A DNA stretch of 64,000 bases. Source: Yersinia massiliensis (lineage in GTDB: Bacteria; Pseudomonadota; Gammaproteobacteria; Enterobacterales; Enterobacteriaceae). Shown piece after piece: positions 1 to 64,000 of the stretch (the stretch's first letter is position 1; every line of letters begins with the position of its first letter). A program made the translations under genes and the position numbers. The notes beneath the pieces are model-generated. The model had not been told where the DNA came from, searched no databases, and saw only the letters and a list, made by a program, of their open reading frames with translations. Location of the stretch: NCBI RefSeq assembly GCF_003048255.1, contig NZ_CP028487.1:682001-746000 (forward strand), read 5' to 3'.

Positions 1-732
1 TGGGCCAATACCGAGCTTATTGAGCCCCTCTTCAAGGCGGCGTTCTAAATCGGCGGCAATCGGGTTGGGGTGATGGCTGCCTATCGGGCGTAACACGGCT
101 TTACGTGATAAGACGGCGGCGGTTTCTACCGAGGTCGCGATACCGACACCCACCAAAACGGGCGGGCAGGCATTTACCGCCAGCGTGGAGATATTCTCAA
201 ACACGAATTTCACCACGCCTTCATAGCCCTCGGAGGGCATCAGTACTTTTGAACGGCCGGGGAGCGTACAGCCGCCGCCGGCCATATAGACTTCAATTTC
301 TGCGCTCGTATTATCGGGGATGATATCCCAAGTTACCCAAGGCACACCGCTGCCGGTATTATTGCCCGTATTGACCTCATCAAATATTTCGACTGCATTA
401 TGCCGTAAGGGCGCTTTGACGGTGGCTTGTTGAACGGCTGATTTTAGAATGCTTTGTAATTCACCTAATAATGGGAATTTAGCCCCCACTTTGACATAAA
501 ACATTATTTCGCCCGTATCCTGACAAGCAGGGCGATTAAGCGCTATGGCCTTTTCCATATTATCGAACATGGTATGGTAAATAATCTTGGCCATACCTTC
601 ATTTTCTAACTCACGAAGTTGCTTTAATTTGTCGACGACATCGTCGGGCATGCGAGTGGATATCATTGCGGTAAAATTCGCGATGATATCCGTTAGTTTA
701 GTCACTGAATCACTTTGCTCAATTATGCTCAT
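1..732 (-). CDS. ttdA: L(+)-tartrate dehydratase alpha subunit, 3' part missing at window edge
   Basis: This gene reads leftwards and leaves the window, so only the first 244 residues are visible. With the beta subunit (TtdB, expected just outside) it would dehydrate L(+)-tartrate to oxaloacetate in the cytoplasm. The protein follows the iron-sulfur class I hydro-lyase pattern: PACQDTGE with Cys70, NTGSGVPW near 126, [11 protein letters not shown] near 152, and NACPP with Cys189. Cys70 and Cys189 fit two of the three [4Fe-4S] ligands of the family; the third would lie beyond the edge. The close match of the N-terminal part to enterobacterial TtdA favours tartrate dehydratase over fumarase A. 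The start is an ATG at 732 preceded by a GGAGG ribosome site. The divergent LysR-type gene at 1136 is the expected TtdR regulator. Confidence 0.9.
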
Positions 733-800
733 GAAATTACCTCCAGCATAAATAATGGCGTAGATGCCATTAAATAATGACGAAATAAAAGTGTGCTTTA

Positions 801-837
801 TTTATTTTCTTATCGTGCTACCGGTAGTGAAAATAAA
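801..837. promoter_or_regulatory. inverted repeats in the ttdA/ttdR divergent intergenic region
   Basis: The 403-base gap 733-1135 separates two divergent genes and must hold both promoters. TTTATTTTC at 801-809 is a perfect inverted match of GAAAATAAA at 829-837, and a ten-base palindrome CTACCGGTAG sits between them at 818-827. The arrangement could be an operator for the LysR-type regulator or a structure in the ttdA leader. The function is inferred only from position. The rest of the gap is AT-rich and I see no gene in it. Confidence 0.4.
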
Positions 838-1135
838 CTACCACAAAAAATAGGGTTTATTTCGATTTTGAAGTGTGATTGTTCAATTAACAAAACGTTA
901 ATTCTCTTTTTTCCTTTATATGGCGTGGCTTAACCCTATATCTCTGTTTAGTAGTAAATAGATAAATTACACATTGGCTTCATTCGGCAACAAATAAACA
1001 ACACAAAAACAACCAAAGAATGCCAATCAATATCACCGCCGTTATACATCTCAAATTTTTAGGGATATTAATTAGCGATGATCTGTGAGAAAGCGTTAGA
1101 GTGTCATGGGTATATTTTAATTCAGGAATAGCGTA

Positions 1136-2044
1136 ATGAGTCTCGATCACTATCCCTTACCGAAAGATCTTCAGGTGTTAATCGCGGTCGTTAATAGCGG
1201 TAGTTTTTTGGTGGCTGCCGAAAGCCTAGGGCAAACACCTGCGTTCGTGACCAAGCGCATTCAACAATTGGAATTACAGCTCGGCGCAAAGTTATTGCAT
1301 CGTTCTTCACGGGGCGTGGTATTAACGGAGAGCGGCACACTGACCTACCAATCAGCACTGGATATTCTGGAGCGATTAACCGTGCTGAAAAATGAAGTAG
1401 CGCAGATAAAAGAACAGCCCTCGGGCAAAGTCCGGATCGGGTGCAGCTTTGGTTTAGGCCGTAACTACATTGCACCGGCCATTATTGAGTTAATGGCGCG
1501 TTACCCTGACCTGCAAATTCATTTTGAACTGTTTGATAAGCAAATAGATTTGATTAAGGATCAAATTGATCTGGATATTCGGGTCAATGATGACATTTCA
1601 GAGAGCTACATCAGCCGTATGCTCACGAAGAATCAACGCATCATTTGCGCCTCTCCTGAATATTTAGCGCGTCAGGGAACACCCACCACATTACATGAGC
1701 TGCAACAGCATGATTGCTTATTTACCCAAGAACGAGATCAAACCGTGGGCGTGTGGGAGTTAGAGGGTAAGGAAGGGCGAAAATCGGTCAAGATCTCGGG
1801 GCACCTCTCTTCAAACAGTGGAGAGATCATCTTGCAGTGGGCGCTAAATGGGCGTGGGATCATGTTGCGATCGCTCTGGGATGTGGCACCTTTAATCGAG
1901 AAGGGGGTATTGGTGCGTGTAATGCCGGAATACGCGCAAAGTGCCAATATTTGGGCAGTGTATCAAACGCCACTCTATTTCTCTGCCAAGTTAAGGGTGT
2001 GCGTGGAGTTCTTTTCCAGCTATTTCCAACGTGTCTCATTCTGA
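1136..2044 (+). CDS. ttdR: LysR-family transcriptional regulator, TtdR-like
   Basis: This is a 302-residue LysR-type regulator. The N-terminal winged helix-turn-helix covers about residues 8-67 ([18 protein letters not shown], then [13 protein letters not shown]), and the co-inducer binding domain follows from about residue 90. Its length and its divergent position next to ttdA fit TtdR (Dan), which activates the tartrate dehydratase operon in Escherichia coli under anaerobic conditions. The start ATG at 1136 has a weak upstream purine stretch (AGGAAT). It probably also represses its own promoter, as most members of the family do; that is inference from the family. It could respond to a different dicarboxylate, since the effector cannot be read from the sequence. 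Confidence 0.85.
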
Positions 2045-2187
2045 TGATTTGGTCAGTAACCCATAGAGCGTAATAGGAATTTTAATCATTAGGCGTTAAA
2101 GTCACATCAGACTATTGTTAACCCGCTAAGCTTTATCGAAACTACCTTTAAATTGATTATCCTGCCGAGAGTAAGGAATACACCACC

Positions 2188-3387
2188 ATGCCCACATTGA
2201 CATTCATTCGTAACAGGATAATGACCGACCTACTGCACGCCCGATTAGCTTGGCGGCATGTTTGGGTCGCATCGATGATAACGCTTTTACTCAGTGCCGG
2301 CGTCCTGCGTGCTCAGGCGGCTGAAGCGCCATTACCTGCTGTGACGGTGGCCCTCGTGACCGCTGCGACGCCCGATAATGCACTGCAATACTTAGGGCGA
2401 GTCGAGGCTATTCAAGCTGTCGATGTGACAACGCGTACCGAAGGTTTTATTGCGCGCCGACTATTCACCGAAGGGCAGATGGTTCAGCAGGGGGAGCTAT
2501 TGTATGAGATTGACCCTGCATTGCATCAAGCTGCTGTCACTCAAGCCCAAGCGCAGTTGGATAGCGCCACCGCCAGCGCCAACCATGCGCAGGTGAATCT
2601 CACTCGTTTGCAGCGTTTAGGCAATAATCGTTCGGTGAGCCAAGCAGAAGTGGATGAAGCGCAGGCTCAGCGGGATATCAGCCGTGCAGCCGTCGCGCAG
2701 GCCCAAGCGAACTTGCAAATTCAACAGCTACAGCTCAGTTTCACCAACATCACCGCCCCGATCACCGGCCAGATTGGTCATAGCCGTTTTAATGTTGGTA
2801 GCCTGATTAACCCCGCAAGCGGCACGTTGGTCAGTATTGTCCAGCTTGATCCCATTCGTGTGGCGATTGCGGTCAATGAGCGAGATTACATCACCGCGAC
2901 CTATCAGCTTTCAGCGGCGGGAGCGTCTACCGCTAACGCAACACTGCCGTTTGGCAATTTCACGCCACGCATTCAATTAGCCAACGGTAAACAGTATCCC
3001 GATAGTGGTGTTTTCGAATCCGTCGATAATCAAATCGATAAACAGACCGGTACCGTGACTATCCGCACCCGTTTTGCCAATCCACGGCATTTGTTACTGC
3101 CTGGCGGGGTAGTGAATGTGTCGTTGGCCGCCGAAACAGCAAAACCGGTGATGGCGATACCGATCGCGGCATTACAACAGAATAAGCAAGGTCATTTTGT
3201 CTTAGTCGTGAACGATAAAGATCAGGTTGAAGTGCGGCCAGTGACCTTGGGTGAGCAGTTTGATCAGCAATATGAAGTCAAAGAGGGCTTGGCTGTGGGC
3301 GAGCGAGTCATCGTGGCTGGGCTACAACATGTCCGCCCCGGAATGACAGTTAATGCCACAGTGGCTACGCCGCTGACCGCAGATTAA
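2188..3387 (+). CDS. RND efflux system periplasmic adaptor (membrane fusion protein)
   Basis: This 399-residue HlyD/AcrA-type adaptor would connect the inner-membrane pump encoded 12 bases downstream to an outer-membrane channel. A hydrophobic signal segment at about residues 29-45 ends in an AQA-AEA cleavage site, with no lipobox cysteine, so it is probably not a lipoprotein. After it come the barrel-sandwich half (RVEAIQAVDVTTRTEG), a long alpha-hairpin rich in Ala and Gln (about 105-180), the second sandwich half with ITAPITGQIG, and the C-terminal beta-barrel and membrane-proximal domains. Two starts are possible, ATG 2188 (AAGGA upstream) and ATG 2221; the first is used here. No outer-membrane factor gene is next to it, so a TolC-like protein from elsewhere is presumably shared. 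The upstream gap 2045-2187 shows nothing distinct. Confidence 0.9.
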   Translation: MPTLTFIRNRIMTDLLHARLAWRHVWVASMITLLLSAGVLRAQAAEAPLPAVTVALVTAATPDNALQYLGRVEAIQAVDVTTRTEGFIARRLFTEGQMVQQGELLYEIDPALHQAAVTQAQAQLDSATASANHAQVNLTRLQRLGNNRSVSQAEVDEAQAQRDISRAAVAQAQANLQIQQLQLSFTNITAPITGQIGHSRFNVGSLINPASGTLVSIVQLDPIRVAIAVNERDYITATYQLSAAGASTANATLPFGNFTPRIQLANGKQYPDSGVFESVDNQIDKQTGTVTIRTRFANPRHLLLPGGVVNVSLAAETAKPVMAIPIAALQQNKQGHFVLVVNDKDQVEVRPVTLGEQFDQQYEVKEGLAVGERVIVAGLQHVRPGMTVNATVATPLTAD

Positions 3388-3399
3388 GGGGAAGGCCAG

Positions 3400-6300
3400 A
3401 TGCTGCATTTCTTTATTCGTCGCCCCAAGTTCGCCATTGTTATTGCACTGGTGATCACGCTGGTCGGTTGGGTGTCACTGTATGTGATCCCCGTTGAGCA
3501 ATACCCTGATATCACCCCGCCAGCGGTGTCTGTCAGTGCGGTCTATCCGGGTGCGAGCGCCCGTGATGTTGCCCAAGCCATTGCCTCCCCGTTGGAAGCT
3601 CAGGTCAATGGCGTCAGCAACATGCTGTATATGGAGTCTACCAGCGCCAATAACGGCAGTTATCAGCTCAATATTACGTTTGCCAGTGGCACTGACCCCG
3701 ATATGGCGGCGGTGGAGGTACAAAACCGGATTTCTCAGGTGAGTGCCCAACTGCCTGCGGAAGTGAATGAAAACGGCATTTCTGTGCGCAAGCGGGCCTC
3801 AAATCTGCTGTTGGGGGTCAGTGTCTTTTCACCGAAACAGACCCATGACGCCCTGTTTGTCAGCAACTACACCAGCATTCAGTTACGTGATGCCATTGCG
3901 CGTATTAATGGTGTTGGCGATGTGCAGGTCTTTGGCGCACGTGATTTCAGTATGCGCGTGTGGCTGAATCCGCAACGTATGGAGTCGCTGAATGTCAGCG
4001 TGCAGGACATTATTGCTGCTTTACAGCAACAAAACGTGCAGGCTGCGGCGGGACAGATAGGTTCATCGCCGTCGATGGCGGGTCAACAGCAGACGCTGAC
4101 GATTAGCGGGCAAGGGCGGCTAACAGAGCCGCAAGAATTTGCCAATGTGATTATTCGCAGCAATCCTCAAGGCGGGATGATTCGCTTAGGGGATGTCGCG
4201 CGCGTGGCGTTGGGCGCACAGAACTATCAAGTGAGTGCAGCACAAAACCAGACAGAGTCGGCCTTTTTAGTGGTTTATCCGGTGCCGGGCGCTAACGCGC
4301 TGAATGTGGCGAATGGCGTGCGTGATGAGATGGCGCGTTTGTCGGCATCATTCCCGCCAGACTTGGCCTATGACATCAACTACGACTCCACCTTGCCGGT
4401 GACGGCAACCCTGCATGAAATCGCCCTGTCTCTGACCTTAACGCTGATTGTGGTGTTGGCGGTGGTGTACCTATTTTTGCAGAGTATGCGCGCGACGTTT
4501 ATTGTTGCGTTGACGATCCCTGTCTCCTTACTTGGCACCTTTGCTGTGTTGTATGCCTTTGGTTATTCAGCCAATACCCTCAGTTTATTCGCCATTATTC
4601 TGGCGTTAACCATTGTGGTGGATGATGCCATTGTGGTGGTAGAAAACGTGGAGCGGTTGTTGTCGAATGATCCGAATCTGACCCCAGCACAAGCCACCAA
4701 GCAGGCCATGAGCCAGATTGCGGGGCCGATTATTGCCACCACGCTGGTGTTGATGGCGGTATTTGTCCCCATCGCCATTTTGCCGGGCATCATTGGTGAG
4801 CTGTATCGGCAATTTGCGGTGACACTGTCGGCGGCGGTCATTCTCTCCAGTATTAACGCCTTAACGCTCAGCCCTGCACTGTGTGCGGTATTGCTCAAAC
4901 GACGCACCCTATCGACCGCCGGTGTATTTGGCGGCATTAACCGCGGGTTAGATCGCGCCCGAGATGGTTATGTCTCGTTGACAGGGCGTATTAGCCGCCG
5001 CGCGGTGTTCAGTATTGCCGCGCTATTATTGGTGGGATTGGCGACATGGTGGGGCTATACCCGCCTGCCAACCTCATTCCTACCTGAAGAAGATCAGGGC
5101 TATTTCTTTGTGAGTTTACAACTGCCAGATGGTGCCTCGCTAAACCGCACTCAAGCGGTAATGGATCAGATGTACCAGCAGGTGACCGCTAATGATGCCG
5201 TGGAGGACGTGATAAAAATCACCGGTTTCAGCTTGCTCAGCGGCAATAACTCATCGAATGCCGGTTTTGCCATTGTGATGCTGAAACCTTGGGGGCAGCG
5301 GCCGCACATTGATCGCGTGCTTGCCAGTATTCAGGCTAACTTAGCGGCTATTCCATCGGCGATGATCATGGCGTTCAACCCGCCTGCCATTGCCGGTTTA
5401 GGCAGTGCGTCTGGCTTTGATTTACGGATTCAGGCGTTGCTGGGGCAATCGCCGCAAGAACTGGCGCAGGTCAGTCAGGGGGTTATTTTTGCCGCCAATC
5501 AGGACCCGAAACTGAGTCGAGTATTCACCACGTTCAGCGCCTCGGTACCGGAGATCAGTTTGACCATTGATCGTGACCGCGCGGCGCTGTTACAAGTGCC
5601 GGTGAGCCGTATCTTCCAAACGCTGCAAACCTCATTGGGCGGGATGAATGCCGGTGACTTTACCCTCAATAACCGCATGTTCCGCGTGCAGTTGCAAAAT
5701 GATATGGATTTCCGTCAGCGCACCGCGCAGATCAATAGCTTGAACGTGCGCAGTGATAACGGCGCATTGGTCAGTTTGGCGAATCTTGTCACTTTGACGC
5801 CTTCCGTTGGTGCACCATTTATCAGTCATTTCAATCAGTTCCCTTCGGTCGCTGTCAGCGGATCGGCGGCGGACGGCGTCAGTTCGGGCCAAGCGATGGC
5901 GGCGATGGAAGCGTTATTGGCGCAGAATTTACCGCAAGGCTATAGCTACAGTTGGAGTGGGATGTCTTGGCAGGAGCAGCAAACCGGCGGACAGGTAGTG
6001 TTGATTTATCTGGCAGCGCTGGTCTTTGCTTACCTGTTTTTAGTCGCCCAATATGAAAGCTGGAGCATTCCACTGGTGGTTATTTTATCGGTGGTCTTTG
6101 CCGTGGGCGGGGCGGTGGCGGGGCTATCTGCCATGGGGTTTGCCAACGATGTCTATGCACAAATTGGGCTGGTGCTCCTGATCGGGCTGGCAGCCAAGAA
6201 TGCGATTTTAATTGTCGAATTCTCTAAGCAACGACGAGAAGAGGGGGCTAGCATTGCTGAGGCGGCCCAAGATGGCGCTAAACAGCGCTTCCGTGCGGTG

Positions 6301-6531
6301 ATGATGACGGCAATCTCCTTTATCCTTGGCGTGATGCCGCTGGTCTTTGCAAGCGGTGCGGGGGCGATGAGCCGCCAGATTATCGGTATTACCGTGTTCG
6401 GTGGCATGTTTATGGCCACTGCCGTGGGGATTTTGTTTATCCCTGCGCTGTACTTACATGTGCAGCGGTTACGGGAATGGACTAAAACGCGCAAACCACC
6501 TACAGAGAAAGATCCACAGCAGGATAATTAA
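3400..6531 (+). CDS. RND multidrug efflux pump, HAE1 family (AcrB-like)
   Basis: At 1043 residues this has the full length of a hydrophobe/amphiphile efflux-1 pump, which exports drugs, detergents or dyes using the proton gradient. The N-terminus ([20 protein letters not shown]) is the typical first membrane helix. The periplasmic loops contain [21 protein letters not shown]4 carries the paired aspartates of the proton relay in [19 protein letters not shown], and the second half repeats the fold with [16 protein letters not shown]. The start lies 12 bases after the adaptor stop, so the two genes are co-transcribed. No dedicated regulator is adjacent, apart from the ttdR gene upstream. Substrates cannot be predicted. 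The sequence looks intact. Confidence 0.93.
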
Positions 6532-6540
6532 TTCAGACAG

Positions 6541-6575
6541 CTCAGTCCGCGTCATCTTTGGCGCGGACGCTTGAG
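6541..6575. repeat. hairpin after the RND operon, related to the 28991-29188 palindrome
   Basis: GTCCGCG at 6545-6551 pairs with CGCGGAC at 6562-6568, and CTCA/TGAG extends the stem imperfectly. The right half, GGCGCGGACGCTT, is identical to 13 bases in the core of the palindromic element at 28991-29188, and the flanking bases are also similar. It is either a fragment of that element or a terminator for the pump operon; the T-run after it is short. The remainder of the gap to 6875 contains only the promoter region of the next operon and no credible gene. Confidence 0.5.
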
Positions 6576-6875
6576 TTTTACCTGTTATTTTTTACCCACC
6601 GGCTCCCCTTTACCCACCTACGCTCATTGTCCCAAAATGCGCCAGCAGCTCTTGTCATTCGTCCCACCCTTCCCCTTGCCGCATCTTCGTGCAGTTGCCG
6701 CTAAAAAGTGCGCTAAACGCGCGCTATCAGTGCCTCGTTTACGTCAATCTCCTCTTTCTCATTACAAAAAATGTGGATATATCCACGCCTTAGCGCGTTC
6801 CGAGCATTTGGTACAAACATTGCTTTACCCCTAGACCGCACGATTACCGTTAAACGACTTTGATAGGGATAAGGT

Positions 6876-8261
6876 ATGTCACAGGCGAAACACACTCCGG
6901 AATTAAAACGTACGTTGGGCAGTTTTCAGTTATGGGGGATTGCCGTCGGGTTGGTGATCTCCGGCGAGTATTTTGGTTGGAGCTACGGTTGGGCGCAGGC
7001 GGGAACCTTGGGGTTCCTGTTTACCGCCTTAGGCGTAGCCGCAATGTATGCTGCGTTTATCTTTAGTTTTACTGAGTTAACCACTTCTATTCCTCATGCT
7101 GGCGGGCCATTTGCTTATGCTCACCGCGCCTTTGGCCCCACGGGCGGGTTTATCGCGGGTTTTGCGACCTTAATCGAGTTTGTCTTTGCACCGCCAGCCA
7201 TTGCGATGGCAATTGGTGCCTATATCAATGTTCAATTTCCCGCGATTGATCCTAAATGGGTGGCTGTTGGCGCATATCTGGTGTTTATGTCGCTCAATAT
7301 TCTGGGGGTTAGCATTGCCGCGACCTTTGAATTATTGGTCACGATATTGGCTATCTTTGAGTTGCTGGTCTTTATGGGCGTGGTCGCGCCGGGCTTTGAA
7401 GTCAGCAACTTTGTGAAAGGCGGCTGGGCGGGGTCTGATACCTTTAGCGCCGGTTCCTTATCCGGGATTTTTGCGGCGATACCCTTTGCTATTTGGTTCT
7501 TCCTCGCCATTGAAGGGGCATCAATGGCCGCGGAAGAAGCCAAAGATCCACAGCGCACCATCCCACGCGCCTTTATTGGCGGCATTTTGACATTGGTGGT
7601 ACTGGCGCTCGGTGTGATGGTGTTTGCCGGTGGTGTTGGTGATTGGACTGCGTTGTCCAATATTAACGATCCGCTGCCGCAGGCAATGAAAATTATTGTC
7701 GGTAGTGACAGCGGCTGGCTGCACATGTTGGTCTGGTTGGGGCTATTTGGCCTGATTGCCTCTTTCCACGGCATCATCATGGGTTATTCCCGCCAAATCT
7801 TTGCCTTGGCCCGCGCAGGCTATTTGCCTAAACCACTGGCGAAGGTTCATCGGCGTTTTCGGACCCCACATTTGGCGATTCTGGCCGGTGGTGTCGTGGG
7901 GATTGCGGCGATTTTCTCTGACTCATTGATAGTGATTGGCGGTATGCCACTCACGGCAAATATTGTCACCATGTCAGTATTTGGTGCCATAGTGATGTAT
8001 ATCACCTCAATGCTATCGCTATTTAAGCTGAGACAAACAGAGCCACGCTTATCACGTCCGTTCTCCGCGCCGCTCTATCCGTTTGCCCCTGCATTAGCAT
8101 TGGTTTTAGCCGTGGTCTGTCTGGTGGCGATGATCTATTACAACCCAGTGCTGGCGTTGATTTTCGCCGCCATGATGTTTGCTGGATACGTTTATTTCCG
8201 CCTGACTCACCGTTCACGCGCGGCGGCGGCATTTGATCCACAATTAAGTGGTGCGGAGTAA
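6876..8261 (+). CDS. eat: ethanolamine permease
   Basis: This 461-residue amino acid/polyamine/organocation (APC) superfamily permease has about 12 hydrophobic segments. The start of the first helix (LWGIAVGLVISGEYFGWSYG) and the segment PFAIWFFLAIEGASMAAEEA are typical of the ethanolamine permease branch. The function is supported mainly by its position directly upstream of eutB and eutC: it would bring ethanolamine across the inner membrane for the lyase. The start ATG at 6876 follows a GATAAGG ribosome site. A 73-base gap with a strong hairpin separates it from eutB, which suggests one operon with some adjustment between the genes. Confidence 0.9.
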   Translation: MSQAKHTPELKRTLGSFQLWGIAVGLVISGEYFGWSYGWAQAGTLGFLFTALGVAAMYAAFIFSFTELTTSIPHAGGPFAYAHRAFGPTGGFIAGFATLIEFVFAPPAIAMAIGAYINVQFPAIDPKWVAVGAYLVFMSLNILGVSIAATFELLVTILAIFELLVFMGVVAPGFEVSNFVKGGWAGSDTFSAGSLSGIFAAIPFAIWFFLAIEGASMAAEEAKDPQRTIPRAFIGGILTLVVLALGVMVFAGGVGDWTALSNINDPLPQAMKIIVGSDSGWLHMLVWLGLFGLIASFHGIIMGYSRQIFALARAGYLPKPLAKVHRRFRTPHLAILAGGVVGIAAIFSDSLIVIGGMPLTANIVTMSVFGAIVMYITSMLSLFKLRQTEPRLSRPFSAPLYPFAPALALVLAVVCLVAMIYYNPVLALIFAAMMFAGYVYFRLTHRSRAAAAFDPQLSGAE

Positions 8262-8295
8262 TCTCGCCACCGTGGTCTAGAGGTCATAGATGATT

Positions 8296-8315
8296 CAGGC
8301 TGCTCCGGCAGCCTG
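8296..8315 (+). promoter_or_regulatory. perfect hairpin between eat and eutB
   Basis: CAGGCTGC at 8296-8303 and GCAGCCTG at 8308-8315 form an eight-base perfect stem with a four-base TCCG loop. No T-run follows, so it is not a standard terminator. It may protect or separate the eat part of the transcript from the eutBC part, or attenuate read-through. This role is inferred from position. Confidence 0.5.
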
Positions 8316-8334
8316 CTGAGCTAAGGGATGTGTT

Positions 8335-9723
8335 ATGTATCAGACCACTTTGAGTTATCGCCGCTATCACTTTAGTGACCTGCGGGATCTGATGGCGAAA
8401 GCCTCCCCCGCCCGTTCGGGGGATTATCTAGCGGGTGTGGCGGCACAAACCGCGGAAGAACGTATGGCAGCCCGCATGGCGCTGGCCGACTTGCCGCTCA
8501 AAACCTTTTTACAGCAAATGCTGATTCCCTATGAACAGGATGAAGTGACGCGCCTGATTATTGATAGCCATGATGAGCAGGCTTTTGCGCCAATCGCCCA
8601 TCTGACCGTCGGGGATTTTCGTGATTGGCTGCTGAGTGAGCGAACGGACAGCGCAACGTTGGCACAAGTGAGTGCGGGTATCACCCCTGAAATGGCGGCA
8701 GCCGTCAGCAAGATTATGCGTCATCAGGATTTGATTCTGGTGGCGAAAAAATGCCGTGTCGTCACCCAATTTCGTAACACCATTGGCCTGCCCGGTCATT
8801 TGAGCGTGCGGCTACAGCCTAATCACCCCACAGACAGTTTGCCCGGTATCGCTGCCAGTATGTTAGATGGTCTGCTGTATGGCAGCGGTGATGCGGTTAT
8901 TGGTATCAATCCAGCCAGTGACAGCTTGCCCTTGCTGGAGAAACTGAATTACATGCTGGACGATGTGATCAGCCGTTTTGAGATCCCCACCCAATCCTGT
9001 GTCCTGACGCATGTCACCAATACCCTGAAATTGATTGAGCGTGGCGCGCCGGTCGATTTGGTGTTTCAGTCCATTGCGGGCAGTGAAGCGGCCAATGCCG
9101 GATTCGGTATCAACCTCGCGTTACTGGAAGAAGCGCAGCTCGCCGCATTGAGCCTTAAACGCGGCACCTTAGGCGACAATGTGATGTATTTCGAAACCGG
9201 TCAGGGCAGTTGCCTCTCCGGTAATGCGCATTTTGGCGTTGACCAACAGACCTGTGAAGCGCGCGCTTATGCGATTGCCCGCCGCTTCTCGCCGTTGTTA
9301 ACCAATACCGTGGTGGGCTTTATCGGGCCGGAATATTTATATGACGGCAAGCAGATTATCCGCGCCGGTTTAGAGGATCATTTTTGCGGCAAATTGCTGG
9401 GTGTCCCACTGGGGTGCGATGTTTGCTACACCAACCACGCAGAAGCCGATCAGGATGATATGGACACCTTGCTGACTCTGTTAGGTGCGGCAGGGCTGAC
9501 ATTTATGATGGGTATTCCGGGGGCAGACGACATTATGCTCAATTATCAAAGTACCTCGTTTCATGATGCGCTCTATATCCGCCAGTTACTGGGCTTGAAG
9601 CATGCGCCTGAGTTTGGCCGCTGGCTGGAGAAGATGAATATCATGGATGCACAGGGGCAACTGCGGGATGCCGCGATTAACCATCCGCTACTGAAACAGC
9701 TCCCCTATATGGAGGTATTCTGA
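8335..9723 (+). CDS. eutB: ethanolamine ammonia-lyase large subunit
   Basis: This 462-residue protein is the catalytic alpha subunit of the adenosylcobalamin-dependent lyase that splits ethanolamine into acetaldehyde and ammonia. The family pattern is intact over the whole length, including FETGQGSCLSGNAHFGVDQQ, GFIGPEYLYDGKQIIRAGLEDHF, CDVCYTNHAEADQDDMD and FMMGIPGADDIMLNYQ segments that build the TIM-barrel active site. It is slightly longer than the roughly 450 residues usual in enterobacteria. Its stop TGA shares its A with the ATG of eutC, so the two subunits are translationally coupled. No EutA reactivase, EutR regulator or shell protein is nearby, so this is the short, carboxysome-free form of the pathway. 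Confidence 0.96.
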   Translation: MYQTTLSYRRYHFSDLRDLMAKASPARSGDYLAGVAAQTAEERMAARMALADLPLKTFLQQMLIPYEQDEVTRLIIDSHDEQAFAPIAHLTVGDFRDWLLSERTDSATLAQVSAGITPEMAAAVSKIMRHQDLILVAKKCRVVTQFRNTIGLPGHLSVRLQPNHPTDSLPGIAASMLDGLLYGSGDAVIGINPASDSLPLLEKLNYMLDDVISRFEIPTQSCVLTHVTNTLKLIERGAPVDLVFQSIAGSEAANAGFGINLALLEEAQLAALSLKRGTLGDNVMYFETGQGSCLSGNAHFGVDQQTCEARAYAIARRFSPLLTNTVVGFIGPEYLYDGKQIIRAGLEDHFCGKLLGVPLGCDVCYTNHAEADQDDMDTLLTLLGAAGLTFMMGIPGADDIMLNYQSTSFHDALYIRQLLGLKHAPEFGRWLEKMNIMDAQGQLRDAAINHPLLKQLPYMEVF

Positions 9724-10541
9724 TGAGTCGCCGTGAGATAGACCTGCTCCATCGTAACCCGTGGGAAGCTCTGCGGCAGTTTACCGCCGCACGTATCGCG
9801 CTCGGGCGCACAGGGGACAGTTTGCCCACCGCTGAATTGCTGAAATTTGGGTTGGCACATGCGCAAGCTCGTGATGCCGTCCACCAACCTTTTATGAGCG
9901 AAGAGCTTGCTGGCCCACTGGTTGCGTTGGGGTTGCACACCTTGACGGTTAACAGTGCGGCGCCGGATCGTTCAACTTATCTGCGCCGCCCAGATTTAGG
10001 ACGAAAATTATCCGCGCAAAGTCACGCGCAGTTGAGCGCATGGCCTGATAAACAAGCGGATCTGCTGTTGGTCATTGGCGACGGATTGTCATCCAAAGCC
10101 GTCCATCGCCAAGCCGTACCACTAATAGCCGAACTGTTGCCTTACTTGCGCACACTTGGTTTGTCATTGGCACCGGTTGTGTTGGCACATCAATCGCGAG
10201 TGGCGCTAGGGGATGATGCGGGTGAATGCCTGCAAGCTAAAGCTGTGGCGATATTGATTGGTGAAAGACCGGGGCTGTCTTCACCGGATAGCCTCGGGAT
10301 CTATATGACATGGGGGCCGAATACAACGCGCTTGGAATCTGAGCGCAATTGTATTTCTAATATTCGCCCAGAAGGGCTGGATTATCCGCAGGCAGCGTTT
10401 AAATTGGCATGGCTGCTTGAGCAGTCTTTCCAGCGGCGTTTATCAGGGGTACAGCTCAAAGATGAAAGCGATAACCCTGCATTGCATGGGTGCATTAGCC
10501 CAGCTTATGGAATTAAATCTGACAACAGTGTTTACAACTAG
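9723..10541 (+). CDS. eutC: ethanolamine ammonia-lyase small subunit
   Basis: This 272-residue beta subunit pairs with EutB and supplies much of the cobalamin-binding surface. Diagnostic segments are FTAARIALGRTGDSLPT near the N-terminus, FGLAHAQARDAVH, YLRRPDLGRKL, LLLVIGDGLSSKAVH, and CISNIRPEGLDYPQAA near the C-terminus. The length is at the short end for the family because the variable N-terminal extension is brief. The start codon overlaps the eutB stop by one base, which fixes the start. It is the last gene of the cluster and is followed by a terminator-like hairpin. Confidence 0.96.
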   Translation: MSRREIDLLHRNPWEALRQFTAARIALGRTGDSLPTAELLKFGLAHAQARDAVHQPFMSEELAGPLVALGLHTLTVNSAAPDRSTYLRRPDLGRKLSAQSHAQLSAWPDKQADLLLVIGDGLSSKAVHRQAVPLIAELLPYLRTLGLSLAPVVLAHQSRVALGDDAGECLQAKAVAILIGERPGLSSPDSLGIYMTWGPNTTRLESERNCISNIRPEGLDYPQAAFKLAWLLEQSFQRRLSGVQLKDESDNPALHGCISPAYGIKSDNSVYN

Positions 10542-10563
10542 CTTTATCTAAAAATCCAGTGAT

Positions 10564-10589
10564 AACAAGTGGCTGCGCTGCTTGTTTTT
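10564..10589 (+). terminator. probable intrinsic terminator of the eat-eutBC operon
   Basis: AACAAG at 10564-10569 pairs with CTTGTT at 10581-10586. The stem continues inward through two G-T wobbles and a GC pair, and a short T-run follows to 10589. It lies 23 bases after the eutC stop. Confidence 0.6.
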
Positions 10590-10784
10590 CGCCATTTACA
10601 CGCCAAATAGCGAGCTATCTAATTAGCCAATCTAATGATTGGTATCAATTTACCCTACACATCTGCCCCGAATAAAACTATTCTTATCAACCTACCATAA
10701 AGTTTTTAACCCTTAACGGGTATTTCCCTCATTCATTGGGTTTGGCTTTAGTCCCTAGGACTACAGGGTAAATAAGGAAGAAAA

Positions 10785-12287
10785 ATGGGATTCAGAAAAA
10801 AGAGCGTTCAACCGCTGCAAATCAACGATATTACGATTATTGATGACGTCAAATTGAAGAAAGCGATTACTGCTGCGGCGTTGGGTAACGCCATGGAGTG
10901 GTTCGATTTCGGGGTTTACGGTTTCGTTGCCTTTGCCCTTGGACAGGTATTTTTCCCCGGCGCAGATCCGGGTATCCAGATGATCGCCGCACTGGCGACG
11001 TTCTCCGTGCCTTTCTTGGTTCGTCCCCTTGGTGGCCTATTCTTTGGTGCATTGGGTGATAAGTATGGGCGACAAAAAGTCTTGTCTATCACCATCATTA
11101 TTATGTCAGTCAGTACCTTCTGTATCGGCTTGATTCCCTCCTATGCCTCGATCGGAATTTGGGCACCGATACTGCTGTTATTGGCAAAACTGGCGCAGGG
11201 TTTCTCTGTGGGGGGCGAGTATACGGGAGCCGCTATTTTTGTGGCTGAATACTCACCGGACAGAAAACGAGGATTCCTCGGCAGTTGGCTGGATTTCGGC
11301 TCCATTGCCGGTTTTGTGTTAGGGGCAGGGGTCGTGCTGCTGATTTCCAGCATTGTGGGCGAGACTGAGTTCCTAGAATGGGGCTGGCGGATACCTTTCT
11401 TCATTGCAGCACCATTAGGGCTGATTGGTATTTACCTGCGTAATGCCTTGGAAGAAACGCCAACTTTTCAGCAGCATGTGGATAAAATTGACAGCGATTC
11501 GCGTAACAGTATTGCGCAGCCGCCGAAAGTGTCTTTCCGTGAGATTCTCACCAAGCAATGGCGGAATCTGACGATTTGTGTCGGTATCGTGATAGCGACC
11601 AATGTTACTTATTACATGCTACTCACTTATATGCCGAGCTATCTCTCCCATAGCCTGCATTATTCTGAAGATCACGGCGTATTAATTATTATCGCTATCA
11701 TGCTCGGGATGTTATTTGTCCAACCCGTGATGGGGTTAATGAGCGACAGGTATGGCCGTAAACCCTTTATTATCGTGGGTAGCGTTGGGCTATTTATTCT
11801 CGCGATCCCCAGCTTTATCCTGATCAATAGCGGCATTATCGGTTTGATATTTTGTGGTCTGCTGATTTTAGCGATTTTACTTAATTGCTTCACCGGTGTG
11901 ATGGCTTCCATATTACCGGCCATGTTCCCAACCCATATTCGCTATAGCGCTTTGGCCATTGCGTTTAATATTTCAGTGCTGGTGGCAGGTTTGACGCCAA
12001 CCGCGGCGGCTTGGTTGGTTGAAACCACTCAGAATCTGTATATGCCCGCTTACTACCTGATGGTGGTGGCACTGATTGGATTAATGACTGGGGTATTTAT
12101 GAAGGAAACCGCCAATAAGCCGCTGAAAGGTGCCACTCCGGCGGCATCTGATAGAGCAGAAGCCAAAGAGATCTTGCAGGAACACCATGATCATATCGAG
12201 CAGAATATTGAAGATATTGATCAGCAAATCGCTGAGTTAGAGAAAAAACGTAAAAATCTGATTGCTCAACATCCGGATATTCATTAA
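10785..12287 (+). CDS. proP: glycine betaine/proline/ectoine proton symporter ProP
   Basis: This 500-residue major-facilitator protein matches Escherichia coli ProP along its whole length and has the same size. It takes up proline, betaine and related osmoprotectants with protons when osmolality rises. Visible landmarks are TIIDDVKLKKAITAAALGNA before TM1, GGLFFGALGDKYGRQ in loop 2-3, and GGEYTGAAIFVAEY. The C-terminal tail (about 450-500) contains heptads such as HHDHIEQNIEDIDQQIAELE, the antiparallel coiled coil that tunes osmotic activation in orthologues. The ribosome site AAGGA precedes ATG 10785. The upstream gap 10590-10784 presumably carries its osmotic and growth-phase promoters, which I could not place with confidence. 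Confidence 0.96.
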   Translation: MGFRKKSVQPLQINDITIIDDVKLKKAITAAALGNAMEWFDFGVYGFVAFALGQVFFPGADPGIQMIAALATFSVPFLVRPLGGLFFGALGDKYGRQKVLSITIIIMSVSTFCIGLIPSYASIGIWAPILLLLAKLAQGFSVGGEYTGAAIFVAEYSPDRKRGFLGSWLDFGSIAGFVLGAGVVLLISSIVGETEFLEWGWRIPFFIAAPLGLIGIYLRNALEETPTFQQHVDKIDSDSRNSIAQPPKVSFREILTKQWRNLTICVGIVIATNVTYYMLLTYMPSYLSHSLHYSEDHGVLIIIAIMLGMLFVQPVMGLMSDRYGRKPFIIVGSVGLFILAIPSFILINSGIIGLIFCGLLILAILLNCFTGVMASILPAMFPTHIRYSALAIAFNISVLVAGLTPTAAAWLVETTQNLYMPAYYLMVVALIGLMTGVFMKETANKPLKGATPAASDRAEAKEILQEHHDHIEQNIEDIDQQIAELEKKRKNLIAQHPDIH

Positions 12288-12380
12288 CCCAAACTGTGCG
12301 GAATATCACGGATGAAATTTGATTTAAATCAATAAAAACCATTTCTATACAATCACTTACCTTTCTATGCAAATCTAGCT

Positions 12381-12411
12381 TTGACCCTCCCCTAAGGGGA
12401 GGGCTTAGATT
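12381..12411 (+). promoter_or_regulatory. MerR/CueR-type promoter and operator upstream of cueP
   Basis: A -35 element TTGACC (12381-12386) and a -10 element TAGATT (12406-12411) are separated by 19 bases, longer than usual and typical of promoters twisted open by MerR-family activators. A perfect palindrome CCCTCCCCTAAGGGGAGGG fills 12385-12403 between them. This closely resembles CueR/GolS operators (CCTTCC spacer GGAAGG). cueP begins 54 bases downstream. Copper-responsive activation by CueR is the natural reading; it follows from sequence and family knowledge. Confidence 0.85.
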
Positions 12412-12464
12412 AAGCGTCATTATTCCCCTTCATCTCATTATTTTACTCTTATCGAAAGGACATC

Positions 12465-13043
12465 ATGACTGTGAAAAAGACCTTCGCCCAAGCCGCCCGA
12501 CTGGCTATTGTTGCTTTAACCGCTATCACCTTTAGCCATTTCGCTGCCGCGCAATCGACCTCCAGCGCAGAACGTGAGTTCCTCGCACAACAGGGTTTAG
12601 CAGGAAAAACCACTGAGCAGATGATTGATGCCATTGATCAGTCAAAGCAAGCGCGTCCTCTGCCTTATTCAGCTTCGGTAACAGGTACCGAACTTAAATT
12701 ATCTGATGGGCAACAGCAATTCACTTTCCCGCTGGGTGATAAGTTTTATCTCTCGTTTGCCCCTTTCGTGAATCAAACTCACCCCTGTTTTAATCACAGT
12801 TTGTCTGGCTGTCGCGGTGAAATGGCCGAGACCACCTTTGATGTGAAAATTACCGATAACACAGGGAAGGTGATCGTGCAGGATAAACTCACCAGTTATT
12901 CCAATGGTTTTATCGGTGTTTGGTTGCCACGTAATATCGAAGGCACCATTGAAGTTAGCTATCAAGGGCTAAAAGCGGTATCCCCTTTTGCCACTCAAGC
13001 CGAGAGCCAAACCTGTATGACCACGCTACATTTGCAAAAATAA
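12465..13043 (+). CDS. cueP: periplasmic copper-binding protein CueP
   Basis: This 192-residue protein has an N-terminal signal peptide (hydrophobic 12-27, cleavage near AAAQ-S). Three conserved cysteines follow: Cys108 and Cys116 in HPCFNHSLSGCRGEM, and Cys184 in SQTCMTTL. These are the copper ligands of the CueP family. In Salmonella CueP is a major periplasmic copper store, delivers copper to superoxide dismutase and confers copper resistance. The gene stands alone between the CueR-type promoter and a strong terminator, a single-gene copper-response unit. AAGGAC precedes the ATG. Family identity is strong; the in vivo role in this organism is inferred. Confidence 0.92.
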   Translation: MTVKKTFAQAARLAIVALTAITFSHFAAAQSTSSAEREFLAQQGLAGKTTEQMIDAIDQSKQARPLPYSASVTGTELKLSDGQQQFTFPLGDKFYLSFAPFVNQTHPCFNHSLSGCRGEMAETTFDVKITDNTGKVIVQDKLTSYSNGFIGVWLPRNIEGTIEVSYQGLKAVSPFATQAESQTCMTTLHLQK

Positions 13044-13071
13044 ATACGTAAGCGATTATCCCGCGAAATGA

Positions 13072-13116
13072 AAAATGCCCCAATAACCTAATTTGATGGT
13101 TATCGGGGCATTTTTC
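13072..13116 (+). terminator. intrinsic terminator of cueP
   Basis: AAATGCCCCAATAACC and GGTTATCGGGGCATTT form a long stem with one mismatch around a nine-base loop, followed by TTTTT. It lies about 30 bases after the cueP stop and can work in both directions because an A-run precedes it. Confidence 0.9.
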
Positions 13117-13777
13117 TCTGTTAAATATATTTAACTGTTTAGGAAATAGAAAGGATGTGAGTTATCAAAACTGCCTGCCATTTATCGATTCTATATTCAG
13201 AATATGTCGAAGAATGGCCGCTTTACCATTTTTTAATTTAGAGGGAAGCATTTACTTTGCTGACAGAGTAACTATGTGAATGTTTAATATGAATTTTCCT
13301 ATTTAATGTAGGAATTAATTATTTTAGTGTGCGATTTTTCCTGTTTACATAAATGTTAAAATTAGCCTTTTAAACTATAATAAATTAAATAACCAGTGAT
13401 TTAATTCGCTGCATGGTTTTTATCTGATTGAGATGCGGGTTATTGATTTAATTATTAGAATTTAATTTTCATTAATTTCCCTTTATCAAAATAATTATTT
13501 TTAATCAGAATATTGTTCTTAAATAAAAACAGCCGTATAAATAAACTCATGTAAGTTGGCTAGACTCATCGGCTTAAGTTATTCGTTTATCAATAGAAAT
13601 TGATAAACCAATTGTTATTGGTTTGTGACTTTTCCGTGTGTTTAGTGCCCCTCCTATTTAAAAACTAAATCCTGACTTGATTGTATTGCTCGGTACGACA
13701 TCGCTTTTATTGCCAAGTAAAAGGATTGGGTTTTGCTGACCTCTTTTTTAGCAAATTATTATTTGTTAAGGAACTAT
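13117..13777. other. AT-rich 5' region of the autotransporter gene
   Basis: This 661-base stretch is strongly AT-rich with many A and T runs and contains no credible gene. It must hold the autotransporter promoter. Such composition upstream of a surface adhesin is often bound by H-NS; that is inference. A TTG codon at 13733 is in frame with the large gene, but the ATG at 13778, preceded by TAAGGA, is the better start. Confidence 0.6.
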
Positions 13778-16700
13778 ATGAATAAATTCTTTAAAGTGAT
13801 TTGGAATTCAGTCCTAAACATATGGATTGTTGTGGGTGAACTGGCAAAGCGCACCGCTAAAGCCAAAAGTGTCGGTCACTCATTAAACGGTAATACACAG
13901 TCAAATACCCTTGCTAAAAATGGTATAAGTCACCTCTTTAGAAAAAGTCTTTTAGCTTTATCAATCGGCAGCTTTAGTTTATTCGGCGTTAATCCTGCAC
14001 AGGCTGTCGATATCACCGTCACAACCCAAGCGGCCCTGTTAACCGCGTTATCAAACGGCACTTACGATAAAATTATTCTGGGTGCGGACATTGCACTGAC
14101 TCAAGTACTCACCGTCAATATGGCGAGTCATAATGTCGTGATTGACGGCAATGGCTTATATGGTTTGACTGTTGCCAATACGGTCGTCAATGGCTTAGCG
14201 GTTTCGTCGGGTACTGGGACATTAACGCTTCAGAATATGTCCAAAATCACCACGGCCAACTATTACAGTATGGTTTACCTAACTGGCGTGAATACGGCGG
14301 TGAATGTTATCTATGACAATATCGGCACTCTGGGTACGTCCCAGCTTGCTTTTATGGATACCAATGGCGCATCCACCAACAGTATCTTAACGTTCGGTAA
14401 TATTCTGTCAGATGTGGTTGTTAACGATAGAGACCAGGAAATTGGCGAAGTTAACAAAGTGAGGTATACCGGCCGATTTCATGTCACGCATTTAGGGGGC
14501 GGCATCTCTTTCCAAAATGCGGGTGCGGCAGTCAATACCGCCACCATGGATTTTCTCAGTGGCGCTGATGTCATCATCAATAGAACGGGGTCGGCAGCAA
14601 GTATCACGAATACGGGGGCCTATGCTTTTGCCTATAATTTTGCCGATAACGCCTCATTTGAACTGATTGCCAATCAGAACGTTCTCAGTGGCGCGACGAA
14701 TAACCGAGGCATCACCATTGGGAGTTATAATTCAGGCACCGGTTTTGGTGATGGCGCAAAAATAATTTTGCGGGCGCGGGCGACCGGTGGCGGTGTTATC
14801 GCTGGGAATGCCATCGATAACGCGACCACGAATACAGCGGGCATCAATAATGGCGCCACTGGGACGGCGGATGTTATTTACAATCTGGCGACCGGTTCTA
14901 TTTTGAATACCACGGCGGCTGGGATTTTAGCCACCAAAACCGGTGCGGCTAATACCAGCGGGATCTATATCAGTTCTGGCGCGGCCATGAATGTCGCCAC
15001 AGCCGGTATTTCAGCCTCCCATGCGGGCAGCGGGAATGTCGTGTTGGAGAATAAAGCCACAGGGACCATTACTGCCGCCACGGGAATATCGGCAACCAAT
15101 ACCGGAACCGCAACCATCAATGTCGCCAACAAAGGCACAATTAATAGCACTACTGCCGGGATTGCCCTCTCCTCAAGTGCCACTTCTGGCCCATCACAAA
15201 CCATTAGCGTGGATAATACCGGCGGTACCATCAATGCCAGTGCGGGAACGGGCGTTAACGTTCTGTCGAATACGTTATTGAATTTGGTCGGTGGGACCAT
15301 TACGACGACGGGCGTTGCTACTGGGCTGACATTTGCGGGCACAAGTGGTAATCACGCCTTAACGGATTTGATTTTAAATCTCAACGGTACCGGGGCGGCT
15401 TTCGCCAAAGCGGCAGGTATCAATCTGGCCCTGAGACATGTCACCTTCAACGTGACAAATGGTACGGGGTTAACCAGTCTGGCCGGTTTGACCTTTGCAG
15501 AGGGGGTTAATGGCCGTAATACGATCAATGTCACGGGGACGGGGATCGGGATTACTGCGGCGAATACGGATGTCAGTGCGTTAAATCCGGATGCGTTAGA
15601 TATCAATGTGTCTGGCGCGGGAACGGGGATCAATGCCACCGGTGGCGGGGTTGACCTGTCCGATTCGAATCTGCATATCAATGTCACCAACAGCGGCGGT
15701 ACAGGGTTACAGGTGACCGATGGTGCCGTAACCACCACCACCATCGGTGCCGATGCTCAGATCAATGCCGCCGGGGCGACGGCAATTAATTTCACTGGGA
15801 CAACCGCCAAGACACTGACGAACAACGGTACCATTAATGGTGCGGTAAACTTTGCCGGAACAGCGGCGAACACCATTAATAATAATGCGATATTAAATGG
15901 CACATTAACCACCGGTGCCGGTAACGATACCTTGGTTCTTGGTAGTACCTCGCAAAGCAATGGCGCGATTAATCTGGGGGCCGGTAATAATAACGTCACC
16001 ATACAGAATGGCGCTCAAGTGTCATCCATTACCACCGGTGTGGGTGATGATACTTTTACCATCAATAATATGACCGTGGGCAGTACCTATTTAGGTTCTC
16101 TGAATGCGGGTACTGGCACCAATACACTCAATTTCAATGCGTCAACTGACACCTTGGCGGCAGACACTTCCCTGCAAGGTTTTACCAATATTAATCTGGC
16201 GAACAGCCTGATTACCCTTGTCTCTGACACTAACATCGGCAGCGGCGTGATCACTGTTGACGGCGCCAGCGATCTGCTGTTTGGCAGTGCATTCAATGGC
16301 ACGCTGAATGCGTCATTAGGCCATCTCGCGGGAGGTGATGGTTCAGCCATCATCAACAGCGGTGCGAATGTTGCCTTGAGCCAGTCGAGTAATTTTGCGG
16401 GTGATTGGCAGGTCAAACAGAGCGGCACCCTGACGGCAAGCAATAGCAATCAGTTAGGCACGGCGGCGATTGCTCTCGATGGCACATTCAATCTCAATGG
16501 AGTGGCGGCGACTAATAATGCATTGACCGGCACCGGCGCGTTGAATATCGCGAATACGGTCAATAGCGCCTTTGATTTTGGCAGTAATACCGGTACAGCA
16601 TTTGCCGGTACGGTGAATATGCAAAACGCCACTTTTAACCTCAGTGGTACCAATAGCGGGGCATTAAATCATGCGACCTTGATTGCCTCCACAGACACCT

Positions 16701-19700
16701 CGGTTGCGGTTGGTGTGGGCAATCAAACGATCGGTAACGTCACCCTTAATGGCGGAACGACTGAATTTGCGGCTGGGAGTTCAATCACGACCGACACACT
16801 GGCGGTGACCAATGACAGTGTGGTTAAAGTCGCTCCTGGGGTGAGTACTGGCGGGAATTTACTCGATCAAGATACGGGCAGTTCGTCCCAACTCATTAAC
16901 AGCACCAATGCCCTGTCGGCAACTGATTTAGCACGACTCACATTGCAGGATCTTGCGGGCAATAGCTTGGGGAATGGGGCCGAAGAAAGTGTTGTTCAAG
17001 GCGGGAATACGGTAGCACAGGCGCTGTATGATTATGCGCTGACCAGCGAAGGCAGTGGCTTGAGTGTGGCATCAACCCTGACAGAACTGGAATTACTGCT
17101 TGGACAAAGTTTAACCCTCACATCTGCGGGCGCTGTCAATGCCGATCACAACTTACTGGCAAAATTGACCGGTGCGGGCAGCCTGATTATTGGTGCGGAT
17201 AACAGCGAATTGACGCTAACCAATGCCACTAACGATTACACCGGCACGACCACCGTAAATGGCGGCATTTTGAATCTGGGGAGTGATAATGCACTGGGGG
17301 CGACTTCAGCCTTAAATACGGCGTTAAACACCCAAACTAATCTCAACGGCCACACTCAGACAGTAGGCGCACTGACCAACGCCGGTGCCGTGACGTTAGG
17401 CTCAGGCGGAGTACTGAACAGCACGGGTGCGCTGACCAACAGTAACACGCTAAATCTCGCCGGCGGCACGCTGAACTTGGCTGCGGGCGGCACTTCTAGC
17501 GCCACCGGCGGCTTAACCGGTGCCGGTACGCTGAACATCAACGGCGGTGATTTGGCGGTCAGTGGCGCGAACAGTGGCTTAAGCGGCCAAACGCTGATTG
17601 CGTCGGGTGCCTCTGCCACCTTGAACGGTGCAGGGACATTGGGCAGCAGTGCCATTAATGTGCTGGGTGACCTGAATCTAAATGGCGCTAATGCCGCCTT
17701 GGCGAATGTGCTGAGTGGCACTGGCGATATCAATACTAATGCAGCAGTCACGCTGACCGGAACCAACAGCTTTAGTGGCGCTCATCATATCGGGTCGGCT
17801 GGGGCATTAACGGTCACGCAAGCCGGTAATCTTGGCGCTTCAACTGCTACCGTGAATCTGGACACCGCTACTTCGCATCTGGTGCTCAATGGCCTGAGCG
17901 GTGCCATCGCCAATGCCCTGAGCGGCGTGGCGAACTCCACCGTTGATATTACCAATGGTGCGAATGTGTCGTTAACCGGCACCAATAGCGGCTTCGCTGG
18001 TCAGTATGCCTTGGCGGGGAACAGCAAGCTGACGGTGGCCTCGACCAATAATCTGGGGGCTTCAGCCAATATCGCACTGGCAGGCGCGCAGGATATGTTG
18101 GCGCTGAGCGGTTTTAGCGGCACCTTCGCCAATACGGTTACTGGTCTGGGTACCTTGCAGGTCACTGACAGCAGCAATGCTACTTTGACCAGCAGCAACG
18201 GACTGGGAAGTGATGTGGCGGTGGATATCGCGAACGCGACTTTGAATCTGGCTGATATCGCGCTGTTTGATCACGCGCTGACCGGCAACGGCACACTCAA
18301 TGTGGCGAAGAACGATGCCAGCACGGCATTTAACTTCGGCACTGCGGTGGGCGGCGCGTTCAGCGGTATCGTTAACCTGACCAACTCTATTTTTGCTTTA
18401 AGCGCTGACAACACCGCCGCACTGGCGAATGCCACGCTGAAGCTCTCCGCGAACAACGTCACCACCGTCGGCACCACTGATCGCACGGTGCACGGGTTAG
18501 ATCTGAGTGGCGGCACCCTGATCTTTGACGGTGCTGCGCCACAATCCGAGGCTAGCGGCGTGGTGACGGTGACAGACTTGGCGCTGAACAGCGGCACGGT
18601 CAGTGTCACGGGTACCGACAGTTGGACGAACCAAAACCCGGTTGTCGCGCCGAATGTGTCGCTGCTCGATCAGGATCGGGGCGATATCATGCTGGCGTTG
18701 ATCAACGCCACTAGCGTGACCGGTGATGTGAGCGGGCTGGATCTGATGATCAACGGCACCTCGGTCACCTCTGGTGCGCAAGGCGTGATCTCTTCCATCT
18801 TGCAGGGCGGCACGGCGGTGGCGAATGCGACCCATAATTATGGCCTGACCAGCAGTAACGGCAGCGGCGGCACGGGCCTGTATGTCAATTACAGCCTGAG
18901 CGCACTGGCGCTGTTAACTGACGATGCCGATGCTTTGTTACTGGCAACAGACAGCAGCGCGTCCTCGAATAAGACCTTGAATGCACTGGTTTCCGGTGTG
19001 GGCGGTTTGCAAATTGATGCCACTAATGGGGCGTTAACGCTGGCAAACGGCAGTAACAGCTATCAGGGCAAAACCACGGTCAATGCCGGTGAGCTGATTC
19101 TGGGGGCAAATGGGGCCTTCGGCGCGACGTCATTACTGGATATCGCCAGCGGTGCCAGCGCCAATATCAACGGCCACACTCAGACAGTAGGCGCACTGAC
19201 CAACGCCGGTACAGTGACGTTAGGCACCGGCGGGGTACTGAACAGCACGGGTGCGCTGACCAACAGTAACACGCTAAATCTCGCCGGCGGCACGCTGAAC
19301 TTGGCTGCGGGCGGCACTTCTAGCGCCACCGGCGGCTTAACTGGTGCCGGTACGCTGAACATCAATGGCGGTGATTTGGCGGTCAGTGGCGCGAACAGCG
19401 GCTTAAGCGGCCAAACGCTGATTGCAGCGGTTGCCTCTGCCACCTTGAACGGTGCAGGGACATTGGGCAGCAGTGCCATTAATGTGCTGGGTGATCTGAA
19501 TCTGAACGGCGCGAATGCCGCCTTGGCGAATGTGCTGAGCGGCACTGGCGATATCAATACTAATGCAGCAGTCACGCTGACCGGAACCAACAGCTTTAGT
19601 GGCGCTCATCATATCGGGTCGGCTGGGGCATTAACGGTCACGCAAGCCAGTAATCTCGGCGCTTCAACCGCGACGGTGAATCTGGACACCGCTACTTCGC

Positions 19701-22700
19701 ATCTGGTGCTCAATGGCCTGAGCGGTGCCATCGCCAATGCCCTGAGCGGCGTGGCGAACTCCACCGTTGATATCACCAATGGCGCAGATATGTCGTTAAC
19801 TGGTACGAACAGCGCGTTCCTCGGCCAGTATGCCTTGGCGGGTAACAGCAAGCTGACGGTGGCCTCGACCAATAATCTGGGGGCGTCAGCCAATATCGCA
19901 CTGGCAGGCGCGCAGGATATGTTGGCGCTGAGCGGCTTTAGCGGCACCTTCGCCAATACGGTTGCTGGTCTGGGTACCTTGCAGGTCACTGACAGCAGCA
20001 ATGCTACTTTGACCAGCAGCAACGGACTGGGAAGCGATGTGGCGGTGGATATCACCAATGCGACTTTGAATCTGGACGATATCGCGCTGTTTAACCAGAC
20101 CCTGACCGGCAACGGCACATTGAATGTGGCGAAGAACGATGCCAGCACGGCATTTAACTTCGGCACTGCGGTGGGCGGCGCGTTCAGCGGTATTGTTAAT
20201 CTGACCAACTCTATTTTTGCTTTAAGCGCTGACAACAGCGCCGCACTGGCGAATGCCACGCTGAAGCTCTCCGCGAACAACGTCACTACCGTCGGCACCA
20301 CTGATCGCACGGTGCACGGGTTAGATCTGAGCGGCGGTACCCTGATCTTTGACGGCGCAGCGCCACAATCCGAGGCTAGCGGCGTGGTGACGGCGACAGA
20401 CTTGGCGCTGAACAGCGGCACGGTCAGTGTCACGGGTACCGACAGTTGGACGAACCAAAACCCGGTTATCGCGCCGAATGTGTCGCTGCTCGATCAGGAT
20501 AGGGGCGATATCATGCTGGCGTTGATCAACGCCACTAGCGTGACCGGTGATGTGAGCGGGCTGGATCTGATGATCAACGGCACCTCGGTCACCTCTGGTG
20601 CGCAAGGCGTGATCTCTTCCATCTTGCAGGGCGGCACGGCGGTAGCGAATGCGACCCATAATTATGGCCTGACCAGCAGTAACGGCAGTAGTCATGGTCT
20701 GTATGTCAATTACAGCCTGAGCGCACTGGCGCTGTTAACCGACGATGCTGATGCTTTGTTACTGGCAACAGACAGCAGCGCGTCCTCGAATAAGACCTTG
20801 AATGCACTGGTTTCCGGTGTGGGCGGTTTGCAAATTGATGCCACTAATGGGGCGTTAACGCTGGCAAATGGCAGTAACAGCTATCAGGGTAAAACCACGG
20901 TCAATGCCGGTGAGCTGATTCTGGGGGCAAATGGTGCCTTCGGCGCGACGTCATTGCTGGATATCGCCAGCGGTGCCAGCGCCAATATCAACGGTCATAC
21001 GCAAACGGTCGGTGCCATCACCAATGCCGGAACCGTGACCTTAGGCTCGGGCGGGGTACTGAACAGCACGGGTGCGCTGACCAACAGTAACACGCTAAAT
21101 ATCGCCGGCGGGACGCTGAATCTGGCAGCGGGCGGGACCTCTAGCGCCACCGGCGGCTTAACTGGTGCCGGTACGCTGAACATCAATGGCGGTGATTTGG
21201 CGGTCAGTGGCGCGAACAGCGGCTTAAGCGGCCAAACGCTGATTGCGTCGGGTGCCTCTGCCACCTTGAACGGTGCAGGGACATTGGGCAGCAGTGCCAT
21301 TAATGTGCTGGGTGATCTGAATCTGAATGGCGCGAATGCCGCCTTGGCGAATGTGCTGAGTGGCACTGGCGATATCAATACTAATGCAGCCGTCACGTTG
21401 ACCGGAACCAACAGCTTTAGTGGCGCTCATCATATTGGTGCCACAGGGGCATTGACGGTCACGCAAGCCAGTAATCTCGGCGCTTCAACTGCTACCGTGA
21501 ATCTGGACACCGCTACTTCGCATCTGGTGCTCAATGGCCTGAGCGGTGCCATCGCCAATGCCCTGAGCGGCGTGGCGAACTCCACCGTTGATATTACCAA
21601 TGGTGCGAATATGTCGTTAACCGGCACCAATAGCGGCTTCGCTGGTCAGTATGCCTTGGCGGGGAACAGCAAGCTGACGGTGGCCTCGACCAATAATCTG
21701 GGGGCTTCAGCCAATATCGCACTGGCAGGCGCGCAGGATATGTTGGCGCTGAGCGGCTTTAGCGGCACCTTCGCCAATACGGTTGCTGGTCTGGGTACCT
21801 TGCAGGTCACTGACAGCAGCAATGCTACTTTGACCAGCAGCAACGGACTGGGAAGCGATGTGGCGGTGGATATCACCAATGCGACTTTGAATCTGGACGA
21901 TATCGCGCTGTTTAACCAGATCCTGACCGGCAACGGCACATTGAATGTGGCGAAGAATGATGCCAGCACGGTATTTGACTTCGGTGCTGCGGTGGGCGGC
22001 GCGTTCAGCGGTATCGTTAATCTGACGAATACCACCTTCAATATCGATGGCTTAAATACAACGGCGCTGACGAACGCCACGCTGACATTATCCAGCGGTA
22101 GTTTGGCCTCCGTGGCGGACGGGGTACAGAATATCGGTCGCTTAGTCACCAATGGTGGCACGCTGCTATTTAATCATCTGGTGGATAATGCAAGGGTTAT
22201 TACTTCTGAGGGAACCCTAGCGACAAGTGGTATCGACACGACCACGGGCGGGGAAATCCGCGTTAATTTACCGACCAATGTGACACCGGACCTAACCGGT
22301 TGGACGGTCATGGAGCTGGATGACGGCGAGATCATCGTCAGTCTGGCAAGCGGTGCAGCAACCGGTACCGGGAGGGAATTGACGTTATCCAATGCATTGG
22401 GTGATCCGTTAAGCACCACCGTCTATCAGTCGGTTTCAAACCCAGGGGCGTTATCACCTGCGGCACTTGGCTCGTTCAATTACGGCCTGACCACGGGGAA
22501 AAACTTTGATGGACTGTATGTCAATTATGGCCTGACCGCATTAGAACTGCTGAGTACAGGCAATGATGCGCTGATATTGACGGCAACCTTGGCCAATAAT
22601 GGTACGCAGTCAAATGATATCTCTTCCCAAATAACCGGCAGCGGCGATCTGGCTTTCGTTTCAGCCAATGACGGTAGCACGGCATCGCTCTCTAACTCGA

Positions 22701-24937
22701 CCAACAGTTATACCGGCGCGACATGGGTACGTTCAGGCAATTTACGCCTAGATGCCAATTCAGCGCTGGGACAAACGTCTCTACTGGCGATGAGCACGGC
22801 AACGACGGTGGATCTCAATGGCGTTCAACAAACCGTCGGCCAGTTAACCACTGAAACGGGCAGTACACTGAATTTCAATAGCGGCAATTTAACCGTCACT
22901 AACGGTGGTCAGGTTGATGGTGCTTTGAGCGGCAGTGGTGAGTTGAGTCTAATGGGCGGTACACTGGCCATTACGCAAGGGAATAGCGGCTTTACCGGTA
23001 GTACTGATATTGCCAGTGGCGCGACAGCTCATCTGTATCAGGTTCAAGGGCTCGGCTCGGGGGCCATAACCAATAATGGCCTGCTGAATCTGGATAATAC
23101 CAGCGGGATGTTGCAGAACTCGTTGGCCGGTAGCGGCAACGTACAACTCACTAACAGTGCCAATGTCCAGTTGGCCGCCGATAATAGCGGCTACACGGGC
23201 CTATTCACCACGGATGCGGGTACGGCGTTGACGGCCTACAATGCAGGAAATCTGGGGGGAAGCAGTATTGCTAACAGCGGTGAGCTGATTTTGGATACGG
23301 CATCCGTTTGGGATTTAACCAACAGTATCAGCGGAAGTGGCACCTTGGTTAAACGTGGCAGCGGCACAGTGAAAATCGACAGTGGTACGGTCAGCGCTGG
23401 CTTGACGACGATTGAAGACGGCTTATTGCAACTGGGCAGCTCAGCAGCCATCTCGACCTTGTCGGTGAATGAGTCACCCTTAGCGCGTTCACTGGTGGTC
23501 ACATTGGCGTCGAATGTGGCTAATCTGGTCAGTGATGTCCTGATCACGTCCACGGGTTCATTAGGTGGCTATGGTCAAGTGACCGGGAACGTCGAGAACC
23601 GTGGCAATCTGATTATGCCAAATGCATTAACAGGCGGTGATTTCGGGACGTTCACCATTGACGGTAATTATACCGGCGACAATGGCACGGTGGTCTTTAA
23701 CACCATTTTGGCCGGCGACGCTTCTATTACCGACAGATTGGTCATTACCGGTAATACGGCTGGGCAAAGTTTTGTCACGGTGAACAATGTTGGCGGGAAC
23801 GGCGCGCGAACCTCTGAGGGCATCAAAATCATTGATGTCGGTGGCGATTCTGCGGGGCAATTTACCCTTAATGGCCGTGCCGTTGCCGGCGCATATGAGT
23901 ACTTCCTGTATCAAGGCGGTGTGAGTTCACCGGCGGATGGTGACTGGTATTTACGCACTCAAGCCGATGATCGTCGCCCTGAACCGGCAAGTTATACCGC
24001 GAATCTCGCCGCAGCGAATTCGATGTTTGTCAGCAGTCTGGCGGATCGCGCCGGTGAGACGCTTTATACCGATATCTTTACCGGTGAAGAGAAAAGCACC
24101 AGTCTGTGGTTACGCAATGAAGGCAGCCATAATCGCTCTCGTGATGACAGTGGTGAGCTGAAAACGCAGGATAACCGTTATGTCATGCAGTTGGGTGGTG
24201 ATGTGGCGCAATGGAGCCGTAATACGCAGGATCTCTGGCGTGTTGGGGTGATGGCCGGTTATGCCAACAGCAGCAGCTCTTCGGTGGCACAAGGAACAGG
24301 TTATCGCTCTACCGGTTCGGCCAATGGTTACAGCCTCGGTGTCTATGGAACTTGGTTCGAGCAAGGGCGGGAAGCGACCGGTGTTTACGTCGATTCTTGG
24401 CTGCAATATAGCTGGTTTAATAATGAAGTCAGTGGCGAGGGCTTAACGACTGAGAAGTATGATTCAAAAGGCTTCAGCGCCTCGGTTGAAAGTGGTTATA
24501 CCTTCCAGGTTGGCCAAAGTGAGCACCAAAATTACTTCATTCAGCCAAAAGCCCAAATGGTCTGGATGGGGGTAAAAGCGGATTCTCATACTGAAACGAA
24601 CGGTACCGTGGTGACGGGTGAGGGGAATAACAATATCCAAACGCGCTTGGGTGTGAAGGCATTTATCAGCCCAATACCGAAGGAGGATAAAGGTAGCACA
24701 CCGACCTTTAAGCCGTATGTTGAAGCCAATTGGATCCATAACACCAAAGATTTCGGCACCACACTGGATGGCATGACCGTGAAACAAGCGGGTGCAGGCA
24801 ATGTGGCGGAACTGAAAGTCGGGGTTGAAGGCCAAATCAATAACAAGCTGAATCTGTGGGGGAATGTTGGCCAGCAAGTGGGTAACAATGGCTACAGCGA
24901 CAGTAGTATCACCTTAGGCGTTAAATATCACTTCTAA
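13778..24937 (+). CDS. giant type Va autotransporter adhesin, YapH-like
   Basis: This 3719-residue secreted surface protein starts at the ATG with AAGGA upstream. Residues 1-30 (MNKFFKVIWN...) are an extended signal peptide region. A conventional signal core (LLALSIGSFSLFG) ends at a PAQA site near residue 76. The passenger (about 77-3420) is rich in Gly, Asn, Thr and Ser with beta-helix style repeats such as LTGAGTLNINGG and TNSYTGATWV, typical of autotransporter-associated beta-strand repeats. About 1191-2748 is made of three near-identical long repeats. A pertactin-like stretch (PASYTANLAAANSMF) precedes the C-terminal beta-barrel (about 3440-3719), which ends in the outer-membrane signature KYHF. 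Size and style match the YapH class of Yersinia adhesins (about 3700 residues). It stands alone between an AT-rich leader and a terminator. No stop or frameshift interrupts it. The adhesion role is inferred from the family. Confidence 0.93.
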   Translation: MNKFFKVIWNSVLNIWIVVGELAKRTAKAKSVGHSLNGNTQSNTLAKNGISHLFRKSLLALSIGSFSLFGVNPAQAVDITVTTQAALLTALSNGTYDKIILGADIALTQVLTVNMASHNVVIDGNGLYGLTVANTVVNGLAVSSGTGTLTLQNMSKITTANYYSMVYLTGVNTAVNVIYDNIGTLGTSQLAFMDTNGASTNSILTFGNILSDVVVNDRDQEIGEVNKVRYTGRFHVTHLGGGISFQNAGAAVNTATMDFLSGADVIINRTGSAASITNTGAYAFAYNFADNASFELIANQNVLSGATNNRGITIGSYNSGTGFGDGAKIILRARATGGGVIAGNAIDNATTNTAGINNGATGTADVIYNLATGSILNTTAAGILATKTGAANTSGIYISSGAAMNVATAGISASHAGSGNVVLENKATGTITAATGISATNTGTATINVANKGTINSTTAGIALSSSATSGPSQTISVDNTGGTINASAGTGVNVLSNTLLNLVGGTITTTGVATGLTFAGTSGNHALTDLILNLNGTGAAFAKAAGINLALRHVTFNVTNGTGLTSLAGLTFAEGVNGRNTINVTGTGIGITAANTDVSALNPDALDINVSGAGTGINATGGGVDLSDSNLHINVTNSGGTGLQVTDGAVTTTTIGADAQINAAGATAINFTGTTAKTLTNNGTINGAVNFAGTAANTINNNAILNGTLTTGAGNDTLVLGSTSQSNGAINLGAGNNNVTIQNGAQVSSITTGVGDDTFTINNMTVGSTYLGSLNAGTGTNTLNFNASTDTLAADTSLQGFTNINLANSLITLVSDTNIGSGVITVDGASDLLFGSAFNGTLNASLGHLAGGDGSAIINSGANVALSQSSNFAGDWQVKQSGTLTASNSNQLGTAAIALDGTFNLNGVAATNNALTGTGALNIANTVNSAFDFGSNTGTAFAGTVNMQNATFNLSGTNSGALNHATLIASTDTSVAVGVGNQTIGNVTLNGGTTEFAAGSSITTDTLAVTNDSVVKVAPGVSTGGNLLDQDTGSSSQLINSTNALSATDLARLTLQDLAGNSLGNGAEESVVQGGNTVAQALYDYALTSEGSGLSVASTLTELELLLGQSLTLTSAGAVNADHNLLAKLTGAGSLIIGADNSELTLTNATNDYTGTTTVNGGILNLGSDNALGATSALNTALNTQTNLNGHTQTVGALTNAGAVTLGSGGVLNSTGALTNSNTLNLAGGTLNLAAGGTSSATGGLTGAGTLNINGGDLAVSGANSGLSGQTLIASGASATLNGAGTLGSSAINVLGDLNLNGANAALANVLSGTGDINTNAAVTLTGTNSFSGAHHIGSAGALTVTQAGNLGASTATVNLDTATSHLVLNGLSGAIANALSGVANSTVDITNGANVSLTGTNSGFAGQYALAGNSKLTVASTNNLGASANIALAGAQDMLALSGFSGTFANTVTGLGTLQVTDSSNATLTSSNGLGSDVAVDIANATLNLADIALFDHALTGNGTLNVAKNDASTAFNFGTAVGGAFSGIVNLTNSIFALSADNTAALANATLKLSANNVTTVGTTDRTVHGLDLSGGTLIFDGAAPQSEASGVVTVTDLALNSGTVSVTGTDSWTNQNPVVAPNVSLLDQDRGDIMLALINATSVTGDVSGLDLMINGTSVTSGAQGVISSILQGGTAVANATHNYGLTSSNGSGGTGLYVNYSLSALALLTDDADALLLATDSSASSNKTLNALVSGVGGLQIDATNGALTLANGSNSYQGKTTVNAGELILGANGAFGATSLLDIASGASANINGHTQTVGALTNAGTVTLGTGGVLNSTGALTNSNTLNLAGGTLNLAAGGTSSATGGLTGAGTLNINGGDLAVSGANSGLSGQTLIAAVASATLNGAGTLGSSAINVLGDLNLNGANAALANVLSGTGDINTNAAVTLTGTNSFSGAHHIGSAGALTVTQASNLGASTATVNLDTATSHLVLNGLSGAIANALSGVANSTVDITNGADMSLTGTNSAFLGQYALAGNSKLTVASTNNLGASANIALAGAQDMLALSGFSGTFANTVAGLGTLQVTDSSNATLTSSNGLGSDVAVDITNATLNLDDIALFNQTLTGNGTLNVAKNDASTAFNFGTAVGGAFSGIVNLTNSIFALSADNSAALANATLKLSANNVTTVGTTDRTVHGLDLSGGTLIFDGAAPQSEASGVVTATDLALNSGTVSVTGTDSWTNQNPVIAPNVSLLDQDRGDIMLALINATSVTGDVSGLDLMINGTSVTSGAQGVISSILQGGTAVANATHNYGLTSSNGSSHGLYVNYSLSALALLTDDADALLLATDSSASSNKTLNALVSGVGGLQIDATNGALTLANGSNSYQGKTTVNAGELILGANGAFGATSLLDIASGASANINGHTQTVGAITNAGTVTLGSGGVLNSTGALTNSNTLNIAGGTLNLAAGGTSSATGGLTGAGTLNINGGDLAVSGANSGLSGQTLIASGASATLNGAGTLGSSAINVLGDLNLNGANAALANVLSGTGDINTNAAVTLTGTNSFSGAHHIGATGALTVTQASNLGASTATVNLDTATSHLVLNGLSGAIANALSGVANSTVDITNGANMSLTGTNSGFAGQYALAGNSKLTVASTNNLGASANIALAGAQDMLALSGFSGTFANTVAGLGTLQVTDSSNATLTSSNGLGSDVAVDITNATLNLDDIALFNQILTGNGTLNVAKNDASTVFDFGAAVGGAFSGIVNLTNTTFNIDGLNTTALTNATLTLSSGSLASVADGVQNIGRLVTNGGTLLFNHLVDNARVITSEGTLATSGIDTTTGGEIRVNLPTNVTPDLTGWTVMELDDGEIIVSLASGAATGTGRELTLSNALGDPLSTTVYQSVSNPGALSPAALGSFNYGLTTGKNFDGLYVNYGLTALELLSTGNDALILTATLANNGTQSNDISSQITGSGDLAFVSANDGSTASLSNSTNSYTGATWVRSGNLRLDANSALGQTSLLAMSTATTVDLNGVQQTVGQLTTETGSTLNFNSGNLTVTNGGQVDGALSGSGELSLMGGTLAITQGNSGFTGSTDIASGATAHLYQVQGLGSGAITNNGLLNLDNTSGMLQNSLAGSGNVQLTNSANVQLAADNSGYTGLFTTDAGTALTAYNAGNLGGSSIANSGELILDTASVWDLTNSISGSGTLVKRGSGTVKIDSGTVSAGLTTIEDGLLQLGSSAAISTLSVNESPLARSLVVTLASNVANLVSDVLITSTGSLGGYGQVTGNVENRGNLIMPNALTGGDFGTFTIDGNYTGDNGTVVFNTILAGDASITDRLVITGNTAGQSFVTVNNVGGNGARTSEGIKIIDVGGDSAGQFTLNGRAVAGAYEYFLYQGGVSSPADGDWYLRTQADDRRPEPASYTANLAAANSMFVSSLADRAGETLYTDIFTGEEKSTSLWLRNEGSHNRSRDDSGELKTQDNRYVMQLGGDVAQWSRNTQDLWRVGVMAGYANSSSSSVAQGTGYRSTGSANGYSLGVYGTWFEQGREATGVYVDSWLQYSWFNNEVSGEGLTTEKYDSKGFSASVESGYTFQVGQSEHQNYFIQPKAQMVWMGVKADSHTETNGTVVTGEGNNNIQTRLGVKAFISPIPKEDKGSTPTFKPYVEANWIHNTKDFGTTLDGMTVKQAGAGNVAELKVGVEGQINNKLNLWGNVGQQVGNNGYSDSSITLGVKYHF
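17347..19170 (+). repeat. intragenic long repeat, copy 1 (1824 bases, 608 codons)
   Basis: The copy begins at the codons for the GHTQTVGALTNAG segment and runs to the same point of copy 2, exactly 1824 bases later. Long stretches are identical to copy 2 at DNA level, for example the whole 3' half around QSEASGVVTVTDLALNSGTV. Differences are clustered, such as DITNGANVSLTGTNSGFAGQ here against DITNGADMSLTGTNSAFLGQ in copy 2. The length is a multiple of three, so gain or loss of a copy keeps the frame. Confidence 0.93.
19171..20991 (+). repeat. intragenic long repeat, copy 2 (1821 bases, 607 codons)
   Basis: This is the second tandem copy. It is one codon shorter than copy 1 because GSGGTG near the end of copy 1 is GSSHG here (about 20685-20700). 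It differs from copies 1 and 3 by AVASATL in place of SGASATL (about 19425-19445) and by the block at about 19783-19830. It shares the DITNATLNLDDIALFNQ block (about 20047-20100) with copy 3 but not with copy 1. Confidence 0.93.
20992..22020 (+). repeat. intragenic long repeat, copy 3, incomplete (about 1.03 kb)
   Basis: The third copy matches the first 57 percent or so of the unit, ending near 22020 after AFSGIVNLTN, where the sequence turns into the unique NTTFNIDGLNTTAL. It is a mosaic: some blocks agree with copy 1 (SGASATL; GANMSLTGTNSGFAGQ) and others with copy 2 (QASNLGAS; NATLNLDDIALFNQ). This pattern suggests gene conversion or unequal crossing-over. Confidence 0.9.
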
Positions 24938-24963
24938 CTGAGTTCAGTCGGGGTTAATCCAAT

Positions 24964-24997
24964 AACGGCACATATCATTCGGTATGTGCCGTTTTTT
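24964..24997 (+). terminator. intrinsic terminator after the autotransporter
   Basis: AACGGCACATA at 24964-24974 pairs with TATGTGCCGTT, followed by a run of six T. It lies 26 bases after the stop. The yjbB gene converges from the other side and ends at 25014, so the structure may serve both. Confidence 0.9.
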
Positions 24998-25013
24998 ATG
25001 GTGAGGACGCGTG

Positions 25014-26633
25014 TTAATCCAGTGACTCTTCCTGCACTTCCAACACATGGTAGGCGGTGGAACAGAACAGTGAGTTCAAGCGTTTCATGTCCCCTAATAG
25101 CCCCATATGCAGACTACTGGTTTCGATGCTCAGCACGTTTTGTTGATGGAGGCGATCAACGTGAGCATGGGAGTAGCGGCGGTTCAGCAAGCGGAAGCGA
25201 TGCTTGGCGCGACGTAGACGTTTGGCGTTATTGATATCTCGCGATAAAAACACCGACATGCCTAAATCCAAATTAGTGACCAAGCGGGCATGCAGAGTAT
25301 TGAGCTCCTCAAACCCTTCAGAGGAAAATGGTTTGCGCGCATTGAGTGATTTAGCCGCTACATCAGCGGCCATACGGCTAATAATCTCGCCTGCTTGTTG
25401 GAGATTGATGGCGGTATCAATGATTTCAGCCCAGCGGCGTGAGTCAATCTCACCCAATTCATCTTGCTGAATTTGCGCCAAATATAACTTAATGGCGCTA
25501 TACAACATGTCCACTTCATCTTCCAGCAAGCTGACTTCATGTTTCTGCTGCTTGTTGCCCTCGAGCACTTCTTTAAAGCGAAACAGCATTTGCTCCAGCA
25601 CATCCCCCATACGTAGGGTTTCCCGCACTGCATTCGCGAGCGCCAGTGATGGCGTATCGATGGCGGTAATATCCAGATAGCGCGGCGCAGTTGGCAGGGT
25701 GGTATTGGGTGCATCGGTGACTAACCGACTACAGATACGCGCCATGACCTCCACTAGCGGCAGCATCAGCAAGCAGCGCAGCAGGTTATAGAATACGTGG
25801 AAGTAAATGACCACCTCGGCAGCCGGAAGGTTAAAGCCGATCAGTCGTTGCGCGAGTGTATTCACCCAAGGCAGCACCAAAATGCAGCCGATGACTTTAA
25901 ATAATAAGCTGCCTAACACCACTTGCCGCGAAATGGCATTTTGCCCACGGCTGCTGATCAGCGCCAGTAAACCGCTGCCGAGATTCGAGCCAATCACGAT
26001 GCTCAGGGCGATATTCAGTGGCACTAAGCCAGTGGCGGCCAGTGTGGCGGTCAATAGCACAGCGGCGAGACTGGAATAACTGATCATGGCGAACAGTGCG
26101 CCAATCAATAATGCCAAAATGGCATCACCGGTCAGAGAAGAGAAAATAGCCTGTACGGCGGTAGCTTGGGTAATCGGCCCTGCGGCGGTAACAATCAGTT
26201 GCAGCGCCAGAATAATCAACCCAAGGCCAATCCCCACGCGGCCCATCTGACCCACACGGGTTTTTCGCTGCCCGAGGAAGATAATGACCCCGATCAAAAT
26301 CAGTAAGGGTGACAGCCAAGAGAGATCAAAGGTTAGCACCCGCGCCATCAGTGCGGTGCCGACGTCCGCGCCTAACATGATCACCAGTGCTGGCGTCAGT
26401 GAAATCAGCCCCTGCGAGACAAAAGAGATCACCAGCAATGCTGTGGCATTACTGCTTTGCACCAATGCCGTGACACCAATTCCCGCAATAAACGCCGTGG
26501 GTTTCTTCTGAATACTGGCACTCAGAACTCGGCGCAGATCCGCGCCATAAACCCGCATGATGCCGGTTCGGACAATGTGTGTCCCCCAGACCAGCAGCGC
26601 AACAGAAGAGAGTAAGTGAAGCAGAGTCAGCAT
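25014..26633 (-). CDS. yjbB: Na/Pi-cotransporter family phosphate exporter YjbB
   Basis: This 539-residue inner-membrane protein has the duplicated Na/Pi-cotransporter II domain in its first half and a cytoplasmic PhoU-like helical domain in its last 200 residues (about 340-539). The first repeat carries GVTALVQSSNATALL and the second IGSNLGSGLLALI; the QSS element is the family hallmark. In Escherichia coli YjbB exports phosphate when intracellular phosphate or polyphosphate is high. The start ATG (26633) and size (about 540) agree with that protein. The gene is alone on this strand: the nucleoside hydrolase upstream ends 142 bases away behind a weak hairpin. Confidence 0.92.
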   Translation of the reverse strand: MLTLLHLLSSVALLVWGTHIVRTGIMRVYGADLRRVLSASIQKKPTAFIAGIGVTALVQSSNATALLVISFVSQGLISLTPALVIMLGADVGTALMARVLTFDLSWLSPLLILIGVIIFLGQRKTRVGQMGRVGIGLGLIILALQLIVTAAGPITQATAVQAIFSSLTGDAILALLIGALFAMISYSSLAAVLLTATLAATGLVPLNIALSIVIGSNLGSGLLALISSRGQNAISRQVVLGSLLFKVIGCILVLPWVNTLAQRLIGFNLPAAEVVIYFHVFYNLLRCLLMLPLVEVMARICSRLVTDAPNTTLPTAPRYLDITAIDTPSLALANAVRETLRMGDVLEQMLFRFKEVLEGNKQQKHEVSLLEDEVDMLYSAIKLYLAQIQQDELGEIDSRRWAEIIDTAINLQQAGEIISRMAADVAAKSLNARKPFSSEGFEELNTLHARLVTNLDLGMSVFLSRDINNAKRLRRAKHRFRLLNRRYSHAHVDRLHQQNVLSIETSSLHMGLLGDMKRLNSLFCSTAYHVLEVQEESLD

Positions 26634-26697
26634 AATTAATCTCAGTTAGGGTAAGGCACTTGGGCCATACAAAATTTAGGTTAGATCCTATTTAAGC

Positions 26698-26724
26698 GGG
26701 GCTGCCCTAGCATAGGAAAGCCCC
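26698..26724 (-). terminator. weak hairpin after the nucleoside hydrolase gene
   Basis: GGGGCT at 26698-26703 pairs with AGCCCC at 26719-26724, about 50 bases past the hydrolase stop on the reverse strand. No T-run follows, so it may only stabilise the transcript end. Confidence 0.35.
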
Positions 26725-26775
26725 AAGAGGGATAGAGATGATAGTCGACACCTGCCTAACAGGCACTCAACCAGA

Positions 26776-27759
26776 CTAAGGATAACCACTTAGGCGTTGG
26801 TACAAGGTATCCAACAGTTTTTTATTATCCACCGTTTGCAGTATTGTAGCCGGTTTGCCCCGAGGGAGCGGCACGCCCACATCTAACCGCAGATTTTCAG
26901 GGCTAAAGCGCAATGTCATACCACGTGTTAATGCGCCTTCCAGTGCCACATCAAGGTAGTCACGGGTGGTGGTAGCGATGCTTTTATCGAGTAGCCAAGC
27001 GACTACCAGTGCATCATGCACCCAACAACCTGGGAGCTGCCTTGTTTGCATCGAATAGCTGATCCAAGGGCGCATGGTCTCCACCAGATAACGGCTTAAC
27101 GGTGAGTCAATTTGCGCGATCTTATCTAAATCTTGATGCAGCAGTTGGGTCTGAGTGGTGACATCCAGCGGGGCAAGCGTAATGTTGGCACCACTGGTCA
27201 GCACCCTATGGGCCGCTTCAGGATCGAGGCCAAAGTTGGTGTCTTTCAAGTAGCCATCAACATGAAATACGCCGCCCATGATCGCAATTTCCGCCACAGA
27301 GGCAGCCATTTGTGGATAAAGCTGCATCGCGTGGGCGATGTTGGTCAGCGGGCCTATCGCCACCAATGTTATCTCACCGGGGTTATTGCAGATCAATTCA
27401 CCGATGGCATGGGCGGCCAAGGGTGCACTGGACTCGACGGCAGGTGGGCGCGCGGTTTGCTGCCAAAGCGCCGTTAATCCATGTTTAGTGACACCATTAT
27501 CGAGCTTGTCACGCCAAGGGGCGGCAGGCTCCACCAGCGCCTGAGAGGCACCTCGTATGATGGGGATATTCAATCCCAAACGGGTCACTAAGTCATGAGC
27601 AACAGAATACCCCACTTCACTGGGGGTATTCCCCGCCACGATGGTGATCAATTCTAAGTCTATTTCTACAGATGCAATGGCCAGCGCGAGCGCTAAACCG
27701 TCATCGACATTGGCGCCGGGCACGCCATTTCCTGGGTCACAATCAATAATTAAACGCAT
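26776..27759 (-). CDS. inosine-uridine-preferring nucleoside hydrolase family protein
   Basis: This 327-residue protein belongs to the calcium-dependent nucleoside N-ribohydrolases, which split nucleosides into base and ribose. The metal-binding N-terminus reads IDCDPGNGVPGANVDDGLAL; compared with the usual DxDPGxDD it carries an insert between DPG and DD. Other family segments are IVAGNTPSEVGY, IRGA, LVAIGPLTNIAHAM, IMGGVFHVDGY and VHDALVVAWLLD, with the active-site His and Asp in the last. There is no signal peptide, so it acts in the cytoplasm. It lies 12 bases downstream of a LacI-type regulator and is probably co-transcribed with it. The actual substrate is uncertain. Confidence 0.88.
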   Translation of the reverse strand: MRLIIDCDPGNGVPGANVDDGLALALAIASVEIDLELITIVAGNTPSEVGYSVAHDLVTRLGLNIPIIRGASQALVEPAAPWRDKLDNGVTKHGLTALWQQTARPPAVESSAPLAAHAIGELICNNPGEITLVAIGPLTNIAHAMQLYPQMAASVAEIAIMGGVFHVDGYLKDTNFGLDPEAAHRVLTSGANITLAPLDVTTQTQLLHQDLDKIAQIDSPLSRYLVETMRPWISYSMQTRQLPGCWVHDALVVAWLLDKSIATTTRDYLDVALEGALTRGMTLRFSPENLRLDVGVPLPRGKPATILQTVDNKKLLDTLYQRLSGYP

Positions 27760-27771
27760 TTTTTTATCTTT

Positions 27772-28803
27772 TTATGTAGGTAAATAACTTTTTTTACTGC
27801 TGGAACAACCGCAGGATTCACCGATTTGTAGCGAAAAATTAAATTCGCGAATCGTCGGTTCACCGGTCCAGTTTTTCAGCATTTCAATGGCGGTTTTCGC
27901 CATCACATCCACCGGTTGACGTACCGTCGTCAATGAGGGGACGTTAAATTCTGATTCTATCGTGCCGTTAAAGCAGATAAGCGCCAGATCTTTGGGCGCG
28001 GTCAGATGGTGTTCTGCCATCGCCCGCAAACAGCCAAACGCCTGTAATTCATTAGTGGCAAAAACTGCTTGCGGTAATCGCCCTTTGAGCATCTGTTGTG
28101 CGGCCTGATAACCGCCAGGGCGGGTATAGGGGGTGGAGAAAATCCACTCATCACGCACGGTTAACCCTGCTTGCAGTAAGGCATCGCGCCAACCATTCAC
28201 CCTATCTTGAGTGTTCAGCATATCCAGCGGGCCACAAATAATGGCGATATCTCGGTGCCCATGTTCAATCAGATGTTGGGTCGCTTGGAACGCCGCGCCT
28301 CGTTCATCGACCCGAATGGCGCAAACTTGCTGCGACGGATCGACGCTATCAAGCATCACAAAGGGTGTGCCGGAGGCCTGAATTAACTCGATATACGGAT
28401 GGCGATCGACACTGGTATACAGCAAACCATCGACCTGACGATGCAACAGATTATTGATAAGTTCGAATTCACGTTGACGAGAATCACCCGCATCACCCAG
28501 TAACAGCACTTGCCCCGTGGTAAAGGCTTCACGTTGTAATGCATGCGCCATGGAAGAAATAAAGGGGTTGGAAATGTTGGGGACCACCAAACCATAAGTT
28601 CTTGTGGTACCGGAGGCCAAAGCTCGAGCAATACCATTAGGGCGATAACCGGTTTTCTTGATGGCATCCAGCACCCTTTGCTTAGTAGCTTCAGCCACTG
28701 GGCGCGGACCGTTATTGATGACGTAACTCACCACCGCCACCGAGGTGCCAGCTTCTCGGGCCACATCAGAACGTGTTACACGAGGAGATTGAGGGTTGAA
28801 CAA
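27772..28803 (-). CDS. LacI-family transcriptional repressor
   Basis: This 343-residue regulator has an N-terminal helix-turn-helix (about 8-60: VTRSDVAREAGTSVAVVSYVINNG) and a ribose-binding-protein-like effector domain (GLVVPNISNPFISSMAHAL onward). The C-terminus has an uncommon CGCSSSKK tail. The start is a TTG at 28803 with TAGGT upstream: an in-frame TAG lies three codons before it and no ATG or GTG is available before the HTH. It is followed 12 bases later by the nucleoside hydrolase gene, so the ligand may be a nucleoside or ribose-like sugar and the target this operon itself. That is inference from context. Confidence 0.88.
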   Translation of the reverse strand: MFNPQSPRVTRSDVAREAGTSVAVVSYVINNGPRPVAEATKQRVLDAIKKTGYRPNGIARALASGTTRTYGLVVPNISNPFISSMAHALQREAFTTGQVLLLGDAGDSRQREFELINNLLHRQVDGLLYTSVDRHPYIELIQASGTPFVMLDSVDPSQQVCAIRVDERGAAFQATQHLIEHGHRDIAIICGPLDMLNTQDRVNGWRDALLQAGLTVRDEWIFSTPYTRPGGYQAAQQMLKGRLPQAVFATNELQAFGCLRAMAEHHLTAPKDLALICFNGTIESEFNVPSLTTVRQPVDVMAKTAIEMLKNWTGEPTIREFNFSLQIGESCGCSSSKKSYLPT

Positions 28804-28990
28804 AATTACCTACTTAATCTGAAAACAGCGGCCAAACATCCCTGATAGAGTTATCCAAATGAAAATCCCCAGTCAGATGGGGGGCGAAGCTACATTACCA
28901 TAAATAACAAGTGTTTAAATCGCTATACGTGCCATGCTTCAAGTGGGTTAACGACTGACTATACTGATGAGTATAGGCTTATCGGGATGA

Positions 28991-29188
28991 ATGAGCCTCA
29001 TTGAGGCTCACCAGACGGCTGACAAAGTGCCTGCTACGGTGAGAATAGGCAGATCGTAAAGACACTGTAAAATCATCCCTGATGGCTCGAACCGCGCCAT
29101 CCCTGGCGCGGACGCTTTACTCTTCTGCCTATCCTCACCTTGCAAGATAGATTCGGTGAGGTTTGTCATCAACCTCATTGAGGCTGAT
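28991..29188. repeat. long imperfect palindromic intergenic element, YPAL-like
   Basis: The outer arms (28991-29008 and 29171-29188) match in inverted orientation at 15 of 18 positions. Further inward, GACAAA occurs in both arms, GGTGAGAATAGGCAG (from about 29038) faces CTGCCTATCCTCACC (about 29125-29139), and GTAAAG faces CTTTAC. The core holds a seven-base stem CCGCGCC (29092-29098) / GGCGCGG (29105-29111). The whole can fold into one long hairpin. Size, position between genes and symmetry fit the non-autonomous palindromic miniature elements of Yersinia (YPAL class); I cannot confirm the family without alignment. It sits just after the MHS transporter stop. The rest of the 28804-29212 gap shows nothing else. 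Confidence 0.75.
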
Positions 29189-29212
29189 ACTTTGGACTCA
29201 CCGAAACAGCGC

Positions 29213-30616
29213 TTAAATAGCATCTTCCGGTAAATTGAGGTCTCGCCCGCGCGTTTCGGGGGCAAAGAAGGTGGTCACAAAGCCAATCCCCGCCATCACG
29301 GCAAAATAAAGTGCAATTGGCCACCAGTGGCCGGTGAGCGTCAACATCGCTGCTGCTATCATCGGCGCAGTACCACCGGACAGAATCGATCCCACTTCTT
29401 TCGCGACGGCCATTTTGGTGTAGCGGTTAGTCACACCAAACATTTCAACGCCCCATGCGGCTTGCACGCCGAAGATGCCGAGCGAGGCCAACCCCATACC
29501 GACAATGATGGTACCTATCACGATAATCGGCTCACGGGTTTCGAGCAGCATAAATGCAGGGAAGGCATAGAGCATCAATAGCAGGCAGAACCAGCGATAA
29601 GTGATTCGGCGACCAAAGCGATCCGATAGATAACCTGCCAGAGGAATAATCAAGAAGCCGAGGCAGGAAGCGATAAACACGGCCATGGTCGGCACTGACT
29701 TATCCACCATCAGCACTTTGGCGACATAACCAATCATAAAGCCCTGAGCCAGATAAGAAGGACCGTTCTCGCCGATACGCAAGCCAACCATGATCCAGAA
29801 CGATTTGCTACGTTGCCAGAAAGTGCGGTTATCCCGTTCTGCGACGTGTTCACGTCCCAACGCCAATGCTTGTTGGCGCTGTTGTTCCAGCACTAATTTT
29901 TGGCGCTCAAACACGGGGGTTTCACGCATATGGCGGCGAATCAATAATGCGGCACCGGCAATTAAGATGCTGGAGAGGAAAGGAATACGCCAGCCCCAAT
30001 CAAGCAAGCTCTGTTTGTCCATCTGCAACACTAACAACCAAACCAAGGCCGCCAGCAATGTGCCGCTGTTGGAGCCAAGCGCGATAATGGATGAAACCAA
30101 ACCACGCCTTTTTGCTGGTGCATATTCGCCTAACATCACGGCACCGCCGGACAGTTCAGCGCCAGCCCCCAGCCCTTGCATAAAGCGTAAAAAGGCCAAA
30201 CAGGCGGGGGCCCATAAGCCAATTGACGCATAACTTGGAATTAAGCCGATGAGCGTAGTGGAGGCGCCCATCAAGGTGATGGTGGTAATCATCACCACTT
30301 TACGGCCCTTGCGGTCACCTAATCTGCCGAACAATAGTGCGCCAATGGGGCGAGCAATAAAGCCGACAGAATAGGTCGCAAAGCTAGATAATAAAGCGAT
30401 TGCAGGTGTTGCTTCAGGGAAGAAGACGTCACCAAATATGATGCCGGCCGCTAAGCCATAGAGTGCAAAGTCTGCATACTCCATGGCGGTACCCAGCCAG
30501 CATGAAAAGGTTGCGCGCCAAAAGTCTTTGCGACCTTCGGGCGTAGCCAAACGCTCTTCTGCAGCCATGCTCTCTGATGGAGCATTGTCTGCTACCGAGC
30601 TATTGAGTGAAGTCAT
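29213..30616 (-). CDS. MFS metabolite:proton symporter (ShiA/YhjE-like)
   Basis: This 467-residue major-facilitator protein belongs to the metabolite:H+ symporter group. About 12 membrane segments are visible. The motifs SCWLGTAMEYADFALYG in TM1, GALLFGRLGDRKGRK in loop 2-3 and GLGAGAELSGGAVMLGEYAP are those of the group that includes ShiA, YhjE and the related ProP at 10785. The substrate is unknown; small carboxylates are common. The start ATG at 30616 has AGGGGAA upstream. It is divergent from the siderophore importer, so the 370-base gap up to that gene's start holds both promoters. A palindromic element follows its stop. Confidence 0.85.
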   Translation of the reverse strand: MTSLNSSVADNAPSESMAAEERLATPEGRKDFWRATFSCWLGTAMEYADFALYGLAAGIIFGDVFFPEATPAIALLSSFATYSVGFIARPIGALLFGRLGDRKGRKVVMITTITLMGASTTLIGLIPSYASIGLWAPACLAFLRFMQGLGAGAELSGGAVMLGEYAPAKRRGLVSSIIALGSNSGTLLAALVWLLVLQMDKQSLLDWGWRIPFLSSILIAGAALLIRRHMRETPVFERQKLVLEQQRQQALALGREHVAERDNRTFWQRSKSFWIMVGLRIGENGPSYLAQGFMIGYVAKVLMVDKSVPTMAVFIASCLGFLIIPLAGYLSDRFGRRITYRWFCLLLMLYAFPAFMLLETREPIIVIGTIIVGMGLASLGIFGVQAAWGVEMFGVTNRYTKMAVAKEVGSILSGGTAPMIAAAMLTLTGHWWPIALYFAVMAGIGFVTTFFAPETRGRDLNLPEDAI

Positions 30617-30922
30617 TAAAAAGGTTCCCCTGGTGTTGAAGCATCATGTTCACGCATGAATGTCTGCTTGTTGGTTTTACATTCAGCTTAAATGTCAGTT
30701 AGCTGAACGAATATGAATAAAACATTAGCAAACATTAATATTATCCTTCCCTTTTAGTGTATCTACCCGCGTAGATAGGTCAATCTAATTATTAAATCTT
30801 TAGCTATTGTTCACAAAACTGTCATGAAACTAGATGGCACTTGCATGGGAGGTGTGGAACTCGGATTAAAGTGGCTTTTTAACCTGTTCATCACTGGCAG
30901 AGATAGGTATTATTCCGACATT

Positions 30923-30941
30923 AGTAATGCAAATCATTAGC
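30923..30941 (+). promoter_or_regulatory. Fur-box-like site upstream of the siderophore importer
   Basis: AGTAATGCAAATCATTAGC matches the 19-base Fur consensus (GATAATGATAATCATTATC) at 14 positions by eye. It lies 45 bases before the ATG of the lipoprotein gene, where it would block transcription when iron is plentiful. Iron control also fits the function of the genes. Confidence 0.65.
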
Positions 30942-30986
30942 GTTAGCACTCAAGGATATTTAAATCCCTACTTTTCAGGAGAGAAA

Positions 30987-31940
30987 ATGCGATTACGTCT
31001 GGCTCTATTTTCATCTGTATTGGCTGCAACGGTGGCAATGACCGGTTGTGATGATTCATCGGCAACCACTGATGCAACAGCGAAAATCAGTATTGAACAT
31101 GCGCAAGGGACAACGCTGGTTCCGCAAAACCCGCAGAAAGTCATCATTTTGAACCCTTCGGTGTTAGATACCGCTGATGCCCTGAATATTAAAGTGGCCG
31201 GTGTGCCGCAGACCAGTACGCATCTCCCTGCCTTTTTATCTAAATACAGTGGGCCTGAATATCTGAATGCAGGCACGCTGTTTGAACCCAACTATGAAGC
31301 CCTGAGCGAGGCGAAACCTGACCTGATTATCGCGGGCGGCCGTGCTCAAGATGCTTACGACAAGCTCAGTGCTATCGCACCGACGATTGCACTGGATATC
31401 GATACCAAAAACTTTACCCAAAGCCTGAGTCACCGCACTGAACAATTAGCGTCCATCTTTGGTAAAGAGTACGAGGCAAAAGCGTTGCTGAGCAAGTTCA
31501 CCAACCAGATTGATAGCATCAAGCAAAAATCAGCAAATGCCGGTACTGCGATGGTACTGATGGTGAGTGGTGGCAAAATTTCAGCCTATACCCCAGGTTC
31601 CCGTTTTGGCTTTGTTTTTGACGAGCTAGGTTTCAAACCTGCCGCCACCTTTGCAGAAACCGGCAGCCATGGGAATGTGGTGACCTCTGAGTTCATTCTC
31701 AATGCGAATCCTGATTGGCTGTTTGTACTGGATCGCGATAATGCGATTGGCCGTACTGAAGGGCAATCTGCGCAACAAGTGCTTGATAATGCGCTGATTA
31801 ATAAAACTAAAGCATGGCAAAATAACCATATCGTCTATCTTGATTCAGCCTCGCTTTACATTGCCGGTGGTATACAAAGCTATACGCAGCTGATGGATAA
31901 AATCAGTGCGGTATTGGATAAACAAGCCTCTGCGCAGTAA
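30987..31940 (+). CDS. siderophore ABC importer, substrate-binding lipoprotein (FatB/CeuE/YclQ type)
   Basis: The protein has 317 residues from the ATG at 30987, which has CAGGAGA upstream. An in-frame ATG at 30927 would lie inside the Fur-like site and is less likely. The N-terminus is a lipoprotein signal (LALFSSVLAATVAMTGC) with the lipid-carrying Cys at residue 21. The body is a class III periplasmic binding fold: NPQKVIILNPSVLDTADALN, PNYEALSEAKPDLIIAGGRA, then a second lobe with MVLMVSGGKISAYTPGSRFG. This pattern is that of catecholate-type siderophore binders such as FatB, CeuE and YclQ. It would deliver ferric siderophore, or a hydrolysed fragment, to the two permeases directly downstream. 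The exact ligand is not predictable. Confidence 0.88.
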   Translation: MRLRLALFSSVLAATVAMTGCDDSSATTDATAKISIEHAQGTTLVPQNPQKVIILNPSVLDTADALNIKVAGVPQTSTHLPAFLSKYSGPEYLNAGTLFEPNYEALSEAKPDLIIAGGRAQDAYDKLSAIAPTIALDIDTKNFTQSLSHRTEQLASIFGKEYEAKALLSKFTNQIDSIKQKSANAGTAMVLMVSGGKISAYTPGSRFGFVFDELGFKPAATFAETGSHGNVVTSEFILNANPDWLFVLDRDNAIGRTEGQSAQQVLDNALINKTKAWQNNHIVYLDSASLYIAGGIQSYTQLMDKISAVLDKQASAQ

Positions 31941-31949
31941 TGAGCACTG

Positions 31950-32912
31950 ATGAAAAATCTTAGCTTTATCGCAGGCCTGGTGATTTTACTGGGCCTGATG
32001 ATCTGTAGTTTGTTTATCGGTGCCGGTCACGTCACCTTCGCCGATGTCTGGTCTGATCCCGATATGCGCGACATTTTCCTGCTTAGCCGTGTGCCGCGAA
32101 CCTTGGCATTGGTGCTGGCAGGGAGTGCGATGAGTGTCGCCGGTCTGATTATGCAGATGTTGACGCAAAACCGTTTCGTCGAACCCTCGATTGCTGGTAC
32201 CACCCAATCCGCCAGCCTTGGCTTATTGTTGGTTATGGTGTACAGCCCATCTGCACCGGTTATCGTTAAGATGCTGGTTGCCACTGTCTTTGCGATGGGG
32301 GGCACGGCACTGTTTATGCTGCTGCTGGCGCGCATGAGAATGAAGTCAGCTCTGATGGTGCCGCTAACCGGTATTATGCTGGGCGCGGTATTTAGTGCGG
32401 TCACGACGTTCTTGGCGATGGAGTTTGAGCTTTTACAATCGCTCGGTAGCTGGGAGTCAGGTGATTTCTCTGGCGTACTGCAAGGCCGCTATGAGTTGCT
32501 GTGGATCGTGGGGGCATTAACGCTCATTTCCTGCCTAATTGCCGATCGCTTTACGGTGGCGGGGATGGGGCGAGATTTTTCAGTCAACGTTGGTTTGAAT
32601 TATCAACGCGTGATGTTGATCGGGATGTCCATTATTGCTATCACCAGTGGTGTGGTAGTGGTGGTCATTGGTGTATTGCCGTTTCTGGGGTTGATTGTGC
32701 CCAATATTGTCAGCATGGCGATGGGCGATAACTTACGCCGGACTATCCCTTGGGTGGCATTGTGTGGCGGAGGATTGGTTGTTCTGTGTGACATTATCGG
32801 CCGGTTAATCAGCTACCCATTTGAAATACCTGCTAGCGTTATTTTAGGGGCCATTGGCGCACTTGTTTTCCTGTTATTAATCGTGAGGACAAAGCGCCAT
32901 GCAAGCGCGTGA
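31950..32912 (+). CDS. siderophore ABC importer permease 1 (FecCD family)
   Basis: This 320-residue FecCD/BtuC-type permease has about eight to ten membrane helices. Landmarks are LSRVPRTLALVLAGSAMSVAGLIMQ near the N-terminus, typical of this family, and GVLPFLGLIVPNIVSM with the coupling region before the ATPase contact helix. It begins nine bases after the lipoprotein gene and overlaps the next permease gene by 14 bases, so the four genes form one operon. It makes half of the inner-membrane channel. Confidence 0.92.
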   Translation: MKNLSFIAGLVILLGLMICSLFIGAGHVTFADVWSDPDMRDIFLLSRVPRTLALVLAGSAMSVAGLIMQMLTQNRFVEPSIAGTTQSASLGLLLVMVYSPSAPVIVKMLVATVFAMGGTALFMLLLARMRMKSALMVPLTGIMLGAVFSAVTTFLAMEFELLQSLGSWESGDFSGVLQGRYELLWIVGALTLISCLIADRFTVAGMGRDFSVNVGLNYQRVMLIGMSIIAITSGVVVVVIGVLPFLGLIVPNIVSMAMGDNLRRTIPWVALCGGGLVVLCDIIGRLISYPFEIPASVILGAIGALVFLLLIVRTKRHASA

Positions 32913-33906
32913 GTATGCCGTAAAAGAAAGCCCGCTTCAGGCGAATAACAAGGTGCTAAGCTCACCGGCAAAAAGACTCTTGTTAATGAGCATGATTGCC
33001 CTCGTGGCTATCATCATCTTCATGACGATTAATCTGAAGGGGAATATTCAATATATTCTGGTTCACCGCGGCTTGATTTTAGCCACCATGTTATTAGTGG
33101 CGTTTGCCGCGGGCATTGCGACGGTATTATTCCAAACCGTCACCAATAATCGCATTTTAACGCCGTCCGTCATGGGGCTTGAGGCGCTGTTTATCCTCAT
33201 CCAAACGATGCTGATATTCTTTGTCGATGCCAATGGCTTCAGAGTGTTAGGGGTGACCGGTAAGTTCCTCTGCGAATCGGCATTACTGCTCTTGTTCTCG
33301 GTCGTTCTTTACCGCTGGTTGTTGACTGGCGTGGGGATCAATCTGCATAAAGTGTTACTCATTGGCTTGGTTTGCGGCACGTTATTTCGTAGCTTATCCA
33401 GCCTGATGCAGCGCCTGCTGTCACCCAGTGAATTTGCCATATTACAGGGGCGGGTATTTGCCACCTTTACCCGAGCTGCGCCGGAAATTATTGCTTTGTC
33501 CACGGGGATCATTGTGATCGTGGGGATTGTCGTTTGGCGCATGCGTAATTGCCTTGATGTGATTGCATTGGGGAGAAATACCGCGGTTAATCTGGGTGTC
33601 GACTATCAGAAAAAAATAACCGTTATCCTCCTGCTGGTCTCATTATTGGTGGCTATCTCAACCGCCCTTGTCGGGCCGCTGACCTTTTTAGGTTTACTGA
33701 TCGCCAATCTGGCATATCCGCTGGTGGGGTCATTCCGCCATCAATACCTGCTACCGGGCGTGTTCCTGCTAGGGGCGATTACCTTGGTGGGGGGCCAGTT
33801 AATTCTCGACCGCCTGTTAAATATGTCGGGAACACTGTCGGTGGTGATTGAGTTTGTTGGTGGCGCGCTATTTATTTATCTTTTAATCAGAAAGGCTCCA
33901 GTGTGA
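32899..33906 (+). CDS. siderophore ABC importer permease 2 (FecCD family)
   Basis: This 335-residue permease is the partner of the previous one, with the same fold but a longer hydrophilic N-terminus (about 25 residues before the first helix). Family signs are LILATMLLVAFAAGIATVLFQ, NRILTPSVMGLEALF and ALVGPLTFLGLLIANLAY. The presence of two distinct permeases points to a heterodimeric channel, as in FatCD or YclNO systems. It overlaps permease 1 by 14 bases and the ATPase gene by four, so translation is coupled. Confidence 0.92.
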   Translation: MQAREYAVKESPLQANNKVLSSPAKRLLLMSMIALVAIIIFMTINLKGNIQYILVHRGLILATMLLVAFAAGIATVLFQTVTNNRILTPSVMGLEALFILIQTMLIFFVDANGFRVLGVTGKFLCESALLLLFSVVLYRWLLTGVGINLHKVLLIGLVCGTLFRSLSSLMQRLLSPSEFAILQGRVFATFTRAAPEIIALSTGIIVIVGIVVWRMRNCLDVIALGRNTAVNLGVDYQKKITVILLLVSLLVAISTALVGPLTFLGLLIANLAYPLVGSFRHQYLLPGVFLLGAITLVGGQLILDRLLNMSGTLSVVIEFVGGALFIYLLIRKAPV

Positions 33907-34667
33907 TTGAAATTAATGGCATTAATAAAAAATACCAAGACACATCGGTGCTCAACAGTATTAATGAGCGTATTCCCTCTGGTGGAATAACCTCAATCAT
34001 TGGGCCAAATGGTGCCGGTAAGTCTACGTTATTGTCGATCATGAGCCGGTTGCTGACGCCCGATAGCGGGCATGTTTTGTTTAATGATCTGGATGTCGCC
34101 AAAACATCTGGCGATAAGCTGGCGACGATTTTATCGGTGTTACGCCAAGAGAATCATTTTACTAGCCGCCTGACGGTGTCTGATTTGGTGGGGTTTGGTC
34201 GCTATCCTTATTCGAAAGGGCGGCTGAATGAAGACGACCGCCAGCATATTGACGCTGCGATGGCGTTCCTCAATCTGACGCCTTTTAAGGATCGCTATCT
34301 TGATGAGCTTTCAGGTGGGCAGCGGCAGCGTGCCTATGTTGCGATGGTGCTGTGTCAGGATACGAAATATATCCTGCTCGATGAGCCATTAAATAACCTA
34401 GACATGAAGCATTGCGTGGCGATGATGAAGCAATTACGGCGCGCGGCGGATGAATTGCAAAAAACCATCATCTTGGTGATCCACGATATCAATTTTGCCT
34501 CAGCGTATTCCGACCATATCATTGCGATGAAAGATGGTGAAGTGATCTATCGGGGAGCACCAGAGGAGATTATGAAGCCTGATATTTTGGAGGACATTTT
34601 CGATCTGAACATCAGTATCGAAAAAGTGCAGGGCCAGCATATCGCGATTTATTACCGTGATAACTAA
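33903..34667 (+). CDS. siderophore ABC importer ATP-binding protein
   Basis: This 254-residue ABC ATPase drives the importer from the cytoplasmic side. Walker A is GPNGAGKST (residues 34-42), the signature is LSGGQRQR, Walker B is YILLDEP, and the switch histidine is in VIHDINFAS. The start is a GTG at 33903 whose last bases overlap the stop of the permease gene (GTGA), which fixes it. The last codons (YYRDN) belong to the first unit of a 16-base tandem repeat that continues past the stop. Confidence 0.94.
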   Translation: MIEINGINKKYQDTSVLNSINERIPSGGITSIIGPNGAGKSTLLSIMSRLLTPDSGHVLFNDLDVAKTSGDKLATILSVLRQENHFTSRLTVSDLVGFGRYPYSKGRLNEDDRQHIDAAMAFLNLTPFKDRYLDELSGGQRQRAYVAMVLCQDTKYILLDEPLNNLDMKHCVAMMKQLRRAADELQKTIILVIHDINFASAYSDHIIAMKDGEVIYRGAPEEIMKPDILEDIFDLNISIEKVQGQHIAIYYRDN

Positions 34668-34762
34668 TTACCGCGATAACTCATCATCGTGATAACTAAG
34701 CCCTGCGATAGCTAGGCCCTGCAATAAATAGGCCCCGCTATAAATAGCCCCGCGTTAAATTG
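34651..34762. repeat. degenerate 16-base tandem repeat, seven units
   Basis: Seven consecutive 16-base units begin at 34651, 34667, 34683, 34699, 34715, 34731 and 34747, with a pattern like ATTACCGTGATAACTA drifting to GGCCCCGCTATAAATA. The first lies in the end of the ATPase gene and the last overlaps the 3' end of the map gene (stop at 34755-34757). Neighbouring units are most alike, as expected from stepwise slippage. There is no clear terminator here, so the tract occupies the whole space between two convergent genes. Confidence 0.85.
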
Positions 34763-35540
34763 CTGGGTATTCTCCGGTGCCTTCTGGCCAAGGGGTCAGT
34801 AGGTCGTAGCCGGTGTCGGTCACGGCAATGGTATGTTCCCATTGGGCAGAGAGCGAGCGGTCTTTGGTGACAACGGTCCAGCCATCAGACAGTACGCTGG
34901 TGGCGGCTTTCCCCGCATTAATCATCGGCTCGATGGTGAAAATCATACCCGCTTCGAGCACCATGCCCGTTCCTGCAATTCCGTAATGCAGGACTTGCGG
35001 GGCAGTATGATATTCCTCACCGACACCGTGACCGCAATATTCTCTCACGACCGAAAAACCCGCGCCTTCCGCGACCTGTTGGATAGCTGCGCCAATATCG
35101 CCGAGTGTGGCACCCGGCCGCACTACTTTGATGCCTTCGACCATGGATAAATAGGTGATATCCACCAAACGCTTAGCCCTGACCGATGGCTCACCAACAT
35201 AGTACATTCTGCTGGTATCGCCATACCAACCGTCTTTAATAATGGCCACATCGATGTTTACGATATCGCCATTTTTGAGTTTTTTATCCGATGGGATCCC
35301 GTGGCAAACCACATGATTGACGGAGGTACAAACGGTGTGTGCATAACCGTGATAGCCAATATTGGCGGGGATCACCTTCAGCTCGTTCACGATGTATTCA
35401 TGACACAACCTGTCTATCTCATCGGTGGTGACGCCGGCAACAACATAAGGCGTGATGATTTCCAGCACTTTAGCGGCAGCATGACCGGCGGCGCGGGCCA
35501 TTTCAATCTCAGCTGGTGAGTGGATTTTTACGGCTGTCAT
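34755..35540 (-). CDS. map: type I methionine aminopeptidase (probable second copy)
   Basis: This 261-residue enzyme removes the initiator methionine from new proteins. All active-site residues are present at the usual numbers: His80 in CHGIP, and the metal ligands Asp97, Asp108, His171 (GHGVGEEYH), Glu204 (TIEPMINAG) and Glu235 (QWEHTIAVT). The start overlaps the preceding ParD-like gene by four bases, so the pair is co-translated. In enterobacteria the housekeeping map gene normally lies beside rpsB, so this copy is probably a paralogue; the genome outside the window is needed to prove it. It has no N-terminal extension. Confidence 0.92.
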   Translation of the reverse strand: MTAVKIHSPAEIEMARAAGHAAAKVLEIITPYVVAGVTTDEIDRLCHEYIVNELKVIPANIGYHGYAHTVCTSVNHVVCHGIPSDKKLKNGDIVNIDVAIIKDGWYGDTSRMYYVGEPSVRAKRLVDITYLSMVEGIKVVRPGATLGDIGAAIQQVAEGAGFSVVREYCGHGVGEEYHTAPQVLHYGIAGTGMVLEAGMIFTIEPMINAGKAATSVLSDGWTVVTKDRSLSAQWEHTIAVTDTGYDLLTPWPEGTGEYPAI

Positions 35541-35785
35541 TGTGCTTCCTCTTCTTTATTCAACTGAGCGTCATTTTGAATCATTCTGGTAATGTCAGCT
35601 CCGCCATGGAGTTCTGCCTGAACCAATGCTCTGGCAAGTTCATGATGGGTTAATTGGGGATAAAGTTCTGCCAGCATCCCTATTTTGAGCCAGTGCTCAG
35701 CCTGCGAATTAATGGAGCGGCTCATGGCGTTGCTGGCGATACGCAGGTTTTCATGCATCAAATCGGAGATTTTTACGATACCCAT
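35537..35785 (-). CDS. ParD-like small protein
   Basis: This 82-residue protein begins MGIVKISDLMHENLRIASNA and continues with RSINSQAEHWLKIGMLAEL, a ribbon-helix-helix pattern as in ParD-like antitoxins. No ParE-like toxin gene is adjacent; instead it overlaps the methionine aminopeptidase start by four bases. This map-parD-like pairing recurs, to my knowledge, in other gammaproteobacteria. It may regulate its own operon as an RHH DNA-binding protein. Its function is not established. Confidence 0.75.
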   Translation of the reverse strand: MGIVKISDLMHENLRIASNAMSRSINSQAEHWLKIGMLAELYPQLTHHELARALVQAELHGGADITRMIQNDAQLNKEEEAQ

Positions 35786-35788
35786 TTA

Positions 35789-35839
35789 GCACCTATATTC
35801 AGACAATACCTATACCCAGATAACGCCTATACGAAACAT
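35789..35839. repeat. degenerate 17-base tandem repeat, three units
   Basis: Units at 35789-35805, 35806-35822 and 35823-35839 share the core ACCTATA or GCCTATA. The first two agree at 12 of 17 positions and the third is weaker. It lies at the 5' end of the map-parD pair where the promoter is expected. Confidence 0.5.
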
Positions 35840-35909
35840 ATATAAAACGTATATTGCCATAACGGCGGGTAAATGACACTCAAAAATAGGGCATCTACTT
35901 TTTAAATAA

Positions 35910-35969
35910 GAAGCGGTGAAAGAGTCAGCAGTGAAGTGGGAGGCGGTGAAAGAGGAAGCGGTGATAGAT
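35910..35969. repeat. degenerate 15-base tandem repeat, four units
   Basis: Units at 35910, 35925, 35940 and 35955 follow the pattern GAAGCGGTGAAAGAG. Units 1 and 3 agree at 14 of 15 positions and the others are more diverged. It lies between the map-parD pair and the glycosidase gene. Confidence 0.7.
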
Positions 35970-35980
35970 AACCTGATGAC

Positions 35981-36008
35981 AGGCCTGATAGATATCGCTA
36001 TCAGGCCT
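35981..36008 (-). terminator. strong hairpin after the glycosidase gene
   Basis: AGGCCTGATAG at 35981-35991 pairs perfectly with CTATCAGGCCT at 35998-36008, a stem of 11 bases with a six-base loop, ten bases past the glycosidase stop on the reverse strand. There is no clear T-run, so it may be a transcript-end stabiliser as much as a terminator. Confidence 0.6.
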
Positions 36009-36017
36009 GAGAGGGGG

Positions 36018-37916
36018 TTATTTTATGCGAGCAACAGGAGCTGCTTCGATGACCAGTGTTTCCAATGGTTTTAGCGTGATAATCACCGGTTTGCTGTAAT
36101 CAACGGGCAGGGTGGTATTCGCGCCGTACACCGGTTTGAGAGTGAAGCTCGTTGTTTCGCCGCTCGGAATTTCGAAACTTTTGGTCAGGTCTAAATAGTA
36201 ACTTTGCTCTTTATCCAGCGGATTTCGTAAACCCAATATCGCTTTATTTGGGTTCCATGATGCCCAGCCATACACTTCCAGCGAGGTTGGGTTGCCACCA
36301 ATCCAATGGGTATCCACCAGCACATCACTATTTTCCCGTGACCATTTAGCGGCGTTGGCCAGCGTGTCCCATTTATGACTGTTTAGCAGGGAAGGCGTGA
36401 TGTAGAGCTCTTGTAGCTGGGTGCCTGTGGCAAAGTAACTCCATACCTGATCGGCAAAATCGCGATCAGTTTGTTCTTTCTCCAGTCCAAAATAGGCGTT
36501 TTCTGCACTGACAATACCGTGATACATCAGTGAATTGATGGGGAATAACGGGCCTTTACGCACAATCGAGCGGTAGGTTTCAGCATCACGGTAGGTCATC
36601 CATTGCTGAGCGGGCGAACCTTTGCCAAAGAGGTTGATATCATCGCCCTGACGCCAAATAGAGTCCGCGTAGAACAGCCATGACGGGCTGGCATCGGTGC
36701 CCGTGGTCAGGTTGATAAACAGGTCTTTATTGACCTCTCGCATGTTTTTAATCAACTCGATAGAGGCGTCGAAGTCAGAGGCGAACTGGCTACCCTGAAT
36801 ATGCGAGTTGGCGTTACCCATACCGTCTAGCTTGAAGGAAGTGATGTGTTCATTTTTGATGAGCTTGATGATCTGCTCATTAAAATTGCGGAAGTAATTG
36901 GGGCCGGACAACGCGAATTTCCCATCAACGGTTTCGAAACCATTTTCTTTCGCGTGCGAGACGCGGATATCGCGTGGTTTGTTATACCCGCCCCAAGGTG
37001 ATAGCCATAGGCCCACTGAGGTATGCAGGCTGTCGGCCTTATCTTTCACTACCCCGAATCCTTGGCTAAACGCAGGGCCAAACAGCCATTTGCCGGTGCG
37101 GTCATCCCAGCCGTCATCCAGTAAGAAGCCGTCCAGTTTTACCCCACGTTTTTTAATCAGCTCGTTAGCGTAGGTATCCATACGGTTGAGCACTTCTTGC
37201 TCGGTGTAGGTGGTGAAGAAACCAATATCCATCCAGCTATTGTAGTGAAGGTAGGGGTGATAGGGGCGCGCACGCATCTCATTGATAAATTGGTTAAAGC
37301 TACGGCGAAGCTGATTACTTTCTTCAAAGGTGCCGAAATAGGTAGTGAAGGTGACAGGTGCATCCGTCGTAATAGGCGTTTTTAGCGGCACATTCAAATT
37401 GGTTGTTGTTTCATAGGCATAGGTATTGACGATCGGTTTTTCCGGCAGAATAAAGAAACTGTCAGCAATGATCGGCGAGCTATTGATGGCACCATCTACG
37501 TAAGGGGCTTGGGATTGCCCTTTGGTCGGGAAGAAGGTTATTTTCGCCACATCGCGTGGCTGACCTTTCGCTTGAATCTGGTAGTCGATACTGGCGTATT
37601 TCCCTTTTAATACGTTGAGCACCACGACGACATCAAAGTCTTTATGTTCGTAATTGATATGAATGGCATCGCCTTTCTGACTGACATTCTTAATTTTAAA
37701 GTCGGCGGCGTGGATCACCTCTTCGTTAGGCAGTGTCAGAAAGAACAGTTCCACCGGGGCAAGTTTATGGTTTGAAATCTTATCTTGTATCACGACAGCG
37801 GAGTTTGCATCGTTAAAAGAGAGGGCTATTTTATCGTTATTCAGCAGGTATTCGGAGGCAAGGGCGCCATGGCTCACCAGCAACAAGAGCAGTGAGCTCT
37901 TTATCATTATTTTCAT
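36018..37916 (-). CDS. secreted glycoside hydrolase, GH36-like (putative alpha-galactosidase/alpha-N-acetylgalactosaminidase)
   Basis: From the ATG at 37916 (AAGGA upstream) the protein has 632 residues; an upstream in-frame ATG at 37988 would bury the signal peptide. The signal peptide (MIKSSLLLLLVSHGALA-S) sends it to the periplasm or outside. An N-terminal beta-sandwich precedes a TIM barrel with YNSWMDIGFFTTYTEQEVL and VKLDGFLLDDGWDD, the start of the catalytic barrel in melibiase-like enzymes. TSFKLDGMGN contains the probable nucleophile Asp, and RQGDD may hold the acid/base. A C-terminal beta domain closes the protein. It lies 125 bases after kbaY, on the same strand as the GalNAc operon, so release of GalNAc or galactose from glycans is a reasonable guess. 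The exact substrate is not known. Confidence 0.7.
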   Translation of the reverse strand: MKIMIKSSLLLLLVSHGALASEYLLNNDKIALSFNDANSAVVIQDKISNHKLAPVELFFLTLPNEEVIHAADFKIKNVSQKGDAIHINYEHKDFDVVVVLNVLKGKYASIDYQIQAKGQPRDVAKITFFPTKGQSQAPYVDGAINSSPIIADSFFILPEKPIVNTYAYETTTNLNVPLKTPITTDAPVTFTTYFGTFEESNQLRRSFNQFINEMRARPYHPYLHYNSWMDIGFFTTYTEQEVLNRMDTYANELIKKRGVKLDGFLLDDGWDDRTGKWLFGPAFSQGFGVVKDKADSLHTSVGLWLSPWGGYNKPRDIRVSHAKENGFETVDGKFALSGPNYFRNFNEQIIKLIKNEHITSFKLDGMGNANSHIQGSQFASDFDASIELIKNMREVNKDLFINLTTGTDASPSWLFYADSIWRQGDDINLFGKGSPAQQWMTYRDAETYRSIVRKGPLFPINSLMYHGIVSAENAYFGLEKEQTDRDFADQVWSYFATGTQLQELYITPSLLNSHKWDTLANAAKWSRENSDVLVDTHWIGGNPTSLEVYGWASWNPNKAILGLRNPLDKEQSYYLDLTKSFEIPSGETTSFTLKPVYGANTTLPVDYSKPVIITLKPLETLVIEAAPVARIK

Positions 37917-38041
37917 ACGATGTCCTTGTATTTGTAGGTACAGAAAAGCTATGAGTATTTTTATTAGATGTAGCAGATAGTGACGCAAACTCAGGGTGTT
38001 ACCCGACGGTTGAGCCGGGTAACTTTTTCAGGGTGTAACAT

Positions 38042-38932
<891 letters not shown>

Positions 38933-40087
38933 TCAGCCTTTCCAAGGGTGAATAACGACACCTTTCACGACACGGTTTACTGTGCCGCTGGCGGAAGGCG
39001 TGTCAGGGGTGATGCCTGCTTTGATGGATTCGTTGAGGGCGAAAATTTGGGTGTACATCAGGAAGCAGAATGCCTGTTCGACATCGATAAACTCTCGGGC
39101 AGCGGGCAGCAAGATGTGCGGCCCAGCAGTGATTTCAGGACTTGGCTCGGCTGAAATGGCCACCACGCGCATCGCTTGTTGGTCGCGGCGTAGCTCGCCG
39201 AGCAAATCGAGGTCATATTGGCGGGTGTAAGGGTGGCTTGAGACAAAGACCACAACCAATGTTTCTGCATTGACCAATGATTTTGGCCCGTGGCGGAAAC
39301 CGGTCGGGGAGTCATAAAATGCCGCCAGTTTACCGGCGGTCAGTTCGAGCACTTTCAGCGCCGATTCACGCGCCACGCCCTGTAACCCGCCACTGCCGAG
39401 GTAAACAATCCGTTTGAAAGGCAGGTCACCAAACGCAGATGCACTGAAGTCATCCTGTGAAGCGATTATCTGCTGGCAGCGTGTTGCCACATCGCCAAAA
39501 CGCACGCTGTTAATGATGTCGGGGGCGAATACGCTCAGGCAGCTAGCCATCATGGTACTGATACTGCTGGTCATGGCGAAACCACGGTCATGGGTTTCGG
39601 CTGGCATGAGCAGCGCAAGTGAATTATCACTTCTCAGAGCACTTTGGTACAAACTGCCCGCTTCATTACAGGTGATGACCAGATGGTGGCATTGGCTTAC
39701 GAGTTGGTCGGCTAAGTTAACCGCCGCGACGCTTTCGGGACTATTACCGGAGCGTGCAAAGGAGATAAGCAGCGTCGGTCTATGGGTAGACAAATAGTCG
39801 ACTGGATTGGTCACGAGGTCTGTTGTCGGCACCGCGACAAAGTTTTTGCCACTATGGCGTGATAGCCACGGCGCAATAATATCGCCGATAAAGGCTGAGG
39901 TTCCCGCGCCGGTCAGGACAATCTGTAGGTCCGGTTTTTGTAGGAGTGGCGCAAGAAAAGTGTCGATATCACTACGCTGGCTTTCGATGTTTTTTAACGA
40001 TAGGTTCCAGCATGCAGGTTGCTGGCGGATCTCTTTTTCAGTCCAGGTTGTTGTGCCACAGGTACTGGCAGATAGGGTTTCGCTCAT
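38933..40087 (-). CDS. agaS: galactosamine-6-phosphate deaminase/isomerase AgaS
   Basis: This 384-residue protein has two SIS (sugar isomerase) domains: the first around LTGAGTSAFIGDIIAPWLS and LISFARSGNSPESVAAV, the second around IVYLGSGGLQGVARESALK and PTGFRHGPKSLV. It converts galactosamine-6-phosphate to tagatose-6-phosphate and ammonia. Studies of the Escherichia coli aga cluster identified AgaS, not AgaI, as the working deaminase; no agaI is present here, which agrees. The start ATG 40087 is preceded by a roughly 300-base intergenic region with AgaR-like sites, so agaS-kbaY (and perhaps the glycosidase) form their own transcription unit. Confidence 0.92.
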   Translation of the reverse strand: MSETLSASTCGTTTWTEKEIRQQPACWNLSLKNIESQRSDIDTFLAPLLQKPDLQIVLTGAGTSAFIGDIIAPWLSRHSGKNFVAVPTTDLVTNPVDYLSTHRPTLLISFARSGNSPESVAAVNLADQLVSQCHHLVITCNEAGSLYQSALRSDNSLALLMPAETHDRGFAMTSSISTMMASCLSVFAPDIINSVRFGDVATRCQQIIASQDDFSASAFGDLPFKRIVYLGSGGLQGVARESALKVLELTAGKLAAFYDSPTGFRHGPKSLVNAETLVVVFVSSHPYTRQYDLDLLGELRRDQQAMRVVAISAEPSPEITAGPHILLPAAREFIDVEQAFCFLMYTQIFALNESIKAGITPDTPSASGTVNRVVKGVVIHPWKG

Positions 40088-40144
40088 AACTCAGTCCTTA
40101 GTAGTGCCTATTCAATGGATCAGTGCCAAGTCGAATATGACAGT

Positions 40145-40243
40145 CTTTCGTTTCATTTCACTTCATCGACTTTATGCTTAATTGAAAATCTATAGAAAAG
40201 AAAACGAAAGGTCAACATAAGAAAAGAAATAAAACGAAAAACG
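40145..40243 (-). promoter_or_regulatory. AgaR-like operator cluster in front of agaS
   Basis: CTTTCGTTTCATTTCACTT (40145-40163), AAAAGAAAACGAAAGG (about 40196-40211) and GAAAAGAAATAAAACGAAAA (40221-40240) repeat the CTTTCGTTT / AAACGAAAG theme of AgaR operators. They lie 58 to 156 bases upstream of agaS, in the 303-base gap 40088-40390, marking a second AgaR-controlled promoter as in Escherichia coli. Confidence 0.75.
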
Positions 40244-40326
40244 TGATCTGAAATAGGGTGAGGCATTGCTAATGTATTGTTTTATAATGATATATTGTGA
40301 TTTCAGATAAATGATTGAGAAAAGAA

Positions 40327-40368
40327 GGAAAGGAAAGGAAAGGTTTGTGGCGGATGTGGCCACAAACC
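40327..40368 (-). terminator. terminator of kbaZ-agaVWEFA with GGAAA microrepeat
   Basis: On the reverse strand GGTTTGTGG (complement of 40360-40368) pairs with CCACAAACC (complement of 40342-40350), 22 bases after the agaA stop. The pyrimidine tail TTTCC repeated three times follows, seen on the plus strand as GGAAA units at 40327-40341. The imperfect T-run could allow some read-through into agaS. Confidence 0.65.
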
Positions 40369-40390
40369 AAAGTGATATGCAATGAAAGGG

Positions 40391-41524
40391 CTACAAGGAA
40401 AGTTGCTGACCATCAATCCAAATAGTTTGTAGATTGAGCTGTGAATCAAGTGCAATAAGGTTGGCTCGCTTACCCACCGACAAAGAACCGTAGGTTTGAT
40501 CAACCCCCAACATTTTGGCGGGATGTAGGGAGGCCATATGAATGGCATCTTCAGCAGGCACACCGACGTCATTGACCAAATTACGCACCGCGCTATCCAA
40601 CGAAAGTGTACTGCCCGCCAGCCCGCCGGAAGCGGTACGGACTACGCCCTGCTGCATGGTTACCCTGTGGCCACAAATTGAATAGTCACCATCAGGCATC
40701 CCCGTTGCGCTCATCGCGTCGGTGATCAGCAATATTCGCGGCTTGGCGCAGGCACAGCAAAGACGCATGACAGCAGGGTGAACATGGTGACCATCTGCTA
40801 TCAACTCAAGCCAGGCGCGCGGGTCGGTCAATCCCGCGCCTACCATACCGGGGTCACGGTGATGCAGGCCCGTCATGCCATTGAAACAGTGCACCAGCCC
40901 GTCCGCTCCGGCATCAAATGCGCGAACCGTTTCTTCATAACTCGCCGCACTGTGGCCGAGCATGACTTTTATGCCACGGTTTTTAAGATGCTTAATCGCC
41001 GCTAAGGCACTCGGTTTTTCAGGTGCCAGTGCCACGACACGTAATGTGTTCTGTGACACATCAATCAACCGATTAAGCTCGGCAATATCGAGCTCACGGA
41101 ACAACTCCGGTGGATGTGCACCTTTGTTTTGTGGCGTGAAATAGGGGCCTTCAAGATAGCTGCCCAGAACGGTCGCCCCAGGCCCCCCTTGGTGGTGACG
41201 CTGCGCAATGCGTTTTAACGCGCCCTCGACTTCGATAAGGGGCGCGGTGACGGTGGTCGGCAACCAAGCGCCGACCCCCTCATGGGCTTTATGCCATGCC
41301 AACTTATCCAGTACCTCTGGCGCGTCATCCATGACATCGACACCTTTACCGCCGTGGACATGAATATCGATGTAAGCAGGACACAGCAGTTCAACGTCAC
41401 GCAAACTCACACCCGACGGGATGGGTTCGATGGCAACGATAGTGTTGCCTTCTAGCCGCAACTGATGATCGTCAAGCCAGCCCTGCTCAGTGAGCAGCCG
41501 CCTTGCTCGCAGCAGTGCTGTCAT
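40391..41524 (-). CDS. agaA: N-acetylgalactosamine-6-phosphate deacetylase
   Basis: This 377-residue amidohydrolase removes the acetyl group from GalNAc-6-phosphate in the cytoplasm, giving galactosamine-6-phosphate for AgaS. The metal and active-site motifs are HVHGGKGVDVMDD, LGSYLEGPYFTPQNKGAH (Glu ligand), LGHSAAS, GLVHCFNGMTGLHHRDPG and LLITDAMSATGMPDG (catalytic Asp). It is homologous to NagA; the assignment as AgaA follows from the aga operon around it. The start overlaps the AgaF stop by four bases (ATGA), giving coupled translation. Confidence 0.93.
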   Translation of the reverse strand: MTALLRARRLLTEQGWLDDHQLRLEGNTIVAIEPIPSGVSLRDVELLCPAYIDIHVHGGKGVDVMDDAPEVLDKLAWHKAHEGVGAWLPTTVTAPLIEVEGALKRIAQRHHQGGPGATVLGSYLEGPYFTPQNKGAHPPELFRELDIAELNRLIDVSQNTLRVVALAPEKPSALAAIKHLKNRGIKVMLGHSAASYEETVRAFDAGADGLVHCFNGMTGLHHRDPGMVGAGLTDPRAWLELIADGHHVHPAVMRLCCACAKPRILLITDAMSATGMPDGDYSICGHRVTMQQGVVRTASGGLAGSTLSLDSAVRNLVNDVGVPAEDAIHMASLHPAKMLGVDQTYGSLSVGKRANLIALDSQLNLQTIWIDGQQLSL

Positions 41525-41955
41525 ATCCCTTCCTCAACCGGTACGGCCTCGCGATAACGGCCCATTTCGTCAACCAAACTGGTTAAGCCCCGGTGACCAC
41601 ACTCGAGCGCCTGAAGGCGGAACTCCTTGCTACTAAGACCATCGCGCTCCAGCACCATCTCCAGTAGGAGCTGTAAATTTACGCCAGTAATGACTTCACG
41701 TTCTGGTTTTAGCATGGCCAGTGTTGAGGCCACGCGGAAGGGGGTTCCCCCCAGCAAGTCGGTTAAGAAAATCAGCCCTTCTTTTTCGTCTAGACTCGCA
41801 ATGGCCTCTTCAAACTGCGCCGTCAGTAATGCGGTGGAAGAACTTTCGGGGAAATCGATAGCGATTACTTGGGGTTGATCGCCAAGTATCTGTTTCATCG
41901 CCTTTTCAAGCCCGCTGGCAAACCCACCGTGACCGCTGAGAATAATGCTTAACAT
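41521..41955 (-). CDS. agaF: GalNAc PTS, EIIA component
   Basis: This 144-residue mannose-family EIIA domain accepts phosphate from HPr. The phosphorylated histidine is His9 in LSGHGGFASG. The segments IFLTDLLGGTPFRVAS and VITGVNLQLLLEM are typical of the fold. Many PTSs fuse EIIA and EIIB; here they are separate, as in Escherichia coli aga. The gene lies 12 bases after agaE and overlaps agaA by four bases. Confidence 0.93.
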   Translation of the reverse strand: MLSIILSGHGGFASGLEKAMKQILGDQPQVIAIDFPESSSTALLTAQFEEAIASLDEKEGLIFLTDLLGGTPFRVASTLAMLKPEREVITGVNLQLLLEMVLERDGLSSKEFRLQALECGHRGLTSLVDEMGRYREAVPVEEGI

Positions 41956-41967
41956 AGTGCTCCTCGC

Positions 41968-42843
41968 TTACAGAAAGTGGCCAAATTTCCCGACAATCCC
42001 TAATACCACCGTCAGACCAATGAGTTTCAACGGGCTCCAGCCACGGCGGACTAACGCGTACATGATAAGGGTGTAGACCAGCGGTAGAAAAGCAGGCATC
42101 AGTTTGTCGATAACGTCAGCTTGCAGTTTCACCACGGCGTCGCCTGCGGTAATTTCAAGCGTCGTGGATAAGCGAACGTAGGTGGCGACAAGCGCGCCGA
42201 TCACAGTCATCCCAACGATAGACGCTGCACGGCCCACCTTCAGTGTATTGGCTTTGATGAGCGGGATAGCGGCAACACCCATGCGATAGGCATAGTGAGC
42301 TAACCCGAAACGCAAACCAAGATGGACGACGTTAAACATCACCAGAAATACAATTGCACCGAGGATGGAACCTTGCAAGGCCAAACTGGCACCAATACCG
42401 CCACAAATGGGGAGTAAGGTTAGCCAAAACATGGCATCGCCAATCCCGCCAAGCGGGGCACCCACTGCAATCTTGGTGCTTTGAATACTGTTCACATCCT
42501 GCTTTGAACGCTCCATCGCCAATATAATGCCGATAACGAAGGTCACGAGGAAAGGATGGGTATTGAAGAATCCCATATGGCCTTTCATGGCCCGCGCCAA
42601 GTCATTCTTATTGGTGTGGATCTTTTTCAGCGCCGGCAACAAGCCATATAGCCAACCGGAAGCCTGCATACGCTCATAGTTAAATGAGGCTTGCAACAGC
42701 ATGGAACGCCATGCCACACGGTTGATATCTTTCTTCGTCAGCTCCGCACCGATAGTTTGGTCTTCATAGATATTGTCGTTGCCATCAATAACTGACTTTT
42801 CAGTGATGCTGGCGTCGGGCAAAACTTGAGTATTAGATACCAT
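41968..42843 (-). CDS. agaE: GalNAc PTS, EIID component
   Basis: From ATG 42843 the protein has 291 residues: MVSNTQVLPD opens it, then a soluble part with LTKKDINRVAWRSMLLQASF, followed by PALKKIH, GHMGFFNTHPFL and IGDAMFWLTLLPICGG, all typical of mannose-family EIID. The C-terminal part holds the membrane segments. The start lies inside the end of agaW (11-base overlap), so the frame extending to 42939 is not used. EIIC and EIID together form the membrane channel for GalNAc. Confidence 0.93.
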   Translation of the reverse strand: MVSNTQVLPDASITEKSVIDGNDNIYEDQTIGAELTKKDINRVAWRSMLLQASFNYERMQASGWLYGLLPALKKIHTNKNDLARAMKGHMGFFNTHPFLVTFVIGIILAMERSKQDVNSIQSTKIAVGAPLGGIGDAMFWLTLLPICGGIGASLALQGSILGAIVFLVMFNVVHLGLRFGLAHYAYRMGVAAIPLIKANTLKVGRAASIVGMTVIGALVATYVRLSTTLEITAGDAVVKLQADVIDKLMPAFLPLVYTLIMYALVRRGWSPLKLIGLTVVLGIVGKFGHFL

Positions 42844-43615
42844 CTTCGAATTCCTCTTTCTGAGTGCTGGAAGTCTGTTGTGGAGTGGAGTCTTTACGCA
42901 TGAAATCGATGAGCGCCATCGCCAACGCCGCGGCAGCAATAGCCAATACCGGGAGTTTTAGCCAAGCGGCGGCGACAAAACCGAGAATGAAATAGGGGAT
43001 ATAGACATTTTTCATCATGATCTTCAGCAACACGGCAAACCCGATTGCTGGCATGATGCCACCTGCGACGCCTAGGCCGTCAATGAGCCGAGCGGGCAGC
43101 ACATCGATGACTGTTTTGGCATGATCTGCCCCAAAATAGATGGGCAAAAATGCACAGAGAAAATAGAAGGTACCGAGTGCTAATAACGCCAGATAGTTAA
43201 CGCGTTCAATGCCCGCGGTATCGGCGTTCGCTGCCATTCGGTCGCAACGGGCCATGACACCAGACATGATAGAGAATAGGAATGTGATACCCATTTGTAC
43301 GGCAACCGCGAATGGCACGGCAACACCGACGGCGACTTCTGGCTTAACACCGGCCGTAATCGCAAAGGCGGTGCCGACAATGGTACCGATAATCACGTTT
43401 GGCGGTTGAGCGCCTGCCAGCGGTGCAAGCCCCATCCAGACCAGCTCAAGGGTACCACCGGTGAGGATCCCCATATGAAGGTCGCCAAGGATCAGACCAA
43501 CCAACGGCCCGAGTACCACTGGGCGGTGCATATGCGTGAGGCCATTGAACATATCCAAGCCAGCAATAAAGGCCAGAATCCCCAACGCGAATGCCTGTAA
43601 TAAGCTAATTTCCAT
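42833..43615 (-). CDS. agaW: GalNAc PTS, EIIC component
   Basis: This 260-residue membrane protein has several hydrophobic segments and the mannose-family EIIC marks: ALGILAFIAGLDMFNG, HMHRPVVLGPLVGLILGD and MGILTGGTLELVWMGLAPLAGA. It recognises and translocates the sugar together with AgaE. The hydrophilic C-terminus (TPQQTSSTQKEEFEDGI) overlaps the agaE start. It begins 10 bases after agaV. Confidence 0.94.
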   Translation of the reverse strand: MEISLLQAFALGILAFIAGLDMFNGLTHMHRPVVLGPLVGLILGDLHMGILTGGTLELVWMGLAPLAGAQPPNVIIGTIVGTAFAITAGVKPEVAVGVAVPFAVAVQMGITFLFSIMSGVMARCDRMAANADTAGIERVNYLALLALGTFYFLCAFLPIYFGADHAKTVIDVLPARLIDGLGVAGGIMPAIGFAVLLKIMMKNVYIPYFILGFVAAAWLKLPVLAIAAAALAMALIDFMRKDSTPQQTSSTQKEEFEDGI

Positions 43616-43625
43616 AGAAAATACC

Positions 43626-44099
43626 TCAGAGGAGTTTGTAGAGATCCTGAGCGGGCTCTGTCGGCACGCCCTGAATAAAACATTCCACCCCTGCTTTTCT
43701 CAGGCCATAGAAAGCGGCAATATCCTGATCATCGACAGAGACGGTTTTCGCAATTTGTTGTTTACCTTCGACATAGTGCATGTTGCCGACATTAATTCGG
43801 GTCACAGGCACATCACCGTTCACCAGCGTGAGAAAGTCTTCGGGACTTTTACAGACCAGCAAAATTTTCTGCCGGTCAGTGGCACGATGAATATTGTCGA
43901 TGACTTTCTGCAGCGGCCAAAAGCGCACGGCAATGCCTTCTGCTAACACCATTTCCATCAAGTTTTGCTGAACTTGATCTTCGGCCACTTCATCATTGGC
44001 AACCAAAACCAAATTCGCGCCAGCAAACCCCACCCATTGAACACCAACTTGGCCATGAATGAGACGCTCATCAATACGACTTAAGACAATGTTTGGCAT
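43626..44099 (-). CDS. agaV: GalNAc PTS, EIIB component
   Basis: This 157-residue mannose-family EIIB carries the phosphate-accepting His15 in RIDERLIHGQVGVQW. NLVLVANDEVAEDQVQQ and INVGNMHYVEGKQQI are conserved in the family. It takes phosphate from AgaF and passes it to GalNAc entering through AgaW/AgaE. It lies 26 bases downstream of kbaZ in the same operon. Confidence 0.94.
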   Translation of the reverse strand: MPNIVLSRIDERLIHGQVGVQWVGFAGANLVLVANDEVAEDQVQQNLMEMVLAEGIAVRFWPLQKVIDNIHRATDRQKILLVCKSPEDFLTLVNGDVPVTRINVGNMHYVEGKQQIAKTVSVDDQDIAAFYGLRKAGVECFIQGVPTEPAQDLYKLL

Positions 44100-44125
44100 G
44101 CTTTTTTTTCCTTATTATCATTGTG

Positions 44126-45418
44126 TTAATGGGACGGCGACGTTCCCATGCAGGCCGCATGGTACTGGCGCAATACATCCTGAATATGGTCAATAATCAG
44201 TTCGTGCGGTGTGGCCTCAAGCCGTCCGGCACGGACCTCGGTGTACTGAAGAGGCAGATACTGGCTAATCAACGGCAGTGGGATCGGTTGGTCCGCTAAG
44301 TTACTCATTAATCGGGAATAAGCCTCGTTAATCTTGTCATTAGGCCAGTAGTAACGAATGCGGTCAGAATAGCTGTAGCTACGTGCCAGACGGCAGGCAT
44401 CGTTATTACCGTGATAATGATGTTTCCAATGCTCCGGATGTTCCAGCATGACGGTTTCCAGTACATCCCGTAGCCCAGAACTCGGGTATGGAGGCTGTAA
44501 TTCCTGCTCGATAGCCGCCAGAGAGAAAAGTGCTTCACGTAATGCGAAAGTGAGCGCGGGGCCGACTTTCAAAATGGCAAAGTGATTCTGAACTAACTGT
44601 TGCAGGGCGAGCGGAGTTTGGTAATCGGTGGAGTGAGCTTCAAACACCATGGTGTCAAACTCTTCGATAGTGTGGCTGAGAGCAAGAGATTTCTCAGGCT
44701 GATAATCAATAACATGAGTATGATCGAATTCTACGCCTGGTTGGACGACGAGCCCGATAATCCGTGGCCACAAATCGTGCAGACCTTGTTGCTCAAAAGC
44801 GTGGCGGTGAGCCTCTAATGTCGCTTTTGCCGCCCGCGGTGAGGTGACCTCAAGTGTGAGGAGCGTTTCGTGTGCGCCACCCGGAACGGGGACTTCTGTG
44901 CCGATAACATAAACTAGATCGGATGACCCTTGCTTATCCTTGCGGGTCTGTTCCGCAATTAAGGCTAACCTTGCTGCTCTTGCGGCGACGATTTCATCGG
45001 TTAAAGGCACTGGATCATCGGCACACGACATGCTGCAATCGAGGTGGATTTTCTTAAATCCAGCGGCAACATAATGGCGAATGAGTTCTTCTGCCTGAGA
45101 CATTGCTTCAGCCGCTGGGGCATTCTGCCAGCGGTTTGGCCCCAAATGATCGCCGCCTAATACCAACTGATGACGAGGAAGGTGATGTTTATCGGCCATT
45201 TGCTCAGCAAATTCACGAAAATCAGCTGGGGTCATACCGGTATAGCCGCCATACTGATCCACCTGATTAGAGGTCGCCTCTACTAATAAGATAGATTGCG
45301 TGTCACGGGCGTGGCGCATTGCCGCTTCCAGCACCATCGGATGAGCAGAACAGACGGCAAAAATGCCACATCGGTTATCGTGCTTATGGTCAGCCACAAA
45401 CTCGGTTAAATGTTTCAC
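44126..45418 (-). CDS. kbaZ: tagatose-1,6-bisphosphate aldolase, non-catalytic subunit
   Basis: This 430-residue GatZ/KbaZ protein stabilises and activates the KbaY aldolase. Conserved stretches include [51 protein letters not shown] and [12 protein letters not shown]. The start is GTG at 45418 with GAGAGGAAA just upstream, as no ATG precedes the conserved N-terminus. It is the first gene of the leftward aga operon; AgaR-like sites fill the space to divergent agaR. Confidence 0.94.
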
Positions 45419-45452
45419 TTTCCTCTCCGTATTGGGTTTAGGTCACTTCTGC

Positions 45453-45651
45453 CTTTCGGTTCGTTTCACTTGATACTGCTTTATGGATCGATAAAAACAA
45501 AACGAAAGGTATCGGAAATGGGATCTGTTTCGCAAAAGAAACATAATGAAAGGGTGATTTCGGGTTCAGGCGCACTATTTGACCTAAGGTAAAGACTTGC
45601 TTTCCGGCAAAAGAAAGGCGTTAATAGCCGAAGTGAAATGAAACGAAAGGC
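45453..45651. promoter_or_regulatory. AgaR-like operator cluster between kbaZ and agaR
   Basis: Four sites share the CTTTCGTTT / AAACGAAAG theme: CTTTCGGTTCGTTTCACTT (45453-45471), AAAACAAAACGAAAGG (45494-45509), AAAAGAAACATAATGAAAGG (about 45534-45553) and AAGTGAAATGAAACGAAAGG (about 45631-45650). The last lies 20 bases before the agaR ATG. They would let AgaR repress both the kbaZ operon and its own gene. Confidence 0.8.
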
Positions 45652-45669
45652 TTTTGGAAAGGATCTCAT

Positions 45670-46479
45670 ATGAGTAATACCGATTCGGCAATGGATAAGC
45701 GTATCACCGGCACCAGTGAAAGACGTGAACAGATCATTCAGCGTCTTCGTCAGCAAGGAAGTGTTCAGGTTAATGATTTATCGTCATTTTTTGGTGTTTC
45801 TACGGTGACGATCCGTAACGATTTGGCCTTTCTGGAAAAGCAGGGCGTCGCGGTGCGTGCTTACGGTGGTGCGCTAGTGTGTGATGCTGGGGGGGCTGGA
45901 ATTGAACCGACGGTTGAAGATAAAAGTGCCCTGAATACGCCTTTAAAACGAGGTATCGCGCGCGTTGCTGCAAACCTGATCAAACCTGGGCACCGCGTTA
46001 TTCTCGACTCCGGTACCACAACCTATGAAATTGCGCGCCATATGCGTCATCACAAGGACGTCATTGCGATGACAAACGGCATGAATGTCGCGAATGCCTT
46101 GCTTGAGGCAGAAGGGGTAGAGCTGTTGATGACGGGGGGGCACTTGCGCCGCCAATCCCTTTCTTTCTATGGCGATCAGGCTGACCAATCGCTGCAAAAT
46201 TATCACTTCGATATGCTTTTTCTCGGGGTCGATGCTGTCGATCTGGAGCGGGGTGTGAGTACCCATAATGAAGATGAAGCGCGGTTAAACCGCCGGATGT
46301 GTGAAGTGGCGGAGCGCATCATTGTGGTCACTGATTCCAGTAAATTTAACCGCTCCAGTTTGCATAAAATTATTGATACTCAACGCATACATATGGTGAT
46401 TACCGATAAGGGCATCCCAGAAGAGAGTTTGAATGGTTTGCGTAAAGGTGGGATTGAAGTGATCCTCGTTGGGGAGTAA
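45670..46479 (+). CDS. agaR: DeoR-family repressor of the GalNAc cluster
   Basis: This 269-residue regulator has a DeoR-type helix-turn-helix (about 16-70: [20 protein letters not shown], then [14 protein letters not shown]) and a sugar-phosphate-binding domain with [31 protein letters not shown] and [11 protein letters not shown]. In Escherichia coli AgaR represses aga operons until a pathway phosphate appears. Position, divergence from kbaZ, and the CTTTCGTTT-type sites in both aga intergenic regions support the same role. AAGGATCT precedes the ATG. Confidence 0.94.
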
Positions 46480-46519
46480 ACCCACTCCTCTCTAGCCAAG
46501 ACGTCTCACCGAGTCAGAG

Positions 46520-46552
46520 TTGCAGCCTGCTAGATGCCGGCTGCAATAGTTT
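46520..46552 (+). terminator. probable terminator of agaR
   Basis: TTGCAGCC (46520-46527) pairs with GGCTGCAA (46539-46546), an eight-base stem, followed by TAGTTTT. It lies 40 bases after the agaR stop. Confidence 0.65.
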
Positions 46553-47106
46553 TAAATCGTCACAATAACGAGGATATTTGCCGTAAAGCACCGGCGTTGA
46601 ATGCCTCGCTTATTTGAATATCGCTTCACCGCTAGGTGAGATAACGTGACTAAGTCGTAGCACGTGGAAAGGCAGATATTCAATCATGATGGTGACATAT
46701 TGATTTCGATACACCCCATATAATCACTTTTAGGCATTAATTATTTATCATAAATATTAATGTGAATATGATAATGACAGCCATTATGTAGCATAAAAGT
46801 ATATTGGCAAAGTCTGCAGGGGAATAATCTCTGAAACGAACAAAAATAATCATTAATATAAATAAACAATGCAAGATACTGATTTATTTAACCTGATGTC
46901 ATTTTCTTGACACTTTTCCTTAACATAATTCAATGATGAGAATACTCAATAGTGCTTTTTATTTTTGATAAATTAATATGTTATTGCTGTGCATTTATAG
47001 CCTACACTTAATCACTCATTAGCGAGCAACACTATTATAGCGCCGAGCATAATAATGCGTTAATCGTGAACAGAATCGCTTAATTCTGACCAATATGAGG
47101 TGACAT
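46553..47106. other. AT-rich region before the methyltransferase-nik operon, with an inverted repeat
   Basis: No gene is credible in this 554-base stretch. It contains TATCATA (46746-46752) facing TATGATA (46767-46773) across 14 bases. This could be an operator for the metal-uptake operon downstream, but the half-sites are in the opposite order to the Escherichia coli NikR box (GTATGA then TCATAC). The operon promoter must lie in this region. Confidence 0.45.
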
Positions 47107-47880
47107 GTGTTTCAACCAACGTCTTATCCCCATGCCGTAACGAATGAATTAACATCATACTGGGCTAAACGTGCTGAAGGTTACAATCAGGTCAGCAATG
47201 ACGAGTTACAGAGTAATAAGCAACAAATTTGGCTTAATTTTATTCTCGGGCTAGCGCCGCAAAAAGAAACCTTAAAAGTGCTGGATATTGGTTGTGGGCC
47301 TGGATTTTTTGCCGTCACCTTAGCCATGGCGAAACACCAAGTCACCGCAGTGGATGCCACACCGGCGATGTTGGAGCAAGCCAGAAATAACGCCCAACAG
47401 CACCACGTGGATATCGAATTTGTGGAATCTGATGTGCATCAACTGCCTTTTGCCGACAATCAATTTGATCTTATTGTCACCCGTAATGTCACTTGGAATC
47501 TGGCCAACCCCGCAAAAGCGTATCAAGAATGGTATCGGGTATTAGCCAATGAAGGGCGGTTACTGAATTTTGATGCTAACTGGTATTTGCGTTTGTACGA
47601 ACCGCAACGCGTGGCGGGTTATGAGCAGGATCGGCTTAATGTTCAGAAAGCGGGTGTCGAAGACCAATATTTACACACAGATACTGTGACGATGGAAAAT
47701 ATTGCTCGGCAGCTACCTTTGAGCCGAGAGTTACGCCCTCACTGGGACTTTGCGGTGCTGGTGGATTGTGGTTTCCGACGGATACACATTGATCTTTCTG
47801 CGGCAGAGGCGTTGTGGGATGACACCGAAAAACTGAATAATGCTTCCACCCCGATGTTTCTTATCGCAGCAGAAAAATAA
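47107..47880 (+). CDS. class I SAM-dependent methyltransferase
   Basis: This 257-residue protein has a Rossmann-type methyltransferase core. Motif I is VLDIGCGPGFFAVTLA (about 57-72), followed by VTAVDATPAMLEQARNNA and DLIVTRNVTWNLANP. The start is GTG at 47107 with GAGGTG upstream; an ATG two bases before it is in another frame. It is 39 bases upstream of nikA, and so probably the first gene of the importer operon. It may modify a metallophore or another small ligand taken up by the transporter, but its substrate is not shown by the sequence. Confidence 0.85.
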   Translation: MFQPTSYPHAVTNELTSYWAKRAEGYNQVSNDELQSNKQQIWLNFILGLAPQKETLKVLDIGCGPGFFAVTLAMAKHQVTAVDATPAMLEQARNNAQQHHVDIEFVESDVHQLPFADNQFDLIVTRNVTWNLANPAKAYQEWYRVLANEGRLLNFDANWYLRLYEPQRVAGYEQDRLNVQKAGVEDQYLHTDTVTMENIARQLPLSRELRPHWDFAVLVDCGFRRIHIDLSAAEALWDDTEKLNNASTPMFLIAAEK

Positions 47881-47919
47881 CGACATTATTCATTTACCCC
47901 ACTGTATTGGAGTCATTTA

Positions 47920-49503
47920 ATGCGCTTAACTTTCGCTCCTCTGCTATTTCTGTTTGTGTCTGTTTGTGGGCTTTTTCCCCTTGGAGCATTGGCACAAAAC
48001 AGTTCCCAACTAAATTATGCCAGCACTAAAGATATCCGTGACATTAACCCTCACCTCTACTCGGGGGAAATGGCTGCACAGAATATGGTGTTTGAATCAC
48101 TGGTCATTAATACCGATGAAGGCGTAAAGCCTTTCCTCGCACAAAGCTGGACGATCTCTGATGATGGGAAAACCTATACTTTTCAGTTACGCAAGGATGT
48201 CAGTTTTAGTGATGGCGAAAGATTCAATGCCGATGCTGCCAAAAAGAATATCGATGCTGTACTGGCTAACTACCAACGGCACGCATGGCTAGAATTGGTC
48301 CGTCAGATCGATAAAGTGAATGTCACGGGTGAATATGAACTTCAGCTAATCTTGAAAGAACCCTATTACCCAACGTTAGTCGAGCTGGGGCTAACACGTC
48401 CTTTCCGCTTTATCTCCCCAAAAGATTTTATTAATGGGCAAACCCGTGAAGGCGTGAGTGCTTATTCGGGGACAGGGCCGTGGGTATTAGAGCAACATAA
48501 CAAGAATCAATACGCGATATTTGCGGCCAATGATCACTACTGGGGCCAGAGCCCGAAAATTGACCGAGTACAGTGGCAGGTCATCCCTGATCGTCAGAGT
48601 ATGTTGATGGCGTTACAAAAAGGGGATGTGCAGCTTATCTTTGGTGCTGATGGCGATATGCTGGACATGGATACGTTTGAGGCATTGCAGAATACCGGCA
48701 AATTTACCGCAGTAATGAGCCAGCCGATTGCTTCGCGCGCGCTAGTGCTCAATAGCAGCAAAGCAATCACCGGTGAGCGAACCGTCCGTCAGGCACTGCA
48801 ATATGCCGTCGATAAAAAAGCCATTGCAGAAGGTGTGATGGATGGAACGGAAACGGTCGCCGATACGTTGATGTCACGGCATGTCCCTTATGCTGATATT
48901 GACCTGCCGGTTTACCATTTTGATCCCGCAAAAGCCTCGACGCTGTTAGAACAGGCGGGCTGGGTATTCCCCCAAGGGCAATCTTTCCGCAGTAAAGCAG
49001 GCAAACCTTTACAACTGATGCTGTCTTACAACAGTAATAACGCAGCGGAGCGTGAAATTGCTGAAGTTATTCAAGAAGATTTTAAAAAGGTCGGCGTTGA
49101 TTTAAAGATTGTCGGTGAGGAGAAGCAGTCATTTTTGGATCGCCAAAAATCAGGTGATTTTGATATTCAATATTCATTATCTTGGGGCACCCCATATGAC
49201 CCTCAATCCTATGTTTCGTCCTTCCGTATTCCCGCCCATGCTGATTATCAGGGGCAAAAAGGGCTTGCCAGCAAACCCAAAATAGATCAAATGATTGGCG
49301 AACTTTTGGTCTCTCCAGATGAAAAACAGCGTCAGGCTTTATATCAACAATTGTTCACCTTATTGGCTGAGGAAGGCGTTTATATTCCGCTGACCTATTC
49401 ACGCACCAAAGCGATTTATAGTAATCAGCTTCGTGGGGTGAGTTTTAACCCCTCCCAATATGAAATCCCGTTTGAAAAAATGTATTTCGAGCCAAAAGCA
49501 TAA
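47920..49503 (+). CDS. nikA: nickel/metallophore-type ABC importer, periplasmic binding protein (NikA-like)
   Basis: This 527-residue protein of the dipeptide/oligopeptide/nickel binding family has a signal peptide (LLFLFVSVCGLFPLGALA-Q) and the family layout: NPHLYSGEMAAQNMVFESLV, AQSWTISDDGKTYTFQLRKD, and a C-terminal part with GDFDIQYSLSWGTPYDPQSYV. This segment and the overall length match NikA rather than OppA or DppA. NikA binds nickel with small organic ligands such as histidine, not the bare ion. It is followed by a large hairpin before nikB, which should favour high NikA levels. The transported metal complex is an inference from the family. Confidence 0.85.
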   Translation: MRLTFAPLLFLFVSVCGLFPLGALAQNSSQLNYASTKDIRDINPHLYSGEMAAQNMVFESLVINTDEGVKPFLAQSWTISDDGKTYTFQLRKDVSFSDGERFNADAAKKNIDAVLANYQRHAWLELVRQIDKVNVTGEYELQLILKEPYYPTLVELGLTRPFRFISPKDFINGQTREGVSAYSGTGPWVLEQHNKNQYAIFAANDHYWGQSPKIDRVQWQVIPDRQSMLMALQKGDVQLIFGADGDMLDMDTFEALQNTGKFTAVMSQPIASRALVLNSSKAITGERTVRQALQYAVDKKAIAEGVMDGTETVADTLMSRHVPYADIDLPVYHFDPAKASTLLEQAGWVFPQGQSFRSKAGKPLQLMLSYNSNNAAEREIAEVIQEDFKKVGVDLKIVGEEKQSFLDRQKSGDFDIQYSLSWGTPYDPQSYVSSFRIPAHADYQGQKGLASKPKIDQMIGELLVSPDEKQRQALYQQLFTLLAEEGVYIPLTYSRTKAIYSNQLRGVSFNPSQYEIPFEKMYFEPKA

Positions 49504-49523
49504 TTGCTGTAGAGAGAGTTGAT

Positions 49524-49561
49524 AGGGTAATAGAGTGATGAGAGTTTCACCCTATTACCCT
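49524..49561 (+). promoter_or_regulatory. nikA-nikB intercistronic hairpin
   Basis: AGGGTAATAG (49524-49533) pairs with CTATTACCCT (49552-49561), with an added inner GTGA/TCAC stem. It lies in the 83-base gap between nikA and nikB. No T-run follows, so it most likely stabilises the nikA end of the transcript, as is common for binding-protein genes. Confidence 0.75.
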
Positions 49562-49586
49562 GGGATTATCAATAACGGGAGAGAAA

Positions 49587-50525
49587 ATGCGCTACTATTT
49601 GATCCGACGATTGTTGTTGATGATTCCACTGGTGTTAATGATCTCTTTCGTGGCATTTGCCTTAATGAGCTTGTCGCCGTCAAATCCCGCTGAAGTTGCA
49701 CTGCGAGTGAATGAGATTGTCCCCACGGATGAAGCTATCGCCGCCATGCAGCACGAGTTGGGGTTGGATAAGCCTTTTCTGAGCCAATATTTCTCTTGGC
49801 TAGGACGCAGTCTACAACTTGATTTGGGCACTTCGTTTATTACTCGCAAGCCTGTACTGCATGAGTTTCTATTGGCTTTACCAGCAACGTTGAAGCTCGC
49901 ATCCTATTCACTGGGCATTATCATGCTGCTATCACTCTCATTGGGGATGATGAGTGCGTTACTGGCTGGAACGCGGCTTGATAAGGGCGTGCGTGCTATT
50001 TTATTCGTGTTGACAGCAGTGCCCAGCTATTGGATGGGATTATTATTAATCTGGCTATTTAGCCTGTATTGGGATCTGCTGCCCGTGGGCGGAATGATGG
50101 AAACAACATCCGTTATTTTGCCCGCGTTAACACTCTCGCTGGCATATGTTGGCACTTACATGCGGTTAATTCGCAGCAGTGTGCTGACTAACCTACAACA
50201 AAATTATGTTCGCTATGCTCGCATGAGGGGACTGAGTGAACGGCGTATTATCGGCAAGCATGTGCTGGTTAACTCATTACATTCAACACTCATCGCGTTG
50301 GGCATGAGCATTCCTAAGTTAATTGCTGGCACCATTGTGGTTGAGAATATATTCGCTTGGCCAGGGATAGGGCGCTTATGTGTCTCGGCGATATTTAACC
50401 GTGACTATCCTCTCATCCAAGCTTATATCCTGTTAATGGCTCTGCTATTTGTCACATTCAATTTTGTGGTTGATATCATTCAGGTGTGGATCGATCCTCG
50501 TATCGGTTTTGGGGCTCACCGATGA
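49587..50525 (+). CDS. nikB: nickel-type ABC importer permease (NikB-like)
   Basis: This 312-residue inner-membrane permease begins RYYLIRRLLLMIPLVLMISF, the typical first helix of DppB/NikB proteins. MRLIRSSVLTNLQQNYVRYARMRG is the EAA-type loop that contacts the ATPases. With NikC it forms the channel. GGGAGA precedes the ATG. Its stop overlaps the nikC start (ATGA). Confidence 0.88.
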   Translation: MRYYLIRRLLLMIPLVLMISFVAFALMSLSPSNPAEVALRVNEIVPTDEAIAAMQHELGLDKPFLSQYFSWLGRSLQLDLGTSFITRKPVLHEFLLALPATLKLASYSLGIIMLLSLSLGMMSALLAGTRLDKGVRAILFVLTAVPSYWMGLLLIWLFSLYWDLLPVGGMMETTSVILPALTLSLAYVGTYMRLIRSSVLTNLQQNYVRYARMRGLSERRIIGKHVLVNSLHSTLIALGMSIPKLIAGTIVVENIFAWPGIGRLCVSAIFNRDYPLIQAYILLMALLFVTFNFVVDIIQVWIDPRIGFGAHR

Positions 50526-51376
50526 TGCGTATGCTGTGGCAACGCTTGCGGGCCGATCCTATGGCCTTTTGCTGCTTAACCCTCCTTGTTCTGATCCTAT
50601 TCGCGGGGATCTTTGCCCCGTGGCTCGCCCCACAGGATCCCACGTTGACGGCGATACGTCACAAATATCAGCCGATGAGCCTGAACCATCTCTTAGGGAC
50701 GGATAATCTAGGGCGAGACGTGCTCTCGCGTCTGCTTTATGGCATTCGCACCACGGTATTTTTGTCACTGTTTGCCATGTTAGTGACCATTCTTTTTGGC
50801 ACCGTGGTTGGCTTTATTGCGGGCTACTTTCGCGGCAGGATTGACGAGTGGCTAATGCGCCTTTGTGACATGATGCTGTCGTTCCCCAGTGAAGTGATGA
50901 TTTTTGCTATCGTGGGCATGTTGGGGCCAGGGATTAACAACATTATTCTGGCGATAGTGGTGATTAAGTGGGCTTGGTATGCACGTATGATCCGTGGCGT
51001 TGTGGTGCAGTACAGTGATAAAAATTATATTCGTTATGCCAAAGTGATCGCCTGTTCTGACCGGCATATTATGCTGAAACACCTTTTACCGGTCACTGCG
51101 GCTGAGATAATCGTGCTGGCCACGACGGATATGGGGAGCGTCATTCTCACCATCTCTGCATTATCCTTCTTGGGGCTAGGGGTGCAGCCTCCAACCCCAG
51201 AATGGGGGGTGATGCTTAACGAAGCCAAAAACGTCATGTTTAGCCACCCGACACTGATGCTACCCGCAGGGATTGCCGTCGTCATGGTGGTTGCGGCCTT
51301 CAACTTTATTGGTGATTTTTTGCGTGACGCGCTAGTGCCCTCGTCACAATCGGACTCTTCATCGGCGGATAATTGA
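50522..51376 (+). CDS. nikC: nickel-type ABC importer permease (NikC-like)
   Basis: This 284-residue permease starts at ATG 50522, four bases inside the nikB stop; the longer frame from 50486 lies within nikB and lacks a ribosome site. LFAGIFAPWLAPQDP and LGTDNLGRDVLSRLLYG are DppC/NikC hallmarks, and VVQYSDKNYIRYAKVI is the ATPase-contact loop. It ends directly before the nikD ATG. Confidence 0.88.
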   Translation: MMRMLWQRLRADPMAFCCLTLLVLILFAGIFAPWLAPQDPTLTAIRHKYQPMSLNHLLGTDNLGRDVLSRLLYGIRTTVFLSLFAMLVTILFGTVVGFIAGYFRGRIDEWLMRLCDMMLSFPSEVMIFAIVGMLGPGINNIILAIVVIKWAWYARMIRGVVVQYSDKNYIRYAKVIACSDRHIMLKHLLPVTAAEIIVLATTDMGSVILTISALSFLGLGVQPPTPEWGVMLNEAKNVMFSHPTLMLPAGIAVVMVVAAFNFIGDFLRDALVPSSQSDSSSADN

Positions 51377-52195
51377 ATGACATTATTAACGGTCAATCAC
51401 CTCTGCGTCACCGAACCACACACGGGCAATCGCCTAATTTCTGATGTGTCATTCAATCTGGCTGAGAATGAGTACTTGGCTATCGTCGGCGAGAGTGGCT
51501 GCGGCAAGAGTATGATATGTCATGCCATTCTTGGATTGGTGACCCCGAGCCTCAATGTACAAGGGGATATCTGCTTTCGCGGGCAATCGCGTCAGGATAT
51601 GAAAGCCGCTCAATGGAGCCAATTACGTGGCTGCCAACTGGGGATGGTCATGCAAGATGCGATGAGCGCATTTGATCCCTTGTATACCATTGGGAGCCAG
51701 ATTGCAGAGACATTGCTCGCGCACGGCCGCTATTCTCCAGCGCAATTGCAAGTCAAAACTCACGCCATGATGGAGCAGGTGCAATTGCGCCATCCTGCTG
51801 AAATCTGCAAAAAATACCCGCATCAACTTTCAGGTGGGATGCTGCAACGAGTAATGATCGCCCTTACGTTGGCACTGAAACCGGATGTGATCATTGCCGA
51901 CGAACCCACGACAGCATTGGACTGTATTACGCAATATGAAGTGATCGAACTGTTTATCCGCTTACGCCAACAAACGGCTTCCTCGATGATTTTTGTTTCA
52001 CATGATCTCGCGGTTGTGCGGCGTATTGCGCAACGCATATTGGTGATGAAAGAAGGGCAAGTGGTTGAATCCGGCTTAACTGAACAGATATTTTGTCACC
52101 CCCAACACCCTTATACCCAGTATTTGGTGGAAACACGGACCGCATTGAGTCGGCGGTTTAATCAGATTATGGATAGAAGCAATCATGCTCGTTGA
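51377..52195 (+). CDS. nikD: nickel-type ABC importer ATP-binding protein (NikD-like)
   Basis: This 272-residue ABC ATPase has Walker A GESGCGKS, signature HQLSGGMLQR, Walker B VIIADEPTTALD and switch histidine in VSHDLAVV. It starts at the base after the nikC stop. With NikE it forms the energising pair. The C-terminal oligopeptide/nickel extension (HPQHPYTQYLVE) is present. Confidence 0.9.
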   Translation: MTLLTVNHLCVTEPHTGNRLISDVSFNLAENEYLAIVGESGCGKSMICHAILGLVTPSLNVQGDICFRGQSRQDMKAAQWSQLRGCQLGMVMQDAMSAFDPLYTIGSQIAETLLAHGRYSPAQLQVKTHAMMEQVQLRHPAEICKKYPHQLSGGMLQRVMIALTLALKPDVIIADEPTTALDCITQYEVIELFIRLRQQTASSMIFVSHDLAVVRRIAQRILVMKEGQVVESGLTEQIFCHPQHPYTQYLVETRTALSRRFNQIMDRSNHAR

Positions 52196-52943
52196 GGTTA
52201 AGTCGCTATCAAAAAGTTACCCACTGTCGGACAGCCATTTTTGGTTTAAAAAGCATAGACGGGTGATTGATCAGGTGTCATTTTCCATCATGGAGGGCGA
52301 ATGCCTCGGTTTAGTGGGGGAAAGTGGCAGCGGTAAAAGTACATTAGGGCGTTTACTGCTGGGCATTGAATCCCCAGACAGTGGCACAGTGAGGCTAGCC
52401 GGTAAGCCCGTCCGCGCAGCACAAACTCGCCGCAATACCCTCAGCGCTGTATTTCAGGATTACACCTCTTCGATAAACCCGAATATGACCGTGTGGCAAG
52501 CTATCACTGAGCCGTTACAGGCACAAAGGTTGCTGGCTCCCCCGCAAATCAACCAGAGAGTCAGTGAGGTGATGCAGCGGGTTGGATTAGCGGAAAAGCT
52601 GCGGGTACGCTATCCCCATGAGTTATCAGGCGGCCAAATCCAGCGTTTGTGTATCGCACGCGCGATAGCGACTCAGCCACGTTTTATTGTACTGGATGAA
52701 GCGATCAGCTCACTTGATATCCCTTCTCAAGTTCAAATTCTGGAACTACTCCTCGAACTGAAAAAAGAACTTAAGATCACTTACTTTTTTATCACCCACG
52801 ACATTCAGGCTGCCGCCTATTTATGCGACAGAGTGCTATTTTTCTATCAGGGGCAGGTGGTGGAACAGGCGTTGGTCGATGAGTTACATGCTGTACGCCA
52901 TGATTATGCGCGTAAATTACTTGCCAGCGTGATGACGTTTTAG
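52185..52943 (+). CDS. nikE: nickel-type ABC importer ATP-binding protein (NikE-like)
   Basis: This 252-residue ATPase has Walker A GESGSGKST, signature HELSGGQIQR, Walker B FIVLDEAISSLD and switch histidine in ITHDIQAAA. It overlaps nikD by 11 bases and is the last gene of the operon. Pairing with NikD gives the nucleotide-binding heterodimer. Confidence 0.9.
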   Translation: MLVEVKSLSKSYPLSDSHFWFKKHRRVIDQVSFSIMEGECLGLVGESGSGKSTLGRLLLGIESPDSGTVRLAGKPVRAAQTRRNTLSAVFQDYTSSINPNMTVWQAITEPLQAQRLLAPPQINQRVSEVMQRVGLAEKLRVRYPHELSGGQIQRLCIARAIATQPRFIVLDEAISSLDIPSQVQILELLLELKKELKITYFFITHDIQAAAYLCDRVLFFYQGQVVEQALVDELHAVRHDYARKLLASVMTF

Positions 52944-53536
52944 TCCTTTTCTTATTGGTTAGACGAAATCAATGTTATCACCGCTCTATTCTGCGGTTGA
53001 GATTAAAGGGTTAATTGTATTTAATATTGTCGTCGCTGGAATTGGCAGGATTAAATATTGCCATATTATCTATTCGTCATTTTTATTTAATGACTTTCTA
53101 TTATGTGAACATTAATAACCAAAATGACTTTATATTTAATAGATGTCGGTATTATTATTTTAACGCAATTCTGCTGTCGTATTATCATTCCAACAGAGGC
53201 TATTTTCATGCGTTATAACTCTGTTTTTCCTTTAGTTTTTACTGTGTCTGATTTGTATTTAAATCAATAAAAACAAGTGGATATTGGATTTGTCTTATCG
53301 TGAAAATTTGATTTTTACTGTTATTCTTAAACTTAGTTAATGTTTCTTTGTTGCAAATCAATATTTTTATTATTACGATGTTTATTGCACGGTATTTTCT
53401 ATTTTTGTGATTTACATTTTATTATTCTTATTTATTGGTTATCAAAACAGATTGTAAATGACATCGCTGCAGTCATAATTGCGAAAAATTATTTTTATAT
53501 TTATATCCCTTTAAATATTGGTGAAGGATTTTCTGT
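52944..53536. other. AT-rich intergenic region before cdiB
   Basis: This 593-base region is very AT-rich and sharply different from the GC-richer cdiBA that follows. Short open frames here have no ribosome site and look like chance translation of T-rich DNA. I see no terminator for nikE and no defined promoter. H-NS binding is plausible but unproven. Confidence 0.55.
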
Positions 53537-55243
53537 GTGTCTCGTTTCAATTATTCTATATTAATAGCTGGCATATTATTGCCTTTGGTGGCTATTCCTT
53601 CCGCCGGCTATTGCGCAGAATTACCTTCTGTTCAGCAATTACCCTCTGTTCAGCAAAGCATTCACCAACAAGAACGGCAACGTGCTTTGGAAGAACGCCT
53701 TTCGCCTTCAGCGCCAGATGTGCGTTTATCCGAACCCACTGCGTCTTTGGGCCGACTGGTTTTTCCCGTTGAGAAACCTTGCTTTGCGATTGACCATGTA
53801 AAACTCACGGGTACCCAGCCATTACCGCGCTGGTTACCGTTGCAACGGCTGGCCAATCAGGCGCAAGGCCACTGTTTGGGCGCGAAAGGCATTAACCTGC
53901 TGATGAGCGAGATGCAGAACCGCCTGATCGACCACGGTTATGTCACCACCCGCGTACTGGCTCCGCAGCAAGATTTGAACCGTGGCACGCTGACGCTACA
54001 CGTGGTGCCCGGCAAAATACGCCATGTGGCCCTGACACCCGAGAGTGATCGCCATGTCACGCTGTTCACCGCCTTCCCTGCCCGCGCCGGTCACCTGCTG
54101 GATCTGCGCGATATCGAGCAGGGGCTGGAGAATCTCCAACGTATCCCCACAGTGCAAGCCAGCATGGAGTTGATCCCCGGCGATGCCCCCGGTGAGACGG
54201 ATATCGCTCTGAGCTGGAAGCAGAGCAAAATGTGGCGGCTGGCTGCCTCACTGGATGACTCGGGCACGCGCAGCACCGGTCGTTATCAAGGCGGTGCAAC
54301 GCTGTTTCTCGATAACCCGTTGTCCCTGAGTGACCAGTTTTATGTCTCTGCGGGCGGCTCCATTAAAAATCGGGGCGAAAAAGGCACCAACAACCTGACC
54401 GGCCATTACTCGCTGCCGTTCGGTTACTGGACCGCAGGTATCACCGCCAGCAGCTATGACTATCACCAAACGGTGGCAGGTCTCAATGGCGACTACCACT
54501 ACCGTGGTGAAAGCGACAATGTGACGCTGCAACTTAGCCGCTTACTGCACCGCAACGCCAGCCAGAAAACCACCTTCACCTACGATGTGCTGACCCGCTC
54601 ATCGAAAAACTACATCAATGATACCGAAGTGGAAGTCCAGCGCCGCCGCACCTCTGCTTGGCGCGTCGGGCTACAACATCGCCACTTTATCGCGCAGTCC
54701 ACGCTGGACGCGGGGATCAGCTATCAGCGCGGTACCCGCTGGTTTGGGGCCGTACCGGCACAAGAAGAGTATTTCGGCGAAGCCACCGCCTTGAGCAAAA
54801 TTCTGCGACTGAATGCGCAGTTGGACGTGCCTTTTGTCCTCGCGACACAACAATTCCATTACAACCTGCAATACCAGCGCCAGAGCACCAACACGCCACT
54901 GACCCCGCAGGATCAGTTCGCTATTGGTGGCCGTTGGACCGTGCGCGGCTTTGATGGCGAACGCACACTCAACGCCGATCGCGGCTGGACAGTGCGCAAC
55001 GATCTGGGTTGGTACACGCCCCTGCCCGGACATGAGCTATATGTCGGGGTGGATTACGGCGAGGTGAGTGGGCGCAGCGATCCTTATCTGGTGGGCCGCC
55101 ATCTGGCGGGCAGTGTCGTGGGGGTTCGTGGCAAGGTCCTGAATACCCACTATGACCTGTTTGCCGGCAAACCGCTCTCCAAGCCCGAGGGGTTTAAAAC
55201 TGACTCGGTAACGATGGGCTTTAGCCTGAACTGGCAATACTGA
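53537..55243 (+). CDS. cdiB: CdiB, outer-membrane two-partner secretion transporter
   Basis: This 568-residue TpsB protein exports CdiA across the outer membrane. The start is GTG at 53537 with AAGGA upstream. After a signal peptide ([18 protein letters not shown]) comes a short repeat [12 protein letters not shown], then a ShlB-type POTRA region with a Cys pair ([21 protein letters not shown]), [20 protein letters not shown], and the 16-stranded barrel with [12 protein letters not shown] (the VRGF family motif) and a final aromatic residue, NWQY. The gene is followed 36 bases later by cdiA, giving the Escherichia-type B-A order. Confidence 0.93.
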
Positions 55244-55279
55244 TGCGACTCATAAATAACATAATTTCTGGAATGACTG

Positions 55280-58200
55280 ATGAATAAAAACCTGTACCGA
55301 ATCGTCTTCAACAAGGCGCGAGGCCTGTTGATGGTGGTCGCGGATATCGCGGCTTCCGGTCGGGCCACCTCATCGCCATCCTCCGGTGTGGGTCATGCGC
55401 AACGCCGCTGCATCAGTGCCTTATCGTCGTTGAATTTTAGTCTGCTACTGGCGTTAGGCTGCGTCTCACTCTCGGCTCAGGCGGATATTGTGGCCGATGC
55501 CGGTGCGCCCGCCGGTCAGCAGCCGACTATTATCAGCAGTGCCAACGGCACGCCGCAGGTCAATATTCAAACGCCCAGCAGTGGCGGGGTTTCTCGCAAC
55601 GTCTACAGCCAGTTTGATGTCGATAATCGCGGCGTGATCCTCAATAACGGCCACGGGGTCAATCAGACTCAGCTCGGCGGTTTTGTTGACGCTAACCCGT
55701 GGCTAGCACGGGGTGAGGCCAATATTATCCTCAATGAGGTGAACAGCCGCGACCCCAGCAAGCTTAATGGCTATATCGAAGTGGCGGGCCGCAAGGCGCA
55801 GGTGGTGATCGCCAACCCCGCTGGCATCACCTGTGAAGGCTGCGGCTTTATCAACGCGAACCGCGCCACGCTGACCACCGGTCAGGTGCAACTGAATAAC
55901 GGCCAACTGACCGGTTACGATGTTGAGCGCGGCGAGATTATCGTCCAAGGCGCCGGCATGGACAGCAGCCGTCAGGACCATACCGACCTGATCGCCCGCT
56001 CCGTCAAAGTGAATGCCAGCCTGTGGGCCAATGACCTGAATGTCACCACCGGCCGCAATCAGGTGGATGCTGCGCACCAGAGCATTAACGCCAAAGCCGC
56101 CGATGGCAGCCCGCGCCCCACCGTGGCCGTGGATGTCGCCAATTTAGGTGGCATGTATGCCGGTAAAATTCGCCTGATCGGCACGGAAAGCGGTGTTGGG
56201 GTACGCAATGCCGGTGAGATAGGTGCCTCTGCGGGTGATATCACCATCACGGCAGATGGCATGCTGGTCAACAGCGGCCAGATAAGCAGCGCCCAACAAC
56301 TGACGGTGAAGACCACTGGCGAGATAGAAAACGCGGGCGTGCTGTATGCGCAGGGCAATACCCAACTCACTACGGCAGGCAAACTCAGTAACACCGGCAC
56401 CCTTGCCGCCGCCGGTGACACTTCGCTGCGCGCCTCTGAAGTCAACAGCAGCCGCAACTCGGTCTTAGGGGCGGGCGTTAAGTCCGACAGCAGCCGCATT
56501 ACCAGCGGCACACTGCGTGTTGAGGCCAGCGGAAAGTTACTCGCGCAAGGGAAGAATATCAGCGGGACGGCGCAGCACTTCACAGGGCAAAGTCTCGATC
56601 TCAGCGGCAGCCAAACGCAAAGCAGTGATTTGGCGCTGACCGCCCAAGGTGGGGATATCGATCTCACGGGAGCAGACTTGTCGGCCAACCAACTGTCCGC
56701 CTCGACCGCCTCGATGTTACGTACTGACAGCGCCCGTTTGATTGCCGAGCAAATGACGCTCGACGCTCATTCACTCTCCAATGTGGGCGGCGTGATAGCG
56801 CAAACGGGAGCAACAGATTTTAACCTGAATCTGGCCGGTGCGCTGGATAACCGTGGTGGCAAGATTCTCTCGAGTCGCCAACTCTCGCTTCAAGCCGAAA
56901 CCTTGACCAGCAACGATAACAGCCTGCTAGGGGCGGGCGTACAAAGCGATGGCAAATTGGCTCAGCACGGCGATTTACAGGTGGCAACTCGCCAAGCATT
57001 GATGGCCCAAGGGCAGAATGTCGCTGCAGGGGATATGACGCTATCCGGCTCGAGTGTTGACCTGACCGGTAGCCAGACTCAAGCCAGTAATATCACGATT
57101 AATGCCCGCGAAGGGGATATCTCAACTCAAGACGCGACCCTGATAACCCCCGGTACACTCGCGGTCACTGCGACAGCCGATCCGGAACAAACGCTGAATA
57201 GCCGTGGCGGCAAATTGCAGGCGGAGAATATCCAACTCAACCTTGGAAAATGGGTTAACAGCAACGGAGAGGTTGCCGCGGCAACGGATTTACAGGTCAA
57301 TCTGCAAAGTGATTTCACTCACCAGACCGGCGCGCGTATCACGGCAGGGCGTGACTTGCGCTTTAGCACCAGTGGCGCATTGATTAATCAGCATAAACTG
57401 GAAGCTGGGCGGGATATGCAGTTGGCGGCGCTCAGTGTCAATAATACCAATGCCGATAACAGCAGTGCTCTACTGGCGGGGCAGAACTTGTCATTGAACA
57501 CGGATAGCTTGCTGAACAATGGCGCTATCTATGCCGCTGGCGTCGGGCAATTAACCGTGAAGGGGAGTGCCAATAACAGCGGGTTAATTGCCGCGCAAGG
57601 GGATCTCCAACTGCACGCAAATGACTTGCTCAGTAGCAGTACCTCTTTGATCGGGGCCGGATTAAAAGCGGACGGCAGTCGTGCCAACAGCGGTAATTTA
57701 ACGCTCAATACTGATCAAGCCTTGATCGCTCAAGGGCAAAATATTGCGGTGGGTGACTTGGTACTCTCTGGTCGCGGGATTGATGTCTCGGGCAGCAAGA
57801 CTCAGGCCAATAGTATCACCCTAGCTGCGGGGGCGGGGGATCTGAACTTAACGGGCGCGGTGGTTAAAGCAGCAACGCAGTTAACTGCCAGTACCACGTC
57901 CCTTCTGAGTACCGATAAAGGCAACGTGATCGCCGAGCAAATCACCCTCACCGCGCAAGCACTCTCTAATTTTGGTGGGGTTATCGCCCAAACGGGGATA
58001 ACGGATTTCAACCTGAATCTGGCGAGTTATCTTGATAACCGCAGTGGCGCTATCTTCGCCAAAGGCAATGTTGACGTTCAAGCACAGCAGCTCAAGAGCG
58101 ACAGCGGTAGCCTATTGGGTGCTGGCGTGCAGAGCGATGGTCGCCTGACGGATACCGGCGATCTGGTGGTGATGACTCGTCAGGATTTAACCGCGCAAGG

Positions 58201-61200
58201 GCAATCTCTGGCAGCAGGGGCGATGACATTAACGGGAAGTCGGGTTGATCTGACGGATAGCCATACGCAAGCCCAAGGGATCAATATCACCGCTAACAGT
58301 GGCGATATCAGCACTCAGCGCGCCAATATTGTCTCTTTAGGTTCTCTCACCCTCAATGCCGGTGCCAATGCCACGCAAACCCTTAATAACCAAGGCGGCG
58401 CACTGGCGGCGAATAACATTGCTTTAAATCTGGGATGGTTTGATAGCAGCGCAGGCAAAATGACGGCCAATCAGGATCTGACGATCGGCTTACAGGGGGA
58501 TTTTAGCAATCTGGCCGGATCGACGCTTCAGGCAGGGCGTGATTTAACCTTTAAAACCACTGGTGCCTTCACCAATGATGGGCAAATATTGGCGGGTCGA
58601 AAACTGAGTACCGACTCAAATAGCTTACTGAACACCGGCAAGATAAATGCGGCGCAGGCAGAACTCACCACGGCAGGCGCTCTGATTAACCGAGGGGAAA
58701 TATTCAGCAGTGGTCAGCTTGATACAGATTCCAGCACGCTACTCAACAGCGGCACCCTCATTAGCGCAGCCGCCACGCTCAAAGCACGCGATCGCATCAC
58801 TAACACCGGCCCCAATGCCCTTATCGGTGCTACCGATGTCAACGGCACTTTAGCGCTATTGGCACCAGTGATTGAAAATAGCGATACCGTCACCAGCACT
58901 GATACCGCACCGACCACCACCCTTTTAGGCATGGGCAAAATTATTCTGGCTGGTGGGCAAGATAATAGCGGTAATTTCCAAACGGCAGCTCAGGTGCTCA
59001 ATATCTCCGGCTTAATCGAATCAGGTAAAGATCTACTGGTTTATGCCAATACCCTGACCAATCGCCGCCATATTTTAACCGCCAACACTGAATTTGTGAC
59101 CGGCGAAACAGTGAGTGGGACCGCCTACTGGACGGCAGAAAACCCGAATATTCCAGGCGGGCGCTACGCTGAACCCCCTCATGGCGGGTCAATGAACAGT
59201 GACTACATTGGCACTAATTATACGTCGACCTCTGCTTATAACAGCATCGATAAAATCAGCCCCGAGGCACAGCTGTTAGCGGGGGGAAACCTCACTCCGC
59301 ACGTTAACACGCTGGAGAACTTCTGGAGTAAAGTCAGTGCACAGGGCGACATTGACCTTTCGGGGGTCACCCTGCAACAAGATGGTTGGGCAGGGCAGCA
59401 GCGGCTGATCGAACGGACCACCTCTACCGGTGAATGGCGTTATCGTACCTACAAAGGCAATTTGTGGGGCACCGGTTGGGGGCCAGAAGTCAAGGAACAC
59501 GCCACCAACCAATACGCCTCGAGTCTCACGGCAAAAACGATCAGTGGCAGCGGCACAACGATCAGCAATGGCGCAAACCCCGGCACTGTCGCCCCACCGA
59601 CTGAGCGCGACAGTAGTGGCAAAAATATCACGCTCGAGTTTAACGGCATCTCTCTAGCGCTACCTAGTGGCGGGCTGTATCAGCTCAGTGCGGGCAACAA
59701 CACGCCAACCGCAGGGGACAAGCTATCGCTCGACAGTATCAATCACTCACCGTCCCTCGATCCTAATGTGGATCGCGCGAGCCTAACCCCACCGGATCGA
59801 ACCGTCAGTACCGGCTATTTGATCGAAACGAACCCTGCGTTTGCCAATTTGAATAACTGGAAAGGGTCGGACTATTTTCTCCAGCAAGTGAATAGCGATC
59901 CTGCGTTAATCCACAAACGTTTAGGGGATAACGCTTATGAACAGCGGCTGGTGCGCGACCAAGTGCTGGCATTAACCGGCCAAGCGGTCACCCATGATTA
60001 CAGCAGCGCACAGGCGCAATTCGAGCAGTTATTTGCGGCGGGCCTTGAGTACAGTAAAGCGTTCAATATTGCCCTTGGTACTCACCTCAGTGCTGAACAA
60101 ATGGCGGCATTAACCACCAATATGGTGCTGATGGAAACCCGTGAAGTCGCGGGGGAAACGGTATTGGTGCCGGTGGTTTATCTGGCCGGCATCAAAGCAG
60201 GCGAGTTGCAGGCCAACGGGGCATTGATTGCCGCAGAGAATATCACCTTAACCGATGTGCAGGGGTTCAATAACTCAGGGGCGATGATCGCCACCCATAA
60301 TCTGAACCTCAGCATGGCGCAAGACATTACACTGACGAGCAATGGCGGCCTGCTTCAGGCGGGCAATAATATGCTGCTCAGTACGTTGAACAGCGATATC
60401 GACCTGACCGGCACGCGGCTTAATGCGACCAACCTGCAACTCGATAGCGGACGTGATCTGATCCTGCGAACTGGTACAGAGCAACTGAGTAGCAATAATG
60501 GATCTGTGTGGCGGGATCAAACCCTTCTCGGGCCACTGGCTAGCCTCAACATCAGCAATAATGCAGTGATCAACACCGAACGTGACTTTATCATGCAAGG
60601 TGCGGGCCTGACCGTGGGCAAGGATCTTCAGATCAATACTGGCGGCGACTGGCTGCTCAATACGGTCCAAACCCGTGATCAGATCAGTTCGAATTTCGGT
60701 CACGGCACTGCGACCAGCGAGCATATTCGCCATCTGGGGAGTGAGGTCAATGTCGGTGGTGCGCTAACGGCTAGCGTCGACAATCTCACCGCCGTGGGGG
60801 CCAATATTCAGGCTGGCACGATGGATGTACAGGCGCAAAATATCAACCTGAGTGCCGCCACGGACAGCTTGCAAGTGACCGGTGAATCCTCGAGCAAGCG
60901 CCATAAAGGTGCCATTGATCTTTATGATGAAACGCTGATCGGCAGCCAGTTAAATGCCAAAGGGGATATCAATCTTAAAACGGCGCAAGACATCAACCTC
61001 AGCGCCAGTGGCATACAAACCGATGGCGCGCTAAAACTGGCCGCAGGCGGCGATGTCACTCTCACCACGCAGGCAGAGCAGCATGATGAGCAGCGCATTC
61101 ATGAGGGTAAAAAACGCGGGCTGGCCTCCACTACCACGACCCGCACCGAAGACAGTATTCACCAAACCTGGGCGGTAGGCTCCCTGCTGTCAGCGGGATC

Positions 61201-64000
61201 TATCGATGCCAGCGCTAAAAACATCGCGGTCACCGGTAGCCAAGTGGTGGCCGATAACGATATCCATCTGCGGGCGCAAGACAATATCAACGTGAGCACT
61301 GCGCAGCAGAGCCAGAGCGAATCTCACCTGTTTGAGCAGAAAAAATCCGGCCTGATGAGCACGGGCGGCATTGGTGTCACATTGGGCAGTAACAGCACCA
61401 AAATGACCGATACCGGCCAGTCGATTTCCAACGTGGGCAGCACTGTCGGCAGCGTACAGGGCAACGTCAACATGACTGCCGATAAAGACCTAACGGTAAA
61501 AGGTTCTGACGTGTTAGCCGGTAAAGACATCAGCCTGACCGGTCAAAACGTGGCGATTGTGGCGGCAGAGAATCAAAGCACTCAAACCCATATCGTGGAG
61601 CAAAAAAGTAGCGGCCTGACGCTGGCCCTGTCTGGCGCAGTCGGCAGCGCACTAAATACCGCAGTGACCGCCGCCAAAGATGCCAGTGAAGAAAGCAATG
61701 GCCGACTGGCCGCGCTGAAAGGCGTCAAAGCCGCGCTCGGTGGCGTGCAAGCGGTGCAGGCCGGCCAACTGGTGCAGGCTCAGGGGGGCGATAGCGCCAG
61801 CATGTTCGGCGTCAGCATCTCATTAGGCGCACAAAAATCGTCCTCGCAACAGCAGCAGGAACAGACCAGCGTGACGGGTTCGACCCTGACGGCGGGCAAT
61901 AATCTGACCATCAACGCCACCGGTGATGGTAACCCCGCGAACAGTGGCGATATCGTGGTGCAGGGTAGCCAGCTCAAAGCCGGCGGCGATACGACGTTGG
62001 ATGCGGCCCGTGATGTGCTGTTACTCGGCGCGGCCAGTACGCAAAAAACCGACGGCAGTAACCGCAGCAGCGGCGGCAGTGTGGGTGTCAGTGTGGGTAT
62101 CGGTGGCTCTGGTAGTGGCCTGAGTATTTTTGCCAACGCGAACAAAGGGCAAGGCAAAGAGCACGGTGACGGCACCTTCTGGACGGAAGCACAGATTGAC
62201 ACAGGCGGCACACTGTCGCTCAGCAGCGGGCGAGATACTGCACTGATAGGCGCGCAAGCTAACGGCGAAACCGTCAAAATGGATGTCGGCCGTGACCTGT
62301 TGCTGCAAAGCCAGCAGGACAGCGATAACTACGATTCGAAGCAGACCAGCGTCAGCGGCGGTATCAGTGTCGCGGTCATTGGTACCGGTGGCTCTGCCAA
62401 TCTGAGCATGAGTCGCGACAAGCTGCACAGCAATTATGACTCAGTGCAGGAACAGAGCGGTATCTTCGCAGGCAAAGGCGGTTTTGATATCACCGTCGGC
62501 GAACACACCCAGCTTGATGGTGCTGTGATTGCCAGTACTGCAGACAAGAGTAAAAACAGTCTGGATACCGGCACACTGGGCTTCAGTAACATCGAGAACA
62601 AAGCCGATTTCAAGGCCGAGCATCAGGGCGGCAGCCTGAGCACCGGTGGTCCGGTGGGGTCTGACCTGCTGAGTAATCTGGGTAGCGTGGTGTTGTCGGG
62701 TCTGGGCAATAGCGGTCATGCCGAAGGCACTACGCAGGCAGCGGTTAGCGATGGCACGATTACCATCCGTGACACTGATAAACAGCAGCAGAATGTCGAT
62801 GACCTGAGCCGCGATACCGACAACGCCAACGGCAGTATCGGCCCTATCTTTGATAAAGAGAAAGAACAAAACCGCCTGAAAGAAGCGCAACTCATCGGCG
62901 AGATTGGCGGTCAGGCCATGGACATTGCGCGAACGCAGGGAGATATCATTGGTTTGGAGACCGCGCTGAAGGCCAATCCGGCGTTGAAAGGCGATGCGGA
63001 AGCCCTGCGTGAGACAAAAGAATACAAAGCCGAAATGAAGAAATACGGCACTGGCAGTGCGTTGCAACAAGGTCTTCAGGCTGCAACGGCGGCGATACAG
63101 GGCTTGGCTGGTGGCGATATGGCGAAAGCGCTGGCAGGTGCTTCTGCCCCGTATCTGGCTGAAGTGATCCACAATATGACCCTTGACCCGACCCGAAAAG
63201 GGGGCGTCAACACGGAAGCCAACCTGATGGCTCATGCGGTTCTCGGTGCGGTGGTTGCTCAGGTCAATGGCAACAGCGCACTAGCAGGGGCTTCCGGCGC
63301 GGTGATGGGGGAATATATCGCCCAGCAAATGTACCCAGGGGTCGCGCGTGAAGATCTGAACGAAGAGCAACGACAGACCCTCAGTGCATTAGGTACACTG
63401 GCGGCCGGATTAGCCGGTGGCTTGGCGGGTGGTAGCACCGCAGATACCGTAGCCGGTGCACAGGCCGGGAAAAATGCGGTTGAGAATAACTCTCTGAGTG
63501 ATATTGCTGAGAATCAGGCGTCAGGAATGTCACAAGCGGAGCGGTATCAGAAAGCGCAGAATGCACTGGTGAAAGCCACGGAGGAGTTTAAAGAGAATAA
63601 CTGTGCCGGGCTCAGCGCTGAAGCCTGCGGTGCAAAAATGGATGCGCGTCGCGATGAACTGTTGGCAGGAGCCGCAGAGTTTGGCAGCGACTTCATTCCT
63701 GTCTACGGTGATATCAAGAGTTTTGCTGAGGCTGACAGTACGCTGGGCTATCTGGCTGCGGTGGTTGGAATATTACCGGGGCTAGGTGATGTAGTCGGTA
63801 AAGCTATTAAAGGCGCAGAAAAAGCTCTCAAGGCGGGAGATCTTGAAACTGCGTCTAAGCTGATTAATAAGGCCAGTGATGAAATTGCTGCTGTCTCAGG
63901 AAGTAAAGGAAATTGGAGCAAAGAACTAAACAATCCTCAGCCGAATAAGACCTATCAACTGGATGGTAATAAAACATTTAAGACTGACTCTTTGGGAAGG
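55280..64000 (+). CDS. cdiA: CdiA, contact-dependent inhibition effector, 3' end beyond the window
   Basis: The open frame from ATG 55280 reaches the edge without a stop (2907 codons). Residues 1-28 (MNKNLYRIVFNKARG...) form an extended signal region, ended by SLSAQA. The TPS domain follows, with IANPAGITCEGCGFINANRA near 179 carrying the CxxC of this class. FHA-1 repeats (about 400-1270) give way to a Tyr/Pro-rich region (YFLQQVNSDPALIHKRLGDN near 1535), where CdiA changes export phase, then FHA-2 repeats (about 1740-2400). The VENN motif is at 2734-2737, followed by a hydrophobic entry region (DFIPVYGDIKSFAEA; ILPGLGDVVG) and, at the edge, NKTYQLDGNKTFKTDSLGR, which resembles the beginning of DNA/RNA non-specific endonuclease toxins. 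The immunity gene cdiI should lie just outside. CdiA identity is firm; the toxin type is tentative. Confidence 0.93.
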   Translation, partial: MNKNLYRIVFNKARGLLMVVADIAASGRATSSPSSGVGHAQRRCISALSSLNFSLLLALGCVSLSAQADIVADAGAPAGQQPTIISSANGTPQVNIQTPSSGGVSRNVYSQFDVDNRGVILNNGHGVNQTQLGGFVDANPWLARGEANIILNEVNSRDPSKLNGYIEVAGRKAQVVIANPAGITCEGCGFINANRATLTTGQVQLNNGQLTGYDVERGEIIVQGAGMDSSRQDHTDLIARSVKVNASLWANDLNVTTGRNQVDAAHQSINAKAADGSPRPTVAVDVANLGGMYAGKIRLIGTESGVGVRNAGEIGASAGDITITADGMLVNSGQISSAQQLTVKTTGEIENAGVLYAQGNTQLTTAGKLSNTGTLAAAGDTSLRASEVNSSRNSVLGAGVKSDSSRITSGTLRVEASGKLLAQGKNISGTAQHFTGQSLDLSGSQTQSSDLALTAQGGDIDLTGADLSANQLSASTASMLRTDSARLIAEQMTLDAHSLSNVGGVIAQTGATDFNLNLAGALDNRGGKILSSRQLSLQAETLTSNDNSLLGAGVQSDGKLAQHGDLQVATRQALMAQGQNVAAGDMTLSGSSVDLTGSQTQASNITINAREGDISTQDATLITPGTLAVTATADPEQTLNSRGGKLQAENIQLNLGKWVNSNGEVAAATDLQVNLQSDFTHQTGARITAGRDLRFSTSGALINQHKLEAGRDMQLAALSVNNTNADNSSALLAGQNLSLNTDSLLNNGAIYAAGVGQLTVKGSANNSGLIAAQGDLQLHANDLLSSSTSLIGAGLKADGSRANSGNLTLNTDQALIAQGQNIAVGDLVLSGRGIDVSGSKTQANSITLAAGAGDLNLTGAVVKAATQLTASTTSLLSTDKGNVIAEQITLTAQALSNFGGVIAQTGITDFNLNLASYLDNRSGAIFAKGNVDVQAQQLKSDSGSLLGAGVQSDGRLTDTGDLVVMTRQDLTAQGQSLAAGAMTLTGSRVDLTDSHTQAQGINITANSGDISTQRANIVSLGSLTLNAGANATQTLNNQGGALAANNIALNLGWFDSSAGKMTANQDLTIGLQGDFSNLAGSTLQAGRDLTFKTTGAFTNDGQILAGRKLSTDSNSLLNTGKINAAQAELTTAGALINRGEIFSSGQLDTDSSTLLNSGTLISAAATLKARDRITNTGPNALIGATDVNGTLALLAPVIENSDTVTSTDTAPTTTLLGMGKIILAGGQDNSGNFQTAAQVLNISGLIESGKDLLVYANTLTNRRHILTANTEFVTGETVSGTAYWTAENPNIPGGRYAEPPHGGSMNSDYIGTNYTSTSAYNSIDKISPEAQLLAGGNLTPHVNTLENFWSKVSAQGDIDLSGVTLQQDGWAGQQRLIERTTSTGEWRYRTYKGNLWGTGWGPEVKEHATNQYASSLTAKTISGSGTTISNGANPGTVAPPTERDSSGKNITLEFNGISLALPSGGLYQLSAGNNTPTAGDKLSLDSINHSPSLDPNVDRASLTPPDRTVSTGYLIETNPAFANLNNWKGSDYFLQQVNSDPALIHKRLGDNAYEQRLVRDQVLALTGQAVTHDYSSAQAQFEQLFAAGLEYSKAFNIALGTHLSAEQMAALTTNMVLMETREVAGETVLVPVVYLAGIKAGELQANGALIAAENITLTDVQGFNNSGAMIATHNLNLSMAQDITLTSNGGLLQAGNNMLLSTLNSDIDLTGTRLNATNLQLDSGRDLILRTGTEQLSSNNGSVWRDQTLLGPLASLNISNNAVINTERDFIMQGAGLTVGKDLQINTGGDWLLNTVQTRDQISSNFGHGTATSEHIRHLGSEVNVGGALTASVDNLTAVGANIQAGTMDVQAQNINLSAATDSLQVTGESSSKRHKGAIDLYDETLIGSQLNAKGDINLKTAQDINLSASGIQTDGALKLAAGGDVTLTTQAEQHDEQRIHEGKKRGLASTTTTRTEDSIHQTWAVGSLLSAGSIDASAKNIAVTGSQVVADNDIHLRAQDNINVSTAQQSQSESHLFEQKKSGLMSTGGIGVTLGSNSTKMTDTGQSISNVGSTVGSVQGNVNMTADKDLTVKGSDVLAGKDISLTGQNVAIVAAENQSTQTHIVEQKSSGLTLALSGAVGSALNTAVTAAKDASEESNGRLAALKGVKAALGGVQAVQAGQLVQAQGGDSASMFGVSISLGAQKSSSQQQQEQTSVTGSTLTAGNNLTINATGDGNPANSGDIVVQGSQLKAGGDTTLDAARDVLLLGAASTQKTDGSNRSSGGSVGVSVGIGGSGSGLSIFANANKGQGKEHGDGTFWTEAQIDTGGTLSLSSGRDTALIGAQANGETVKMDVGRDLLLQSQQDSDNYDSKQTSVSGGISVAVIGTGGSANLSMSRDKLHSNYDSVQEQSGIFAGKGGFDITVGEHTQLDGAVIASTADKSKNSLDTGTLGFSNIENKADFKAEHQGGSLSTGGPVGSDLLSNLGSVVLSGLGNSGHAEGTTQAAVSDGTITIRDTDKQQQNVDDLSRDTDNANGSIGPIFDKEKEQNRLKEAQLIGEIGGQAMDIARTQGDIIGLETALKANPALKGDAEALRETKEYKAEMKKYGTGSALQQGLQAATAAIQGLAGGDMAKALAGASAPYLAEVIHNMTLDPTRKGGVNTEANLMAHAVLGAVVAQVNGNSALAGASGAVMGEYIAQQMYPGVAREDLNEEQRQTLSALGTLAAGLAGGLAGGSTADTVAGAQAGKNAVENNSLSDIAENQASGMSQAERYQKAQNALVKATEEFKENNCAGLSAEACGAKMDARRDELLAGAAEFGSDFIPVYGDIKSFAEADSTLGYLAAVVGILPGLGDVVGKAIKGAEKALKAGDLETASKLINKASDEIAAVSGSKGNWSKELNNPQPNKTYQLDGNKTFKTDSLGR

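What the first reader, a model, noticed from the sequence alone, without database searches (positions are those of the whole stretch)
63479..64000. CdiA toxin begins at the window edge and looks like a nuclease
VENN (residues 2734-2737) marks the start of the variable CdiA-CT. The next 174 residues contain an ENNC...EACGAKM segment, a hydrophobic stretch likely used for entry into target cells, and then NKTYQLDGNKTFKTDSLGR. The TDSLGR pattern recalls the start of Endonuclea_NS_2-type DNase toxins. The remaining toxin and the cdiI gene are outside the window. VENN presence and frame are seen; the toxin class is inferred from a short match.
Basis: partly seen in the sequence, partly recalled or inferred. 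Interest (0 to 1): 0.75.

Follow-up and report, generated by a model that had tools for sequence, protein, structure and literature searches.

The report
Contact-killing DNase toxin with its antidote
The window's edge cuts through the toxin end of a bacterial contact-killing protein; the rest of the gene shows a predicted DNA-cutting enzyme followed by its own small antidote gene and three spare toxin-antidote cassettes, a well-built but known kind of weapon.

The parts
53537..55243 (+). CdiB, two-partner outer-membrane transporter (568 aa from the GTG listed)
   Evidence: Pfam ShlB 1e-106, POTRA_2 1.5e-23, POTRA_3 1.1e-16
55280..64000 (+). CdiA, residues 1-2907 of 3028; the frame goes on 363 coding bases past the edge (genome C1 to 746363, stop codon after)
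   Evidence: Open frame continued in L008; length; ESPR, TPS, Fil_haemagg, Fil_haemagg_2 and PT-VENN by Pfam
63350..63502 (+). PT-VENN pre-toxin domain (CdiA residues 2691-2741)
   Evidence: Pfam 7.9e-21
63479..63490 (+). VENN motif, first residues of the CdiA-CT
   Evidence: place where similarity to the three downstream copies ends
63479..63895 (+). Cytoplasm-entry domain (CT residues 1-139), with Cys42 and Cys50
   Evidence: Shared without the nuclease by L025 and L026 and by L032-L036, L040, L041; both Cys in 12 of 12 sequences, window included
63941..64000 (+). Start of the Endonuclea_NS_2 nuclease domain (CT residues 155-279; the rest lies at C1 746001-746315)
   Evidence: Pfam 6.6e-39; nearest solved sequence EsaD/EssD 2.2e-17; His209 and Asn232 in 15 of 15. 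The immunity gene (C1 746363-746695) and the orphan modules lie beyond the window

Best explanation
This is a cdiBAI contact-dependent growth inhibition locus. CdiB exports CdiA to the cell surface. On contact, the part after VENN is released into a neighbouring cell (inferred from published CDI systems). Its helical entry domain (CT 1-139) carries it across the inner membrane (inferred). The C-terminal EsaD/NucA-type His-Me finger nuclease then cuts DNA with His209 and the metal held by Asn232 (family, fold and residues shown; activity inferred). The producer is protected by the overlapping 110-residue CdiI, a compact protein of the EsaG/YezG (DUF600, Imm36) fold (predicted fold and genetic linkage shown; binding inferred). 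CdiI most likely wedges into the nuclease's beta-sheet and disorders its active site, as EsaG does to EsaD (inferred, about 55%). The orphan modules are a local stock of alternative toxin/immunity ends (inferred).
Against: No activity was measured. The window's own CdiI matches no Pfam family even at E 10; the link to YezG-like rests on its relatives and on a predicted fold (no templates were used, but solved DUF600 structures from 2006 and 2009 may have been in AlphaFold's training; recalled). CdiI stops before the EsaG segment (loop beta4'-alphaD', helices alphaD' and alphaE') that PMC9616950 proposes as the trigger of deformation and as the partner of the toxin's alphaB (named sections). 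The toxin lacks five EsaD finger-loop residues (alignment) and the partner Glu566 (0 of 15). The CT model is weak (mean pLDDT 57.4). One NS_2 genome of the genus (G016) and 11 of 18 weaker or other NS_2 places in the order have no adjacent match to this antidote alignment.
Confidence: 0.92

Rival explanations
1. CdiI blocks the nuclease without deforming it, for example by covering the active site or an exosite, because the compact form lacks the EsaG helices thought to trigger deformation.
For: Profile matches of the eight relatives that matched (of 10 proteins given) end at position 110-115 of 146, and the fold match ends at EsaG residue 118 of 161. The EsaD residues facing the missing helices are not kept (Glu566 0 of 15; the Asn562 position reads Q, K, A or T). 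Exosite inhibition is discussed for other CDI pairs in PMC7033585 (passages).
Against: Residues facing the EsaG core are mostly kept: Tyr159 (Tyr476) 15 of 15, Phe/Tyr167 (Tyr484) 15 of 15, Arg281 (Arg606) 15 of 15, Glu258 (Glu583) 12 of 15, though His482, Glu601, Asn607 and Arg610 are not, and the kept ones may be kept for folding. Bacillus toxins L103-L105 with full-length YezG also have the short loop and no Glu566 equivalent, so these losses do not by themselves mark a different mode.
Confidence: 0.4
2. The nuclease domain mainly attacks RNA, or both nucleic acids, in the target cell rather than DNA.
For: The family is described as DNA/RNA non-specific and its fold relatives include NucA, EndoG and the Serratia endonuclease.
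Against: The closest characterised toxins, EsaD and YeeF, are listed as DNases (PMC9990079 table passages; PMC7033585 passages).
Confidence: 0.15
3. The protein is a filamentous-haemagglutinin adhesin and the toxin end is an inactive remnant.
For: Haemagglutinin repeat domains are present, and some neighbouring modules are broken.
Against: The frame is intact to the end, the active-site residues are present, and an overlapping antidote gene is kept.
Confidence: 0.03

Closest known systems
CDI systems with orphan cdiA-CT/cdiI modules (PMC3150448, passages read)
   Same: cdiBAI order, VENN as the boundary, orphan modules that keep CdiA-like sequence upstream of VENN and unrelated sequence after it, each with an immunity gene; described there for Yersinia pseudotuberculosis too
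   Different: Nothing in kind; this array carries an NS_2 toxin on the main CdiA and Ntox21 plus a split deaminase among the orphans
Tox-NucA with Imm36 (DUF600, BH3703-like fold), predicted by Zhang et al. 2012 (PMC3482391, passages read)
   Same: Same toxin clade and same immunity fold, already listed for T5SS and gamma-proteobacteria
   Different: The passages read give no length classes; here the CDI immunity proteins are a compact class of 109-115 residues
EsaD/EsaG of Staphylococcus aureus type VII secretion (PMC9616950, named sections read; 8gun, 8guo, 8gup)
   Same: Nuclease fold, His528 and Asn551 equivalents, antidote fold over EsaG residues 4-118
   Different: Delivered by CdiA, not by a type VII system; antidote stops before EsaG's C-terminal helices; toxin lacks five finger-loop residues of the EsaD alignment
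YeeF/YezG of Bacillus subtilis (PMC7033585, passages read)
   Same: DNA/RNA non-specific endonuclease-type DNase toxin paired with an antidote of the DUF600 family (family named in PMC9616950)
   Different: LXG-type delivery; the four Bacillus YezG-family proteins read here are 158-162 residues

Membership tests
CDI (cdiBAI) | CdiB transporter with POTRA and ShlB domains directly upstream | tested here: met
CDI (cdiBAI) | CdiA with TPS, haemagglutinin repeats and PT-VENN | tested here: met
CDI (cdiBAI) | Sequence after VENN is variable among otherwise similar genes | tested here: met
   Similarity to three local copies ends at or within six bases of VENN; different ends behind the same entry domain in the genus
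CDI (cdiBAI) | Small immunity gene directly behind cdiA | tested here: met
   110-aa gene overlapping the stop
CDI (cdiBAI) | Contact-dependent inhibition of neighbours | not testable with these tools
   Needs an experiment
Endonuclea_NS_2 (Tox-NucA) toxins | Pfam score above the curated cut-off | tested here: met
   133.6 bits against 27
Endonuclea_NS_2 (Tox-NucA) toxins | Catalytic His and metal-binding Asn in a His-Me finger fold | tested here: met
Endonuclea_NS_2 (Tox-NucA) toxins | Nuclease activity | not testable with these tools
   Needs an experiment
YezG-like (PF04634, DUF600, Imm36) | Own sequence reaches the Pfam cut-off | tested here: not met
   No family at E 10 for this CdiI; of the 10 proteins listed singly (of 15 in A1), 4 pass 21.7 bits; 8 of 15 match at E 0.001
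YezG-like (PF04634, DUF600, Imm36) | EsaG/BH3703 fold | tested here: met
YezG-like (PF04634, DUF600, Imm36) | Encoded next to an NS_2 nuclease | tested here: met
YezG-like (PF04634, DUF600, Imm36) | Full length with C-terminal helices alphaD' and alphaE' | tested here: not met
   Profile matches of relatives end at 110-115 of 146; the 110-aa model has its last helix at 59-78 and ends after the last strand. Filed as a compact relative, not as a member by score

The most novel reading that the evidence does not exclude
The CDI branch carries a reduced EsaG: antidotes of 109-115 residues that still insert into the nuclease sheet and break its active site, although the loop and helices proposed to trigger this in Staphylococcus are absent on the antidote and five matching finger-loop residues are absent on the toxin. 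That would make the core fold alone sufficient for inhibition by toxin deformation and extend the mechanism to Gram-negative contact weapons.
Probability: 0.45. Interest if true: 0.5.

Novelty: new member of a known kind. Interest (0 to 1): 0.3.

Why it matters
It also links a Gram-negative contact toxin to a structurally solved Gram-positive toxin-antidote pair, which makes the inhibition mechanism directly testable with a smaller antidote. Of the NS_2 toxins listed in the passages of PMC9990079 that I read (RhsA, EsaD/EssD, YeeF), none is a CdiA, so a biochemical test of a CDI member may be open; this was not searched further.

Tried and rejected
1. Coupled loss. I first thought that the missing EsaG helices, the short finger loop and the lost Glu566 were one co-evolved loss (note). 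The control went against it: three Bacillus toxins with full-length YezG of 158-159 residues (L103-L105) have the same short loop, GNLNKGEW, and Met at the Glu566 place. The compact antidote remains a fact; the coupling does not.

2. YezG-like by Pfam in 398 genomes of the phylum rang in 2 and missed G000 itself, so that profile is blind to this CdiI and was not used for counts.

3. The sequence profile of CdiI against PDB sequences gave only one hit, E 0.5, taken as chance. NCBIfam and PADLOC gave nothing meaningful.

5. Order-wide survey: of 18 NS_2 places over the cut-off in 295 genomes, 7 have an adjacent match to the antidote alignment (all 6 above 95 bits, plus G223) and 11 do not (one of the 11, G147, has a 145-residue neighbour that the alignment missed). 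Of 13 antidote rows, 6 lie away from an NS_2 place (G092, G262, G223:C37, one partial row in G193 and two in G072).

6. Rows dropped: of the 20 loci, L025, L026 and L028 carry other toxins, L023 is broken inside the toxin and L027 ends at a contig end, which leaves 15; L024 is split upstream in the toxin but its end is readable. L014 was left out of alignment A1 because its antidote equals that of L012, and L024 out of A3. The pair scan used a fixed motif, skipped 23 numbered loci (duplicates, small or broken stretches) and gave no row for L072, L070, L056, L057 or L075. Of the 29 plasmid records, I fetched 9, choosing environmental, food and plant species. Protein search in phages was not followed up.

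Full report
What was checked. The open frame starting at 55280 reads without a stop to the window edge and encodes VENN at 63479-63490. The window is C1:682001-746000 of a 5.16-Mb genome in three contigs, so the region was read on in that genome as L008 (C1:744000-762000; L008 position = window position minus 61999). CdiA ends after 3,028 residues.

Two modules in the CT. Of 20 related loci in named genomes, two (L025, L026) share residues 1-139 but not the nuclease, and five (L012, L014, L015, L016, L021) match only from residue 140 on. In the 25 genomes of the genus that the tool holds, 10 match the CT, and seven places in five of them (L032-L036, L040, L041) carry the same entry domain with other ends, three of them LHH nucleases by Pfam. 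The two entry-domain cysteines are kept in 12 of 12 sequences, the window's included. PMC9424206 (passages) reports a disulfide in the EC3006 entry domain, predicts one in that of Yersinia intermedia, and reports that precise cleavage after VENN is needed for efficient entry of EC3006. Which membrane protein this entry domain uses was not tested.

A compact form. The fold match ends at EsaG residue 118 of 161, and the profile matches of the eight relatives that matched end at 110-115 of 146. In one search, 25 distinct toxin-antidote pairs have antidotes of 109-115 residues. Eight pairs have longer neighbours (125-163 residues), five of them in Bacillus and Niallia; not all eight were shown to be DUF600 proteins. 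PMC9616950 proposes that a clash between the EsaD finger loop and the EsaG beta4'-alphaD' loop starts the deformation (section 11). Both elements are reduced here, but the short loop also occurs in Bacillus pairs with full-length YezG, so the loop is not a marker of the compact class. Of the EsaD residues named as contacts, those equivalent to Tyr476, Tyr484, Arg606 and mostly Glu583 are kept (15, 15, 15 and 12 of 15; Tyr484 as Phe or Tyr), Val495 in 13 of 15, while His482, Glu566, Glu601, Asn607 and Arg610 are not (Arg610 is Arg in 1 of 15). I therefore think wedge-like inhibition by the core fold likely but unproven.

Surroundings. Three orphan modules follow: o1 (C1 746858-748219) with Ntox21 and a CdiI_N-type immunity gene; o2 with a BURPS668_1122-type deaminase, interrupted by an in-frame stop between entry and toxin parts, with a weak Imm2-like neighbour below the cut-off; o3 with PT-VENN, no recognised toxin domain and a 127-residue neighbour. 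After a 2OG-Fe dioxygenase gene on the other strand come type VI secretion genes.

Source. Genome G002, in the same genus as the window, has a match at the coordinates of the Yersinia aleksiciae chromosome record (L015), so the genus is probably Yersinia.

What is known. Orphan arrays, including in Yersinia, were described in 2011 (PMC3150448, passages). Tox-NucA with Imm36 (DUF600, BH3703-like fold) was predicted for T5SS and gamma-proteobacteria in 2012 (PMC3482391, passages). The deformation mechanism is published for Gram-positive pairs (PMC9616950: outline and abstract; Results part 1 of 3; sections 11, 13 and 14). In the listed parts of the searches made (several listed only 10-20 of over 100 papers) I saw no paper on an EsaG-type CdiI structure; this covers the open-licence library only.

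Verdict. Observation and interpretation hold. It is a textbook locus with one modestly interesting corner, the compact antidote.

Noticed in passing
L073 (G000:C1:2684000-2703000), about 1822-14564: A second cdiBAI-like locus in the same genome: CdiB-like 566 aa, CdiA-like 2,521 aa with VENN at 2322, a 117-aa neighbour, and an orphan VENN module with a 136-aa neighbour (names by eye, no family scan).
   Followed up: partly
L074 (G000:C1:82000-101000), 8487-18455: A 3,322-residue haemagglutinin-like gene (named by eye) with a short stretch similar to the CdiA region before VENN.
   Followed up: no
L008:10725-17999 (C1 754724-761998): Type VI secretion genes (VipA, VipB, VasE, DotU, OmpA-type, Hcp, start of a Clp-type ATPase) behind the CDI array.
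   Followed up: partly
L008:8083-8958, minus strand: A 2OG-Fe dioxygenase gene (PF10014, 3.6e-43) between the CDI array and the type VI genes.
   Followed up: no
L030 and L039 (G002, probably Yersinia aleksiciae): A full CdiA and an orphan module in one genome carry nearly the same NS_2 toxin; they differ at the last residues and in the first half of the antidote, while the second halves of the antidotes are nearly the same, which looks like a recombination mosaic.
   Followed up: no
L101 and L102 (Pantoea, Cronobacter plasmids): The compact antidote is annotated only as hypothetical protein there, whereas the four annotated Bacillus ones are named YezG family.
   Followed up: partly
   Followed up: partly
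L008:5531-5980 (orphan module o2): The orphan deaminase belongs to PF14424 (6.6e-33), the family that PMC9424206 names for the main CdiA-CT of Yersinia intermedia ATCC 29909 (passage).
   Followed up: no
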